In this document: piece by piece, positions 1 to 48,382 of the stretch
Numbering within the stretch: position 1 is the stretch's first letter
Layout of the letters: the number at the start of each line of letters is the position of its first letter
Assembly (NCBI GenBank): GCA_003963435.1
Contig: RXJC01000457.1
Coordinates: forward strand, 1-48,382
Length of the DNA: 48,382 nucleotides
Source of the DNA: Bradyrhizobiaceae bacterium
GTDB lineage: Bacteria; Pseudomonadota; Alphaproteobacteria; Rhizobiales; Xanthobacteraceae
Direction of reading: 5' to 3'
Made by a program: the position numbers and the translations under genes
The notes under the pieces: generated by a model
The model's input: only the letters and a program-made list of their open reading frames with translations
Databases searched by the model: none
What the model was told of the DNA's origin: nothing

Positions 1-960
1 GCGTTCGTTGTCGGATTTGTTGAGGAGCTCGCGTGCGGCGCTGGCGATCACGGGATGCGGTCCGGCGTCGCCGAGATGCGCCGTCTTCATCATCGCATCG
101 AGGGTGGATTCAATTGGTCGCTTCGGATCAGAGAGGAACGCCGCGACGCCGGCCAGAGTCTTGTCCTTTTCCGCATAGAGGACGTGGAGGATCGCGCCGA
201 CTAGCAGCGCATGGCTCGTCTTTTCCCAATGGTTCCGCTTGTCCAACGACCCTTCTGGGTCGACCAGGATGTCGGCGATGTTCTGGACGTCGCGAACCTC
301 CCATTCGCCGCGGCGCACCTCGAGCAGAGGATTGTAGGCAGCGGATTTTGTGTTGGTCGGGTCAAAGAGCAGCACGCGGCCGTGCCTGGCGCGGAAGCCG
401 GCGGTGAGCTGCCAGTTCTCGCCCTTGATGTCGTGAACAATCGCCGAGCCCGGCCAGGTCAACAGCGAGGGCACAACGAGGCCAACACCCTTGCCGCTTC
501 GGGTGGGCGCGAAGCACAGAACATGTTCAGGCCCATCATGGCGCAGATAAGCGTGCTCGTAGCGTCCCAGCACGACACCATCGGGACCGAGAGGGCCGGC
601 CGTCTCCACCTCCTTCTTCTCGGCCCAACGCGCCGAGCCATAGGTCTCGACCTTCTTGGCCTCGCGTGCACGCCAGACCGACATGCCGATGGCGACGGCG
701 ATCGAGATGAAGCCACCGGACGCCGCGATGAAAGCGCCTTCGACGAAGATCGCGGGTGCGTAGGCGTCGAAGCCGTACCACCACCAGAAGAAGGAGGGTG
801 GCAGATAGAAAGGAAAGCCGAACAGCGTGAACCACGGCGCGCCCAACTCCGGCTGGAACGCCAATCGCCAAGCCACCCATTCCGTTGCGCCCCAAGTGGT
901 GGCGAGGACGATCAGGAAAACGGTGAGGATCTGGCCCCATAGGATCTTCGTGGCGGACAT
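1..960 (-). CDS. traG: Conjugal transfer coupling protein TraG/VirD4 (C-terminus outside window)
   Basis: Type IV coupling protein ATPase: an inner-membrane motor that links the relaxosome to the mating-pair channel. My translation from the ATG at 960 gives two N-terminal membrane segments (about residues 10-25 and 70-95), then the Walker A loop APTRSGKGVG at 151-160, followed by the typical VPSLLTWPGSAIVHDIKGENW region. The start has a GAAAGGA Shine-Dalgarno sequence. 320 codons are visible; the Walker B half lies left of position 1. It is the last visible gene of the minus-strand transfer operon, directly after rlxS. Family assignment is firm; whether the missing half is intact cannot be seen. 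Confidence 0.95.
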   Translation of the reverse strand, partial: MSATKILWGQILTVFLIVLATTWGATEWVAWRLAFQPELGAPWFTLFGFPFYLPPSFFWWWYGFDAYAPAIFVEGAFIAASGGFISIAVAIGMSVWRAREAKKVETYGSARWAEKKEVETAGPLGPDGVVLGRYEHAYLRHDGPEHVLCFAPTRSGKGVGLVVPSLLTWPGSAIVHDIKGENWQLTAGFRARHGRVLLFDPTNTKSAAYNPLLEVRRGEWEVRDVQNIADILVDPEGSLDKRNHWEKTSHALLVGAILHVLYAEKDKTLAGVAAFLSDPKRPIESTLDAMMKTAHLGDAGPHPVIASAARELLNKSDNER

Positions 961-984
961 TGGAACGGTCCTTTCGGAGAGAGG

Positions 985-2724
985 TTAGAGGCCGAGCCCT
1001 CGTTTGCGGCCAAAGCTCCAGTCGATGCCGCCATCATCGCGGGCGACGCCGGAAACATGCTTGCCGAGGTGCTTTTCCAGAGAGGGTGACCAGGGCACGA
1101 GTTGGAAGCCGAGGCCGTCGTCCAGCATGGCAAAGCGGCCGGAGGCGAGTGCCAAACGCTGGCGGTAGGTGCCGGCAACATACTCGCCGCTTCCCGCGCG
1201 ATTGAACGGCTGGCCTGTTTCGGCGGAGAGTTTTTCGCCGGCCGCTTCCAGCTCGCGACGGCGCAGCGTGTCGATCAGCCCGCGATTGAAGGTGACACGC
1301 TGGCCGTGTCGCTCGCCGAAGCCCTGTCCGACCAGATGATCCGCGCGTCGATCCAGCGCCTGCCGTACCTCGGCGCCGAAGCCGGCCTCGGACAGGGCGG
1401 CAGGTTCGCGCGCGATGTTCTGCCGATCGAGCCAAGTCGCGCCGGTTGCCGTGACCTGACGATCGATATCGAGATCGGAGCGGACGGCGATTGCGACCCG
1501 GCGCTGTCCCTGTGCATCATCGAACGCACGCAACTCGACGATCGAACCCGCCGCGCTGTCACCGGCGGCTTCGAGATCGGGCAGCTTGATGTGATGGGTG
1601 CGGCCGTCGACGCCGTCGACCACGGCGTAGGCGGAGCCCTTCAGCTCGTCATCAAGACCGCGATCGACCAATCGGCCGATCACGGGCGCATCGAGGCTTT
1701 CGGCCGCGAGCACATAGCCCGCCGAGCCGCGTTCGATGCCGCGATCCGTCAAAGCCCGGTGCATGCGTTTGATGATGTCGCCGCGCTCGCCGAGTTCACG
1801 CAGAGTCGCCTCGGCCTTCGTGTCGATCGCCCATTGACCGGGGCCGACCTGCTCGGCGAGGCCGAGTGTTTCCAGCTTGCGGAGCCGTCCGACCTTCAGC
1901 GCATGAAATTCGTCGAGCCGGACGTTCGGATCGATCGCCGTCTCGATGACGCCCGTGGCATGGCCATCGCGGATAAGCTGGCGGTCAAGCTGCGTGAAGC
2001 GCTCGGCATCGACCTGGCGTTTCAGGCTGCGCTGGATGTCGAGGTCGGTGCGCGGCCCTAATTCCTGCGTGATGAGGTCACGCGCGCGGTCGCGCATTCC
2101 TTCCTTGATGTAGTCGCGTGAGATGACGAGGTCCTGCCCGTCGTCACGGACCCCGCGCACGATCAGGTGGACATGGGGATGCTCGGTGTTCCAGTGGTCG
2201 ACCGCCACCCAATCGAGGCGGGTGTCGAGATCCTTTTCCATCTGCGTGACGAGATCGCGGGTGAAGGACCGCAGGTCGGCCATGTCGGGCGCATCGTCGG
2301 GCGAGACGATGAACCGGAAATGGTGGCGGTCGTCCTGGCACCGTTCCGCAAAGGCCTTCGGATCGGCGTCGTCGCCCCCGGGACCGAAGAGATGGGCCTT
2401 CTCCCCATCGCGGGTCACGCCTTCGCGGCGCAGATAATTGAGGTGGGTCGCGAGCGGCGCCGAGCGCGATGTCTGGCGCACGACGCGCGCCTTGATGACA
2501 GCGCCGCGCGTTCGCGCGGTGAGCAGCCGGTTCGCCTGGATGCTCGCACGCTGGCCCCGCCCGAAGCGCGAGCGGTTGCCGGACACGATCCGGCCGGAGC
2601 GTGAGACGCCGGCCCCGGCCTTCTTCGCCGCGGCGAGAGCCTGCGCGATGAAGGGACGAGCCTGCTGCGCACGGGTCGAGCGGATGCGGCCCGGCCGGAT
2701 GCGGAAATCACTGTCGCCGGTCAT
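985..2724 (-). CDS. rlxS: Relaxase with C-terminal DUF3363 domain (RlxS-type)
   Basis: Conjugative relaxase that would nick oriT and lead the transferred strand. The protein is 579 aa from the ATG at 2724; the longer reading frame has 28 unlikely upstream residues. The metal-binding histidine motif is visible in EHPHVHLIVRG, preceded by the family block RSAPLATHLNYLRREGVTRDG; the rest matches the relaxase/DUF3363 family. A basic N-terminus (RIRPGRIRSTRAQQARPF) is typical of this group. It lies 24 nt before traG and 244 bp after the transglycosylase gene; that gap is the candidate oriT. The same gene order is known from rhizobial ICEs such as ICEMlSymR7A. The nicking tyrosine was not assigned. 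Confidence 0.92.
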   Translation of the reverse strand: MTGDSDFRIRPGRIRSTRAQQARPFIAQALAAAKKAGAGVSRSGRIVSGNRSRFGRGQRASIQANRLLTARTRGAVIKARVVRQTSRSAPLATHLNYLRREGVTRDGEKAHLFGPGGDDADPKAFAERCQDDRHHFRFIVSPDDAPDMADLRSFTRDLVTQMEKDLDTRLDWVAVDHWNTEHPHVHLIVRGVRDDGQDLVISRDYIKEGMRDRARDLITQELGPRTDLDIQRSLKRQVDAERFTQLDRQLIRDGHATGVIETAIDPNVRLDEFHALKVGRLRKLETLGLAEQVGPGQWAIDTKAEATLRELGERGDIIKRMHRALTDRGIERGSAGYVLAAESLDAPVIGRLVDRGLDDELKGSAYAVVDGVDGRTHHIKLPDLEAAGDSAAGSIVELRAFDDAQGQRRVAIAVRSDLDIDRQVTATGATWLDRQNIAREPAALSEAGFGAEVRQALDRRADHLVGQGFGERHGQRVTFNRGLIDTLRRRELEAAGEKLSAETGQPFNRAGSGEYVAGTYRQRLALASGRFAMLDDGLGFQLVPWSPSLEKHLGKHVSGVARDDGGIDWSFGRKRGLGL

Positions 2725-2968
2725 GGCTGATGCCTCGCACATCGCGCCAAGCACAGGAAATCGCAGGAAAATCGGCGTAGTCGTGAGGTGCGGGGAAATC
2801 CCGCACATCGCGAAATCGCCTCATAACCTATTGAAAAACCACAACCGACCCAAGCCGCACCTCGCGGCCTTTTATCCTGCCATCGTCCGGTCGTGTTGCC
2901 TGCCTCTACCCTCAACGCACACCATGACGCGCTTGAGCACGCTATCGTGCGATCAGGAACCGGGCTGC
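2725..2968 (-). promoter_or_regulatory. Candidate oriT / relaxase promoter region
   Basis: This 244-bp non-coding gap precedes the relaxase. It carries a perfect 7-bp inverted repeat, GTGCGGG (2788-2794) and CCCGCAC (2800-2806), with a 5-nt spacer GAAAT. It also carries a reverse-oriented copy (2945-2961) of the 17-bp repeat found inside repA, matching its consensus at 15 of 17 positions. Origins of transfer of RlxS-type elements are expected next to the relaxase gene. The nic site itself cannot be assigned from sequence alone. Confidence 0.5.
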
Positions 2969-3742
2969 TCATGGCGCATTCCTTTGGCCCGAACGCGGGA
3001 CAAACAGCCCGCCCGACTGCGGCTCGATGGCGGAAACATCGCGCACGGACGATGTCGTCATCGCGGCATCGGAAGCGCGCTCGGCCGGTACGGGAACGGG
3101 TATCGATATGCGCTCAGCTTGCGCGATGAACAGCGGCGCGCGTGTCCAGGCGAGTGCATCGGCCGCGGCGGCCACGATCGGCCAAGTCGCATCGCCGCTG
3201 GTCACCGACGGCGCGACGATGGCGACATAGGCGCGCGTTTCCGCGGGCAGCGCCCGGCCCTTCAGCGAGTCCTCGTAACGACCAGGACCGGCATTGTAGG
3301 CCGCGATCCAGCCGGGCGATCCGTAGCGATCGAACAGCTCGCGGATGTAGCCGGCGCCGGCGATGATGTTGTCATGCGGATCATAAGGATCAGCGCCGAG
3401 ACGGTGGCGAAGGCGCAAGCCTGCCCAAGTGGGCGGCATGATCTGCATCAGGCCCATCGCGCCCTTCGGCGAAAGGGCGCGTGGATCGCCTGCACTTTCG
3501 GCACGCATCCCCGCCCTGATCCATGCGATCGGAACGCCGAAGCGCCGCGAAGCCTCGGCGATATGATCGCCATAGGGATCGCGTGGCGACGGTCGATCGG
3601 CGCCCAAGTCCTGCGCCATCGTGATCGCCGGCATGATGCTCGCGAGGCTAAGGCCGGAAAGGAGGAGGAGAGCCATGCGCCGGGCAGCGCAGCGCGGCCC
3701 GGACGCAATCGAACGGCTCCTCGGTTGACGAGAGCCAAGCAT
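2969..3742 (-). CDS. Lytic transglycosylase (VirB1-like SLT domain)
   Basis: Secreted peptidoglycan-cleaving enzyme that opens the cell wall for the mating channel. It is 257 aa: an N-terminal hydrophobic segment around residues 23-43 ending in a plausible AMA/Q signal cleavage region, then an SLT goose-lysozyme fold. Visible family motifs are the catalytic glutamate in GMRAESAGDPRALSPKG, then GLMQIMPPTW and AYNAGPGRY. The start at 3742 lies 3 nt after the DUF736 gene; an internal Met at residue 23 just before the hydrophobic stretch is an alternative start. It is part of the transfer operon. Confidence 0.9.
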   Translation of the reverse strand: MLGSRQPRSRSIASGPRCAARRMALLLLSGLSLASIMPAITMAQDLGADRPSPRDPYGDHIAEASRRFGVPIAWIRAGMRAESAGDPRALSPKGAMGLMQIMPPTWAGLRLRHRLGADPYDPHDNIIAGAGYIRELFDRYGSPGWIAAYNAGPGRYEDSLKGRALPAETRAYVAIVAPSVTSGDATWPIVAAAADALAWTRAPLFIAQAERISIPVPVPAERASDAAMTTSSVRDVSAIEPQSGGLFVPRSGQRNAP

Positions 3743-3745
3743 CGC

Positions 3746-4093
3746 TCAGTCCTTCTCGCCGCGATCGCGCGGACGCGACCAATGCAGCGACCAGGCCGAG
3801 CCGCCATCGTCGTCGCGGAACATGTTGGCGCGGATCGGGTGCGGGAATGTCGGATCGTCGATCAGCAGCGCGACGTATTCGCCGGCCTTCTCTCCGGAGC
3901 GTTTCCATCCGGCGCCGATCTCCGCGCCCGGCTCATTGTTCATGCCGTCGAAGACATGCACGCGATACTGCGGTGCGTTCTCAACCTCGGTCGGTTCGGC
4001 TGCGATGATTATGACGTCCTGGTTCAAAACCAGCGTCGTCAGATGCCCGACGAAGCCGGTCTCGTCGCGCGTGAATTCGCCAATCTGGGGCAT
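3746..4093 (-). CDS. DUF736 family protein (copy 1)
   Basis: Small DUF736 protein of 115 aa, a family found almost only on plasmids and ICEs of alphaproteobacteria and of unknown function. The start at 4093 (MPQIGEFTRDETGF) is chosen because homologous starts have the form M-x-x-IGxF; the 46 upstream residues are not conserved-looking. The closing block SLHWSRPRDRGE is the family signature and matches the second copy at 9403-9726 (SLIWSRPTRRGD). It lies between traF and the transglycosylase gene, so it is probably co-transcribed with transfer genes. Confidence 0.9.
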   Translation of the reverse strand: MPQIGEFTRDETGFVGHLTTLVLNQDVIIIAAEPTEVENAPQYRVHVFDGMNNEPGAEIGAGWKRSGEKAGEYVALLIDDPTFPHPIRANMFRDDDGGSAWSLHWSRPRDRGEKD

Positions 4094-4163
4094 GTCAGTC
4101 TCCTTCGCGGTGGGGATTGGGACAGCCATCGGCGAGCACCGCTCCCGCCGAATGGGAAGGCGG

Positions 4164-4709
4164 TCAGCGTGTCGGCGCACGCCATTCGAAGCGGCCGGTG
4201 CCGTCTTCATCGGTCCACAGTGGGACGGCACGGCCGATGATCTGGTCGGTCGAGATCAGGCCGAAGTAGCGGCCGTCGAGGCTGTCGCGGACCTGCCAGT
4301 TCATGAGGAAGACTTCGCCAGTCTGGACCCGGCGGCAGCCTTGCCAGACGGGAAGATCGCGGCCTGCGCGATCGCGCTCCAGTGCCGCACCGACCTCCAC
4401 ACCATCGACGGTGATAGTGAGGTTCGAACGGCAAACGGTCTGCCCGGAGACGGCGAGGATGCGCTTCATCAGCGGCACGCCCTTGGGCAGGTAGCCGCGC
4501 TCGGCGAGGAATGTCGCGAGCGGCTCGGGCGCATCGACCGCAACGAGATCGGTAACGTCGAGCGGCCCGTCGAAGTCGATCGAATAGAACCCGATGGGCG
4601 CGCTCGCCGATGCGTTCCAGATCAGCTTGATGGGCATCGGCGTGAGGCCGGGATAGCCGACGCTGAGCGCGGCGAGCGTCGTCGCCAGGAGAAGTCCGGC
4701 GCGGCTCAC
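4164..4709 (-). CDS. traF: TraF-type S26 signal peptidase
   Basis: Membrane-anchored serine peptidase of the S26 family; TraF enzymes mature or cyclise conjugative pilin. The protein is 181 aa from a GTG at 4709 that overlaps the DUF2840 stop by 4 nt (GTGA), suggesting translational coupling; the longer open frame upstream lies within DUF2840. An N-terminal membrane segment (about 5-22) is followed by the catalytic Ser block SAPIGFYSI and the Lys block LMKRILAVSGQTV. The C-terminal DSLDGRYFGLI corresponds to the conserved S-D-S-x-D-S-R-x-F/Y-G region of this family. Confidence 0.9.
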   Translation of the reverse strand: MSRAGLLLATTLAALSVGYPGLTPMPIKLIWNASASAPIGFYSIDFDGPLDVTDLVAVDAPEPLATFLAERGYLPKGVPLMKRILAVSGQTVCRSNLTITVDGVEVGAALERDRAGRDLPVWQGCRRVQTGEVFLMNWQVRDSLDGRYFGLISTDQIIGRAVPLWTDEDGTGRFEWRAPTR

Positions 4710-5227
4710 GACTCGGCCTTTCGGCGCAGCAGGAATGCGCGATGATGGTCGAGCGTGTAGGTGCGCGGCTCGTGTCCAGCAGCGAGCCGGTTGTGGACGT
4801 GACGCCAATGATCGGGCGAAACCGCTTCGGGATCGATGCCGATGCGCTCGATGGCGTCGATCGCCTGCAGCACGCGCTCGACCCTGGGCCAGCTCTCGAC
4901 CTTCAGCAGGATTTCGCCGCCAGGACGAACGAAAGGCAGCGTCTGGTACGTCTCGCCGCGCGCAACCGAGCGCACGACGTCGATGCGCGAGATGATCGTT
5001 CCGAAGTCATTCGAGGCCCAGCGCACGAAGGCGAAGACCGCGCCGGGGCGAAAAGACAGGACACGCCGACGGCGATCGAGAATCTGTTCGTGGGCGTGCG
5101 TGCCGAAGCGGATCCAGTTCTCGATCTTCTTCTCAACCCAGGTCAGTTCGACATGGGTGAGATTGTCTTGGTGGCGTGCGGTCGGCGTCGGGCCGCCGCG
5201 CGCGCGGGGGGCCGCGGCGCCGGTCAT
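4706..5227 (-). CDS. DUF2840 domain-containing protein
   Basis: 173-aa protein of the DUF2840 family, which occurs in ICE and plasmid transfer regions of alphaproteobacteria and has no proven function. The recognisable block is the C-terminal DHWRHVHNRLAAGHEPRTYT, with a basic, probably soluble body (HEQILDRRRRVLSFRPG). No membrane segment or enzyme motif is visible. It overlaps its neighbours by 4 nt on each side, the upstream RHH gene and the downstream traF, so it is translated as part of a coupled operon. Confidence 0.88.
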   Translation of the reverse strand: MTGAAAPRARGGPTPTARHQDNLTHVELTWVEKKIENWIRFGTHAHEQILDRRRRVLSFRPGAVFAFVRWASNDFGTIISRIDVVRSVARGETYQTLPFVRPGGEILLKVESWPRVERVLQAIDAIERIGIDPEAVSPDHWRHVHNRLAAGHEPRTYTLDHHRAFLLRRKAES

Positions 5228-5478
5228 GAGGGGTCTCCTTCGATGTGTGGGAATTCGCGCGCGAGCATCTCGCGCAGCATGTCGGCAACGGTAACGCCGC
5301 GCCGGAAGGCAGCGATCTTGATCCGTCCACGTAAGGCGGGCGTGACGTCGATCGTCATGCGGGCGGTGAAGGCTTCATCGTCCGGCGCGCGCGGCGCGGT
5401 GGCATCTGCGGCCTTGATCCAGGCCTCTTGATTGGTCGGACGTGCCGCAAAGCCGCGCCGTTCGGATCGCTCGCTCAT
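5224..5478 (-). CDS. Ribbon-helix-helix protein, ParG/CopG-like
   Basis: 84-aa protein. The C-terminal half (MTIDVTPALRGRIKIAAF then RRGVTVADMLREMLAREF) fits a ribbon-helix-helix DNA-binding fold: one beta strand and two helices. It follows the parA gene with a 4-nt overlap (ATGA), the usual place of the small DNA-binding partner of a ParA ATPase, so it may be the centromere-binding partner or the operon autoregulator. Its N-terminal 40 residues look disordered. The role is inferred from position and fold. Confidence 0.85.
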   Translation of the reverse strand: MSERSERRGFAARPTNQEAWIKAADATAPRAPDDEAFTARMTIDVTPALRGRIKIAAFRRGVTVADMLREMLAREFPHIEGDPS

Positions 5479-6113
5479 GGTGAGATCCTTTCGAGCTCGG
5501 TGACGAGCGCCGCGATCTCGCGCGCGGCGGGTCCGTCGTCGTCGATCTCGAAAGCGAGCCGGCCCGATTGCGCGGCGTCGGCGTAGATGACGCGCTGTCC
5601 GATCGCCGTGCGCAGCACTGGCGGATCGTGGTCGGCGAGCGTCTCGGCCGTCTCGCGGGCGATCACGGTGCGCGCGCCGCAGCGATTGAGGACGAAGCGA
5701 GCGCGAAGCTCCGGCCGATAGATGCGCGCCTCCGACAGGAGCGCCAGCATCTCGGCCGAGGCCCAACCATCGAGCGGCGACGGCTGCACGGGGATCAGCA
5801 CGAGGTCGGCGGCGAGCAGCGCGGATCGCATCAGCCCGGCGACGCGCGGCGGCCCGTCGATCACCACATGATCGACATCGCGCGCCAGCTCGGGCGCCTC
5901 ACGGTGGAGCGTGTCGCGCGCCAGGCCGACGACGCCGAACAGGCGCGGCGCGTGCTCGCGGGCGCGTTGCTGCGACCAGTCGAGCGCCGAACCCTGGGGG
6001 TCCGCATCGACGAGCGTGACCCGCTTTCCCCTACCGGCCCATTCGCCGGCTAGGTGCAGCGCCAGCGTCGTCTTGCCGACGCCGCCCTTCTGGTTGAGGA
6101 AGGCCACGATCAT
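5475..6113 (-). CDS. parA: ParA family ATPase
   Basis: 212-aa deviant-Walker ATPase. The Walker A signature KGGVGKTT is at residues 9-16 (MIVAFLNQKGGVGKTTLALH), motif A' is in LVDADPQGSALDW, and Walker B-like VVIDGPP follows. The short form without an N-terminal HTH is typical of plasmid and ICE type Ib ParA proteins. It overlaps repA by 4 nt upstream and the RHH gene by 4 nt downstream. Together with repA it suggests that the excised circle can replicate and be segregated. Confidence 0.93.
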   Translation of the reverse strand: MIVAFLNQKGGVGKTTLALHLAGEWAGRGKRVTLVDADPQGSALDWSQQRAREHAPRLFGVVGLARDTLHREAPELARDVDHVVIDGPPRVAGLMRSALLAADLVLIPVQPSPLDGWASAEMLALLSEARIYRPELRARFVLNRCGARTVIARETAETLADHDPPVLRTAIGQRVIYADAAQSGRLAFEIDDDGPAAREIAALVTELERISP

Positions 6114-7270
6114 CGGCGGCCTCCCGGGCGTGGACCGAAGGGAAGCTGCGGAGGGCCGGAGGTCCCGTTTCTCGCCGCGCCAGCGTTGGTAAGAGCGGCG
6201 CTGCTGGTGCGCCGCTTGCCAGCGGCGCTTAGCGCGTTCGCGGCCTGCCGGACGAGGTTTTCCACCTCTCGCGCGCGCTCTTCAAAGTTAGATTCTCTGT
6301 TAGATTCTAAGTTAGCGAGGCGATTTTCGGTTCTGCTGTCGTGGGTTAGGCCGTGTTTCGGTTCCCGTTGGCACGAGGGGCCGGTTCCTGATGGCACGCG
6401 CTTTCGGGTTCCCGATGGCACGAAGCCTTTCACAGCTTTTCCACAGGGCGGCGTCCGCTCGAAAGCGAGCAACGTTCGGCCGCCGGCCTCGATCTCGAGG
6501 AACAGCGTGTAGCCGGGAAGCGGCTGGCGACGGATGATGTCGCGCAGCTCGAAGGCGAAGCGTTTGTACGGTGACAACGCGCCGGATTTCTGGTGGAGGT
6601 GGCGAAAGTCGAATCGCCAGCCATTGCGCTGGCGCCCGCCGTGCTTGCGCACCAGGCGATAGAGCCAGCGATCGAGCCCGCCTGTGAGATCGAAATAGGC
6701 CCGGTCGATCGTCAGCACGAGCGCATCGTCGAGAACGGCCTGATAAAACCAGTCCGGGACGATCATCTCGATCCCGTCCGGCTTGCCGTTGCGGTTGGTG
6801 CGCTCCTTCCACTCGTTGATCCACGAGAAGCGATGACGCCGGCCCTCGGCGGATTGGCGGATCGAGGTGCAGACCGTCGTGGATTGCAGACGATCGAGCG
6901 CGGCCTTCAAGCGCTGATAGTCGCGTAAGGACGTGCCGCGGCCGATGAATTTGAGAATTTCATAGGGCGTGGCGACCATCAGGCGCGACGTGCGCAGGCC
7001 GGCGTCACGCGCCTCGACGATCTGGCTCGCCGCCCAGATCAGGATGTCGGCGTCCCAAATGGTCGCCATGCCGTGATCGGGCACGGCCTCGACGCGGATC
7101 GACACATTGCCGGCGGCGAAGTCGATCGGCGCGACGCGGTGCGATTTGGAGAGGGAGAAAAACGGATAGGCCATGAGATCCTGTGCGTCTCGTGCTGCGA
7201 ACTCGCCGGGGAGCGCACGGAACAGATCGAGCTGCCCGCGCTCCGAGAGGGACTGGTGTCGCGCCGCCAT
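6110..7270 (-). CDS. repA: Replication initiator protein A (RepA/RPA family)
   Basis: 386-aa plasmid-type replication initiator. Family features are the N-terminal DLMAYPFFSLSKSHR block, the winged-helix region TPYEILKFIGRGTSLRDYQRL around residues 105-125, and YFDLTGGLDRWLYRLVRKHGG near 195-215. After about residue 270 the protein becomes a low-complexity tail. That stretch carries VPSGT repeats encoded by three DNA repeats (6360-6423) and ESN repeats encoded by 12-bp repeats (6287-6320), so the coding tail probably doubles as the replication origin. It lies 18 nt after the HTH gene and overlaps parA by 4 nt. Confidence 0.92.
   Translation of the reverse strand: MAARHQSLSERGQLDLFRALPGEFAARDAQDLMAYPFFSLSKSHRVAPIDFAAGNVSIRVEAVPDHGMATIWDADILIWAASQIVEARDAGLRTSRLMVATPYEILKFIGRGTSLRDYQRLKAALDRLQSTTVCTSIRQSAEGRRHRFSWINEWKERTNRNGKPDGIEMIVPDWFYQAVLDDALVLTIDRAYFDLTGGLDRWLYRLVRKHGGRQRNGWRFDFRHLHQKSGALSPYKRFAFELRDIIRRQPLPGYTLFLEIEAGGRTLLAFERTPPCGKAVKGFVPSGTRKRVPSGTGPSCQREPKHGLTHDSRTENRLANLESNRESNFEERAREVENLVRQAANALSAAGKRRTSSAALTNAGAARNGTSGPPQLPFGPRPGGRR
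6287..6320. repeat. Short tandem repeats in repA (12-bp period)
   Basis: GTTAGATTCT occurs at 6287-6296 and again at 6299-6308, followed by a partial GTTAG at 6311. The period is 12 bp. The stretch is AT-richer than its surroundings and lies 40 bp from the iteron-like repeats, so it could be the unwinding part of an origin. It also encodes the LESNRESNFEE stretch of RepA. Confidence 0.6.
6360..6445. other. oriV: Candidate replication origin: three iterons plus DnaA box inside repA
   Basis: Three 17-bp repeats with consensus GGTTCCCGATGGCACGA lie at 6360-6376, 6383-6399 and 6407-6423. They are spaced 23 and 24 bp start to start, close to two helix turns. A DnaA box TTTTCCACA (6437-6445), matching the TTWTNCACA consensus, follows 14 bp later. 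Iterons spaced by about two turns next to a DnaA box are classic RepA-dependent origin architecture. The repeats are read in repA as VPSGT units. The origin call is inference; the repeats are seen directly. Confidence 0.65.
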
Positions 7271-7288
7271 TCGGGAATCCGGGGGCGA

Positions 7289-7570
7289 TCAGCGCGCGTA
7301 TCGTCCGGCATGTGCCGGCGGCGCAGGCGTATGGCGCTTGGCCGGAAGCACGCTGCCGCGCGGATCGGAGGTGGAGGTGACGGCGCCGCGCTCGGCCCAG
7401 GCCTCAAGATCGTCGACCGCATAAACGACGCGACCGCCGAGCTTGCGATAGGCCGGACCCGTTCCGTAAGTCCGATGCTTTTCGAGGGTGCGGGCCGATA
7501 GGCTGAGGAATTCGGCGGCTTCCTTGGTGCGCAGGTAGCGCGGCGGGAGAACGGCGAGATCAGGTCGCAT
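7289..7570 (-). CDS. MerR-like helix-turn-helix protein, candidate excisionase (RdfS-like)
   Basis: 93-aa protein with an HTH_17/AlpA-type domain: YLRTKEAAEFLSLSARTLEKHR then GPAYRKLGGRVVYAVDDLEAW, at residues 12-60. Proteins of this size and fold act as recombination directionality factors (Xis, AlpA, RdfS). The start at 7570 (MRPDLAVLPPRYL) is preferred over 60 upstream codons that cross the promoter region. It heads the repA-parA-traF-rlxS-traG operon, the place of rdfS in ICEMlSymR7A-type elements, where excision and transfer genes are switched on together. The specific RdfS role is inference. Confidence 0.82.
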   Translation of the reverse strand: MRPDLAVLPPRYLRTKEAAEFLSLSARTLEKHRTYGTGPAYRKLGGRVVYAVDDLEAWAERGAVTSTSDPRGSVLPAKRHTPAPPAHAGRYAR

Positions 7571-7656
7571 GGGAGGGCCTCCGTGGGTTCGTTGGGGCCG
7601 CCGGGAAGCGGCGGGTAACGAAGGCCACGTTGGCGAAGCAGGGCCGGCGAGATGCA

Positions 7657-7686
7657 GGGCGAATTCAGGGGGGCCTAAATTCGCCC
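7657..7686 (-). promoter_or_regulatory. Inverted repeat in the promoter of the HTH/transfer operon
   Basis: A perfect 9-bp inverted repeat GGGCGAATT (7657-7665) and AATTCGCCC (7678-7686) with a 12-bp spacer lies about 90 bp before the HTH start codon. It lies in the 139-bp gap between the FseA-like gene and the HTH gene, where a binding site for the activator or for the HTH protein itself is expected. Function is inferred from position. Confidence 0.55.
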
Positions 7687-7709
7687 ACCAAGAGTCGGAT
7701 GGAGATCGG

Positions 7710-8276
7710 CTAAAGTTGCCGCCGATGACGAAGCAACGTGCGATACCCACCCACCATCATCGCGCGGGCATCTCGAAGCAGGGCTTTGGTGGCGTGGCGG
7801 GCGGAAGATGCCTGCCAGTCGTCGCGACCGAGAGCGCCGATCCGAAATATGACCTGCGCAATTTCTTGCTGGGTCGCGCCCGCGCGATGACCGTCGAAGG
7901 CCTGCAGCATCCGGCACAGCCGAGCACGTTGCTGCCGTGTCAGTCGGGTGTCGGGCGGTATGGCGCGGCCATGGAGGGCGGAGAGCAAGCGGGCGACCGA
8001 TTGGAGCCGGTCGAAGCCTTCCAGGCCGAGCGGGATGAAGGCGCCAAGAGATTTGGCGGGTCGTGTCTCGGACGGATGAACAAGCGCTACGCGCTGACCG
8101 TTTCCGAGATCGAGAACCAGATGGGTCTCGCTGCCGACATCGACGCTTACGGCGGCGTCGATCGTCGGTTGGGGATCAGCGCTTGCGGACGGAATATCCG
8201 GAGGTGGGCCAAGAACGATGGCGCTTGTGTCTTCCTGGGGAAGCCAGATCACCTGCGCTTCGGGAGGTGCCTGCAT
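7710..8276 (-). CDS. DUF2285 protein, second half of a frameshifted excision activator (FseA-like)
   Basis: 188 aa from the first in-frame ATG (8276). The DUF2285 region covers the C-terminal two thirds (residues 75-185, with RLTRQQRARLCRMLQAFDGHRAG). It is probably not translated alone: it lies in the +1 frame relative to the preceding ORF (8176-8484), and the junction carries the tRNA-Phe slip motif. Slippage would give a 257-aa fusion whose joint reads RWGLRFPVDPMQAPPE. In ICEMlSymR7A the equivalent pair msi172/msi171 is fused by +1 frameshifting into FseA, which activates rdfS. Identity with that system is inferred from motif and order. Confidence 0.8.
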   Translation of the reverse strand: MQAPPEAQVIWLPQEDTSAIVLGPPPDIPSASADPQPTIDAAVSVDVGSETHLVLDLGNGQRVALVHPSETRPAKSLGAFIPLGLEGFDRLQSVARLLSALHGRAIPPDTRLTRQQRARLCRMLQAFDGHRAGATQQEIAQVIFRIGALGRDDWQASSARHATKALLRDARAMMVGGYRTLLRHRRQL

Positions 8277-8484
8277 CGGGTCTACGGGGAAATCGCAACC
8301 CCCACCGCTGCCCGATCCCGTCGGTCAGCGTGCGCAGATCACTTTCGCTGTCGCCGAGCGCTTGAAAATCCCTGTCGTAGGTTTCGTTGCGGCGCAGCCA
8401 TTCCCACGCGACGTCGGACGCGGTCATGTCGGCGACGTGCGCATAGCGTTCCGATGAACGCCAGCCGGAAGCATCTGGTGTCAT
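8176..8484 (-). CDS. fseA: First half of FseA-like activator (DUF6499-type N-terminal domain)
   Basis: Without frameshifting this ORF gives 102 aa; the conserved part is residues 1-66 (MTPDASGWRSSERYAHVADM then AWEWLRRNETYDRDF and the RWGLRFP motif). The last 36 residues (RRPDAGTSRSAGDLA and onward) are off-frame sequence. A strong GGGAGGA ribosome-binding site precedes the ATG at 8484. With +1 slippage at 8292-8290 the product continues into the DUF2285 frame. Known relatives activate the excisionase gene and are held back by QseM-type antiactivators; a QseM-like gene lies 111 bp upstream. Confidence 0.82.
   Translation of the reverse strand: MTPDASGWRSSERYAHVADMTASDVAWEWLRRNETYDRDFQALGDSESDLRTLTDGIGQRWGLRFPRRPDAGTSRSAGDLASPGRHKRHRSWPTSGYSVRKR
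8286..8295 (-). promoter_or_regulatory. +1 programmed ribosomal frameshift site (UUU to UUC slip)
   Basis: On the minus strand the codons are CGA TTT CCC CGT. Phe codon 65 (TTT, 8292-8290) is followed by C, so tRNA-Phe can slip one base to TTC; reading then continues CCC GTA GAC CCG ATG into the DUF2285 frame. Published work on ICEMlSymR7A describes exactly this UUU-to-UUC slip for FseA in a conserved motif of the first ORF. Here the same local motif (WGLRFP) surrounds the site. Confidence 0.8.
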
Positions 8485-8595
8485 CGCGATCCTCCCTAGT
8501 CTTTGAATTTGTGGGAGAGTCAGGATTCCCGGCTGGGTTGTTCAGTGGAAGTCAGAGGGCCGGCAAAGGGTGGTGCCGAAACGGCATCGCGGCGA

Positions 8596-8850
8596 TCACT
8601 GTGCGGAGCGGACCAAGTCTCGATAGCCGTGCTCGGTCATCCACTGCGCGCGGGCGAGATGCGTGTCATGGACCTGGCGGCACCGCTGCGGCTCACGTGC
8701 CGTATCGAGGCCAAAGAGAATCTGGACGGCTTCGCGCCAATCAGCTCCGTCGCGCGAGGAATCGAGCAGGCGCAGATAGAGAACCATATGCTCGCGGTCA
8801 TAGGCCGTGAGGGTCTGGCTGATCGGAGGCGCATCGAGAAACGGCGGCAT
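8596..8850 (-). CDS. Small DUF2285 protein, QseM-like antiactivator
   Basis: 84 aa from the ATG at 8850 (MPPFLDAPP); starts at 8862 and 8913 are possible but lack a clear ribosome-binding site. The whole protein is a DUF2285-type domain: LTAYDREHMVLYLRLLDSSRDGADWREA, then REPQRCRQVHDTHLARAQWM and TEHGYRDL. Stand-alone proteins of this kind include QseM of ICEMlSymR7A, which binds and blocks both TraR and FseA. Its place just upstream of the FseA-like gene and downstream of an XRE regulator supports that role. Function is inferred. Confidence 0.75.
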   Translation of the reverse strand: MPPFLDAPPISQTLTAYDREHMVLYLRLLDSSRDGADWREAVQILFGLDTAREPQRCRQVHDTHLARAQWMTEHGYRDLVRSAQ

Positions 8851-8963
8851 CGCGGATTCCATCAGGCGACTATATTCGCGCGGAAAGCATTCGTTAACAC
8901 TCGTGCCCGGCATTACTGTGACAACGTGCGATGGATGGTGTGCGCCACGCGATCACGGCGCTG

Positions 8964-9218
8964 CTAACGCCTCGTCGGCCGGTCGTCCCGCTCATGGAGC
9001 AGCAGCACTCCTTCGCCCTTGTCGGTGGAAAGCAGGACGATACCGGCTGTTTCAAGCGCCCTTCGCACCTGATCGCGCGTCGACTCGTACACCTCTAATC
9101 CACTTTCGGACTCAAGGCGCTTGAGCGCGGTTAGCGATGTCCGGGCCTTGTCAGCGAGCGTCTCCTGTGTCCACCCCAGCAACGCGCGCGCGGCCCGCGA
9201 TTGTCGGGCGGTGATCAT
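8964..9218 (-). CDS. XRE-family transcriptional regulator (QseC-like controller candidate)
   Basis: 84-aa protein with an N-terminal lambda-repressor-type HTH (RAARALLGWTQETLADKARTSLTALKRLE, residues 7-36) and a short C-terminal part. It is the first gene of the XRE-DUF2285-FseA-like minus-strand run. A perfect palindrome lies 43 bp before its ATG (9261-9277) and resembles C-protein operators, so it probably regulates itself and the antiactivator gene, as QseC does in ICEMlSymR7A. The fold is clear; the specific QseC assignment is only positional. Confidence 0.85.
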   Translation of the reverse strand: MITARQSRAARALLGWTQETLADKARTSLTALKRLESESGLEVYESTRDQVRRALETAGIVLLSTDKGEGVLLLHERDDRPTRR

Positions 9219-9260
9219 GCATGATCACCTCCCACCGACGGACACACGCTTGCCAGAACT

Positions 9261-9277
9261 ACGACTATAATAGTCGT
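9261..9277. promoter_or_regulatory. C-box-like palindromic operator
   Basis: ACGACTATAATAGTCGT is a perfect 8-bp inverted repeat around one central A. Its core GACT-N5-AGTC resembles the operators of restriction-modification controller proteins, the group QseC belongs to. It lies in the 184-bp gap upstream of the XRE gene, the natural site for autoregulation. Confidence 0.65.
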
Positions 9278-9364
9278 TCTTTGCGCCCATTGCGAGGGTA
9301 ATCGGCGTCTCAGGGCTGGCGGTGCCCTCGCCGGGCGGCCGAAGTGATTCGCGCTAGCAGTGGA

Positions 9365-9393
9365 AAGGCCCCGGCCTGTTCGGCCGGGGCCTT
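9365..9393 (-). terminator. Hairpin terminator after DUF736 copy 2
   Basis: Perfect 12-bp inverted repeat AAGGCCCCGGCC (9365-9376) and GGCCGGGGCCTT (9382-9393) with a 5-nt loop. It begins 10 nt downstream of the DUF736 stop on the minus strand and is followed by TTTCC, a short and weak U tract. It would separate DUF736 from the XRE operon. Confidence 0.7.
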
Positions 9394-9402
9394 GCTCGGG
9401 GC

Positions 9403-9726
9403 TCAGTCGCCGCGGCGGGTCGGGCGGGACCAGATCAGCGAGTGGGTGTCGCCGTCCTCGTCGTCGAAGAGGTTGGCGTAGATGGGGGCGTTGAAGCTCG
9501 GATCGTCGAGCTTGAGGCCCAGATAGTCGCGGCCCTCGTTGGAGCGCTTGGACCAGGCGGCGCCGATTTCCGCGCGGCCGACCAGAACCCGGTGGCTGGG
9601 GGCGTTCTCGCCGGTGGCGCGGGTGTCGGGGACGATGCGCACGCCCTTGGCTTGGACGCTGAGGGTTACGATTTCGCCGGTGAACTCGTTCGAGCCGGTC
9701 TTCTTGAAGGTGCCGATGGTCGCCAT
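9403..9726 (-). CDS. DUF736 family protein (copy 2)
   Basis: 107-aa DUF736 protein starting MATIGTFKKTGSNEFTGEIV, with the family ending LIWSRPTRRGD. It is clearly related to the copy at 3746-4093 but not identical; the internal block ENAPSHRVLVGRAEIGAAWSKRSNEGRDY aligns with the same region of copy 1. It stands alone between a terminator hairpin and a 581-bp non-coding stretch, so it is probably transcribed separately from the transfer operon. Function unknown; the family is a marker of alphaproteobacterial mobile elements. Confidence 0.9.
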   Translation of the reverse strand: MATIGTFKKTGSNEFTGEIVTLSVQAKGVRIVPDTRATGENAPSHRVLVGRAEIGAAWSKRSNEGRDYLGLKLDDPSFNAPIYANLFDDEDGDTHSLIWSRPTRRGD

Positions 9727-10307
9727 TGTAAGTCTCCGTTTCGTTTTCGGGACCGCTCCATTGCGGCCTCGATGGCGATCGACAGGCCGGAGGCGACCGA
9801 CGCCGCATCGCTTGCGACCGGAGCAACGCGGAGGATGGCAGGAACGACTTTGTTGTTTCGCGAGGAATGACGGCCTTGGCCGGCAGGGGAAGAAAGTCGG
9901 GACGCGCCGTTGCGGCATAGGCGGTCGAGGCGCAGCCGTCCTTCGGTCAGATCAGGCCATTGGAGAGGCCGTTCGGAGCGGTCTGGAGACAATCAGGAAC
10001 GGAAGATCATGGCGACCCGGTCGCAACCAGCAGACGGCGCAAGCTGAAGATCATCTGCGACCCGTCCTCCCCTTGTACAGGCGAGGGTCGAGCTTTCGTT
10101 TCGAAGTCGGCCAGTGGAGATGACGCCCTCGACTTCGTGTTGCACCGTTCCCGCGCACAGAGGCGCCGAGCAGAAATCCGGGCGCTGTTGAGGCGGCCGC
10201 ACGATGGGCTTCAGTCAGGTTCCGGTGACGCGGCTCCCTCTCCAACTGCACAACGCTGAGGGCTGAAACCCCCGACTGGTCGTCCCGGCGACGGTTCCGT
10301 CGTGGTG
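9727..10307. other. Non-coding stretch of 581 bp
   Basis: No reading frame here has a credible start, codon pattern or recognisable domain; the short frames on both strands look like chance. It should contain the promoter of DUF736 copy 2. A small hairpin CGACGG/CCGTCG (10289-10302) lies just after the membrane-protein stop. Nothing else was recognised. Confidence 0.5.
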
Positions 10308-10748
10308 TCAGGCTGGTGCAATGCCCTGGCTGGACGGGCCGGTGCTTGCCATCCCAGCGACGCGCGCGAACGCGGTGACGCCGACCGCGACCGCACCGAT
10401 GACGGAGAACACGAGCTGCCAGGTCTCCGACGGCATGGTGTGTTTCACGATGCCATGCGTGGCGTGGAAGCCGGCGATCGCCGCGGGTGCGACAAATGCC
10501 AGCGCGATCAGCAGGCGTGCCCAGAGCGGGCGGACAATTCCAAGCAAGAGCTGCCCCACGCCCAACGTCAGGCCGGCGCCGAGCATGCCGATAAGGATGG
10601 CGCCGAGCCAGCCCGCGCCAGTGTCATAGGCCCAGGTGCCGGCGGTCACGCCCGCGAAGAATGGCAGTGCGAACACCGCGAGCGTGAACAGCAACCAGCA
10701 CAAGATGCCGATGGCTGCGAAGGATAGGACAATGCCGAGGATAATCAT
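10308..10748 (-). CDS. Multi-pass membrane protein of unknown function
   Basis: 146 aa from the ATG at 10748 (MIILGIVLSFAAIG), chosen because GGAG lies 9 nt upstream and the extra 18 residues of the longer frame are not hydrophobic. Four to five hydrophobic segments are visible: about 2-40 as a long double span, 55-75, 82-100 and 117-138. The C-terminal tail is short and polar. No enzyme or transport motif is seen. It belongs to the accessory backbone of the element; a role in the cell envelope is only a guess. Confidence 0.75.
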   Translation of the reverse strand: MIILGIVLSFAAIGILCWLLFTLAVFALPFFAGVTAGTWAYDTGAGWLGAILIGMLGAGLTLGVGQLLLGIVRPLWARLLIALAFVAPAAIAGFHATHGIVKHTMPSETWQLVFSVIGAVAVGVTAFARVAGMASTGPSSQGIAPA

Positions 10749-10890
10749 GGTGGTGTCTCCGAAAGAGCAAATTCTGACGGTCGCGCCTTCCACCACCACC
10801 ACGGCGCATTCGGGAGCATAGCAAAAGCTGTGCTCCGTCGGGAGCGGAAACCGCAGGGGTCTCCGCGTCGCCTGGAAGGGTGGCGCGCCG

Positions 10891-11058
10891 TCATGGCGCG
10901 AAGGGATCGACCTCGTGGACGATCTCCGAGACGTCGCCGTCGTATTCGTTTGCGGGTGTCACCGAGAGAGTGCCGTCGCCCGCGCGGAAGATGACGATGA
11001 CGGCCATCAGCGTGGTGGCGAGGCTGAAGGCGAAGGCGTGTGCGTCGGGGAAGGACAT
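10891..11058 (-). CDS. Small single-pass membrane protein
   Basis: 55 aa from the ATG at 11058 (MSFPDAHAFAFSLATTLMAV). A strong AGGAG lies 8 nt upstream, which decides this start over the upstream frame. Residues 9-26 are hydrophobic and would span the membrane once; the remaining acidic tail (ANEYDGDVSEIVHEVDPFAP) is polar. No family recognised. It lies 142 bp upstream of the larger membrane protein gene on the same strand. Confidence 0.65.
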   Translation of the reverse strand: MSFPDAHAFAFSLATTLMAVIVIFRAGDGTLSVTPANEYDGDVSEIVHEVDPFAP

Positions 11059-11236
11059 CGATCCGGCTCCTGTTTCGAGCGGAGGACCATCCCCCCGCTG
11101 ACAGGCGCCCGATGTGTTCGGCCGATGGCCGCAATCACCGCGCAGGCAACGCCGGCGCGGCGGCACGCTATGCGTAGTCCGACCCTTTACGGGTTGATGG
11201 CGTCAGGCCATCGGCTGGACCAAGGACCAGCGCCAT

Positions 11237-11719
11237 TCAGCGGGGAGTGGTCTTCTCCGGGCTGGAAGCCGAGTCGATGTGGCCGTGACGTTGGTGAAGC
11301 CGTACTGTCTGCGCGAGCTGCCGTGCGACCTCACCTGCGTCATCCGCAAAGCCTGGTGGCCATTTCCTCGACGGCTCGCGCTGAAACCCGCCACGCTGAA
11401 AATGCGGATGGAGGTGGCTGATAATCCACTCGATGCGTGAAGGAGGCACCAAGCCGGCTTGAGCCGAATAATGGAGTGCCTTGGCGAGATCGTGCCCGAT
11501 GTTCGCGCGGTTCCAAACATCATCGGTCGCGACGTTAAGCAGATAGGATTTGAGGAGGAGTTCGATGGCAATTGCAATCGCATGAAGGGCTTGATTGTCG
11601 AATCCTTGATCCGCCGCCCATTCGGCGGCTGCAGCCTTCACGGTGGCATTCTCCAGGAAAACCGCAGCGAGAACGGCGTCCGAACGTGCCGGTTTCGGGA
11701 GTGGCTTCAGTCGCTGCAT
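11237..11719 (-). CDS. HEPN-like protein of unknown function
   Basis: 160 aa from the ATG at 11719 (MQRLKPLPKPARSDAVLAAV). The central helix pair AIAIAIELLLKSYLLNVA then NIGHDLAKALHYSAQAGL (about residues 45-82) has the pattern of HEPN-fold proteins: an amphipathic helix with a buried E-L-x-L-K, followed by a G-H-D-L block. The classical RxxxxH RNase motif is not evident, so catalysis cannot be claimed. No strong ribosome-binding site is seen; it starts 55 bp after the DUF2493 stop and may be translated from the same message. Confidence 0.6.
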   Translation of the reverse strand: MQRLKPLPKPARSDAVLAAVFLENATVKAAAAEWAADQGFDNQALHAIAIAIELLLKSYLLNVATDDVWNRANIGHDLAKALHYSAQAGLVPPSRIEWIISHLHPHFQRGGFQREPSRKWPPGFADDAGEVARQLAQTVRLHQRHGHIDSASSPEKTTPR

Positions 11720-11774
11720 TCGTTGCGTTATGCCATAGGCTTGGCCGTTTAGCAGGTGCCCGATGCGGCGGCGC

Positions 11775-12698
11775 TTACGCGCCGCCGAATTTCCACACCG
11801 GGATGCCGAGCTTCTTGGCTTTGTCGGCGAGGTTGTCATTGATGCCGGTGCCGGGGAAGTGCAGCACGCCCTTCGGCAGGATTTGCAGCATCTCGTCATT
11901 GCGTTTGAAGGGTGCTGCCCGGCCGTGCTTCGTCCAGTCGGGTGCAAAGCCGATCTGTGGGACATTGCGATTCCTGGCCCAGAGAGAAGCGATCTTCTCG
12001 GCACCCTTCGGCGACTTGCCGTGGATCAGCACCATGTCGGGGTGCTTCTCGTGAACCTGGTCGAGCTTGGCCCAGATGAGGTGATGGTTGTCGAAATCGA
12101 GCCCGCCGGTGACGGCGATCTTCGGTCCAGGCGGCAGGAGCACTTCCTGCTCGGCACGCTTCTTCGCCATGATGAAGTCGCGGCTGTCGATCATCGCCGA
12201 GGTGAGGTTGCGATGATTGACCTTCGATCCTGACCGCGGGAGCCAGGCTTTGCCGACCTGGCGTTCGTAGTGCTCGGCGGCCTGGTCGCGCATCAGTTCG
12301 AAGGCGGTCTGGCGTTCGACCTGTGTCTTGCCCTCGGCGATCAGGCGCTCGAGATCGACCGACTTCACCTCGCTGCCGTCCTGTTCGCGTTGGGAGCGCT
12401 TTTGGGCCTGCTCGTTGTCGTCGAGCTCGCGGTTGATCCGTTCGGCGGCGCGATGAAAGACGTTCACGGTCGACCAGAGGAGATCGTCGAGGTCGGGTTC
12501 GAGGCGCGTGTCCTCCAGGGTCACGATCAGGGCGTCGAAGATGTCGGCGACCGCGCCCGCGACCGCGTTGCCGTCCGGCAGAAGCCGCTGATCGGGTTCG
12601 TCGGCGAAAGGCCGGTAGCCGTGGAGCTGCAATTCGTTGAGGACGTGGTCAGTCGGTGAGGATTCGTGGTGCGGTTCGTAGTCGTCGAGATCGCGCAT
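11775..12698 (-). CDS. DUF2493 (SLOG-superfamily) protein
   Basis: 307 aa from the ATG at 12698 (MRDLDDYEPHHESSPTDHVL), which has GGAG 6 nt upstream. The N-terminal half is alpha-helical and charged. The C-terminal 110 residues form the DUF2493 Rossmann-like domain: KIAVTGGLDFDNHHLIWAKLD, then MVLIHGKSPKGAEKIASLWAR, and the end GINDNLADKAKKLGIPVWKF. Such domains are predicted to bind nucleotides or nucleic acid. It is common in this ICE family, where its role in the mobile element is unknown. Confidence 0.9.
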   Translation of the reverse strand: MRDLDDYEPHHESSPTDHVLNELQLHGYRPFADEPDQRLLPDGNAVAGAVADIFDALIVTLEDTRLEPDLDDLLWSTVNVFHRAAERINRELDDNEQAQKRSQREQDGSEVKSVDLERLIAEGKTQVERQTAFELMRDQAAEHYERQVGKAWLPRSGSKVNHRNLTSAMIDSRDFIMAKKRAEQEVLLPPGPKIAVTGGLDFDNHHLIWAKLDQVHEKHPDMVLIHGKSPKGAEKIASLWARNRNVPQIGFAPDWTKHGRAAPFKRNDEMLQILPKGVLHFPGTGINDNLADKAKKLGIPVWKFGGA

Positions 12699-13006
12699 CG
12701 GATGCTCCGTCGGATGGACCGCGACCGTCGCGGCCTTCATGGCGACGAAGCACACCGGCGGGGCGGCCCTGCACCCGGAGCGCGAGCGAGGGCCGGAGCG
12801 TCAGCGGAGGATGGCGGAGGCCGGCTATTTTGTTTCGCGATGGAAAGCGGCCCCTTGGGGCCGCGCCGGAAAATAGTCGGCCGCAGCCATTGCCGGGCCG
12901 GCCTGCCTGTGGGCCGATCGCCCTCTCGAAGGCCGAGGCGCGGTCCTCTCCGATCCGCTGCGTCTGAGCGAGTACGGCGGCGGGGCCGCTGCCGCTTCCT
13001 TACCGG
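12699..13006. other. 308-bp gap with a large inverted-repeat structure
   Basis: No gene is seen. The stretch holds a nested structure: outer arms CCGGCTATTTT (12821-12831) and AAAATAGTCGG (12870-12880, one mismatch) enclose an inner hairpin GCGGCCCC (12847-12854)/GGGGCCGC (12857-12864). On the minus strand it lies between the Toprim stop and the DUF2493 start, so it could end the first message or regulate the second. Confidence 0.6.
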
Positions 13007-14044
13007 CTATGCCGCCAGCGCCATGAAGCGTGCGACGTCCTGCGGCCCGAGCTGTACCCGAGTCTGACTGCGCAATGTCGCGATGCCGAGGGTGCGGAGA
13101 TCCTCGTTGAAGTCCCCGAGCTGTGGAGAGATCACGATCGCCTCGATCCCGGCCGCGTTCGCCCGTTCGATCAGGCTGTCACGCGCACCATCGCCTGCCG
13201 GATCGTCATCGCGCAGGATGTAGAGCCGCCGCAGCGTGTCCGGGAACAGGATGGCGGCGAGATGTGCCGCGGAGAGCGCCGCCACCATCGGCATGTTGGG
13301 CACGACCTGGCGGATTGAAAGGACCGTCTCGATGCCTTCGCCGGCTGCCATCACTTCGCCACCAGCGCCAAAGCGGACCGCGTTGCCGAGGAGATCGCCC
13401 ATCGCCCGGCGCGGGGTTTCGAATGGCGCCTTGTCGTGGCGTCGTGAGTCGAGCCAGGTGCGATGCGCCCCGGTGATCATGCCGTCGAGGTCAGTGACAG
13501 CGGCGATCATGGCCGGCCAAGTCTCGGTCGGCGCATGCTCGTCCGGGCGATAATAGCAGTGCGGGTGGAAATACAGATTTCCGGCTCCACGGAGATCCGT
13601 AATGCCGCGTTGCCGGAGATACGCCGCGACGATTGTGCCCGCAATCGGCTGCGACATGCGGATGAGGCGCCGTGCGGCTTCGGGCGATCCATGTGGTGCG
13701 GGCGCCAGCGGCTGGAAGGCGGAGGGTTCCGGCGCTGGTGGTGGCATGCTGAGGAAGAGCCGAGCCTCGTCGGCGACATCCTTGAAGTCGATGAGGCCGC
13801 AGCTCTCGCGGATGACGTCGAGGAGGTCTCCATGCTCGCCGGTAGCGGCGTCAGTCCATTTCCCGGCGGGGCCTTTGGGCGAGTCCTTGAGCCGGACGTA
13901 CATCGAGCGGCCCTTAGTGTTACGGGCGTCGCCCACCTGCCAGTAGTTGCCCTGACGGTGGCCATTGCTGAGATAATGGCGGCACACCGCCTCGGCCTGT
14001 CGGCCGAGACGTTGCGCGAGATCGGATGCGTCGAGACGGGCCAT
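13007..14044 (-). CDS. Toprim-domain primase-like protein
   Basis: 345 aa. The N-terminal half contains a primase-like segment (NYWQVGDARNTKGRSMYVRL, KWTDAATGEHGDLLDVI); the Toprim fold covers about residues 205-300, with the acidic motif VMAAGEGIETVLS and the later YILRDDDPAGDGAR (D-x-D). A zinc-binding cysteine set as in DnaG is not seen. The start codon shares one base with the stop of the upstream helicase gene (TGATG), so translation is coupled. A role in replication or in processing transferred single-stranded DNA is plausible. Confidence 0.88.
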   Translation of the reverse strand: MARLDASDLAQRLGRQAEAVCRHYLSNGHRQGNYWQVGDARNTKGRSMYVRLKDSPKGPAGKWTDAATGEHGDLLDVIRESCGLIDFKDVADEARLFLSMPPPAPEPSAFQPLAPAPHGSPEAARRLIRMSQPIAGTIVAAYLRQRGITDLRGAGNLYFHPHCYYRPDEHAPTETWPAMIAAVTDLDGMITGAHRTWLDSRRHDKAPFETPRRAMGDLLGNAVRFGAGGEVMAAGEGIETVLSIRQVVPNMPMVAALSAAHLAAILFPDTLRRLYILRDDDPAGDGARDSLIERANAAGIEAIVISPQLGDFNEDLRTLGIATLRSQTRVQLGPQDVARFMALAA

Positions 14045-17000
14045 CACGCTGCCTCCCGCTCGCCGACGCGCTGGATCGGGTAGGTGCCGATCAGCTTGCC
14101 GATGATGGTCGCGCCGTCCGCGCCGACGGGCACGAAGAAGCGGAGCTTCCACGAGATGATCTCGCTGAAGAGGCCAAAGGCGCGCAGGCGCTCGCGCATC
14201 GCGTCGGTGAAGCCGGAGAGTTCGATGCGATCGGCGCCCATGACGCGCACGCGACGGAGTTGGAGGCCTTCGGCGAGATCGAGGATTGTCTTGCCCTCGA
14301 TGAGCGCGGCATAGGCATGGTCGGCGGACAGGTTCGTCGTTCCGACTGTCGTGGCGTTGGCGACCCATGCGGGCGACACGCGGCGGCCGATGATCCGTTC
14401 CCCGTCATCGGTCTGGAGCCGATAGACACGGCTCGACTCGTTGGGCAGCCGCTTCCAGATCGGCAGCAGCAGGCCAGCGACGATGTGGATCGTGGAATCG
14501 GAATAGGCTGGCACCTCCGCGATCTCGGCGTTCCAGGCGGCGGTGAACTCGGCGCGACTGGCGGCGATCCAATGGCTTTCGTCCATCATGCGGATGGAGG
14601 CGTGATGCTGCTCCATCGGCCGGATCAGCCGCACGCGGCGTTCGATCTCCCCGTCGTCGAGCATCAGCGAAGGCGCTGGAAGCTGAACCGCGGCGCGGTG
14701 GGAGCGCTCGTTGACCAGCAACTTGGCGACCGGATCGTCGAGCCAAGCCATCGCCTCCTCGGCGGTCATCGGCCGGTTGCGCTCGCGCTGTTGGATGGTC
14801 AGCAGGCTGGTTTCCGCGCCGGTGCCGGGATGGGTGTAGATGGTCTGGCGATCGGTGACGACGAAGCTCTCCGCGCGCAGCGTCTCCAGTCCGATGTCGT
14901 AGATGCCGGCGGCGATCGCGCCCTCGACCTTGGCGGTCAGAAGCTGCTCGAAGGCGGCGAACAGGACGTCCTGCAGGTCGATGGTGAGCGCGAGCAGGCG
15001 GTTGAGAAAGGTTGTGATCGGCGGGAGCTCGTCCTTGATGCCGTTGTCGTCCATCAGCTTCAGGCCGGTCGTGTCCTCGAACCGCTGGAGCGAGCACCCT
15101 TCGATCTTGCCGCGGACGATCAGGATGTAGAGCTGGCGAAGCGCATCGCGCGCATAGTGGCTCTCCAGATTGTCCTCGGGTCGGAACAGGCCCTGGCCGC
15201 CGGTCTGGCGCTGTCCGCGCGTGATCGCGCCCAGCGTGTCGAGCCGGCGCGCGATGGTCGATAGGAAGCGCTTCTCCGCCTTCACATTGGTCGCGATCGG
15301 ACGGAAGAGCGGCGGCTGCGCCTGGTTGGTGCGGTGGGTGCGGCCGAGGCCTTGGATCGCGGCGTCGGCTTTCCAGCCCGGCTCAAGCAGATAGTGGACG
15401 CGAAGCCGCGTGTTCCGTGCCGACAGCTCCGCATGGTAGCTGCGGCCCGTACCGCCGGCATCGCTGAACACGAGCACGCGCTTCATGTCGTCCATGAAGG
15501 CCTGGGTCTCGGCGAGATTGGCGGACGCCGCGCGGGTCTCGACCACAAGGCGCTGTCCCTTGCGCACGATACGACGCGAGCGGCCGGTGACTTCGGCCAC
15601 CACGTCCGCGCCGAAATGCTGGACGATCTGGTCGAGCGCGCCCGGCACCGGCGGAAGGCTCGCGAGTTTCTCGATCAGCTCGGTGCGGCGGGCGACCGCC
15701 TCGCGGCTCTCGACCGGCTGGCCGTCGCGAAAGACCGGACGCGAGGACATATTGCCCTCGCCGTCGCTGAAGGGCTCGTAGAGCTGCACCGGGAAGGAAT
15801 GGGCGAGATAATCGAGGACATATTCGCGGGGCGTGATGTCGACGCGAATGTCATTCCACTCCTCGGTCGGAACTTCGGCCAAGCGCCGTTCCATCAGCGC
15901 CTCGCCGGTCGAGACGATCTGGATGACCGCGGAATGCCCGGCCTCCAGGTCCGCCGCGATCGAGCGGATCAACGTCGGCGTCTTCATCGATGTTAGCAGA
16001 TGACCGAAGAAACGCTGCTTGGCGCTTTCGAAGGCGGAGCGCGCGGCGGATTTGGCCTGGCGGTTCAACGTCCCGGTCGAGCCGGTGATGTTGGCCGCCT
16101 GCATGGCCGCATCGAGATGGTTGTGGATGATGGCGAAGGCGCCGGCATAAGCATCGTAGATGCGCCGCTGCTCGGCGGTCAGCTCGTGCTCGACCAGCTC
16201 ATATTCGACGCCGTCGAACGACAGCGATCGGGCGGTGTAGAGGCCGAGCGCGCGAAGGTCGCGGGCAAGCACCTCCATCGCCGCGACGCCGCCGGCCTCG
16301 ATCGCCTCGACAAACTCGGCGCGGGTCGAGAAGGGAAAATCGTCGCCACCCCACAGACCGAGGCGCTGCGCGTAGGCAAGGTTCTGGACCGTGGTGGCGC
16401 CGGTGGCGGAGACATAGACGACGCGGGCATTGGGCAAGGCGTGCTGCAGGCGAAGCCCCGCGCGCCCTTGCTGCGAGGGCGTGACATCGCCCCGTTCTCC
16501 CTTGCCGCCGCCAGCGTTCTGCATCGCGTGCGCCTCGTCGAAAATGATCACTCCGTCGAAATCGGAGCCCAACCATTCGACGATCTGCTTGACCCGCGAA
16601 ACCTTCTCGCCGCGGTCGTCGGAACGCAGCGTGGCATAGGTTGTAAATAGGACGCCTTCCGGCAGAGCGATCGGCTTGCCCCGCGGGAAGCGCGAGAGCG
16701 GCGTGACCAGCAGGCGCTCCATGCCGAGTGCGGACCAGTCGCGCTGCGCATCCTCAATCAGCTTGTCGGATTTGGAGATCCAGACCGCCTTGCGCCGGCC
16801 CTGCATCCAGTTGTCGAGCACGATGCTGGCCGACTCGCGCCCCTTTCCGACGCCGGTGCCGTCGCCGATGAAGAAGCCGCGGCGGAAGCGGACGACGCCG
16901 TTTGCATCATCGGCGGCGGCCGCCACGACATCGAAAGTGTCGTCGATGGTCCAGGAACCTGCGAGAAAATCGGAATGGGCTTCGCCCGCGAAGATCAGGG

Positions 17001-18357
17001 TTTCGAGCTGGGAGTCTGAGAGCGAGTCCATGATGGTCGCTGGCAGCGTCGGCCGATAGCTCGGCTTGGGCGGGGCGACCGAGGCCATGGCGGCGGATTG
17101 CACGAGCTTGGTGGGATGGGCCTGAGAGCCGGGAATACGGATCGTCTGCAATCCGTATTGCTCGTAGATCGCGTCGCTGAGGCGGGCGCCCTCGGCCGGG
17201 GTCCAGTCGACGGTCTCATAGGCGAGCGGCACGCCCTCGGGATCGGCGAGGCCCACGCGGGTCGCCGATGTCGCCGCGGTGCGCGCGAGATAGCCGCGAA
17301 CGGTGCGCGGCGTGGCGCCGGTCGGCATGACCTGAACAGCAGGCGCGACAGCCAGGCGCGGCGGCACATGCTCGGCGATCCACGTCATCAGCGTGGCGAT
17401 GTCGGGAGCGGTGCCGGGGGACGCCGGAAATGCGGATGGCTCGTCGGCCGGGATCTTGTCGATCACGGTCAGCCGGGTTTCGACGGTCGTGCCGTGCTTG
17501 GCATAGACTGAGCCATGGACGGCGGCGGTGAACACGACGCGGCCCCTCTCCTGCAGGCGGACGAAGGCGTCGCGCCAGGCCGGTATGTCGGGGCCGAAAT
17601 TCGCGCCGGTGATCGCGACCAGGCGCCCGCCATCGGCGAGCCGCGCGAGCGCGGATGCGAGATGGCGATAGGCTGCGTCGGCGACACGCCCCTCGACATT
17701 GGCGAGGACCGAGAATGGCGGGTTCATCACCACGATTGTTGGGACGGTCGCCGGGTCGAGATGATCGTCGATCTGGGCTGCGTCGAAGCGGGTCACGGGA
17801 ATGGCCGGAAAGAGGGAGGAGATGAGTGCGGCCCGGGTTTCGGCGAGTTCGTTGAGGACAAGCGTGCCGCCGGCGATCTCGGCGAGGATGGCGAGCAGGC
17901 CGGTGCCGGCCGATGGTTCGAGCACGCGATCGGCGGGTGTGATGGCGGCCGCAGTGATCGCGGCCAGGCCGAGCGGGATCGGCGTCGAGAATTGCTGGAA
18001 GGCCTGCGCCTCCTCGGAGCGGCGCGTGTGGGTGGGCAGAAGTCCCGCGATCTTGCCGAACAGAGGAACCGCCGCAGCCGGAGACCCGGCTTTGCGCAAA
18101 AGCGCCTTTCCGTATTTGCGGAGCATGAGGACGGTTGCGGCTTCGCAGGCGTCATAGGCGTCCTTCCAGTCCCAGGCGCCGGCAGTATCGGACGCGCCGA
18201 AGGCGGTCTCCATGGCGGTGCGCAAGACCGCGGCGTCGATGCGCTCGCCGCGCTCGATGTGAGGAAGGAGGAGAAGTGCCGCGGCATGGATGGCGGCAGC
18301 GTCGGTCGGCTGATCGGCGGCGGTCGGCAGCGCCGCCGCAAGGGTGTGAGCATTCAT
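14044..18357 (-). CDS. Methyltransferase-strawberry notch helicase fusion
   Basis: 1437 aa from the ATG at 18357 (MNAHTLAAALPTAADQ), with GAGGA upstream. Residues 120-300 form an adenine-type methyltransferase-like domain (EPSAGTG at 147-153, NPPF at 212-215). From about 430 follows the strawberry-notch SF2 helicase: Walker A GDGTGVGKG at 498-506, DEAH at 607-610 (GVIIFDEAHAMQN), and helicase C-terminal motifs near EPGWKADAAIQGLGRTHR. It is a backbone gene of these ICEs and probably modifies or protects element DNA during transfer; that role is inferred. Translationally coupled to the Toprim gene. Confidence 0.93.
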   Translation of the reverse strand: MNAHTLAAALPTAADQPTDAAAIHAAALLLLPHIERGERIDAAVLRTAMETAFGASDTAGAWDWKDAYDACEAATVLMLRKYGKALLRKAGSPAAAVPLFGKIAGLLPTHTRRSEEAQAFQQFSTPIPLGLAAITAAAITPADRVLEPSAGTGLLAILAEIAGGTLVLNELAETRAALISSLFPAIPVTRFDAAQIDDHLDPATVPTIVVMNPPFSVLANVEGRVADAAYRHLASALARLADGGRLVAITGANFGPDIPAWRDAFVRLQERGRVVFTAAVHGSVYAKHGTTVETRLTVIDKIPADEPSAFPASPGTAPDIATLMTWIAEHVPPRLAVAPAVQVMPTGATPRTVRGYLARTAATSATRVGLADPEGVPLAYETVDWTPAEGARLSDAIYEQYGLQTIRIPGSQAHPTKLVQSAAMASVAPPKPSYRPTLPATIMDSLSDSQLETLIFAGEAHSDFLAGSWTIDDTFDVVAAAADDANGVVRFRRGFFIGDGTGVGKGRESASIVLDNWMQGRRKAVWISKSDKLIEDAQRDWSALGMERLLVTPLSRFPRGKPIALPEGVLFTTYATLRSDDRGEKVSRVKQIVEWLGSDFDGVIIFDEAHAMQNAGGGKGERGDVTPSQQGRAGLRLQHALPNARVVYVSATGATTVQNLAYAQRLGLWGGDDFPFSTRAEFVEAIEAGGVAAMEVLARDLRALGLYTARSLSFDGVEYELVEHELTAEQRRIYDAYAGAFAIIHNHLDAAMQAANITGSTGTLNRQAKSAARSAFESAKQRFFGHLLTSMKTPTLIRSIAADLEAGHSAVIQIVSTGEALMERRLAEVPTEEWNDIRVDITPREYVLDYLAHSFPVQLYEPFSDGEGNMSSRPVFRDGQPVESREAVARRTELIEKLASLPPVPGALDQIVQHFGADVVAEVTGRSRRIVRKGQRLVVETRAASANLAETQAFMDDMKRVLVFSDAGGTGRSYHAELSARNTRLRVHYLLEPGWKADAAIQGLGRTHRTNQAQPPLFRPIATNVKAEKRFLSTIARRLDTLGAITRGQRQTGGQGLFRPEDNLESHYARDALRQLYILIVRGKIEGCSLQRFEDTTGLKLMDDNGIKDELPPITTFLNRLLALTIDLQDVLFAAFEQLLTAKVEGAIAAGIYDIGLETLRAESFVVTDRQTIYTHPGTGAETSLLTIQQRERNRPMTAEEAMAWLDDPVAKLLVNERSHRAAVQLPAPSLMLDDGEIERRVRLIRPMEQHHASIRMMDESHWIAASRAEFTAAWNAEIAEVPAYSDSTIHIVAGLLLPIWKRLPNESSRVYRLQTDDGERIIGRRVSPAWVANATTVGTTNLSADHAYAALIEGKTILDLAEGLQLRRVRVMGADRIELSGFTDAMRERLRAFGLFSEIISWKLRFFVPVGADGATIIGKLIGTYPIQRVGEREAA

Positions 18358-18381
18358 GGGAGACGTCCTCGGGAGAGCGGA

Positions 18382-18456
18382 GCGGGAAAGCCCGCCGGCG
18401 CTCTCTCTCGGACCGGACGGGCTCAAACCCGTCCCGGCCTTCCTCTCGCTCTCAAG
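18382..18456 (-). promoter_or_regulatory. Repeated 5' leader element, copy 1 (upstream of methylase/helicase)
   Basis: On the minus strand the leader of the large helicase gene contains a GAGAGCGAGAGG block, a small GACGGG/CCCGTC hairpin, then GAGAGAGAG followed by a CCGGCGGGC arm that can pair back with GCCCGTCCGG. It matches the leaders of the ORF at 18507, parB and DUF932 in arrangement. The layout resembles the radC RNA motif reported upstream of mobile-element DNA-processing genes; that match is from memory. Confidence 0.5.
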
Positions 18457-18506
18457 GGGCGCGGCCCGGCCGCGCCATCAAGCGACAGACAATGGTCTCG
18501 ATGATG

Positions 18507-18920
18507 TCAGGCACCATCGCCGCCATCGATCACCTCGGCGAGCCAACCGTTGGTATAGATCCACGCCACAGTTTCGCCGGTCGCGAGATCGAGGACATGC
18601 GCGCCGCCACCGAAGCCATCGAGACGCGGCCGGGAGCAGGTGTTGGCGTACTGAAAGCCCCATCGGCCGGTGAGGTGGAATTCGGCGGCGCAGCGTATGA
18701 CGAACTGGATCAGCCGTTCGGGATCGCCGGTGACATCGTCGCGCATCCAGAGTTTGGAGCCGCCATGCTCGGGCTGGATGGACAGGAGGAAGCCATCGGA
18801 CGGCGGTTCCTCGGATGCTCCGTCCTCGGACAGTTGGTTGTAGAGATCGAGCGCGCGGGCTGCGGTCTCGGGCGTGCCGACATCGAGCAGGCATGAGAAA
18901 TGGGTGAAATAGTCGGCCAT
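18507..18920 (-). CDS. Conserved ICE hypothetical protein
   Basis: 137 aa from the ATG at 18920 (MADYFTHFSCLLDVGTPETA), with GGGAG 7 nt upstream. Compact soluble alpha/beta protein with conserved-looking aromatic and Gly motifs (FLLSIQPEHGGSKLWMRDD, WGFQYANTCSRPRLDGFGGG, HVLDLATGETVAWI). No known domain recognised. It lies between parB and the helicase gene and carries its own copy of the repeated leader element, which suggests co-regulation with them. Function unknown. Confidence 0.8.
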   Translation of the reverse strand: MADYFTHFSCLLDVGTPETAARALDLYNQLSEDGASEEPPSDGFLLSIQPEHGGSKLWMRDDVTGDPERLIQFVIRCAAEFHLTGRWGFQYANTCSRPRLDGFGGGAHVLDLATGETVAWIYTNGWLAEVIDGGDGA

Positions 18921-18952
18921 GAGGCCACTCCCGGAGAGCAGGGAACGGGAGA

Positions 18953-19018
18953 GCCGGCAGGCGCTCTCTCCTCCATGTCCGGCTCGCCACGTCCGGGCCA
19001 AACTCTCCCTCTCGATCG
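18953..19018 (-). promoter_or_regulatory. Repeated 5' leader element, copy 2
   Basis: In the leader of the 18507-18920 gene, GAGAGGGAGAG is followed by GAGCCGG, GGAGGAGAGAGCG and CCGGCTC. The GAGCCGG/CCGGCTC arms can pair and display the GAGAGAG core, as in the other three copies. Confidence 0.5.
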
Positions 19019-19027
19019 GCGCGCATG

Positions 19028-19062
19028 AAAAAAGCCCGACGCCCCCGAAGGGACGCCGGGCT
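19028..19062 (-). terminator. Rho-independent terminator after parB
   Basis: On the minus strand, 25 nt after the parB stop, a 12-bp stem (arms 19051-19062 and 19033-19044, with G-U pairs) with a six-nt loop is followed directly by a run of six T residues (19033-19028). It has full intrinsic-terminator form. Confidence 0.85.
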
Positions 19063-19086
19063 CGTCAAGTCAGATGAGGACCGCCG

Positions 19087-21225
19087 TCACTCCGCGGCGG
19101 CGAGGTGCCGTTCCTCCTCATCATCGGTGTTGGTCTCCTCGTCATCGCCGTCGAGGAAGTCCGGCAACGCCTCGTCGCCCTCGCCAGAGTCCGCCTCGGT
19201 GCTTTCGGCATCGGCGCCGGAATTGCGCAGCGGTTCGGGCAGCCAGCCCGTCTCGGCGAGGAGACGTTCGGCTTCGGTCGCCATGTCGCCCTTCTTCAGA
19301 TGTGCGATGAGTTGGGCGGCGCGCTCGCCGGCGCCTTCACGCACCGCTTCGAGGATGCGGGGCTTGGTGACGCGGCCGAGATAGTTGGCGACGGTCGGCC
19401 GCCACCCGGCTTCGGCCATGTCGAGCCCGACCGCCAGCGACAGGCGATCGGCTTCGGCGATGCGCTGTTCGACACTATGCGCCGAGACACGGCCACCGTA
19501 GCGATCGGCCCGCTCATAAAGCGCATTGACGCCGAACGAAGCGCAATGGGCGAAGAGTTCGGCCTGTTCGGGGCCAGTCAGTGCGGCCAGCCCATCCCAG
19601 AGATCAGCGACTTTGGCCGGGAGCCGTTTGCGCCAGCTATCGTGCCGGGCCTCGATCGCCTTGGCATAGACGCTGTCACGAAGCCCTTCGGGCTGCGAAT
19701 GGAAGGTCGTGCCCCGCACGCTGACCTCCATCGCGAAGCCGTACTGGCTGCCGCCGTAGAACACGTCCTGGCAGAACTTGTGCAGGACGGCGACGAAGGC
19801 GACCGAGGGATCGGTGGCGAGCTTGTCGCGGAGCGCGAGGGTGCGATCGGCGGTCAGCTCCGTGATCAGTCGATCGGGGAGCGGCTTGATCGTGTCGTCC
19901 TCGTCCTCCTCCTCGGGCTCGGCAGGTTTGCCGCAGATGGTGATGACCGCGCGCTGGACCGAAGGCGACGCCGGATAGTCAGCGTCATCGTCGCCGCCAT
20001 CCTGCTCTTCACCCTCGCCATCGCCCGCCTGGTTGGCGATCTCGTCCTCGGGTCGGACATAGCCGCGGTCGATCGACAGCGTGCCGTCGGCGTCCAGGCT
20101 GACGAAGACCCCGGCGATCGCGATGTCGGCGGGTTCGTAGTGGACCGGCCGCTCGTCGAAGCTGGCGAGCGCGGTTTCGATTTCGCCAAGGCGCTGATCG
20201 ATCTCGTCCGGCAACTCGTCGGCGTTCTCATATTCGGCCTCCAGCTTGGCGCACTCGGCGTTGAGCGCCTCGATGGTCGCCTGTTCGTCAGCCGTCAGGT
20301 CGAGCGGCGTGCCCACGATCTCGCGCAGGCCGTGGGTGGCGCCATAGGGGAAGCTCATCGCCACCTCGATCCATTTCCAGCCTTCGCCGGCGATCGCTTC
20401 GGCGGAGGCTTTCAGCTTGTCGGCGACCAGGCGATCGAGCAGCGCAGGATCCTGCAGCCAGCCGCCGTCGTCATCCTGGAAGAGATCGCGCAGCACGCAG
20501 CCGCCGTTGGTTTCATAGGCATCGATGCCGACGAATACGGCCCGCTTGTCGGATGCGCGGACGGCGGTCTCGGTCAGCATGCGCCGGATCTGGTAGGGTT
20601 CCCTCTGCCAGCTATTGCGAACCGACTCCCAGACCTGCTCCTGACGCGCATGATCGTTGGTGACGGTGAAGGCCATGAGCTGTTCGAGCGTGATGCCGTC
20701 CTCGGCATAGATATCGAGCAATGACGGCGAGACGGCCGCGAGGCGAAGCCGCTGCTTCACGACCTGGACGGACGCGAAGAATGCAGCCGCAATCGCCTCC
20801 TCGGTCATGCCCTTCTCGCGCATCGCCTGGAACGCGCGGAACTGGTCGAGAGGATGCAGCGGGGCGCGTTCGATATTCTCGGCCAGCGACACCTCGTCGA
20901 CGAGGATGTCGGCATTGGCGTCCGACACCACGCACGGCACCTTGGAGGTCTTGGTGAGGCGCTTCTGCTTGACGAGGAGCTGCAGCGCGCGGAAGCGACG
21001 CCCGCCCGCCGGCACTTCGTACATGCCGGTTTCCTGGCCGTCGGCATCGAGCACCGGCCGGACGTGGAGGGACTGGATGAGACCGCGCCGGGTGATCGAC
21101 TCGGCCAGCTCGTCGATCGAGACGCCAGCCTTGACGCGGCGGACGTTCGACTGGCTCAGCACCAGCTTGTTGAAGGGGATGTCCTGCGCCGACGACAGGG
21201 TGATCTTCTGAATGGCAGTTGCCAT
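19087..21225 (-). CDS. parB: Large ParB/RepB/Spo0J-family protein
   Basis: 712 aa, more than twice the usual ParB length. The N-terminal ParB domain is clear: FNKLVLSQSNVRRVKAG, then EVPAGGRRFRALQLL and LAENIERAPLHPLDQFRAF, with an HTH-like region at about 150-200 (EEAIAAAFFASVQVVKQRL). The C-terminal 450 residues are a family-specific extension with acidic low-complexity stretches (about 400-445) and an acidic tail. It is not next to parA, so it may act in DNA processing or regulation instead of segregation. The start has GGAG 8 nt upstream and a repeated leader element. Confidence 0.9.
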   Translation of the reverse strand: MATAIQKITLSSAQDIPFNKLVLSQSNVRRVKAGVSIDELAESITRRGLIQSLHVRPVLDADGQETGMYEVPAGGRRFRALQLLVKQKRLTKTSKVPCVVSDANADILVDEVSLAENIERAPLHPLDQFRAFQAMREKGMTEEAIAAAFFASVQVVKQRLRLAAVSPSLLDIYAEDGITLEQLMAFTVTNDHARQEQVWESVRNSWQREPYQIRRMLTETAVRASDKRAVFVGIDAYETNGGCVLRDLFQDDDGGWLQDPALLDRLVADKLKASAEAIAGEGWKWIEVAMSFPYGATHGLREIVGTPLDLTADEQATIEALNAECAKLEAEYENADELPDEIDQRLGEIETALASFDERPVHYEPADIAIAGVFVSLDADGTLSIDRGYVRPEDEIANQAGDGEGEEQDGGDDDADYPASPSVQRAVITICGKPAEPEEEDEDDTIKPLPDRLITELTADRTLALRDKLATDPSVAFVAVLHKFCQDVFYGGSQYGFAMEVSVRGTTFHSQPEGLRDSVYAKAIEARHDSWRKRLPAKVADLWDGLAALTGPEQAELFAHCASFGVNALYERADRYGGRVSAHSVEQRIAEADRLSLAVGLDMAEAGWRPTVANYLGRVTKPRILEAVREGAGERAAQLIAHLKKGDMATEAERLLAETGWLPEPLRNSGADAESTEADSGEGDEALPDFLDGDDEETNTDDEEERHLAAAE

Positions 21226-21239
21226 GAGACTTACTCCGC

Positions 21240-21316
21240 GACGGGCGCCGAAAGCCTCTCTCTCGACCCTAAACCCGTCACGAAGCGAAGCACCGCCCTC
21301 TCACTCTAGGAGGGCA
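21240..21316 (-). promoter_or_regulatory. Repeated 5' leader element, copy 3 (upstream of parB)
   Basis: The parB leader has AGAGTGAGAG, then GACGGG (21279-21274), GAGAGAG, and the closing CCCGTC (21245-21240), so the GACGGG/CCCGTC arms enclose the GAGAGAG core. It is nearly the same sequence as the DUF932 leader. Confidence 0.6.
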
Positions 21317-21412
21317 GCGACACCATCAAACGCCATCGGTAAGGTCACTGCCAGAACCGGCGATGATCCCGCGCCAGTCCTTCGTATTCGCCCATGACGG
21401 CTTGATGCCGCC

Positions 21413-22531
21413 CTAGAAATTCGAGCGCGGTTCGATGCCGAGGAAGCGGATCATGTTGTCGGGCGCGACGAAGTTGACACCCGAACCCAAGCTGCGGTCG
21501 CCTGTTGCGACGAGGCGGCGGAAAATCGCTACCTTGTCAGGATGCATGGGGGCGCCGCCCCACACAGCGTCCTGTACATATCGCGCGATGAAACCGGCGA
21601 GGACGTCGGCGACCTGAATGCCGATAGAATCGTGCGATCGCTGGAATTGCAGGTCGGCCGCCTGCGAGAATTCGAAGTCGGCCGTCTGCAGGGGCAATTT
21701 CACGCCAAGCTGCGCCAGGTCCTCTGCGAGCTTCTTGTTGTGCAGAAGAATGTCTCCGAACTGCAATTGCTCGTCGTGGAACAGCGTCACGCCGGAAACC
21801 TGCTTTCGCGCGAAGCGATTGATCCGGGCGTAGATGTTGGTGAACGATGTCAGGTTCGGCAGAACCCAGAGCAGCTTCCCGGCGGGATTCTTGTCGGGAA
21901 TCGGTAATGCCCGCTCGACGGCCTTGGCTTTCGGCAGCTTGCGGAAGTCCTTCAAGCTGTCGCGCGCAAAACGGATGATCCCCGCCGCCACGTCAGTAGG
22001 CGGAACTCCGCTTCCCTGCGCCCACCGAATTATTTGCTTGTAAAGTTCGCGTATTTCCGCGTGGTCTCTGCTTTGGCAACATGCGGCAAAGGCGTGAGCC
22101 AGCTCGGGAGGTGCATATAGCGCCATGTAGTTCGCCATAACGCCCTTCATCCAAAGGGCGCCAGGTTGAGTGTCGCATTCCCCCACATAGGGCACCACCA
22201 TTCGCTCGATGATGTTCACGACAACGAAGAAGTGCTTGTCGACAAGCTCGATAAAGATTGGGGCGCGGCGCGTCTCAAGGAGGTCCAGAAGATCAAAGAT
22301 GAAGCGCGGCTTGTCATAAGCCTGTTTTGATTTGAGCTCCGACGACTGGATGCGGTGCGCCTTTTTTAGTGCGCCCAATTTATCGGTGAAGTCCTGGTCG
22401 AGCGTGCAGCCGAATGCAGCCAAGGCGAACATGCGCTGTTCGACGAAGTAGGAGTCGATTTTGACCGTGCTCAGGTCGCCGGTATTGCCGCTTTCATCGA
22501 TGTAATATTCCGCAGGCGCCTGCTCTAGCAT
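21413..22531 (-). CDS. DUF3800 domain-containing protein (cargo)
   Basis: 372 aa from the ATG at 22531 (MLEQAPAEYYIDESGNTGDL). The family signature is YYIDESGN near the N-terminus plus the C-terminal IGIQVADVLAGFIARY; DUF3800 proteins are predicted RNase H-fold nucleases often found in phages and defence islands. The larger frame extending to 23179 is read through the DUF932 gene and is not real. The gene has a weak ribosome-binding site, and its AT content looks higher than that of its neighbours. It interrupts the usual backbone order between parB and DUF932, so it was probably inserted later. Confidence 0.82.
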   Translation of the reverse strand: MLEQAPAEYYIDESGNTGDLSTVKIDSYFVEQRMFALAAFGCTLDQDFTDKLGALKKAHRIQSSELKSKQAYDKPRFIFDLLDLLETRRAPIFIELVDKHFFVVVNIIERMVVPYVGECDTQPGALWMKGVMANYMALYAPPELAHAFAACCQSRDHAEIRELYKQIIRWAQGSGVPPTDVAAGIIRFARDSLKDFRKLPKAKAVERALPIPDKNPAGKLLWVLPNLTSFTNIYARINRFARKQVSGVTLFHDEQLQFGDILLHNKKLAEDLAQLGVKLPLQTADFEFSQAADLQFQRSHDSIGIQVADVLAGFIARYVQDAVWGGAPMHPDKVAIFRRLVATGDRSLGSGVNFVAPDNMIRFLGIEPRSNF

Positions 22532-22682
22532 TCTGTATCCAGTCGCTCGTTTGGCGATTGTGCTCCATGCCGCACCACTGAATAGGTGACCTGGATCTGG
22601 GCCACAAGACAGCCCGGAAACAGTATGGCTAGGGGACGCAAAGCCGGAGACACGGACAACCGCATCTCCGGCATTGCGGGGA

Positions 22683-23876
22683 TCAGGCGGCGCGATCGAG
22701 CAGCTTCTTGGCCTTGCCTTCGAGCTCGAGCCGCGCGTCCTGGTGGGGCTTGTCGCGCGCGACGGCGGTGATGCCCTGGACGAAATCGAAGATGCTTTCC
22801 GGCGGGCGGCCTTCCTCGGCCAGCACCGCGTCGATGATTTTGCCCGTCTCGGCTTTCGAGAAGCCGCGGCGGCGCAGGAATTCGGTGCGCTCTTCGTCCT
22901 TGTGCGCGACGATGCGTTCGCGCGCCGCCTTGATGCCGGTGATGAACGGCTGCGGTGAGGAGTCCGCGAAGCTGAGCAAGGCCGGCGCCGCCTCATGGGC
23001 GAAGCGCGAAGCGGCGTATTTGGAATGGCGGATGGAGATCTCCTCGAAATCTTCGACGCCCCACAAATTGCGATTCTGGCACACGGCCCTGAGATAGAAG
23101 GACGCGATACCAAGGGTCTTGGCGCCCACTTCGCTGTTCCAGGCATAGAAGCCCCTGAAATAGAGATCGGGCGATCCATCCGCGAGCTTGCCGGCTTCGA
23201 TCGGATTCAGATCGTCGACGAGGAAAAGGAAGACGTCGCGATCGGAAGCGTAGAGCGTCGTGGTGTCCTTGGTGATGTCGACGCGCGGATTATAGACGCC
23301 GGTCGACCAGTCGAGGACACCGGGCACTTTCCAACGGGTGTCGCCGGTGCCGTTGCCGGCGATGCGCTGCACGGCTTCGACCAGCTCGTGGTCGTAGATC
23401 CGGCCGTAGTCGGGGCCGGTCACGGCGCGCAGCTCGACGCGGCCGTCGTCGGTCTCGAGGGTCTTGATCTGCTCGGCGCGGTGGGCGGTCAGCCCATATT
23501 GCAGGTTGATGCCGGCGAGCGCGGCGGGGAGCTGCCGCAGATAGGCGGCCGGCGCGCCGACCTGGCTCGCGAGCTGACCGAAACTCCAGTGCGTCGGAGC
23601 GATGGGCTTGTCGGCGCCTGGTAGGATCAGGGCAAGCCGTTCGGGATCGGTGCGGCTGGCTTCGACATGGATAAGCGCGGATTCGACAACGCGCGTTCGG
23701 CTGCGCTCGGTGCGCTCGCGGACGGTCCGGCCGAGTTCGGCGAGCGAGAGATAGCGCTCGTCGTCGGGTCGCGAGAACCACTCCGAGGAAACCCGACCGA
23801 TGCGCTCGCCGCGGTTGATGTCCACCTTCCAGCCGCCACTCACGTCGCGCCGGGCATCGAGAACCTGCATGTTCAT
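22683..23876 (-). CDS. DUF932 domain-containing protein
   Basis: 397 aa from the ATG at 23876 (MNMQVLDARRDVSG); an upstream ATG at 23891 overlaps the GGAG that best fits as ribosome-binding site for 23876. The DUF932 core includes HWSFGQLASQVGAPAAYLRQLP, then ALTAHRAEQIKTLE-like blocks and FYAWNSEVGAKTLGIASFYL. DUF932 proteins are phage- and plasmid-linked with unknown biochemistry. It carries the best-preserved copy of the leader shared with parB, suggesting joint control. Confidence 0.9.
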   Translation of the reverse strand: MNMQVLDARRDVSGGWKVDINRGERIGRVSSEWFSRPDDERYLSLAELGRTVRERTERSRTRVVESALIHVEASRTDPERLALILPGADKPIAPTHWSFGQLASQVGAPAAYLRQLPAALAGINLQYGLTAHRAEQIKTLETDDGRVELRAVTGPDYGRIYDHELVEAVQRIAGNGTGDTRWKVPGVLDWSTGVYNPRVDITKDTTTLYASDRDVFLFLVDDLNPIEAGKLADGSPDLYFRGFYAWNSEVGAKTLGIASFYLRAVCQNRNLWGVEDFEEISIRHSKYAASRFAHEAAPALLSFADSSPQPFITGIKAARERIVAHKDEERTEFLRRRGFSKAETGKIIDAVLAEEGRPPESIFDFVQGITAVARDKPHQDARLELEGKAKKLLDRAA

Positions 23877-23891
23877 GGGATCAAACTCCAT

Positions 23892-23969
23892 GACGGGCGC
23901 CGGAAGACTCTCTCCCGACCCTCAACCCGTCACGGAAATCCGGTCCACACTCTCACTCTAATGAGGGCG
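23892..23969 (-). promoter_or_regulatory. Repeated 5' leader element, copy 4 (upstream of DUF932)
   Basis: It carries the AGAGTGAGAG block, GACGGG (23931-23926), GAGAGAG and the closing CCCGTC (23897-23892), ending 15 nt before the start codon. It is similar to the parB leader over about 75 nt, although the coding regions are unrelated, which points to a conserved RNA or operator. Confidence 0.6.
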
Positions 23970-23970
23970 T

Positions 23971-24036
23971 TGCGGGGTCTCCCCGCAGAAGGGGTCGGCC
24001 GAGACCCTGGGCTCGGCCGCAGGGGAAGGCTTTCCC
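23971..24036. repeat. Three adjacent hairpins at the backbone/cargo boundary
   Basis: Stems TGCGGGG/CCCCGCA (23971-23987), GGCCGAG/CTCGGCC (23997-24018) and GGGGAA/TTCCCC (about 24022-24036) stand in a row in the divergent gap between DUF932 and the first antitoxin gene. None has a U tract. They could insulate the two transcription units or mark an old insertion boundary. Confidence 0.5.
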
Positions 24037-24092
24037 CTCCAGGCCCCCTCTCAATCGCTGGCCCTTCCAGTCGGTTTGGGGGAGATTGAAAA

Positions 24093-24122
24093 CTGTCAGA
24101 AAACCGCATATATTTCTGACAG
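24093..24122 (+). promoter_or_regulatory. Operator of the first AbiEi-like gene
   Basis: Perfect 10-bp inverted repeat CTGTCAGAAA (24093-24102) and TTTCTGACAG (24113-24122) with a 10-bp spacer that contains a -10-like CATATA. It ends 10 nt before the GTG start. AbiEi antitoxins are known to repress their own promoters through inverted repeats. Confidence 0.75.
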
Positions 24123-24132
24123 GAGAAGTGCC

Positions 24133-24762
24133 GTGCAACGACTGACCGAACAGATTCTGGCGCACACCGAGGGCTTGCCCGAGGGCGCTCCGATCGCGGC
24201 GAAGAGCCTGCTCCATCTCGGCAATCGCGCCGCGGTGGATCAAGCCTTGTCGCGACTGGCTGAACGTGGCCGGCTGATGCGTGCCGGGCGCGGCGTCTAT
24301 CTGCGCCCGGTTTCGAGTCGGTTCGGCGTCCGCGCGCCCTCCGTCGAGAAGGCCGTCGAAGCCCTCGCGCTCCAGCGCGGCGAAACCATCGTGTCGAACG
24401 GTGCCGCGGCCGCTAACGCGCTCGGCCTCACGACACAGGTGCCGGTCCGGTCGGTCTATCTGACATCGGGCCGTAGCCGGACGATGAATCTGGGCCAGCA
24501 GGTCGTCGAGCTGCGGCATGCGCCGCGCTGGCAGTTGGCGCTGGCCGATCGGCCCGCCGGACAGGCGGTGCGAGCGCTCGCCTGGCTGGGGCCGGAAAAG
24601 GCAGAAGCCGCCTTGATGACGTTGAAGCGCAAGTTGCCGTCTTCCACGTTCGGCGAACTCGTCGCGGTCGCGCCCCAGCTACCGAGCTGGCTCGCCAGGA
24701 CGGTCGGCAAAGTTGCATACGGCCGAAGGAGCCATTCTCAGGTGGGCGGCCTACCTATTTAG
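24133..24762 (+). CDS. AbiEi-like antitoxin / DUF6088 protein without adjacent toxin
   Basis: 209 aa from the GTG at 24133; AGGAG lies just upstream and the longer frame would run through the operator. N-terminal winged helix (about 1-70: KSLLHLGNRAAVDQALSRLAERGRLMRAGRGVYL), then the AbiEi C-terminal region (GETIVSNGAAAANALGLTTQ, SGRSRTMNLGQQVVELRHAP). AbiEi proteins are type IV antitoxins and autorepressors. No AbiEii toxin follows; the next gene is a second antitoxin. It may be a solitary regulator, a remnant of a lost pair, or a second partner for the one toxin downstream. Confidence 0.85.
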   Translation: MQRLTEQILAHTEGLPEGAPIAAKSLLHLGNRAAVDQALSRLAERGRLMRAGRGVYLRPVSSRFGVRAPSVEKAVEALALQRGETIVSNGAAAANALGLTTQVPVRSVYLTSGRSRTMNLGQQVVELRHAPRWQLALADRPAGQAVRALAWLGPEKAEAALMTLKRKLPSSTFGELVAVAPQLPSWLARTVGKVAYGRRSHSQVGGLPI

Positions 24763-24837
24763 ATTGTCCGAAATTTGTATATTTATTTCGGACAATCCAC
24801 TTGGTTCGCGTCCGAAAAAGGACTACAATTTTCGGAC
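24762..24837 (+). promoter_or_regulatory. Tandem operators of the second AbiEi gene
   Basis: Two inverted repeats in a row: GATTGTCCGAAAT (24762-24774)/ATTTCGGACAATC (24785-24797), perfect over 13 bp, and GTCCGAAAA (24810-24818)/TTTTCGGAC (24829-24837). Both have a 10-bp spacer, as the first antitoxin operator does. The second repeat ends exactly at the start codon. The half-site GTCCGAAA differs from the first gene's GTCAGAAA by one base. Confidence 0.75.
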
Positions 24838-25668
24838 ATGAACACCGACTCGCCCGATCTGAAGAAAGCCATGCTCGAGCGCATCCGTGCGGATGCGCCA
24901 CGCAAGGTCTGGACGCCCAGTGACTTCGTCGATCTCGCCTCGCGGGACGCGGTCGATAAGGCGTTGCAGCGGCTGACGAAGGTCGAAATCCTTAGGCGGA
25001 TTGATCGTGGGCTCTACGATCAGCCTGGCTTCAACAAACTCACCCAGAAACCCAATCCGCCTGATCCGCGCTCAGTCATCGACGCCGTCGGGCGACGTGA
25101 CCAAACCCGGATGCTTGTCGACGGCATGACCGCGGCGAACGATCTGGGCCTAACTGACGCCGTCCCCGCCAAAATCGTGGTGCACACCGACGCTCGGCGC
25201 CGCGCGATCAAGCTCGGCAACGTAACGATCACCTTCCGTCCAACCGCGGCCAGCAAGCTATTCTGGGCCGGACGACCAGCGATGCGCGTCGTCCAAGCGC
25301 TTCACTGGCTGCGCGATCTCCTGGTTCGTGAAGGAGAAAGTGATCAGGTTAGGCGCAAGCTCGCCAATCTTTTCGAAGATCCCACGGTGGGACCGCCCCT
25401 CAAAGCGGATCTCACTGCCGGTATGACAGCTCTTCCGACATGGATGTGGGTGTTTCTCAAGCCGCTCGTTGAAAGCGACGCCGGCGTTCGTCGTCGGCAC
25501 GTCGATGATGATCGTGATGATGCTGATCATGATCGTCATCAACAAAGAACGGCGGACGATGCCGATGATCAGCGTCATGCTGCCGTCGCCCGGCCCAAGC
25601 GAAAGCCGCTCTCCCCGCAGAAGGCACAAACTGCCAAGCGCGGTGCAGCCCGGGCGGTGAAGACATGA
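24838..25668 (+). CDS. abiEi: AbiEi family antitoxin with His/Asp-rich tail
   Basis: 276 aa from the ATG at 24838; upstream codons lie within the operator. Winged helix at about 10-65 (VWTPSDFVDLASRDAVDKALQRL, EILRRIDRGLYDQPGF), then the antitoxin domain (TRMLVDGMTAANDLGLTDAV, FRPTAASKLFWAGRPAMRVVQAL). Residues about 218-245 form an unusual acidic/His tail (VDDDRDDADHDRHQQR), followed by a basic end (PKRKPLSPQKAQ). Its stop overlaps the toxin start (ATGA). It should neutralise or counteract the nucleotidyltransferase and repress its promoter. The start codon touches the operator, so the mRNA may be nearly leaderless. Confidence 0.85.
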   Translation: MNTDSPDLKKAMLERIRADAPRKVWTPSDFVDLASRDAVDKALQRLTKVEILRRIDRGLYDQPGFNKLTQKPNPPDPRSVIDAVGRRDQTRMLVDGMTAANDLGLTDAVPAKIVVHTDARRRAIKLGNVTITFRPTAASKLFWAGRPAMRVVQALHWLRDLLVREGESDQVRRKLANLFEDPTVGPPLKADLTAGMTALPTWMWVFLKPLVESDAGVRRRHVDDDRDDADHDRHQQRTADDADDQRHAAVARPKRKPLSPQKAQTAKRGAARAVKT

Positions 25669-26744
25669 ATCCGGCTTTCGACGAGGTTCTCGCGGCCGGG
25701 TCGGACGCGATGTTGAGCGCCTTCGATACGACGGCGCTACGCCTCGGCACGGCGTCTCAGAATATCGAGAAGGACTTCTGGGTCTGCTGGACGCTGGATG
25801 CCTTGTTCAATGGCTTGAAAGAGGGCGGACCCCGCCTCCTCTTCAAAGGTGGAACCTCCCTGTCCAAAGGGTTTGGTTTGATCAATCGCTTCTCCGAAGA
25901 CATTGATGTCACGGTGTTTCGGGACGACATCGGCGAGCCGGCGACCATCGAGGAGCTCGAAGCGCTGAGTAGCAAAAAGCGCCGGGCGCGCCTCGATGCG
26001 ATCAAGGACGCCTGCCAAGCCTACATCAACGGCCCGCTGCGGGCTGAGTTGACGCAGATCCTGCAGGACCGGCTTCAGGCTGCCGGCCTCGATGCCGGCG
26101 CGGCCCGAGTGGAAGCCGATGACGCTGATCCCGACGGGCAGACGCTTCTGATCTGGTATCCCGCGGCGACGCCGCGATCGGATTATGTGCGGGCAGCGAT
26201 CAAGATCGAGTCGGGCGCGAAATCCGCGCTCGATCCGAACAGCGAAGTGCCGATCAAACCCTATGTCGATGATGATCTGCCGGCGCTCGACCTGACCGTG
26301 CCGGCCGTCCGCACGGTCGATCCGGAACGTACCTTCTGGGACAAGGTTGTCATCCTCCATGGGCTGCGGCGCTGGTTCGACAAGCGCGGCGAGCTGCGCG
26401 GGGGCGGCCAACGCGTTTCCCGTCACTATTATGACCTGCACCAGCTCGCCGCGGCCCGCGTCGGCGCCGCCGCCATCGCTGATCCGGCGCTCGGTGCGGA
26501 TTGCGTCGCGCACGCCCGGATGTTCTTCAATCGACCGGACTTCGATCTCGCGAGCGCTGCGCCTGGCTCGTTTGCACTCGCCCCGCATGACGCGATGATC
26601 GAGCAACTGCGCGTCGACTACAGGGCCATGCAGGGCATGATCTTTGGCGATCCACCGGATTTCGAGGCGGTGCTCGACAGCATCGGCTCGCTCGAGACGC
26701 GTCTCAACAAGAAGGGCGATACGGGAGGCGGGGCCGCGCGATGA
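25665..26744 (+). CDS. abiEii: AbiEii/AbiGii family nucleotidyltransferase toxin
   Basis: 359 aa. DUF1814-type nucleotidyltransferase: the LLFKGGTSLSKGFGLINRF motif at about 58-76 and the catalytic pair in SEDIDVTV (Asp79, Asp81), followed by the helical C-terminal half (RTFWDKVVILHGLRRW, SRHYYDLHQLAAARVG) typical of AbiEii. Known relatives add nucleotides to tRNA 3' ends and arrest growth, giving abortive phage infection. It overlaps the antitoxin by 4 nt and the sigma-like gene by 4 nt, so toxin production is coupled to genes beyond a simple TA pair. Confidence 0.92.
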   Translation: MNPAFDEVLAAGSDAMLSAFDTTALRLGTASQNIEKDFWVCWTLDALFNGLKEGGPRLLFKGGTSLSKGFGLINRFSEDIDVTVFRDDIGEPATIEELEALSSKKRRARLDAIKDACQAYINGPLRAELTQILQDRLQAAGLDAGAARVEADDADPDGQTLLIWYPAATPRSDYVRAAIKIESGAKSALDPNSEVPIKPYVDDDLPALDLTVPAVRTVDPERTFWDKVVILHGLRRWFDKRGELRGGGQRVSRHYYDLHQLAAARVGAAAIADPALGADCVAHARMFFNRPDFDLASAAPGSFALAPHDAMIEQLRVDYRAMQGMIFGDPPDFEAVLDSIGSLETRLNKKGDTGGGAAR

Positions 26745-27598
26745 ACCAGTTGGAGGGAGCTTTCGACACCGGGCAAAAGGCAGACGCGCGTGGCGCGGGC
26801 GAAGCGATCGTAACCCCGCTGCGCAAACGCCGCCTCAGCGGCGAACTCTACGAGCGCGACCCGAAGATAGAAGCCCTCATCGCCGAATTGGCAGTCCTGC
26901 CGCGTGATGGCTTGATCGCCAGGGCGGAAATCACCAAGCGCTCGGACCCGGGCTACGTCCCGAGCGAATGTCTCGTTTACTTCATTCGCGCGAGCCGTCG
27001 CGACAACAACGAGGTGTGGTTCGAGCGCCTCTATCGGATCTTGACCGAACGGGTGCTGCGCAGTTTGCCCAGGGCGGAAAGCTCCGATGGAAAGACGGAA
27101 TCGCTGACGCGCGGGGTCGTGCGCGACAAGGTGTTCGGCCGGTTCGTCGAGCTCTTTTCGGCGGACCGCGCCGCCTACGACGAAAAGGTCGACTACTTCG
27201 AGGTGCGCTTCGATGGCGCGCTAGCGAGCCTGCGGCGCGATGCGCAGGAAAAGGCCTGGCGCGACGAAAACCGTTCCCAGCCCCTCGAATATGACGAGGA
27301 GAGCGGAGAACTGTCACCGGAGGTCGAGGCGGCCGCAGGGACCCACGATCCCTTCGCCGTGTCGGATTTCGACGACCCGTCTTACCGGTCGCGCCTGGAT
27401 GCAGCGATTGAAGCTCTACCGACAGAACAAAGCAGGATCATTCACATGTTGAGACAGGGCTTCCCCATCGACTCCAAGGAGCCGGACGTCATGACCATCG
27501 CCAAGGCTTTGGGCCGCTCCGAAAAGACCGTCCGAACCTACCGCGACAAGGCCTTCGCCGCCCTGCGAGCTGCCATGGCCGACGGAGACGAGCGGTGA
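26741..27598 (+). CDS. Sigma-70-like factor encoded in the AbiE operon
   Basis: 285 aa. The C-terminal 65 residues form a convincing sigma region 4: LDAAIEALPTEQSRIIHMLRQG, then the HTH TIAKALGRSEKTVRTYRDKAFAALRAAM. The middle part (VWFERLYRILTERVLRSL, VFGRFVELFSADRAAYDEKVDYFEVRFD) is helical and could take the place of region 2, but no clear -10 recognition motif is seen. It starts inside the toxin stop (ATGA) and ends inside the next start (GTGA). A role as alternative sigma factor for the downstream genes is an inference. Confidence 0.75.
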   Translation: MNQLEGAFDTGQKADARGAGEAIVTPLRKRRLSGELYERDPKIEALIAELAVLPRDGLIARAEITKRSDPGYVPSECLVYFIRASRRDNNEVWFERLYRILTERVLRSLPRAESSDGKTESLTRGVVRDKVFGRFVELFSADRAAYDEKVDYFEVRFDGALASLRRDAQEKAWRDENRSQPLEYDEESGELSPEVEAAAGTHDPFAVSDFDDPSYRSRLDAAIEALPTEQSRIIHMLRQGFPIDSKEPDVMTIAKALGRSEKTVRTYRDKAFAALRAAMADGDER

Positions 27599-28173
27599 GC
27601 CCCGGCGGCGGACGTCCATCCCGCGAGGCCGTGCTCGACGCGTTCGCGGTCGAGAGCGAGCCTGGCCGGTCGACCTTGGAACGCTATCTGCGGCTATACC
27701 CGGAATATGCCGGGGAGCTCATCGACCTCTCGCGCGAACTCAGCCGCGAGGCTTATGAAGATGCCGCACCCCTCTCTGCTACCGATCGGGCGCTGATCGA
27801 CGCTGCCTGGTCGCAACACGCGAAGGTTATGCCGGCGGCAGCAGCCGACCCTTTCGCGGCGCTGACGGTCGATGACTGGCGCGCCGTCGCGCAGCGTCTG
27901 GACGTGCCCCGGCAGGTCGTGACCGCACTGCGCGAACGGCGGGTCTCTCTCGTCAGTATCCCGCGACGCTTCCTGGCGATATTGGCGGATGCGATGCGCA
28001 GCTCTGTCGCACAGTTGGAGTCGTCCTGGGGGCCAGCGCACCTGATTGTCGCGCGCAGCTATAAGGCCGACAGCAAACCGGTGGCCGGCGAGCAGGTCAC
28101 CTTCGAGCAAGTGCTGATCGATGCCGGCGTCCCGGCCGAGAAGCGCGCCCGGCTGTTGGCGGAGGCGGACTGA
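27595..28173 (+). CDS. Unknown protein, possible sigma partner
   Basis: 192 aa from a GTG at 27595 that overlaps the sigma gene by 4 nt. Acidic, helical, without cysteines or membrane segments. The middle contains ALTVDDWRAVAQRLDVPRQVVTALRERRVS, which looks like an HTH or partner-binding helix pair; the C-terminal EQVTFEQVLIDAGVPAEKRARLLAEAD is typical of short degron-like or docking ends. No family recognised. Its position between a sigma-like factor and an ImmA/IrrE protein suggests an anti-sigma factor or regulatory substrate that the metallopeptidase may cut; this is speculation. Confidence 0.7.
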   Translation: MSPGGGRPSREAVLDAFAVESEPGRSTLERYLRLYPEYAGELIDLSRELSREAYEDAAPLSATDRALIDAAWSQHAKVMPAAAADPFAALTVDDWRAVAQRLDVPRQVVTALRERRVSLVSIPRRFLAILADAMRSSVAQLESSWGPAHLIVARSYKADSKPVAGEQVTFEQVLIDAGVPAEKRARLLAEAD

Positions 28174-28174
28174 C

Positions 28175-31100
28175 ATGGACAGTGTGGAGCTCGCCAGGCA
28201 AGTCGCCGCCGAGCTTCACGCTCGCCTCGTTGCATCCGGCGCCGATCCCTGGTCGCCCTATGACTTTGCTGTCGCCGAGGCCAAGCGGCGGGGGATTGAT
28301 GTCGAACGGACTGCCGCGGGCGCAGCCGTCCTCAATGGCGGCCGCGCGACTTTCGTCGCCGCCGACGATCTGATTCTTCACGAGAATATGGGCTCTCCGT
28401 TCGAGCAAGCTTTCCTCGTGGCGCATGAGATCGGCCATGTCGAGCTGGGCGACGATCCTGGTGGCGAAGCGGCGCCGATGATTGATCCGGCACGCCCGGC
28501 CGAGCCCTCACCAGTCGGAATGGATCGGGTTGTCGATTATGGACGCCGGCAACGCCGCGAAGTCCAGATGGACCTGTTCGCGCGCGAACTGCTGCTTCCG
28601 CGCACCGTCGCGCGGGCGCTCCATGTCGACCAAGGGCTCGCCGCGTCCGCCATCGCCGCGAAGCTCGGCGCGCCGTTCGAGGTCGTCGCGCAGCAGTTGT
28701 TCGATGCTTTGCTGCTGCCGCCCGTGCCTCCCGCCGCGACTGCGGCGCATGTCGAACGGCCGCTCAATCCGCTGCAAGCGGCCGCTGCGGCGCATCGCGG
28801 CGAAGCCTATCTGCTTGAGGCGGGGCCTGGCACCGGCAAGACGCAGACGCTGATCGCGCGCGTCGAGGGCCTTCTAGGCGAGGGCGTCGATCCACGGCGC
28901 ATACTGCTGTTGACCTTTTCGAACAAGGCAGCGGGCGAGATGGCCGAGCGGATCGCGCGCAAGCGGCCCGAGGCTGCGGCCGCGATGTGGATCGGCACGT
29001 TCCATGCCTTCGGCCTCGATATCATCCGTCGTTTCCATGCGGAGCTCGGCCTGCCGAAGGACCCGCGGATGATGGACCGGACCGAAGCGGTCGAACTCCT
29101 CGAGGGGGAGTTCCCGCGGCTTAGGCTCGCGTACTACCGCAATCTTTACGATCCGACCCAGATCATTGCCGACATGTTGGCCGCCGTATCGCGGGCGAAG
29201 GATGAGGTGGTCGACGCCGAAACCTACGCCGCGCTCGCCGACGCCATGCAGGCGAAAGCCCAGGACTCGGATGCGCGCGAGGCGGCGGAACGCGCCGGCG
29301 AGGTTGCCCGCGTCTACGCGGCCTACGAACAGCTCAAGCGCAACGCGCATTGCATCGACTTCGGCGATCTTGTCGCCTTGCCGGTGCAACTGCTCGAAAA
29401 GGAGGCGGCCATCTGCGCGGCGCTGCAGGCGCAATATGATCATGTCCTGGTGGATGAGTATCAGGACGTGAACCGCAGCAGCGTGCGGCTGCTGAGCGCA
29501 CTGCGGCCCGACGGCCGCAATCTCTGGATGGTCGGCGACGCCAAGCAGTCGATCTACCGGTTTCGCGGTGCCTCATCCTTCAACATAACCCGGTTCGGCA
29601 AGGAGGACTTCGCCGGTGGCAATCGCGGTCGATTGAAGCGTAATTATCGTTCGGTGCCGGAGATTGTCGCCAGCTTCTCCAGTTTCGCGATCACGATGCG
29701 CGCCGGCGATGCGGATAGTGGCCTCGACGCGGACCGCGACGCCAATGGACATAGGCCCGAGTTGCGCACGGTCCAGCGCGCCGAGCAGCAGCAGGTCGCC
29801 CTGGCCGACGCTATCGAGGAGCTGCGGCGTGACGGCTACGCCTATCGTGACCAGGCGGTCCTGTGCACCGGCAACGAAAAGCTGTCGACGATCGGGCAGG
29901 ACCTGGAACGGCTCGGCGTGCCGGTCCTCTTCCTGGGAAGTCTGTTCGAGCGGGGTGAGGTCAAGGATCTCCTGGCTCTCCTCTCGATCCTGGTCGATCG
30001 GCGCGCCATGGGCCTGGTGCGCATTGCCTGCTGGCGAGACTTCGCCACCTCCTTTGCCGATGTGGTCGCGGTCTTCGACCATCTGCGGGCGGCCGAGCAC
30101 GCGCCGGCGGGCTGGCTGCGGCATGGCGAGGCGATCCCCGGTTTGAGCGACAGGGGGCGGCAGACCGTTGCCAAGCTCGCGACTGCGCTCGATGGTTTCG
30201 ATCAGACGGCCTCGCCCTGGACCGTGCTCGCGACGCTGTTGCTCGATCGCACACGCATCGCCGCGCGCCTGGGCGCGTCGGAGGATCTCGCCGACCGCAC
30301 ACGGGGCATCGCGATCTGGCAATTCCTCAACTTTGTGCGGGTACAACCGGCCGGACGCGGGCTGCCCATCACGCGCCTGCTCGATCGTGTGCGCAGGCTC
30401 GTGCGGCTCGGCGACGACCGCGACCTGCGCCAATTGCCGGCGGCCGCCCAGCATCTCGACGCCGTGCGGCTGATGACCATCCATGGCGCCAAGGGCCTAG
30501 AGTTCGGTGGCGTCCATATTCCTGGGCTTAACAGCGACACGATCCCACGCACGCCGCCGGCGCCGCCCTGTCCGGCGCCCGACGGGATGATCGCGGGGGC
30601 GGAGGGCAGTGCGCTGGAGGCGTTCCGCGCAGGTCAGGCCGAGGAGCAGGAGTGCCTATTTTACGTGGCGCAGTCGCGCGCCCGCGATCGCCTGATCCTT
30701 TATGCGCCGACCGAGAAGAGTAACGGCCACAACCGACCGCTTTCGCCATTCCTCGACCGTCTCGGGGCGACCTTAACACGCCGTTCGCTCGTGCCGGCAC
30801 GGCCGCTTCCCGTGGCCGCGGAAGCTCGGGATATCGATTTGGTGGTCGACGGACGGCTGCGGTTAGGCGCCCCGCAGATCGCTCTTTATGAATCCTGCCC
30901 GCGTCGCTTCTTCTACACGCATGTCCTGCAGGTCGGCGGCCGGCGAACCGCGACCGCCTTCATGCATCTGCATGAGGCGGTTCGCGTGGTGGTCGAGGCG
31001 GTGATCGCGTCGGATGGACCCGTGTCCGAGCAGGCGCTGCAAGATCGCATCGATGCGGCGCTCGCCGGCGAGGGGCTCGGCGAGCACGGCTATCGCGCGG

Positions 31101-31576
31101 AATTCCGCGATCTGGCGCTGGCAATGCTGCGCTTCTTCCTGGCGAACCGCGCCGAAGCAGTCCCCGAAGCGCCGGTCGCGCTCAGCCTCAGTTTCGGCGG
31201 CGAGGAGATCATCGTTCGGCCGGACGAGGTGCTGGTGCGGCCGGACGGCATCCGCGCCGTGCGCCGCATTCGCACGGGTCACATGCGGTCGGCCGAGGGC
31301 AAGGATGTCGGCGCGGCGGCGCTGATGCTGGCGGTCAGGCAGTCCTTTCCCGGCGCGGTCGCAGAGCTCGTCCATCTTTCCGACGGCGAGGCACATGCGC
31401 TTGCCTTGTCCGATCGGGAGCTGAAGGGGCGCAAGGACAAGCTCGCAAAGTTTCTCGGCGACATCCGCGCCGGACGGTTTCCGGCCGAGGTTTCGTCGCG
31501 CACCTGCCCGAACTGCCCGGCCTTCTTCATCTGCGGGCAGACCCCCGACGGCCCCTTGCAAAAAAAGTTCGTCTGA
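28175..31576 (+). CDS. ImmA/IrrE metallopeptidase-UvrD helicase-Fe/S nuclease-like fusion
   Basis: 1133 aa from the ATG at 28175 (GGAGG upstream). Residues 1-180: ImmA/IrrE-type zinc peptidase with HEIGH at 84-88 and a third-ligand candidate Glu138 in FARELLLP. Residues 200-850: UvrD/PcrA SF1 helicase with GPGTGKT at 217-223, DEYQD at 427-431 and MTIHGAKGLEF late. C-terminus: AddB/Cas4-like domain with four cysteines (C908, C1111, C1114, C1120) fit for a 4Fe-4S cluster. Its expected acidic and Lys catalytic residues are not seen (VRPDEVLVRPDGIRAVRRIRTG reads R in place of D/E and K). Likely a DNA-damage or phage-sensing switch. Confidence 0.9.
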   Translation: MDSVELARQVAAELHARLVASGADPWSPYDFAVAEAKRRGIDVERTAAGAAVLNGGRATFVAADDLILHENMGSPFEQAFLVAHEIGHVELGDDPGGEAAPMIDPARPAEPSPVGMDRVVDYGRRQRREVQMDLFARELLLPRTVARALHVDQGLAASAIAAKLGAPFEVVAQQLFDALLLPPVPPAATAAHVERPLNPLQAAAAAHRGEAYLLEAGPGTGKTQTLIARVEGLLGEGVDPRRILLLTFSNKAAGEMAERIARKRPEAAAAMWIGTFHAFGLDIIRRFHAELGLPKDPRMMDRTEAVELLEGEFPRLRLAYYRNLYDPTQIIADMLAAVSRAKDEVVDAETYAALADAMQAKAQDSDAREAAERAGEVARVYAAYEQLKRNAHCIDFGDLVALPVQLLEKEAAICAALQAQYDHVLVDEYQDVNRSSVRLLSALRPDGRNLWMVGDAKQSIYRFRGASSFNITRFGKEDFAGGNRGRLKRNYRSVPEIVASFSSFAITMRAGDADSGLDADRDANGHRPELRTVQRAEQQQVALADAIEELRRDGYAYRDQAVLCTGNEKLSTIGQDLERLGVPVLFLGSLFERGEVKDLLALLSILVDRRAMGLVRIACWRDFATSFADVVAVFDHLRAAEHAPAGWLRHGEAIPGLSDRGRQTVAKLATALDGFDQTASPWTVLATLLLDRTRIAARLGASEDLADRTRGIAIWQFLNFVRVQPAGRGLPITRLLDRVRRLVRLGDDRDLRQLPAAAQHLDAVRLMTIHGAKGLEFGGVHIPGLNSDTIPRTPPAPPCPAPDGMIAGAEGSALEAFRAGQAEEQECLFYVAQSRARDRLILYAPTEKSNGHNRPLSPFLDRLGATLTRRSLVPARPLPVAAEARDIDLVVDGRLRLGAPQIALYESCPRRFFYTHVLQVGGRRTATAFMHLHEAVRVVVEAVIASDGPVSEQALQDRIDAALAGEGLGEHGYRAEFRDLALAMLRFFLANRAEAVPEAPVALSLSFGGEEIIVRPDEVLVRPDGIRAVRRIRTGHMRSAEGKDVGAAALMLAVRQSFPGAVAELVHLSDGEAHALALSDRELKGRKDKLAKFLGDIRAGRFPAEVSSRTCPNCPAFFICGQTPDGPLQKKFV

Positions 31577-31602
31577 CCTTACCGGTCGGCCTCCCTCGCT
31601 CC

Positions 31603-31655
31603 GATTGGACCCTTAGAGCCGCGGCGCTGCCTCGGCCGAACCTAAGGACCCAATC
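31603..31655 (+). promoter_or_regulatory. Structured leader hiding the ribosome-binding site of the poly-Ubl gene
   Basis: Arms GATTGGACCCTTAG (31603-31616) and CTAAGGACCCAATC (31642-31655) pair as 6 bp, two mismatches, 6 bp, around a GC-rich loop that can fold again. The second arm contains AAGGA (31644-31648), the best ribosome-binding site for the ATG at 31658, so the fold would block translation. The 81-bp gap is the only real break between the AbiE-helicase genes and the Ubl module. Confidence 0.6.
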
Positions 31656-31657
31656 TT

Positions 31658-32404
31658 ATGAACACCGAAGAACTTCTTGATTACGACGATCTCGGCAACG
31701 CCCTGCGCGAAGGCCGGGCGTTGCGTCCGGCGCGGGGGTATCGCTTTCTCCTCGCGCAGGGCGATCTCAACTTCCAGTCCCGTGTGGTGAGCGATCCCGT
31801 GCCGCTCGGCCGCCAGTTGCTGGAAGCCGCGGCACTCGACCCGCGGGACGGTTACAGCCTCATCGCGATCCTGCCCTCGGGCGATTTCGAGGATGTGAGG
31901 CTCAACGAGCCGTTCGACCTGCGTGAGCGCGGCGCCGAGCGGTTCATCGCCTTCCAGACCGACCGCGACTTCAAGCTGACCCTCAACGACCACGAGCTGC
32001 TCTGGGGCAAGCCGGTCATCAGCGGCACGGTGCTCTACGGCCTCGCCAAGCCCGGCGAGGGGGAGGCCGTCTTCCTCGAGGTTCCCGGCGGTGAAGATCG
32101 CCTGATCGAGCATGGCGAGCTGATCGATCTGGTCCAGCCCGGCATCGAGCGGTTCATCACCGCGCGGCTGACGTTCGAGATCATCGTCAATTCGCGGCCG
32201 CGCACGGTGAACGCCCGCACGGTGACGTTCGAACAGATCGTCCAGCTCGCCTTCCCGGGCCAGCACGAACCCAACGTCGTCTTCTCGATGACCTATCGGC
32301 ACGCGGCGTCGACGCCGCCCGCCGGTGAGCTCGGGGTTGGCGGCTCCGTCGACGTCAAGAAGAAGGGCACGGTGTTCAATGTCACGCGCACTGTTCAGTC
32401 GTAA
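31658..32404 (+). CDS. Poly-ubiquitin-like (multiubiquitin-domain) protein
   Basis: 248 aa with three ubiquitin-like beta-grasp repeats at about 28-100, 104-170 and 172-246. Each begins with a strand such as YRFLLAQGDLNFQ, FKLTLNDHELLWG or FEIIVNSRPRTVN; the first two end in ERFIAFQ and ERFITAR. No cysteine is present. It ends FNVTRTVQS, without the usual Gly-Gly, so it needs processing or a different conjugation chemistry. In bacteria such proteins are encoded with E1/E2-like enzymes and form ubiquitin-like tagging systems, some proven antiviral. The E1-like gene overlaps its 3' end by 26 nt. Confidence 0.85.
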   Translation: MNTEELLDYDDLGNALREGRALRPARGYRFLLAQGDLNFQSRVVSDPVPLGRQLLEAAALDPRDGYSLIAILPSGDFEDVRLNEPFDLRERGAERFIAFQTDRDFKLTLNDHELLWGKPVISGTVLYGLAKPGEGEAVFLEVPGGEDRLIEHGELIDLVQPGIERFITARLTFEIIVNSRPRTVNARTVTFEQIVQLAFPGQHEPNVVFSMTYRHAASTPPAGELGVGGSVDVKKKGTVFNVTRTVQS

Positions 32405-33551
32405 TCCGGACCTCAAGCGGCTGCGGGACGAAGGCTACTTCGTCCAGCAGCAGGGCGGGTATCTCGTTATGCGCGAGGTGCCGTATGTCGATGCGCGCCG
32501 GGAGGTGCGCATCGGCACCCTCATCTCCAGCCTCACGCTGGCCGGAGATCAGACGCGCCCGCCCGACACCCATGTCATCCACTGGGACGGCGATTTCCCG
32601 TGCCACGCCGACGGCAGGCCCATCCAGGGCATCTCGCATGCGGCCGGCGCCTTCGATCTCGGCCACGGCCTGAAGGCGACGCACAGCTTCTCCAGCAAGC
32701 CAGACGGCGGCTACTCGGACTACCACCACAAGATGACGAGCTACGCGAATATCCTCGCGGGCCCGGCCGCAGTGCTGAAGTCCGGCGCGACGCCTCGCAC
32801 CTTCCGCGAACCGGAAGAGGAGGAGGACAGCGTCTTCAACTATGTCGAGACCGCCTCCGACCGTGTCGGGATCGGCGTCCTGACCGAGCGACTCGTCAAC
32901 GAGCGGGTCGCCATCATCGGCGTCGGGGGGACCGGCGGCTACATCCTGGATTTCGTCGCCAAGACGCCTGTCCGGGAAATCCGGCTGTTCGACAGCGACG
33001 AGTTCCTGACCCATAACGCGTTTCGCGCGCCGGGCGCTCCGAGCCTGGAGGAATTGCGGGAAGCGCCCAAGAAGGTCGAATACCTGAAGCGCATCTACAG
33101 CCGGATGCACCGGAACATCGTGGCGCACGATGTCGCGCTCGGCGTCGACAACATTCACCTTCTCGACGGCGTCACCTTCGCGTTCCTGTCCCTCGATGCG
33201 GGTGACGCTAAGCGGCTGATCGTAGAGAAGCTCGAGGCGATCGGCGCCGCGTTCGTCGATGTTGGCATGGGGCTCGAGCTCGACGAGGGGTCGCTGGGCG
33301 GCATCCTGCGCGTCACCGCCAGTACGCCGGAGAAGCGCGATCACGCGCGGCAGCGCATTTCCTTCGTCGGCGGCGGCGCCAAGGACATCTACGCCTCCAA
33401 CATCCAGGTCGCGGATCTCAACGCCCTGAATGCTGTCCTCGCGGTCGTCAAGTGGAAGAAGATTCGCGGCTTCTACCGCGACCTCGAGCGCGAGCATCAC
33501 TGCACCTACACCACCGACGGCAACATGCTGATCAACGGGGATCTCGCGTGA
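32379..33551 (+). CDS. ThiF/E1-like adenylyltransferase with N-terminal DUF6791-type domain
   Basis: 390 aa from the ATG at 32379 (MSRALFSRNPDLKRLRDEGY). The C-terminal half is a ThiF/E1 adenylation domain: IIGVGGTGGYI (179-189) for ATP binding and LFDSDEF (203-209). The first 150 residues form an extra domain found in this family (HVIHWDGDFPCHADGRPIQG). The protein has only two cysteines: C75 in the N-terminal domain and C375 in EREHHCTYTTDGN. There is thus no obvious canonical E1 thioester Cys; C75 may act as an E2-like acceptor. It should activate the poly-Ubl protein. Confidence 0.85.
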   Translation: MSRALFSRNPDLKRLRDEGYFVQQQGGYLVMREVPYVDARREVRIGTLISSLTLAGDQTRPPDTHVIHWDGDFPCHADGRPIQGISHAAGAFDLGHGLKATHSFSSKPDGGYSDYHHKMTSYANILAGPAAVLKSGATPRTFREPEEEEDSVFNYVETASDRVGIGVLTERLVNERVAIIGVGGTGGYILDFVAKTPVREIRLFDSDEFLTHNAFRAPGAPSLEELREAPKKVEYLKRIYSRMHRNIVAHDVALGVDNIHLLDGVTFAFLSLDAGDAKRLIVEKLEAIGAAFVDVGMGLELDEGSLGGILRVTASTPEKRDHARQRISFVGGGAKDIYASNIQVADLNALNAVLAVVKWKKIRGFYRDLEREHHCTYTTDGNMLINGDLA

Positions 33552-33988
33552 TACGGCACAAGCGACTCGAACATCGTTTCGTCGAACACATCCCTGAGCG
33601 CCTTGAGGCAGGCATTCTCTATGTTTCGATGGAATATGCCACATCAGCCCACAGCTGCTGCTGCGGTTGCGGCGAGGAGGTCGTCGCCCCCTTCACGCCG
33701 ACGGACTGGAAGATGACGTTCGATGGCGAGACCGTCTCCCTTCGGCCGTCGATCGGCAATTGGACGCTGAAATGCCGGTCACACTATGTGATCGACCGCA
33801 GCAAGGTGATCGAGGCCGGCCCCTGGAGTGACGAGCAGGTCGAAGCCGAGCGTCGTCGTGACCGCGCTGCCAAAGCGCGCTTCTACGGGCAGACGCCAGC
33901 GATCGAACTTGCCGTTCAGCCCGCTCCCGTCAAGGCGGCTCCCGGCTTCTGGCGCCGCGCCTGGCGTTGGCTATCTGGCAGATCGTGA
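33548..33988 (+). CDS. DUF6527 zinc-binding protein
   Basis: 146 aa from a GTG at 33548 that overlaps the E1 stop by 4 nt. Metal-binding signature: H35, C37-C38-C39-G-C41 (SCCCGCGEEV) and C76-x2-H79 (KCRSHY), a compact zinc site. The C-terminal end FWRRAWRWLSGRS is amphipathic and could bind membrane or a partner. DUF6527 proteins occur beside multiubiquitin/ThiF genes, where they could act as substrate adaptor or E3-like factor; not proven. A hairpin follows the gene at 33995-34019. Confidence 0.82.
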   Translation: MIRHKRLEHRFVEHIPERLEAGILYVSMEYATSAHSCCCGCGEEVVAPFTPTDWKMTFDGETVSLRPSIGNWTLKCRSHYVIDRSKVIEAGPWSDEQVEAERRRDRAAKARFYGQTPAIELAVQPAPVKAAPGFWRRAWRWLSGRS

Positions 33989-33994
33989 CGATAG

Positions 33995-34019
33995 GCCCGA
34001 CGGCAGGTTGCCGTCGGGC
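33995..34019 (+). terminator. Terminator-like hairpin after the Ubl module
   Basis: Perfect 11-bp stem GCCCGACGGCA (33995-34005)/TGCCGTCGGGC (34009-34019) with a 3-nt loop, 6 nt downstream of the DUF6527 stop. No U tract follows, so termination strength is uncertain. Confidence 0.6.
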
Positions 34020-34265
34020 TATCCCGCTTCGGAACGCAGCGCAGCCCTAAGAGACAAATCAAGAACATCTATCAGGAGCTTACACGGTCTTCGCCGAAAT
34101 CCTTGTGCAAGGAATGACCGACACACCATATATTGATGTTAGGCATGGGGCGATCTCCTAGCACGTGCGCGTCTCCACTCATGGTGGTGGGGACGTGGGC
34201 GAGCTTCTTGCGACCTCCTCCGGTGCCTGGCGAGGACAGATAGGCATCGAGAAGGAGCGTGGAGA

Positions 34266-34502
34266 ATGGATGCTACCGAATTCAAGCCCGGCGATCTTGT
34301 GCGGGTGAAGTCAGGCGGGCCGATCATGACGGTCGAGCAGGTCGGGAAGACGGCCATGCTGGAGGAGGATGCCGTCTGGTGTGTCTGGTTCGAGAAGGTG
34401 GGCAACAAGCAGGTCGCGCGGAAAGACACGTTCGCGCCGGTCGTGCTGGAGAAGGCTGAGAAGCCACGAGCCGCGTTCTCCGTCGGCGTCGTTCGGGCGT
34501 AG
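34266..34502 (+). CDS. DUF2158 family small protein
   Basis: 78 aa; the ATG at 34266 has GGAG 5 nt upstream, while the overlapping frame starting at 34259 is off-frame. SH3-like DUF2158/YodC fold: FKPGDLVRVKSGGPIMTVEQVG, then VWCVWFEKVGNKQVARKDTFAP. These small proteins are widespread and of unknown function. It lies 277 bp after the Ubl module and 11 bp before the caspase-helicase gene, so it probably forms a two-gene unit with the latter. Confidence 0.82.
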   Translation: MDATEFKPGDLVRVKSGGPIMTVEQVGKTAMLEEDAVWCVWFEKVGNKQVARKDTFAPVVLEKAEKPRAAFSVGVVRA

Positions 34503-34513
34503 CGTGGTGCCTC

Positions 34514-37500
34514 ATGCCGTTTCGCGGCCTGTTCATCGGCATCGACCGTTATAGCTCGACCGGCATTGATGAGCTGACCTGCGCGCGTCGCGACGCGACG
34601 GCGCTGGAGGCACTGTTCTTCGACACGCTGGGCGGCAGCACAGTCTTGCTGGCAGATGCGGAGGCCACGCGGCAGCGGATTGAGGACGCATTTGCCGACC
34701 TGGCCGGCTGCGGCCCCGAGGATACGGTGGTGATCGCGTTCTCCGGCCATGGGTCGGAGACACATGAGCTCGTCACCCACGACGCGAATCCAGATGATCT
34801 CGCCGGCTCCGCGATCCCGCTCGAGCTGTTGCAGGAATGGTTCTCGCGGATACCGGCAAAGCGCCTGATCCTGTTCCTCGACTGTTGTTTTTCCGGCGGC
34901 ATTGGGGCGAAGGTTCTGCACGTCGATGCGAAGCCGCGCAGCCTTTTGTCCGCCGAAGCGCGCCTGGCTCAGCTTGGCGGCGCTGGTCGGATCATCTTCA
35001 CCGCCTCCGCGGCGACCGAGCCCGCCTATGAGCACCGCCGGTTCGGGCACGGCTTTCTGACCCACTTTCTGCTTGAGGCGCTATGTGGCGCCGAGGAAGT
35101 CGTGAGCGGCGGCAAGCTCTCGCTCTACCGCCTCCTCGAGCATGTCACGAGCCGCGTCCGGGCGGCCGCGCTGCAGGGCGGCAAAGAGCAGAACCCGACC
35201 ATGCGCGGGAGCATCGACGGCGATGTCGCGTGGCCCGTGTTCGTGCCGGGCGCTAAGTATCGGGCGGCCTTCCCGGCGCGTCTGCCTGCCAAGGTGACGT
35301 CCGATCTTGCCAGCCTCTCGTCGGCCGGTTTCCCCGACGCGCTTGTCACCGCCTGGGCTGGAGCGATCCCGTCCTTGAATGCGCTTCAGATCTCCGCCAT
35401 CACCGACTTCGGCGTGCTGGACGGCGAGAACCTGGTGGTGTCGGCCCCGACATCCTCGGGCAAGACGATGGTGGGCGAGCTCGCGGCGCTCCGGAACGTG
35501 CTGGATCGCAAACGGGCTTTGTTTCTGCTGCCGCTTAAGGCCCTTGTGGCAGACAAGCGGCGGCACTTCGAGAGCGTCTATGGCGGTTTCGGGGTCCGCA
35601 CGGTGGAAGCGACGGGCGAGACGGACGACATCGCGCCTCTGCTGCGGGGCCAATACGATGTCGGTCTCCTGACCTATGAGAAGTTCGCCGCGATCGCGCT
35701 GACATTCCCTCATGTGCTGGCGCAGGTCGGCGCGATCGTGATCGACGAAGCGCAGATGATCGCCGACCGTGGCCGCGGCGCGAATCTGGAGTTCATTTTG
35801 ACGCTCATCCGGATGCGCCGGCGTGAGGGGATCGAGCCCCAACTGATCGCGCTTTCGGCTGTGATCGGGGACACGAACGGCCTTGAGCAATGGCTCGGCG
35901 CGCGGCTCTTGCGGCGCACGGAGCGGCCCGTTCCGCTTGAGGAGGGCTTGTTGCTCGGCACCGGGCATTTCCGCTTTCTTGACCCGGAGAATGGCAATGA
36001 GCAGGTTGAGGGGCCGCTCGTTCGGCGTCTTGTCGGCGGCAAAGGATCCAGCCAGGATTGGATCATCCCGCTGGTGCGCAAGCTTGTGGCCGAAGGCCAG
36101 CAGGTGATCGTGTTTCGCGAAACCAAGGGCGAAGCCCGCGGCTGCGCCAACTATCTCGCAGAGTCGCTCGGATTGCCTCCGGCTGCCGAGGCGCTGACGC
36201 AGATGCCCGGCGGCGATCCCTCGCAGGCCAGCGCCGACTTGCGGAGCGCGCTGGGGCGCGGCGTCGCTTTCCACAACTCGGATCTCGACCGCGAAGAGCG
36301 GCGCGTCATCGAGGAAGAATTTCGCCGTAGCGGCTCGGGCCTGCGCGTCATCGCAGCCACGACGACGCTGGCGATGGGCGTGAACACGCCCGCGTCATCG
36401 GTCATCATCGCCGGCTTGAATCATCCCGGCGACGAGCCCTATTCGGTAGCCGAATACAAGAACCTAGTCGGTCGCGCGGGAAGGCTTGGCTTCGCCGAGA
36501 AGGGAGCTTCGTATCTGCTGGCGCTCGATCCGCGCGCCGAGCATGATCTGTGGTCGCGATACGTGACCGCGGAGCCGGAAGACTTGGTGTCCCGCTTCCT
36601 CGACGGTACAACCGACCCACGCTCCCTGATTATCCGCGTCCTAGTCGCGGCACAACGAGCGGCCGGCGAAGGCGTGCCGAGCGAGGAGATTGTCGAATTT
36701 CTGGAATCGAGCTTCGGCGCGTTCCAAGCCCGGCGCGCCCATAGCGCGTGGCAGTGGAGCCGGCCGGATCTGCTTTCGGCCCTAGCGGATTTGGAACGCC
36801 ACGGCCTGGTGCAGAAGAACGCTACAGGCGCGTATGAATTGACCAAGCTGGGCCGTCTCGCTGGCGAAAGCGCGGCAGAGGTCGGGTCCATCGTCGCGCT
36901 CGTAGATTGCCTCGGCTCGCTTCAGCCCCAAGAAATCAGCGATCCCGTCCTGATTGCCGCAGCTCAAACGACGGTCGAGGTCGATCAACTCCTTTTTCCG
37001 ATCAACCGAAAAAGCACGCAGAAAGAGCCTCAGCTATGGCCCAACGAGCTGCAGAGGCAGAATGTGCCGTGGCACGTCCTGAACGCGCTTCAGCGCGGGA
37101 CAACAGAAGATCATCAGGCGACCCTGCGTGCGAAGAAGGCGGTCGCTTGTCTTTTGTTCGTGTCCGGTCGTGCCATGAGCGAGATCGAGCGCGTGCTGAC
37201 GCAGTTCGGTGGTGCGTTTGGCGGCGCCGCCGGCCCCATACGCGCGGTCGCAGCGCGGACTTGCGATCTGATGCCGGTCGCGGCTCGCGTCGCCGAGATC
37301 CTGCACCCCACGCTCGATCTCGGTGACCGTGTGAGACGTCTGGCGATCCGGTTGACATATGGCGTGCCCAGCGCCGCCGTCGACCTCGCCCAATTCGCTG
37401 GAGCCGATTTGCTGCGGGGCGACTATTGCCGCTTGGCCGCCGCGCAGCTCTGTGAGCCCGAACAGATCGACGCCGCAACTGATGACCAAATTCTGGCATG

Positions 37501-37618
37501 CGTGGACAAGGACAGGCGCAAGCTTGCACTTGTCCGCGATGCGGCGAAGCGCGTTGCCAAGCGTCGGGCCGAAGCGGTGGCGCCTTCCGCCCCGATCCTT
37601 GAAGTATATGTGCCCTAA
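34514..37618 (+). CDS. Caspase-like peptidase fused to Ski2-type helicase
   Basis: 1034 aa. Residues 1-245: C14 caspase/metacaspase fold (FRGLFIGIDRYSSTGIDELTCA) with the catalytic dyad His79 in AFSGHGSE and Cys125 in LDCCFSGG. From about 280: Ski2-like SF2 helicase with APTSSGKT (311-318), DEAQ (411-414), SAV motif III near 448, AMGVNTPAS and the motif VI LVGRAGRLG. After these come a winged-helix region (PDLLSALADLERHGLV) and a helical C-terminus. Both active sites look intact. A nucleic-acid-gated protease acting in antiviral defence is the natural hypothesis; no function is shown by sequence alone. Confidence 0.9.
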   Translation: MPFRGLFIGIDRYSSTGIDELTCARRDATALEALFFDTLGGSTVLLADAEATRQRIEDAFADLAGCGPEDTVVIAFSGHGSETHELVTHDANPDDLAGSAIPLELLQEWFSRIPAKRLILFLDCCFSGGIGAKVLHVDAKPRSLLSAEARLAQLGGAGRIIFTASAATEPAYEHRRFGHGFLTHFLLEALCGAEEVVSGGKLSLYRLLEHVTSRVRAAALQGGKEQNPTMRGSIDGDVAWPVFVPGAKYRAAFPARLPAKVTSDLASLSSAGFPDALVTAWAGAIPSLNALQISAITDFGVLDGENLVVSAPTSSGKTMVGELAALRNVLDRKRALFLLPLKALVADKRRHFESVYGGFGVRTVEATGETDDIAPLLRGQYDVGLLTYEKFAAIALTFPHVLAQVGAIVIDEAQMIADRGRGANLEFILTLIRMRRREGIEPQLIALSAVIGDTNGLEQWLGARLLRRTERPVPLEEGLLLGTGHFRFLDPENGNEQVEGPLVRRLVGGKGSSQDWIIPLVRKLVAEGQQVIVFRETKGEARGCANYLAESLGLPPAAEALTQMPGGDPSQASADLRSALGRGVAFHNSDLDREERRVIEEEFRRSGSGLRVIAATTTLAMGVNTPASSVIIAGLNHPGDEPYSVAEYKNLVGRAGRLGFAEKGASYLLALDPRAEHDLWSRYVTAEPEDLVSRFLDGTTDPRSLIIRVLVAAQRAAGEGVPSEEIVEFLESSFGAFQARRAHSAWQWSRPDLLSALADLERHGLVQKNATGAYELTKLGRLAGESAAEVGSIVALVDCLGSLQPQEISDPVLIAAAQTTVEVDQLLFPINRKSTQKEPQLWPNELQRQNVPWHVLNALQRGTTEDHQATLRAKKAVACLLFVSGRAMSEIERVLTQFGGAFGGAAGPIRAVAARTCDLMPVAARVAEILHPTLDLGDRVRRLAIRLTYGVPSAAVDLAQFAGADLLRGDYCRLAAAQLCEPEQIDAATDDQILACVDKDRRKLALVRDAAKRVAKRRAEAVAPSAPILEVYVP

Positions 37619-37924
37619 ATTGCGCGCAACGGGGGCGTGAGGCGATTGCGTCAGATGCCCCCTCTGCGAGACGTTCCTGCCTCAGAAAGTCTCCAATGCT
37701 GGCGGAGCCAATGCGGCAGCGGGCGATCAAGCGGTCGAACGAGACAACGCGCCGCTACGGCTGCGCTCGGTGTGCAGGAGTGTCAGGATGGTCTGCCGGT
37801 TCGGAGCAAATGACCTGGTCGCCGATGGCGCCAAACCGAAGATCGTCGATTTCTTCAAAAAGCTTTTTCGACTGCATCGTGGGCGGCGATGAATTGCTCG
37901 CCGACCAGTGGCTGATCGCAAGCC
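37619..37924. other. 306-bp non-coding gap between cargo and integrase
   Basis: Convergent gap between the caspase-helicase stop and the integrase stop. The short frames on both strands have no recognisable domain or ribosome-binding site. It may contain decayed sequence from an earlier insertion; nothing specific was identified. Confidence 0.5.
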
Positions 37925-39286
37925 TCAAGCTGCCAAGCGACGCTCCTCGTCCTCGGCTTCGTTCCCCGGCTCTCCAACCGCTTTGGTCAGGAAGAGGTCA
38001 AGCGCAGCTCGACGAGAATCACGATCCAATGCGTAGGCCGTCTGTTTGAATTCGATCCCCTCGAGTAGCCCTTGGATGTAACCGGAGATCGTGTCGGCGG
38101 CCATGATGAGCGCAGTGTCGAGCGTGTGAATGTATTTGCTCGTCACCGAGCCCTTGGAGTGGCCGACGAGCGCCGCGATGGTCACCTCGGTGAAACCGAG
38201 ATCGTTGGCGATGCTGGCAAAGCTGTGACGCAGGACATGCGGGGTGACGCCGGCGAGCGGACTGTCGCTGAAAATCTGTTCCCAATGGTTCGGGAAGCTG
38301 CCGAACGCATGGTCCTCGCCCTGACCTGGGAAGACATAGGTGCCCGCTGCGGTCTTGCGCCGTTCCTCCAGATACTCGACGACGGGCAATCCGATTGGAC
38401 GAATGGACTCACCTTCCTTGCTGTCCACCAGGCGCATGCAGCTCGCGTCGGTGTCAGCTTCGATCCACATTAGCGAGATCATTTCCGAGCGGCGGCAGCC
38501 GGTGAGCGCGATCTGCCGGATGATGTCCACGGTCATGGCGTATTTTTCGTTCGCCGCGGCATCGCGAAGCATTTGCCCGAGGGTGCGATACTCCGCCTCG
38601 GTCAGCCTACGATTCCGAACATTGTCCTTGGGCTTCTTGATGCCGTGCGCCGGATTGACCTCTATAATCCCAGCATCGACAGCGTAGGTGAGGATTCCGC
38701 CCAATAGGCCGACGGTGCGCGTGGCGGTGCCCGCGCCACCACGAACAATGGCCTTTCCTCGCAGCTTTTTCGTCTTGACGGCGACGCGCGTCTTGCCGGC
38801 CATGATGTCCTTCAAGACCTTGTTGATGTCGGCCTTGGTGAGATCCTTGACCCGGCGCGCGCCGATCAGCGGGATGATGTGCCGCTCGATACGGCCAGTG
38901 TCGGTGACGATGGTGGTGGGCTTTTTCGGTCGCCCGCCCTTACCCAGAATGAGGCCCGCGTTCAGATCAGCGGTATAGAGGGCGCAAAGCTCCTTGACCG
39001 TGATGGCCTTGTGATCGAGCTGACGTTCTTCGGAAGGGTTGTCGCCGCGCGCGACGCGCCCGAGTTGGACCTTCGCTTCTTGCCGGGCTGTCTCCGGCGT
39101 CCACACGCCATGCAGGCCGATGGTGTAGCGTCGCGTGCGTCCAACAGCGCGATATTGGATGAGGTAGCTGCGCTTGCCGGAGGCGAACACGCGGAGGCCG
39201 AAACCGGGCAGTTCGTCGTCCCAGATAAAATAGTCCTTCTCGCGAACATCGGCAGCGTCCACGATCCGCTTGGTCAGCTTTGCCAT
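37925..39286 (-). CDS. int: Tyrosine recombinase (P4-type ICE integrase)
   Basis: 453-aa site-specific integrase. The N-terminal arm-binding region is DUF4102-like (WDDELPGFGLRVFASGKRSYLIQY); a core-binding domain spans about 95-200; the catalytic domain shows the Arg in IALTGCRRSEMISLMW, HVLRHSFASIAND and GHSKGSVTSKYIHTL with the nucleophilic Tyr. The 40-residue C-terminal extension is charged. It is transcribed leftward, away from the junction, with its start 185 bp from the tRNA-derived repeat. It should integrate the element at tRNA-Arg and, with the excisionase candidate at 7289-7570, excise it. Confidence 0.95.
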   Translation of the reverse strand: MAKLTKRIVDAADVREKDYFIWDDELPGFGLRVFASGKRSYLIQYRAVGRTRRYTIGLHGVWTPETARQEAKVQLGRVARGDNPSEERQLDHKAITVKELCALYTADLNAGLILGKGGRPKKPTTIVTDTGRIERHIIPLIGARRVKDLTKADINKVLKDIMAGKTRVAVKTKKLRGKAIVRGGAGTATRTVGLLGGILTYAVDAGIIEVNPAHGIKKPKDNVRNRRLTEAEYRTLGQMLRDAAANEKYAMTVDIIRQIALTGCRRSEMISLMWIEADTDASCMRLVDSKEGESIRPIGLPVVEYLEERRKTAAGTYVFPGQGEDHAFGSFPNHWEQIFSDSPLAGVTPHVLRHSFASIANDLGFTEVTIAALVGHSKGSVTSKYIHTLDTALIMAADTISGYIQGLLEGIEFKQTAYALDRDSRRAALDLFLTKAVGEPGNEAEDEERRLAA

Positions 39287-39314
39287 GAGGTGTTCCCCTC
39301 GCTAGTGAGGGGCT

Positions 39315-39328
39315 GCTTCCGCGGAAGC
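39315..39328. promoter_or_regulatory. Perfect 14-bp palindrome upstream of int
   Basis: GCTTCCGCGGAAGC is a perfect palindrome 28 bp before the integrase start, and the half GGAAGC is repeated a few bases on (39334-39339). It could be an arm-type integrase site or a repressor operator controlling int. Confidence 0.5.
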
Positions 39329-39470
39329 ACCACGGAAGCAACCGGATGGATATCGGAGCGAAATTCTGGATAGACAGTTCGGCGCGGAAATACGAATTGT
39401 CTAGTATCTTCAGTTACATATCGCATTGTAGCGTGCCCTGTCGTGCATTTAGGATAGGCAGGCTAAATTG

Positions 39471-39515
39471 CTCCGAAGGCAAAGGTCACACGTTCGAATC
39501 GTGTCGGGTGCGCCA
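39471..39515 (+). repeat. attR: attR: 3' fragment of tRNA-Arg (CCG)
   Basis: The 45 nt form the 3' part of a tRNA: anticodon loop CTCCGAA (anticodon CCG), GGCAA stem, variable AGGTC, T-arm ACACG-TTCGAAT-CGTGT, acceptor CGGGTGC, G and CCA. The 5' half is absent; upstream sequence does not pair. This is the displaced end of the target tRNA, so the element was inserted into a plus-strand tRNA-Arg whose intact copy must lie at the other end, left of this window. Confidence 0.85.
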
Positions 39516-39636
39516 TTCTGTCCCCCGTGCCGAATAAAGCTGCGAACTGTTCAATCGGGAATTTTGACAAATACAGTGGCCGTTTGCACGTGCATGTGCC
39601 GTAACGCGGCTCCGGCAGCGGTCTGCGCAATCTGCT

Positions 39637-40578
39637 CTAAGCCGCCAGGTTATGCTTTTCGTCCCCGATCAGGTGGACTCGGTTGCGGCCAGCGGCCTTC
39701 GCGTCATAGAGCGCGATGTCGGCTTCCGCGAACAATTCGACGATCCGCCGGCGGTGCGGGCGGCCAACGACAGCAGCTCCGATCGAGGCGCTGACTTCGA
39801 GGCGATGACCGTTCCAGAAGAGCGGGCGGCTCAACATCACGACGGTTTGCTGCAGCACGCGCGCGATGCGCGCCGGGTTTGTCGGAGCGCGCAGTATGAT
39901 CGCGAATTCGTCACCACCGAGCCGGCCGACCAGGCCGGCATTGTGAAAGGCCCGCCGCAAACGCTGTGCGACCTCGCATAGGCATGCGTCTCCAGCCAGA
40001 TGGCCGAATGTATCGTTGAGCTTCTTGAAGCCGTCCAGGTCGATCAGAACGAGCGCCGACGCGAAGCCATGATTCACGCGGTCGTTGACAAGTTCGCGAT
40101 AACGGGCCTGAAAAATGGCCCGGTTCGCGAGCCCGGTAAGCGGATCGGTTTCGGCTTGCTGCCGCAGGCTCTCTAGCGCCTGTCGGTCGGAAGTGACGTC
40201 CTGTTTGCAGCCGAAGATCCGCACCGGCCTTCCGCCCTCTCGCACTGCGTTGATCGAGAGGCGCATCCAGCGTTGTTCACCGCGCCATGTCCTAATCTCA
40301 GTATCGAGCGTGATCGGGCAACCGCTTCGGATGACCTCGGCACGAGCGAGCTCCATGTTGCGCCTGGATTCATCGATGTAGAGATCAACGATGCTTGCGC
40401 GCCGCAGCGGATTGCTCATGGGATAGCCGAAGATGTCGTAGACACCCTGGGTCCAGCTCAGGCGCTCCGTCTCGAGTTCACATTCCCAAGCGCCGATGCG
40501 AGCAACATTCAGAGCCTGATCATAGAGTCGTACGCGAACCTCGTCCGACAAAGTCGAGGCAGCATGATTCTCTGTCAT
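39637..40578 (-). CDS. PAS-GGDEF diguanylate cyclase
   Basis: 313 aa from the ATG at 40578 (MTENHAASTLSDEVRVRLYD). A PAS domain (about 20-130: ARIGAWECELETERLSWTQG, a PAC-like IFGCKQDVTSD) leads into GGDEF at about 155-310 (DPLTGLANRAIF, LIDLDGFKKLNDTFGH, GRLGGDEFAII). GGDEF is intact, so it should make cyclic di-GMP. The RxxD inhibitory site normally just before GGDEF is absent (HNAGLVGRLGGDEF), implying no product inhibition. First chromosomal gene after the ICE junction. Confidence 0.92.
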   Translation of the reverse strand: MTENHAASTLSDEVRVRLYDQALNVARIGAWECELETERLSWTQGVYDIFGYPMSNPLRRASIVDLYIDESRRNMELARAEVIRSGCPITLDTEIRTWRGEQRWMRLSINAVREGGRPVRIFGCKQDVTSDRQALESLRQQAETDPLTGLANRAIFQARYRELVNDRVNHGFASALVLIDLDGFKKLNDTFGHLAGDACLCEVAQRLRRAFHNAGLVGRLGGDEFAIILRAPTNPARIARVLQQTVVMLSRPLFWNGHRLEVSASIGAAVVGRPHRRRIVELFAEADIALYDAKAAGRNRVHLIGDEKHNLAA

Positions 40579-40931
40579 CGACGATCCGGCAGCCTTTTGC
40601 GATCTTGCACAGGTAGCCAAAAGCTACGGCCGCGGCGTTAACGAATTCTATATGTCCGCCTGCATCCGGCGATGCGGGCGGAAGTTGAGTGGCAGCGCTC
40701 GCATCTGCCGCCAGGTTGAGGTCCAATTGCGCCCGGGGGAGTTAGCGTCTTGTCAAAAATAGTGCCCCCATTTCAATGATATACGCGTTCGCTGCTTTAT
40801 CCTGAATGGTGCGCCAGTCCGGCCGCCGTCTTCGCTCCGGCACTTGAGTCGGTAACGAGACGATCGCCGATCGGCCTAGCTGAGGCAGACACCCCCCTTC
40901 GCAGCAGGCCTGGTCGGTCGAGGCCGAAGTC
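40579..40931. other. 353-bp non-coding gap
   Basis: It lies between the start of the GGDEF gene and the stop of tspO. No frame with a believable start or domain is seen. It should hold the GGDEF promoter. Confidence 0.5.
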
Positions 40932-41375
40932 TCAATTCAAACGCCAGATCGCTGCATTGAGCACGCCGGCAAACGCGACCCAGGCCGCATAGGGCACGAA
41001 CAATGCGGCGGCCAGTTTATCTCGGGACATCTCCAGGCCGATATACGTCACGATCGCGACGAACAGGCCGATCAGGATGACGAGCGCGGCGCCGATCTGG
41101 TGCATCGTGAACATGACCGGAGACCAGGCGAAATTGAGAGCCAGTTGGGTCGCCCAGACCAGCATCGCCCTGCTCCCGGGTCCGCGCCGAAAGGTCCGCC
41201 AGCCGGCGATTGCGATCATGACGTAGAGGATGGTCCAGGCCACCGGGAACGCCCAGTTCGGCGGCACGAAACCCGGCTTGGCGAGGCCGGCATACCACGC
41301 GCCAGGGAGATTGGTCGCGCCGATCAGCCAGCCCACGCCGACCACACCCACCACGAAGACCAACAGCTGCAGCAT
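40932..41375 (-). CDS. tspO: TspO/MBR family membrane protein
   Basis: 147-aa tryptophan-rich sensory protein with five membrane segments. Family motifs: NLPGAWYAGLAKPGFVPPNW after the first span, AFPVAWTILYVMIAIAGW, and QLALNFAWSPVMF. TspO binds porphyrins and cholesterol-like ligands and in phototrophic and related alphaproteobacteria adjusts tetrapyrrole metabolism to oxygen. It is divergent from dinB with only 43 bp between start codons, so the promoters must overlap or dinB has its promoter inside tspO. Confidence 0.92.
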   Translation of the reverse strand: MLQLLVFVVGVVGVGWLIGATNLPGAWYAGLAKPGFVPPNWAFPVAWTILYVMIAIAGWRTFRRGPGSRAMLVWATQLALNFAWSPVMFTMHQIGAALVILIGLFVAIVTYIGLEMSRDKLAAALFVPYAAWVAFAGVLNAAIWRLN

Positions 41376-41418
41376 CCCTCACCTCGCGCTTGCCATCGCA
41401 CAATTGTATCATCTTTCC

Positions 41419-42519
41419 ATGAGCGAATCCGGCACGACGACCGGCGAGACCCCGCCGGTCCGCAAGATCATCCATATCGACATGGATGCCTTCTATGCGT
41501 CGGTGGAGCAGCGCGACGATCCGGAATTGCGCGGCAAGCCGGTCGCGGTCGGAGGCTCGGCGGAGCGCGGCGTCGTCGCCGCCGCGAGCTATGAAGCGCG
41601 CAAGTTCGGCGTTCGCTCCGCGATGCCGTCGGTGACGGCGAAGCGGCAATGCCTCGACCTGATCTTCGTCAAGCCGCGCTTCGAGGTTTACAAGGCGATC
41701 TCCAGGCAGATCCGCGACATCTTCGCCGAGCACACGCCGATCATCGAGCCGTTGTCGCTGGACGAGGCCTATCTCGACGTGACGGAAAACCTGCAGGGCA
41801 TCCCGCTGGCGCGGGACATCGCGCTGCGGATCCGCGAGAAGATCAAGGCCGAGACCGGGCTCAATGCGTCGGCCGGCATCTCCTACAACAAGTTTCTGGC
41901 CAAGCTTGCCTCGGATCATCGCAAGCCCAACGGTCAGTTCGTCATTTCGCCGGAAACGGGGCCGGCCTTCGTCGAGACGCTGCCGGTCGGCAAGTTCCAC
42001 GGCATCGGGCCGGCGACCGCTGCGAAGATGAACGCCCTCGGCCTGTTCACCGGCCTCGACATTCGCAACCAGACGCTGGAATTCATGAACGCGAATTTCG
42101 GCAAGTCGGGCGCTTACTATTACTGGATCTCGCGCGGCGTCGACGAACGGCCGGTCCGGGCCAACCGGATCCGCAAGTCGATCGGCGCGGAGACCACGTT
42201 CTCGACCGACCTTGCCGCATATGGCGCGCTGGCCGCCGAGCTCGGACCTCTGGTCGACAAGGTCTGGCGTCACTGCGAAGCCACCGGCAATCGCGGCCGC
42301 ACCGTGACCCTGAAGATCAAGTTCGCCGATTTCGAGATCATCACGCGCAGCAAATCCGTCACGGCGGCGGTTGCGAACCGTGACGATCTGGAACGGCTGG
42401 CCTGCGGCCTGCTCGAGATCGAGATGCCGCTGCCCAAGCGGGTCAGGCTGCTGGGCGTCTCGCTGTCCGCCCTCCAGGACGGGGACGATGCGGAGCCGCA
42501 GCTGACGCTCGGCATCTGA
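41419..42519 (+). CDS. dinB: DNA polymerase IV (Y family)
   Basis: 366 aa from the ATG at 41419 (MSESGTTTGETPPVRKIIHI). Catalytic motifs: HIDMDAFYASVEQRDDPEL near 20-38 and EPLSLDEAYLDV near 112-123; then LNASAGISYNKFLAKLASDH, the thumb HhH KFHGIGPATAAKMNALG, and the little finger (TVTLKIKFADFEIITRSKSV). It performs error-prone bypass of DNA lesions. The C-terminus ends LTLGI; no clear beta-clamp motif is visible beyond PQLTLGI, which may serve as one. Confidence 0.95.
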   Translation: MSESGTTTGETPPVRKIIHIDMDAFYASVEQRDDPELRGKPVAVGGSAERGVVAAASYEARKFGVRSAMPSVTAKRQCLDLIFVKPRFEVYKAISRQIRDIFAEHTPIIEPLSLDEAYLDVTENLQGIPLARDIALRIREKIKAETGLNASAGISYNKFLAKLASDHRKPNGQFVISPETGPAFVETLPVGKFHGIGPATAAKMNALGLFTGLDIRNQTLEFMNANFGKSGAYYYWISRGVDERPVRANRIRKSIGAETTFSTDLAAYGALAAELGPLVDKVWRHCEATGNRGRTVTLKIKFADFEIITRSKSVTAAVANRDDLERLACGLLEIEMPLPKRVRLLGVSLSALQDGDDAEPQLTLGI

Positions 42520-42643
42520 GCCAGGTTGGAAAACGCCCTCGGCGAAAGCAGCTTCTTGCTCCGCGAGCTGGCGCCGAACCCATCGCAGACGGCGTCGGGA
42601 TGTTGAAGCCCGCCGCCGCCGGACATGGATCGGCTCCCGCCGC

Positions 42644-42937
42644 TCAGTGCCGCACGTGCTCGAACACCACGATCACGCCGGTCGGCTCCGGCTCGTGCGC
42701 CATCAGGCGCGTCAGGTCGGAATCGCCCCAATCGGCGAGGCTGACGACTTCGCCGCTCTGGCGATCGGAACTGGGCGACGCGGTGGGCTCGAGCACCTTG
42801 AGGCCCATCTCGTCGACGAAGAAAGTGTGCTCGCCGAACATGCTGTTGAGCTGCGGCATGGCGGGATGCTCGTCGGGCAGCACCTGAGCGCCGAGCTGGT
42901 TGACGGTTTGCTTCACCTGGTCGGATGTGAGCTTCAT
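42644..42937 (-). CDS. Conserved hypothetical protein
   Basis: 97 aa from the ATG at 42937 (MKLTSDQVKQTVNQLGAQVL), with GGAG 6 nt upstream. Small soluble alpha/beta protein: PDEHPAMPQLNSMFGEHTFF, then DEMGLKVLEP and a C-terminal TGVIVVFEHVRH strand. No domain recognised; it has the look of a short conserved protein of Bradyrhizobium-type genomes. Codon use is normal for the region and it has its own ribosome-binding site, so it is probably real. Confidence 0.75.
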   Translation of the reverse strand: MKLTSDQVKQTVNQLGAQVLPDEHPAMPQLNSMFGEHTFFVDEMGLKVLEPTASPSSDRQSGEVVSLADWGDSDLTRLMAHEPEPTGVIVVFEHVRH

Positions 42938-43216
42938 GAGCTGCTCCGTTCTGTCTTTTGGTTTCGTTGGCCCGGGCGGGTGCGCGCGTTCCCTGCGCCT
43001 TGGCCCGCCTGGCTCTGGTCCGAACCGGTGCTGCGGAGGAATGTTCCCATGAAATGTTTTTCGTGATCGCGCGTTCCCTCCGCCGCACTCGCGGCACGAG
43101 ATCGCCACTGGATGCACACGATCTGCCCGCGCGGCGGCCTAATCTGCGGCTTCGACGATCCGGATGTCGCGATCGATGCCCTCTCAGGGAGAGTCGCGCG
43201 GCGATGTTCTCGCGGT

Positions 43217-43906
43217 CTACGACTCGCTTCGGTTCTCGCCGACCGAGAGTGCGCAGATGCGCGACAGATAGGTGTAGGACAGGCCGGTTTCCTCGGCCCA
43301 GGCGTTGAACTGCGCCTGCACCTTGGCGAGATCGCCCTTCGACTTGACCTCTTCGGCGATGTCGAGACCGGCATCGCGCAGGCAGGCCACGACATCTTTT
43401 GACGTGACAAAGCCGTCCCAGCCGAGGAAGCGCAGCAGCATCTGCCCGGTGTTGCCGCCGAGCCGGCTGCCGCGCTTGCTGAGGAGATCGAGCAGGCCGA
43501 TCTCGTCGGACGAGGGCCATTTGGCCAGAAACCTGCCGAAGCTGCCGTGCTCCTTCGCGATCTCCTGCACGAAGCCGGCATTGCCGCGCACCGACATGAT
43601 CTTGGCCCCGTTGCGCACGATGCGCGCATCGCGCAGCAGGCCTTCCCAATAATCCTCAGGCTGAAAGGTGAGCTTCGCCGGCTGGAAACGCAGGAAGGCG
43701 TCCTCAAAGCCGTCCCATTTCGTCTCGATCACGCTCCATGCAAAGCCGGCGCAAAATACCCGCTTGGTCATTTCGGCGAGGACGCGGTCGTCGCCGAGCT
43801 TGGCCAGCCGCTTGAGGTCCGGCTTTGCCGGCATCAATTTCTCCAGCGCCTTGGGCCCACCCTTGCGCTTCTCGGCGCGGGCACGAATGGTCTTGAAGGA
43901 GGTCAT
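43217..43906 (-). CDS. DNA-3-methyladenine glycosylase I family protein
   Basis: 229 aa from the ATG at 43906 (MTSFKTIRARAEKRKGGPKA). Tag-like helical glycosylase: MTKRVFCAGFAWSVIETKWDGFEDAFLRF, then DYWEGLLRDARIVRNGAKIMSV. Members remove alkylated adenine in base excision repair. The zinc-binding Cys/His set of Escherichia coli Tag is not evident, so this is a divergent branch. It is close to dinB, another lesion-tolerance gene. Confidence 0.82.
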   Translation of the reverse strand: MTSFKTIRARAEKRKGGPKALEKLMPAKPDLKRLAKLGDDRVLAEMTKRVFCAGFAWSVIETKWDGFEDAFLRFQPAKLTFQPEDYWEGLLRDARIVRNGAKIMSVRGNAGFVQEIAKEHGSFGRFLAKWPSSDEIGLLDLLSKRGSRLGGNTGQMLLRFLGWDGFVTSKDVVACLRDAGLDIAEEVKSKGDLAKVQAQFNAWAEETGLSYTYLSRICALSVGENRSES

Positions 43907-44114
43907 GCGGACACGAGCGGTTGAGGACACGCCACGACACCAGAATTCGATGGTCCGGTCCAGCCCTGCGAGGTACCGCGGCTTGCATTGTCCAGCAGAC
44001 CGCAGCATGCTTGCTTCCATTGAATTGACGCGAAGCGCGGCTTGCTGGTCCGCTTCTTGCTTCATGCCGTTTTGGAATTCCCAGACATTTTCAGTTTCGC
44101 GAACGGATTTTTTG

Positions 44115-44942
44115 ATGCGTTGCCTGGTCGTTGCCGACCTGCATTATTCGCTGCCTCAGCTCGACTGGCTCGTCAGCGCGGCTCCGCAATTCGACCTCGT
44201 GATCTTCGCCGGCGATGCGCTCGACATCGGCTCGATGGTGGATTTCCGGGCCCAGATCGTGGTGGTGAAGAAGTACCTCGCGCTGCTCGCCGCGAAGACC
44301 CGCGTGATCCTCTGCTCCGGCAATCACGACCTCGACGACCGCAACGCAGAGGGCGAGAAGATCGCACGCTGGATTTCGGAGGTGCGCGACATCGGCATTG
44401 CCTGCGACGGCGACAGCCTCACCATCGGCGACACCCTGTTCACGGTGTGCCCGTGGTGGGACGGGCCGCTGGTCAAGCAGCGCCTCATGGCCCAGCTTGG
44501 CGATGCCGCTTCCGGCCGGCTGAGACGCTGGATCTGGGCCCATCACGCGCCGCCGGCGGATTCGCCGACGAGCTGGGGTGGCAAGCGCTTCTTCGGCGAC
44601 GTCGAGCTGGTGCAATGGATCAAGCAGTACCAGCCGTCGATCGTGATCTCGGGCCACGTGCACCAGTCGCCCTTCATCAAGGATGGCTCATGGTTCGACC
44701 GGCTGGGCGAGAGCTGGATCTTCAACGCCGGCCTGCAACCCGGCCGTCCTCCGACCTACATCGTGCTCGACCTCGACGCCGCCAAGGCATTCTGGCTTGC
44801 GGCCGGCGAGGCGCAATGGATCGACCTTGACGCACCGCTTAAGCGGCCCGCGGCGCCCATCGATGCGCCGCCGGACTGGCTCACATCCTTGGATCGGATT
44901 GCAGATCCGAGCCTGGCGAGACCTCAACCGGCGGCAGGTTGA
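44115..44942 (+). CDS. Calcineurin-like metallophosphoesterase
   Basis: 275 aa from the ATG at 44115. All metal-binding motifs are present: VADLH near the start, FAGDALDIG, SGNHDLDD, WAHHAPP and SGHVHQSP. It should use two metal ions to hydrolyse phosphoesters; the substrate is unknown. Its last 62 nt overlap the convergent cNMP-binding gene, so the two transcripts are antisense at their 3' ends. Confidence 0.88.
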   Translation: MRCLVVADLHYSLPQLDWLVSAAPQFDLVIFAGDALDIGSMVDFRAQIVVVKKYLALLAAKTRVILCSGNHDLDDRNAEGEKIARWISEVRDIGIACDGDSLTIGDTLFTVCPWWDGPLVKQRLMAQLGDAASGRLRRWIWAHHAPPADSPTSWGGKRFFGDVELVQWIKQYQPSIVISGHVHQSPFIKDGSWFDRLGESWIFNAGLQPGRPPTYIVLDLDAAKAFWLAAGEAQWIDLDAPLKRPAAPIDAPPDWLTSLDRIADPSLARPQPAAG

Positions 44943-45366
44943 TCATGCTCTGGAGCACTTCGCCGACCATGGCCAGGTGCGTACCGTGCCCGGCATATTG
45001 CCGCTTGAGATCCGCGAGATAGGTGTTGGCGACGTTGAGCCGCTGCGCCAGCATCTTTGCGATGAGCAGCGCGACGCCCGGCTCCTGCTTGAGGAACGAG
45101 GCAGCATCTTCGAACTCGTAGATGACAGCGTCGGTACAGGCCCGCACCGTCGCGGTATGCGGCTGCCCCAGCAGTACGGACATCTCACCCAGCACCGCGC
45201 CCGGCTCGGTGACGGTGGCGACCACCATCTCGCCCTTGAGCACTTCGAGCTTGCCCTGCATCAGCACGTAGAGATGACCGGTGGTACCGCCCTCGGTGAC
45301 GACGACCGCCCCGGCCTTGACCTGCCGTTCGGTCCCGCCGCTGCAATAATCCAGAACCGCGCGCAT
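44881..45366 (-). CDS. Cyclic nucleotide-binding domain protein
   Basis: 161 aa. A single CRP-type cNMP-binding barrel spans residues 10-115: VVTEGGTTGHLYVLMQGKLEV, then GAVLGEMSVLLGQPHTATVRA, the phosphate-binding cassette. No DNA-binding HTH follows; the C-terminal 45 residues are a short helical region. It is likely a signalling adaptor and not a transcription factor. Convergent with the metallophosphoesterase. Confidence 0.87.
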   Translation of the reverse strand: MRAVLDYCSGGTERQVKAGAVVVTEGGTTGHLYVLMQGKLEVLKGEMVVATVTEPGAVLGEMSVLLGQPHTATVRACTDAVIYEFEDAASFLKQEPGVALLIAKMLAQRLNVANTYLADLKRQYAGHGTHLAMVGEVLQSMINLPPVEVSPGSDLQSDPRM

Positions 45367-45445
45367 CCTGCGAAAGCTCCCGCCGCTGGGATACCTGCGG
45401 ACACTAGAGCACGATCCATGCCACGCGGCAAATCAGCGCGCGGAG

Positions 45446-45982
45446 CTAACGCGACAGGCGTTTTGCGAGGTGGACCGACTGCCAGTCTCCGAGCCCGGTG
45501 TCGTTGAAGCCCGCCTTCCTCGCAAGGCCGCGCATCTCGGCATTGGTGCGCGCCGTCTCGGCGGCGATCATCGCGTGACCGAGATCGATCGCACGCGCTT
45601 CCATCGCCGTCAGCATCTGAAGGCCGAGCCCCTTGCGCTGGAAGGCATCGGCGACCGAGATGGCAAATTCGCCCTGCCGCGCCGTCGCGTCGTAGGCGTA
45701 TAGCGCTTCGCCGATGATCGTGCCCCGCCCGTCCTCCCTGAGCTCGGCGAGCAAGGTGAAGTTGCCGAGGCCGCCGCTCGTGGCGATGCAGTCGGCCGCG
45801 ACCGCGCCGGGGTCTGCTCGCGCGCCACTGAAGCGCTTGTTGCGTGACGTCGCGGAAAGACCGGTGAAATAGATCGACAGATTCTCGACGTCGGACGCGC
45901 TCGCGGTCCTGATACAGACCATGCCGCCAGCGTCGGCCAGTTCGACCGGCTCGACGTCGGCTCCCGGAAACAGCTGTGACAT
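45446..45982 (-). CDS. GNAT family N-acetyltransferase
   Basis: 178 aa. GNAT fold at about 20-165, with the acetyl-CoA loop in DAFQRKGLGLQMLTAMEARA and upstream strands TIIGEALYAYDATARQGEFAISV. Resembles the acyltransferase domains fused to protein acetylases in other bacteria, but stands alone here. Substrate unknown. Confidence 0.87.
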   Translation of the reverse strand: MSQLFPGADVEPVELADAGGMVCIRTASASDVENLSIYFTGLSATSRNKRFSGARADPGAVAADCIATSGGLGNFTLLAELREDGRGTIIGEALYAYDATARQGEFAISVADAFQRKGLGLQMLTAMEARAIDLGHAMIAAETARTNAEMRGLARKAGFNDTGLGDWQSVHLAKRLSR

Positions 45983-46104
45983 GCGTGACGCTTTCGGCAG
46001 GTTGCTGGGACTTGCAGACCTAGCCGAGGCCGCGCACCGTCCGCTTGGACAGAGCTGCCAATCATGCGGCTGAAAGCGAACAGCTCGCCTTCACGTGCCG
46101 CGCG

Positions 46105-46842
46105 TCACACACGCGAGAGCGACGGCACCTCCTCGGGCATGATCGCCTGGAGGCCGCCGAAGCGGCGTTCGCGGCCGTGGAAGGAGGCCAGGGCGACGGC
46201 GAGATCGCTCGCGTCGAACTCGGGCCACATCCGCTCGGTGAAGTGCAGCTCGGCATAGGCGCCTTCCCAGAGCAGGAAATCCGACAGCCGCTTCTCGCCC
46301 GAGGTGCGGATGATGAGATCGACGTCGCGCAGGCCCGCTTCGCCGGTGACGAGCTGCGAGAAGGCTTCGCGGGTGACGCTGGTCAAGGCGGCCGCCTTCG
46401 CCGCGGCATTGAGGATGGCGTCGCGGGCGGAATAGTCGACCGCAATGCGCAGGTGCAGCGTGCCGCCGCCGGCGGTGGCTTCCTCGGCACGGGCGATCGC
46501 GGCGGCGATGCCTTCAGGCAGGCGATCGCGGCGGCCGATCACGGTGAGGCGCACGCCGTTCTTGACCAGGCTCTGTACTTCGTTGGCGAGATAGAAGCGC
46601 AGCAAGGTCATCAGCGCGGCAACTTCGGCTTTCGGCCTCCGCCAATTGTCGGTGGAGAAGGCATAGAGCGTCAGCGTGCCGATGCCCTGCTTGGGCGCGG
46701 CCTCGACAATGCGGCGAATGGTTTCGACGCCGGCCTCGTGGCCGCGCAGGCGCGACATGCCGCGCCGCGTCGCCCACCGTCCGTTGCCGTCCATGATGAT
46801 GCCGACATGAAGCTTCTCGTTGCGGGACGCATCACTTTGCAT
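46105..46842 (-). CDS. Polyprenyl diphosphate synthase (UppS paralogue)
   Basis: 245 aa from the ATG at 46842, which has GGAG 8 nt upstream. Cis-prenyltransferase motifs: VGIIMDGNGRWATRRG, RGHEAGVETIRR, LYAFSTDNWRRP, and the C-terminal DLIIRTSGEKRLSDFLLWEGAYAEL with WPEFDASDL. It extends isoprenyl diphosphates in cis. It sits in an operon with a winged-helix regulator and a membrane protein, unlike housekeeping uppS, so it is likely a second, specialised copy. A palindrome overlaps its start codon. Confidence 0.9.
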   Translation of the reverse strand: MQSDASRNEKLHVGIIMDGNGRWATRRGMSRLRGHEAGVETIRRIVEAAPKQGIGTLTLYAFSTDNWRRPKAEVAALMTLLRFYLANEVQSLVKNGVRLTVIGRRDRLPEGIAAAIARAEEATAGGGTLHLRIAVDYSARDAILNAAAKAAALTSVTREAFSQLVTGEAGLRDVDLIIRTSGEKRLSDFLLWEGAYAELHFTERMWPEFDASDLAVALASFHGRERRFGGLQAIMPEEVPSLSRV

Positions 46843-46850
46843 TGCAAAGT
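46834..46850. promoter_or_regulatory. Palindromic operator overlapping the UppS-paralogue start codon
   Basis: ACTTTGCATTGCAAAGT is a perfect 8-bp inverted repeat around one central base and covers the start codon of the UppS paralogue. A near-identical palindrome lies upstream of the membrane protein gene (47904-47920). The linked winged-helix regulator is the likely binder. Confidence 0.7.
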
Positions 46851-46872
46851 CTCCGGTCAAAAAGGGGGAAGA

Positions 46873-47247
46873 TCAGGTCGAGACGATGCCGAGGCGGCCG
46901 AGCGGCGGCGCCTCGCGGCCGGCGGCCTTCGCAGCGTCGCGCACCAGCCGCTCGAGCACGGCGAGATAGTCGAGGAAACGACGGCGGCCGGTCTTGGTGA
47001 GGCGGCAAGTGGTGTGCGGGCGGTTGCCCTCGTAGCCCTTGGTCACCTCGACGAGGCCGGCCTCCTGGAGCACGGCAAGGTGCCGGCTGAGATTGCCGTC
47101 GGTGAGGCCGCACAGCTGCTTGAGGTCGGCGAAGGCAAGCCCTTTGGGATGCGCCATCAACGAGGTCAGAAGCCCGAGCCTCGCCTTCTCGTGGATCACG
47201 CGGTCGAGCCCCTCGTAGGAGAAGGGCGCGCTGTCAGTCTTCGACAT
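46873..47247 (-). CDS. Winged-helix transcriptional regulator (HTH_34-type)
   Basis: 124 aa from the second of two adjacent ATG codons (47247), placed 6 nt after GGAG; the ATG at 47250 is the alternative. Winged helix at about 12-95: LDRVIHEKARLGLLTSLMAH, FADLKQLCGLTDGNLSRHLAVLQEAGLVEVTKG, then RLTKTGRRRFLDYLAVLERL. This family is usually paired with a membrane protein gene, as here, where they overlap by 14 nt. It probably represses its own operon through the ACTTTG-type palindromes. Confidence 0.85.
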   Translation of the reverse strand: MSKTDSAPFSYEGLDRVIHEKARLGLLTSLMAHPKGLAFADLKQLCGLTDGNLSRHLAVLQEAGLVEVTKGYEGNRPHTTCRLTKTGRRRFLDYLAVLERLVRDAAKAAGREAPPLGRLGIVST

Positions 47248-47851
47248 CATGATCTCCGGACGCGACATAGAGAATGCCCGCCATCACCGACTGCCCGATC
47301 ACGAAGGGCAGCCCCATGGTCCAGGGCGACAGGGTGTGGGTCTGGCTCGCGAGCACCACGACCGCGAAGCCGGACACGAAATACCAGGCGCCGGCGAACG
47401 CGACGGTGCGCGGCAACGAGCGGACCGAAGCGAAAATGCCGAGCGACACCAGAATCTGCCACAGGCCCGGCAGCAGCCACAGCGTCTCGCTCGCGAACTT
47501 CCACATCACCACCGCGAGCAGCACTCCGGCAACGCCTGCGGGCAGGAATTGCTCGGCCGCCTGGTGGATCATGGCGTCGGCCAGGCCCGAGTGATGCCGG
47601 CGCGATCGCGCGCGCATCTCGATCCCGATCATCAGGACGGACAGCGCAGCGGCGACGAACCAGCCGAAGAAGAAGCCGAGCGGCTCACCGGTGGGATCGC
47701 CGAGCAGCCAGAATTGCAGGATCGCCGTGATGAGTGCGACGGCGCCGGTCGCGGCCATCGTCGCCGGGCCGTAGCCGCGGAACGCCGTCCCGGCCGCGAT
47801 CTGGCTGCGGATCGCGCCGATGTCGGCCAATGCTTTGTCGAGATCGCGCAT
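47234..47851 (-). CDS. Membrane protein of a regulator/UppS operon
   Basis: 205 aa from the ATG at 47851 (MRDLDKALADIGAIRSQIAA). Six hydrophobic segments are visible, about 30-52, 57-76, 100-118, 123-140, 148-168 and 178-197. Before the first span lies a short soluble helix; a basic loop (RARSRRHHSG) follows the second. No transport or enzyme motif. First gene of the three-gene operon with the winged-helix regulator and UppS paralogue; the leader contains an ACTTTGTATTGCAAAGT palindrome. Confidence 0.82.
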   Translation of the reverse strand: MRDLDKALADIGAIRSQIAAGTAFRGYGPATMAATGAVALITAILQFWLLGDPTGEPLGFFFGWFVAAALSVLMIGIEMRARSRRHHSGLADAMIHQAAEQFLPAGVAGVLLAVVMWKFASETLWLLPGLWQILVSLGIFASVRSLPRTVAFAGAWYFVSGFAVVVLASQTHTLSPWTMGLPFVIGQSVMAGILYVASGDHDVED

Positions 47852-47902
47852 CGGTAACGCCAAACCTCGCTTCCGCGCCTGCTTGCCGGGATTGCCAGCC
47901 GT

Positions 47903-47937
47903 TACTTTGTATTGCAAAGTATATAGCGACGCAAAGT
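47903..47937. promoter_or_regulatory. Operator of the membrane protein-regulator-UppS operon
   Basis: TACTTTGTATTGCAAAGTA (47903-47921) is a palindrome with one mismatched pair, and a third half-site GCAAAGT follows at 47931-47937, 17 bp after the previous one. It lies 52 bp before the operon start and repeats the motif at 46834-46850. Confidence 0.7.
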
Positions 47938-48048
47938 AAACGCAAGCCCGAAATCGTCCCAGGAGACTTCCGCCCCAACAGACAACTGGCGGTTGCGCCG
48001 CGCCCACTCCCGCAGATAAGATGTATCCAAGTATGCGGGGGGCTGAGT

Positions 48049-48382
48049 ATGTGGCTTAAGTCATTAGTCGTTGCATCGTTTTTGCAGGTGAGCGTCGCCG
48101 GCCTCGCATACGCGAAAGGACCATTCGGCAGCGTCAATGTCGGCAACTGGATCGGTGGCGCCTTCAGCAACGACGAGACTGGCGCCTTCTCCCATTGCGC
48201 CGCGACGACGCCTTACGCGAACGGCGTCATCCTGGTCGTGAGCCAAAATGCCGCCGGCACCTGGTCGCTGGCCTTCGCAAGTCCCGGCTATCGCTTCAAC
48301 AAGGGCGAGAACGCCGCGATCGACGTGACCTTTGACGGGCGGGAGCAAGCCAGGCTGTATGCGACGGCGTATCAGTCCAACA
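48049..48382 (+). CDS. Exported hypothetical protein (C-terminus outside window)
   Basis: Translation from the ATG at 48049 gives MWLKSLVVASFLQVSVAGLA, a signal peptide with probable cleavage after AYA, then a mature part (GPFGSVNVGNWIGGAFSNDE, and later SHCAATTPYANGVILVVSQN). The frame is open to the window end with 111 codons. No family recognised. It is divergent from the regulator operon. Confidence 0.7.
   Translation, partial: MWLKSLVVASFLQVSVAGLAYAKGPFGSVNVGNWIGGAFSNDETGAFSHCAATTPYANGVILVVSQNAAGTWSLAFASPGYRFNKGENAAIDVTFDGREQARLYATAYQSN

Follow-up and report, generated by a model that had tools for sequence, protein, structure and literature searches.

Introduction

In PprI(IrrE)/DdrO and in CapH+CapP, an M78-type peptidase with an HExxH motif is encoded beside an HTH-like gene, before another operon, and the protease of both is activated by single-stranded DNA, as stated in the available portions of PMC10904395 and PMC13373217. 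The accessible part of PMC13373217 also places CapW or CapH+CapP beside 219 of 544 Bub operons. A multi-domain ubiquitin-like protein, a small metal-binding protein and an E1 with an N-terminal non-JAB domain are found together in the type 6e polyUbl operons of Iyer et al. 2006, in what is available of that text (PMC1779556). Counterparts of these genes occur together in the operon described here, and we found no description of its composition in the open-access literature.

A conserved six-gene operon

The window is the whole 48,382-nt stretch of DNA that was analyzed. The features considered in it are the following.

24838..25668, + strand: AbiEi-like antitoxin gene (DUF6088); PDLC02233 9e-102, Pfam DUF6088 1e-26; optional neighbor outside the core
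25665..26744, + strand: AbiEii nucleotidyltransferase toxin gene; PF08843 1.3e-43, PDLC02289 1e-102; optional neighbor
26741..27598, + strand: core gene 1, sigma-like factor, 285 aa; predicted sigma region 2-like and region 4 parts
27382..27409, + strand: promoter-like motif P1, TTACCGG-N16-CGATT, within the sigma gene, 185 nt 5' of the 192-aa gene
27595..28173, + strand: core gene 2, 192-aa protein; predicted XRE-like HTH, residues 85-147
28175..31576, + strand: core gene 3, M78 (ImmA/IrrE) peptidase, UvrD/SF1 helicase and PD-(D/E)XK-like domain, 1133 aa
31579..31606, + strand: promoter-like motif P2, TTACCGG-N16-CGATT, in the 81-nt gap 5' of the multiubiquitin gene, just past the helicase stop codon
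31607..31657, + strand: leader from P2 to the multiubiquitin start; predicted fold, SD-like AAGGA at 31644-31648
31658..32404, + strand: core gene 4, multiubiquitin protein; three Multi_ubiq matches, Pfam 1.3e-60
32379..33551, + strand: core gene 5, E1-like protein, DUF6791 and ThiF (Pfam), 390 aa
33548..33988, + strand: core gene 6, DUF6527 protein (Pfam)

The AbiEi-like, AbiEii, sigma-like and 192-aa genes are chained by three 4-nt overlaps, and the peptidase-helicase gene starts at 28175, one base past the 192-aa stop codon ending at 28173, as an earlier note on this DNA had described. Its domain calls were also recovered with Pfam (DUF6088 and AbiEii with the values listed above, M78 4.5e-16, UvrD 4.5e-64). 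Of the genes that the note had joined in one operon, those for the sigma-like, 192-aa and ImmA/IrrE-UvrD proteins do form a conserved unit across genomes: by tblastn, all six core genes were present in 68 of the 73 loci with room for them. Several bacterial phyla have the operon with its gene order unchanged, and the spacing between genes is near-constant. For the part that begins with the sigma gene, chance does not account for the arrangement. The unit extends past 31576, where it had been supposed to stop: the multiubiquitin, E1, and DUF6527 genes carry it on to 33988. This ubiquitin-like module 3' of the helicase, with the conserved promoter-like motif before it, had been overlooked, as had the PD-(D/E)XK-like C-terminal domain of the helicase protein (2.2e-12). 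Locus L121 (G139) showed none of the core genes, although it was counted among the 13/397; L069 is a decayed locus, and L084 is frame-disrupted. Rfam gave no match within 24000-38000.

For 8 of the 80 loci, one alignment alone spanned 16-21 kb, at 99.2-99.99% identity. The operon is likely carried by a mobile element, and these alignments point to near-unchanged transfer of that element between genera.

An AbiEi antitoxin and AbiEii toxin pair is present in the window, with toxicity predicted from sequence, and a second AbiEi-like gene lies at 24076-24762. The earlier note had made the pair part of the system and the output of its switch, and the ATGA overlaps that couple AbiEi, AbiEii, and the sigma gene here do suggest such a role. 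Where a locus extends 1.2 kb or more beyond the 5' end of the sigma gene, AbiEii adjoins that gene in 16 of 71 cases (8 of 54 once near-duplicates are dropped) and was not found beside it in the other 55, so that the toxin-antitoxin genes are mostly apart from it, the outcome that the note itself had named as refuting. In L015, L018, and L021, a caspase-helicase relative ends just 5' of the sigma gene. The pair is also positioned upstream of the motif copies, not downstream. We therefore rejected AbiE as an integral part of the system on its adjacency and regard it as very improbable that the pair is the output.

A promoter-like motif at two positions

Exact copies of the motif numbered 123 in the 80 loci (1.64 Mb), and all were at P1 (56) or P2 (67). 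In non-redundant loci, P2 was exact in 51 of 62 and within one mismatch in 59 of 62, while P1 was exact in 40 of 58 and within two mismatches in all 58. Of 752 control windows placed with the aim of avoiding the core, 3 contained an exact copy; because every exact copy is P1 or P2, these three are presumably P2 in loci that lack an E1 match. Outside the set of loci used for motif discovery, P2 was found within two mismatches in 12 of 15 testable loci and P1 in 12 of 16, against 11 of 1,800 background windows; these counts exclude L119 and L128, which repeat L049 and L063. The record of L101 stops short of the P2 region, and L096, in which an IS element separates the helicase gene from the motif, was counted. 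L116, L130, and L132 had no match to the P2 consensus within two mismatches.

In the 7.31 Mb of the window's genome (89.5% complete), the motif occurs exactly three times: twice in this operon and once on contig C2. A genome-wide regulon was rejected, with seven matches within one mismatch versus 10 for the reversed control. Also rejected was the idea that loci generally have a copy 5' of the sigma gene, as one was seen within two mismatches in 4 of 57 loci.

P1 lies in coding sequence, where codon choice departs from expectation: CGG was used for R216 in 49 of 53 cases (12.9 expected), GCG for A222 in 54 of 54 (19.8 expected), and ATT for I223 in 53 of 54 (13.1 expected). Codon use at these residues is a DNA-level constraint inside the sigma gene. 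The two copies of one locus also tend to change together, with base 3 identical between P1 and P2 in 55 of 57 loci (permutation mean 43.2, none of 5,000 as high). Joint change extends to some divergent loci with another ubiquitin-like module downstream. L114 and L115 have a variant common to P2 and to a copy upstream of the sigma gene, and L116 has another shared variant, detected without the consensus.

The sigma-like factor and the 192-aa protein

The sigma-like label of the window's protein rests on a weak Pfam region 4 match (1.7e-4, under the curated cut-off), strengthened by family and structure comparisons. Region 4 was matched in 36 of 49 family members at E ≤ 0.01, and all eight divergent members matched sigma models only. 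Near full-length sigma-model matches among the latter reached 2.8e-8 and 1.3e-7, and matches to TIGR02937 spanned 3-161 of 165 for L116 and 4-163 for L120, both under the curated cut-off. In the structure comparison, all 50 of the matches listed look like sigma factors by title or chain, including three "RPSx" titles, which we take to be sigma factors; the two-domain matches had large rmsd. Conservation was poor over the first ~30 residues. With a region 4 helix-turn-helix of the sigma-70 family (ECF-like), the gene product is predicted to be a private sigma factor of the operon.

A relative of the 192-aa protein was present in 77 of the 80 loci. The XRE-like HTH at residues 85-147 belongs to a predicted fold, from which we predict a small DNA-binding protein. 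Its linker is partly of low confidence and carries conserved K157 and P162, making it a candidate cleavage region in the model, with the cut expected around residues 151-162. The protein's profile found no solved relative by sequence (best E 0.85), phage records held no relative, and a viral-contig scan, sensitive to close relatives only, likewise gave none.

The motif could be an operator bound by the 192-aa HTH repressor, which the peptidase would remove, with the sigma-like protein as a co-factor. The XRE-like predicted fold is consistent with this, as is the pairing of an HTH protein with an M78 protease, the CapH+CapP arrangement in the available text of PMC10904395 and PMC13373217. The motif, however, consists of two unlike half-sites at promoter-type spacing, and an ACCGGT palindrome in it is not kept because bases 3 and 8 vary; moreover, the operon has its own sigma-like protein, with a region 4 similar to domains that bind -35 elements. 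We consider an operator fairly unlikely and a promoter read by the sigma-like factor the better account.

The peptidase-helicase protein and the ubiquitin-like module

The HEIGH of the M78 domain occupies residues 84-88, and the HExxH and E129 were kept in all 58 aligned relatives; the Walker A motif is also conserved among relatives. The M78 domain profile found no solved relative by sequence (best E 0.57). All four cysteines of the PD-(D/E)XK-like domain were kept in 58 of 58 relatives, and none of the 58 had an acid at the D/E-x-K position, which was placed by eye on the alignment. We rejected an active nuclease on this ground, and the domain is predicted to be a DNA-handling part.

The multiubiquitin protein matched the structures 9cd2 (2e-28) and BilA 8u38 (4.1e-21). 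Profiles of DUF6791 and DUF6527 found no solved relatives by sequence (best E 0.45 and none, respectively). DUF6527 residues H35, C37, C39, C41, C76, and H79 were invariant in 54 of 54 aligned proteins. The proteins of 31658-33988, with E1 scanned from residue 2, had no Pfam match to E2 or JAB at E up to 1. Single-sequence folding of the leader 5' of the multiubiquitin gene gave z < -1 in 56 of 57 loci, and perfect stems of at least 6 occurred in 29 of 57 loci versus 24% of shuffles; RNAalifold returned zero consensus pairs on the MAFFT leader alignment.

As core genes 3 to 6 of the window have no Pfam match to JAB, the M78 peptidase might process or deconjugate multiubiquitin in place of a JAB peptidase, rather than act as a regulator. 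The strongly conserved multiubiquitin tail (a terminal Ser in 53 of 54 aligned proteins of at least 220 aa) would suit such a protease, though its conservation is also due to the 26-nt overlap with the E1 gene seen in 73 of 73 loci. The same peptidase-helicase also precedes modules with an apparent JAB-type gene of their own, recognized by a Pfam match just below cut-off in L083, by manual reading in L086 and L099, and by tblastn to the genes of these three in L114, L115, L116, and L120. The 192-aa relative, moreover, accompanies the peptidase in nearly every locus. A processing role is thus unlikely. In favor of a regulatory role, the peptidase gene has an HTH-like gene for its neighbor, which is also the layout of PprI/DdrO and CapP/CapH.

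A proposed DNA-triggered switch

The interpretation that fits best is a switch in which proteolysis of the 192-aa protein would free the sigma factor. The fused M78 peptidase would be activated when the helicase part binds DNA, likely damaged or invading DNA, and would then cut the 192-aa protein. Until cut, this protein would restrain the sigma-like factor; once freed, the factor would read the motif and start transcription at both positions, with P1 driving the 192-aa and peptidase-helicase genes and P2 driving the multiubiquitin, E1, and DUF6527 genes. The resulting tagging may serve a stress or phage response. We hold a DNA-triggered switch for ubiquitin-like tagging of this form to be probable on balance, if only just. 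If true, a sigma-factor route would join the known ways in which bacteria turn on immune or stress operons, and the ubiquitin-like operons predicted in 2006 would gain a concrete control system. The promoter-like motif is a handle for reporter tests and identifies the operon from sequence alone.

Comparison with known systems

AbiE adjoins the operon as an AbiEi/AbiEii pair and is only an optional neighbor. Like the type 6e operons in the available text of PMC1779556, the locus combines a polyUbl protein (three Multi_ubiq) with an E1 bearing another N-terminal domain (DUF6791-ThiF), and we infer that DUF6791 is domain X of that paper. The small type 6e protein, given there as C-x3-C-x35-38-H-x2-C, is similar but non-identical to DUF6527 (C37-x3-C41, C76-x2-H79). 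The words sigma, helicase, and UvrD are absent from the text of PMC1779556 as available, which describes neither the three upstream genes nor the two motif copies. The likeness to Bil (BilABCD) and Bub operons lies in the multiubiquitin protein, which is related to a solved BilA, whereas the E2 and JAB deconjugase genes of Bil have no Pfam counterpart in core genes 4 to 6. CapH+CapP has a stand-alone M78 protease with an HTH repressor; in this operon, by contrast, one polypeptide joins the peptidase to a UvrD-type SF1 helicase that bears a PD-(D/E)XK-like domain with four cysteines, and an extra gene encodes a predicted sigma factor paired with a promoter-like motif of its own, features that also set it apart from PprI/DdrO. 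The operon thus resembles CapH+CapP and PprI/DdrO but, by this analogy, would use a sigma factor and a helicase.

Gene content and spacing of the operon

The earlier note had described a tightly coupled five-gene unit ending with the peptidase-helicase gene. Its gene overlaps and domain assignments were confirmed from the window coordinates and Pfam, but the unit was drawn too short. Three further genes follow downstream on the same strand as the helicase gene, encoding multiubiquitin, an E1-like protein (DUF6791-ThiF), and DUF6527, and the helicase protein also has a C-terminal PD-(D/E)XK-like domain (all by Pfam). We treat the sigma-like, 192-aa, peptidase-helicase, multiubiquitin, E1, and DUF6527 genes as genes 1 to 6.

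One genome per species, for 84,980 species, was scanned for relatives of the peptidase-helicase. This yielded 447 stretches encoding one, the best 80 of which formed the locus set. By tblastn (E ≤ 1e-4), matches were present in 75 of the 80 loci for the sigma-like protein, 77 for the 192-aa protein, 75 for multiubiquitin (same strand in 74), 73 for E1, and 70 for DUF6527. The complete six-gene set was found in 68 of the 73 loci having enough contig on both sides. Among the five incomplete loci, L051 is without the first two genes, L069 is a decayed copy (12600-15200) with a helicase gene matching only to residue 910, and L083, L085, and L086 have different downstream genes. Intergenic spacing of the six-gene operon is nearly fixed: −4 nt between genes 1 and 2 (65/75), 0 to +3 nt between genes 2 and 3 (72/76), +80 to +87 nt between genes 3 and 4 (66/74), −26 nt between genes 4 and 5 (73/73), and −4 nt between genes 5 and 6 (66/70).

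A promoter-like motif at two sites

Alignment of the gap separating genes 3 and 4 revealed TTACCGG and CGATT, with constant spacing, directly after the helicase stop codon (copy P2, before the multiubiquitin gene), and a motif scan following this alignment located a second copy inside the sigma gene (P1). The starts of the two elements are 23 bp apart; the −35/−10 pair of sigma-70-type promoters with a 17-bp spacer gives the same start-to-start distance. Across non-redundant loci, P2 was exact in 51/62 and within one mismatch in 59/62, and P1 was exact in 40/58 and within two mismatches in all 58. On both strands of the 80 loci (1.64 Mb in total), every one of the 123 exact copies was at one of these two sites, 56 at P1 and 67 at P2.

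P1 is constrained at the codon level, since codon outliers cluster at codons 215-232 of the sigma gene: 7 of the top 8 among 103 conserved positions tested lie there. P1 itself contains four of the seven (Y215, R216, A222, and I223), with z of 7.2-13.3 where the mean is 2.8; the remaining three, L226, Q230, and R232, follow shortly after it.

Separately, unusual codons are kept downstream of P1 (27415-27450), with CAA for Q230 in 45/52 and AGG for R232 in 44/51 versus 4.0 expected. The sigma gene also has an SD-like AGGA here, at 27434, with an ATG in frame downstream of it, at 27446; 39/58 loci have both the AGG and this ATG.

Joint change of the motif copies

For the 57 loci whose two copies were each within two mismatches, motif base 3 was A at both sites in 48, T at both in 7, and different in 2. 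We also fetched 18 loci independent of motif discovery, two of which repeated used loci. Among the 16 left, P1 was within two mismatches in 12, as was P2 in 12 of the 15 having that region. Both copies were exact in L097, L099, L120, L131, and L129, and the same variant occupied both sites in L118 (TTTCCGG), L096 (TTACCGA), and L117 (CTACCG). In L096 an IS element lies between the helicase gene and the gap copy, which is still 81 nt before the multiubiquitin gene. L100 has three copies, the L130 gap copy has a spacer that by reading is apparently one base shorter, and L132 has weak candidates only.

In L114 and L115 (helicase ~44% identical) the second copy precedes the sigma gene by ~90 nt, and each locus's own motif form is common to both its copies, a shared match reached by gap shuffles in 1/500 and 23/500, respectively. 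In L116 (helicase 36%) the two copies share another form, TACCGAA-N16-TCGCT, detected independently of the consensus; shuffles reach this match in 3/2000, with the compared stretch narrowed after the pair was seen. Because the loci are related, none of the counts in this section is independent, but recurring agreement within loci is the trace expected if a single protein in each locus read the DNA.

Downstream modules

Other modules are also preceded by the same upstream genes, mostly with a form of the motif. The L086 module comprises a Multi_ubiq-E2 fusion (Pfam) and a gene read as JAB-E1, with relatives in L116 and L120 (tblastn). L083 has a small Multi_ubiq protein with a weak JAB match, a ThiF gene, and then a gene read as SbcD-like. 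In L099, which has relatives in L114 and L115, a DUF7665 gene accompanies genes read as ubiquitin-like, JAB-like, and E1-like plus a metallophosphatase gene. L085 has metallophosphatase and SMC-like genes downstream, where no ubiquitin-like gene was seen. Pfam detected no JAB or E2 domain in the window's module. In E1, C75 (within DUF6791) is kept in 54/55, and position 375 is split between Cys (28) and Ser (27).

In L046, L047, L075, and L078 the operon is the same, and multiubiquitin is reduced to an apparent single ubiquitin-like domain behind a charged N-terminus. The multiubiquitin leader (31607-31657) folds more stably than shuffles in 56/57 loci (z < −1, averaging −3.1), and 47 different longest-stem pairs occur. 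Going by these predicted folds, the leader may regulate translation.

Neighboring genes and mobility

Features flanking the operon were as follows.

985-2808, relaxase
19087-21225, ParB-like
24076-24838, region holding a second AbiEi-like gene (DUF6088; PADLOC 1.1e-66), upstream of the pair's AbiEi
34514-37618, caspase domain fused to a Hel308-like helicase (Pfam)
37925-39286, integrase

AbiEi and AbiEii each had matches anywhere in the locus in 20/80 (tblastn, E ≤ 1e-4). The stretch after the second AbiEi-like gene contains the inverted repeat TTGTCCGAAAT / ATTTCGGACAA (24764-24795) and one more half of it (24828-24838), which together resemble an operator. A gene pair reading like AbiE also stands downstream of the decayed helicase gene of L069. 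The caspase-helicase matched in 16/80 loci, 11 of them near full length; 8 of these 11 are near-identical to the window's, and in L015, L018, and L021 the near full-length relative ends just upstream of the sigma gene.

With its relaxase, ParB-like, and integrase genes, and with long near-identical alignments to other loci, the window has the appearance of an integrative element. Such alignments, each a single one of 16-21 kb, link it to 8/80 loci (Bradyrhizobium, Xanthobacter, Sphingomonas, and MAGs; every locus cut 10 kb to either side), at 99.2-99.99% nucleotide identity within window span 18175-39517, and they end at ~39517. Such near-identity points to recent transfer of the element. Of 147 neighbor proteins selected, 63 were scanned; 5 matched phage integrases, and others matched helicases, methylases, and a transposase.

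By record title, the 80 loci cover alpha-, beta-, and gammaproteobacteria, Acidobacteria, Verrucomicrobia, Myxococcus, and planctomycetes; the single archaeal record is a 6.3-kb MAG contig, possibly misbinned. The 192-aa protein matched 72 plasmid records, 45 from Acinetobacter. Of the six examined, one is cyanobacterial and another is a conjugative plasmid of Klebsiella, where a Tn7-like gene lies close by. The distribution is sporadic. The 192-aa profile matched 13/397 genomes of the window's order, a total that includes the window's genome and one false match or more (G139, the genome of L121). It matched none of the 14 other same-genus genomes listed and, at phylum level, 7/398 genomes, with the window's own and one weak match (5e-4) included.

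Comparison with known systems

In the open literature searched, we found no mention of DUF6791 or DUF6527 and, among the papers listed, recognized no description of this gene combination; subscription papers and preprints, and papers on Bil or bacterial ubiquitin-like proteins, may contain one. The word helicase is absent from the main text of a 2026 paper (PMC13373217), and sigma, helicase, and UvrD are absent from the searched text of Iyer et al. 2006 (PMC1779556). Those authors describe a polyUbl operon, type 6e, with an E1 that in some bacteria has an uncharacterized domain at its N-terminus.
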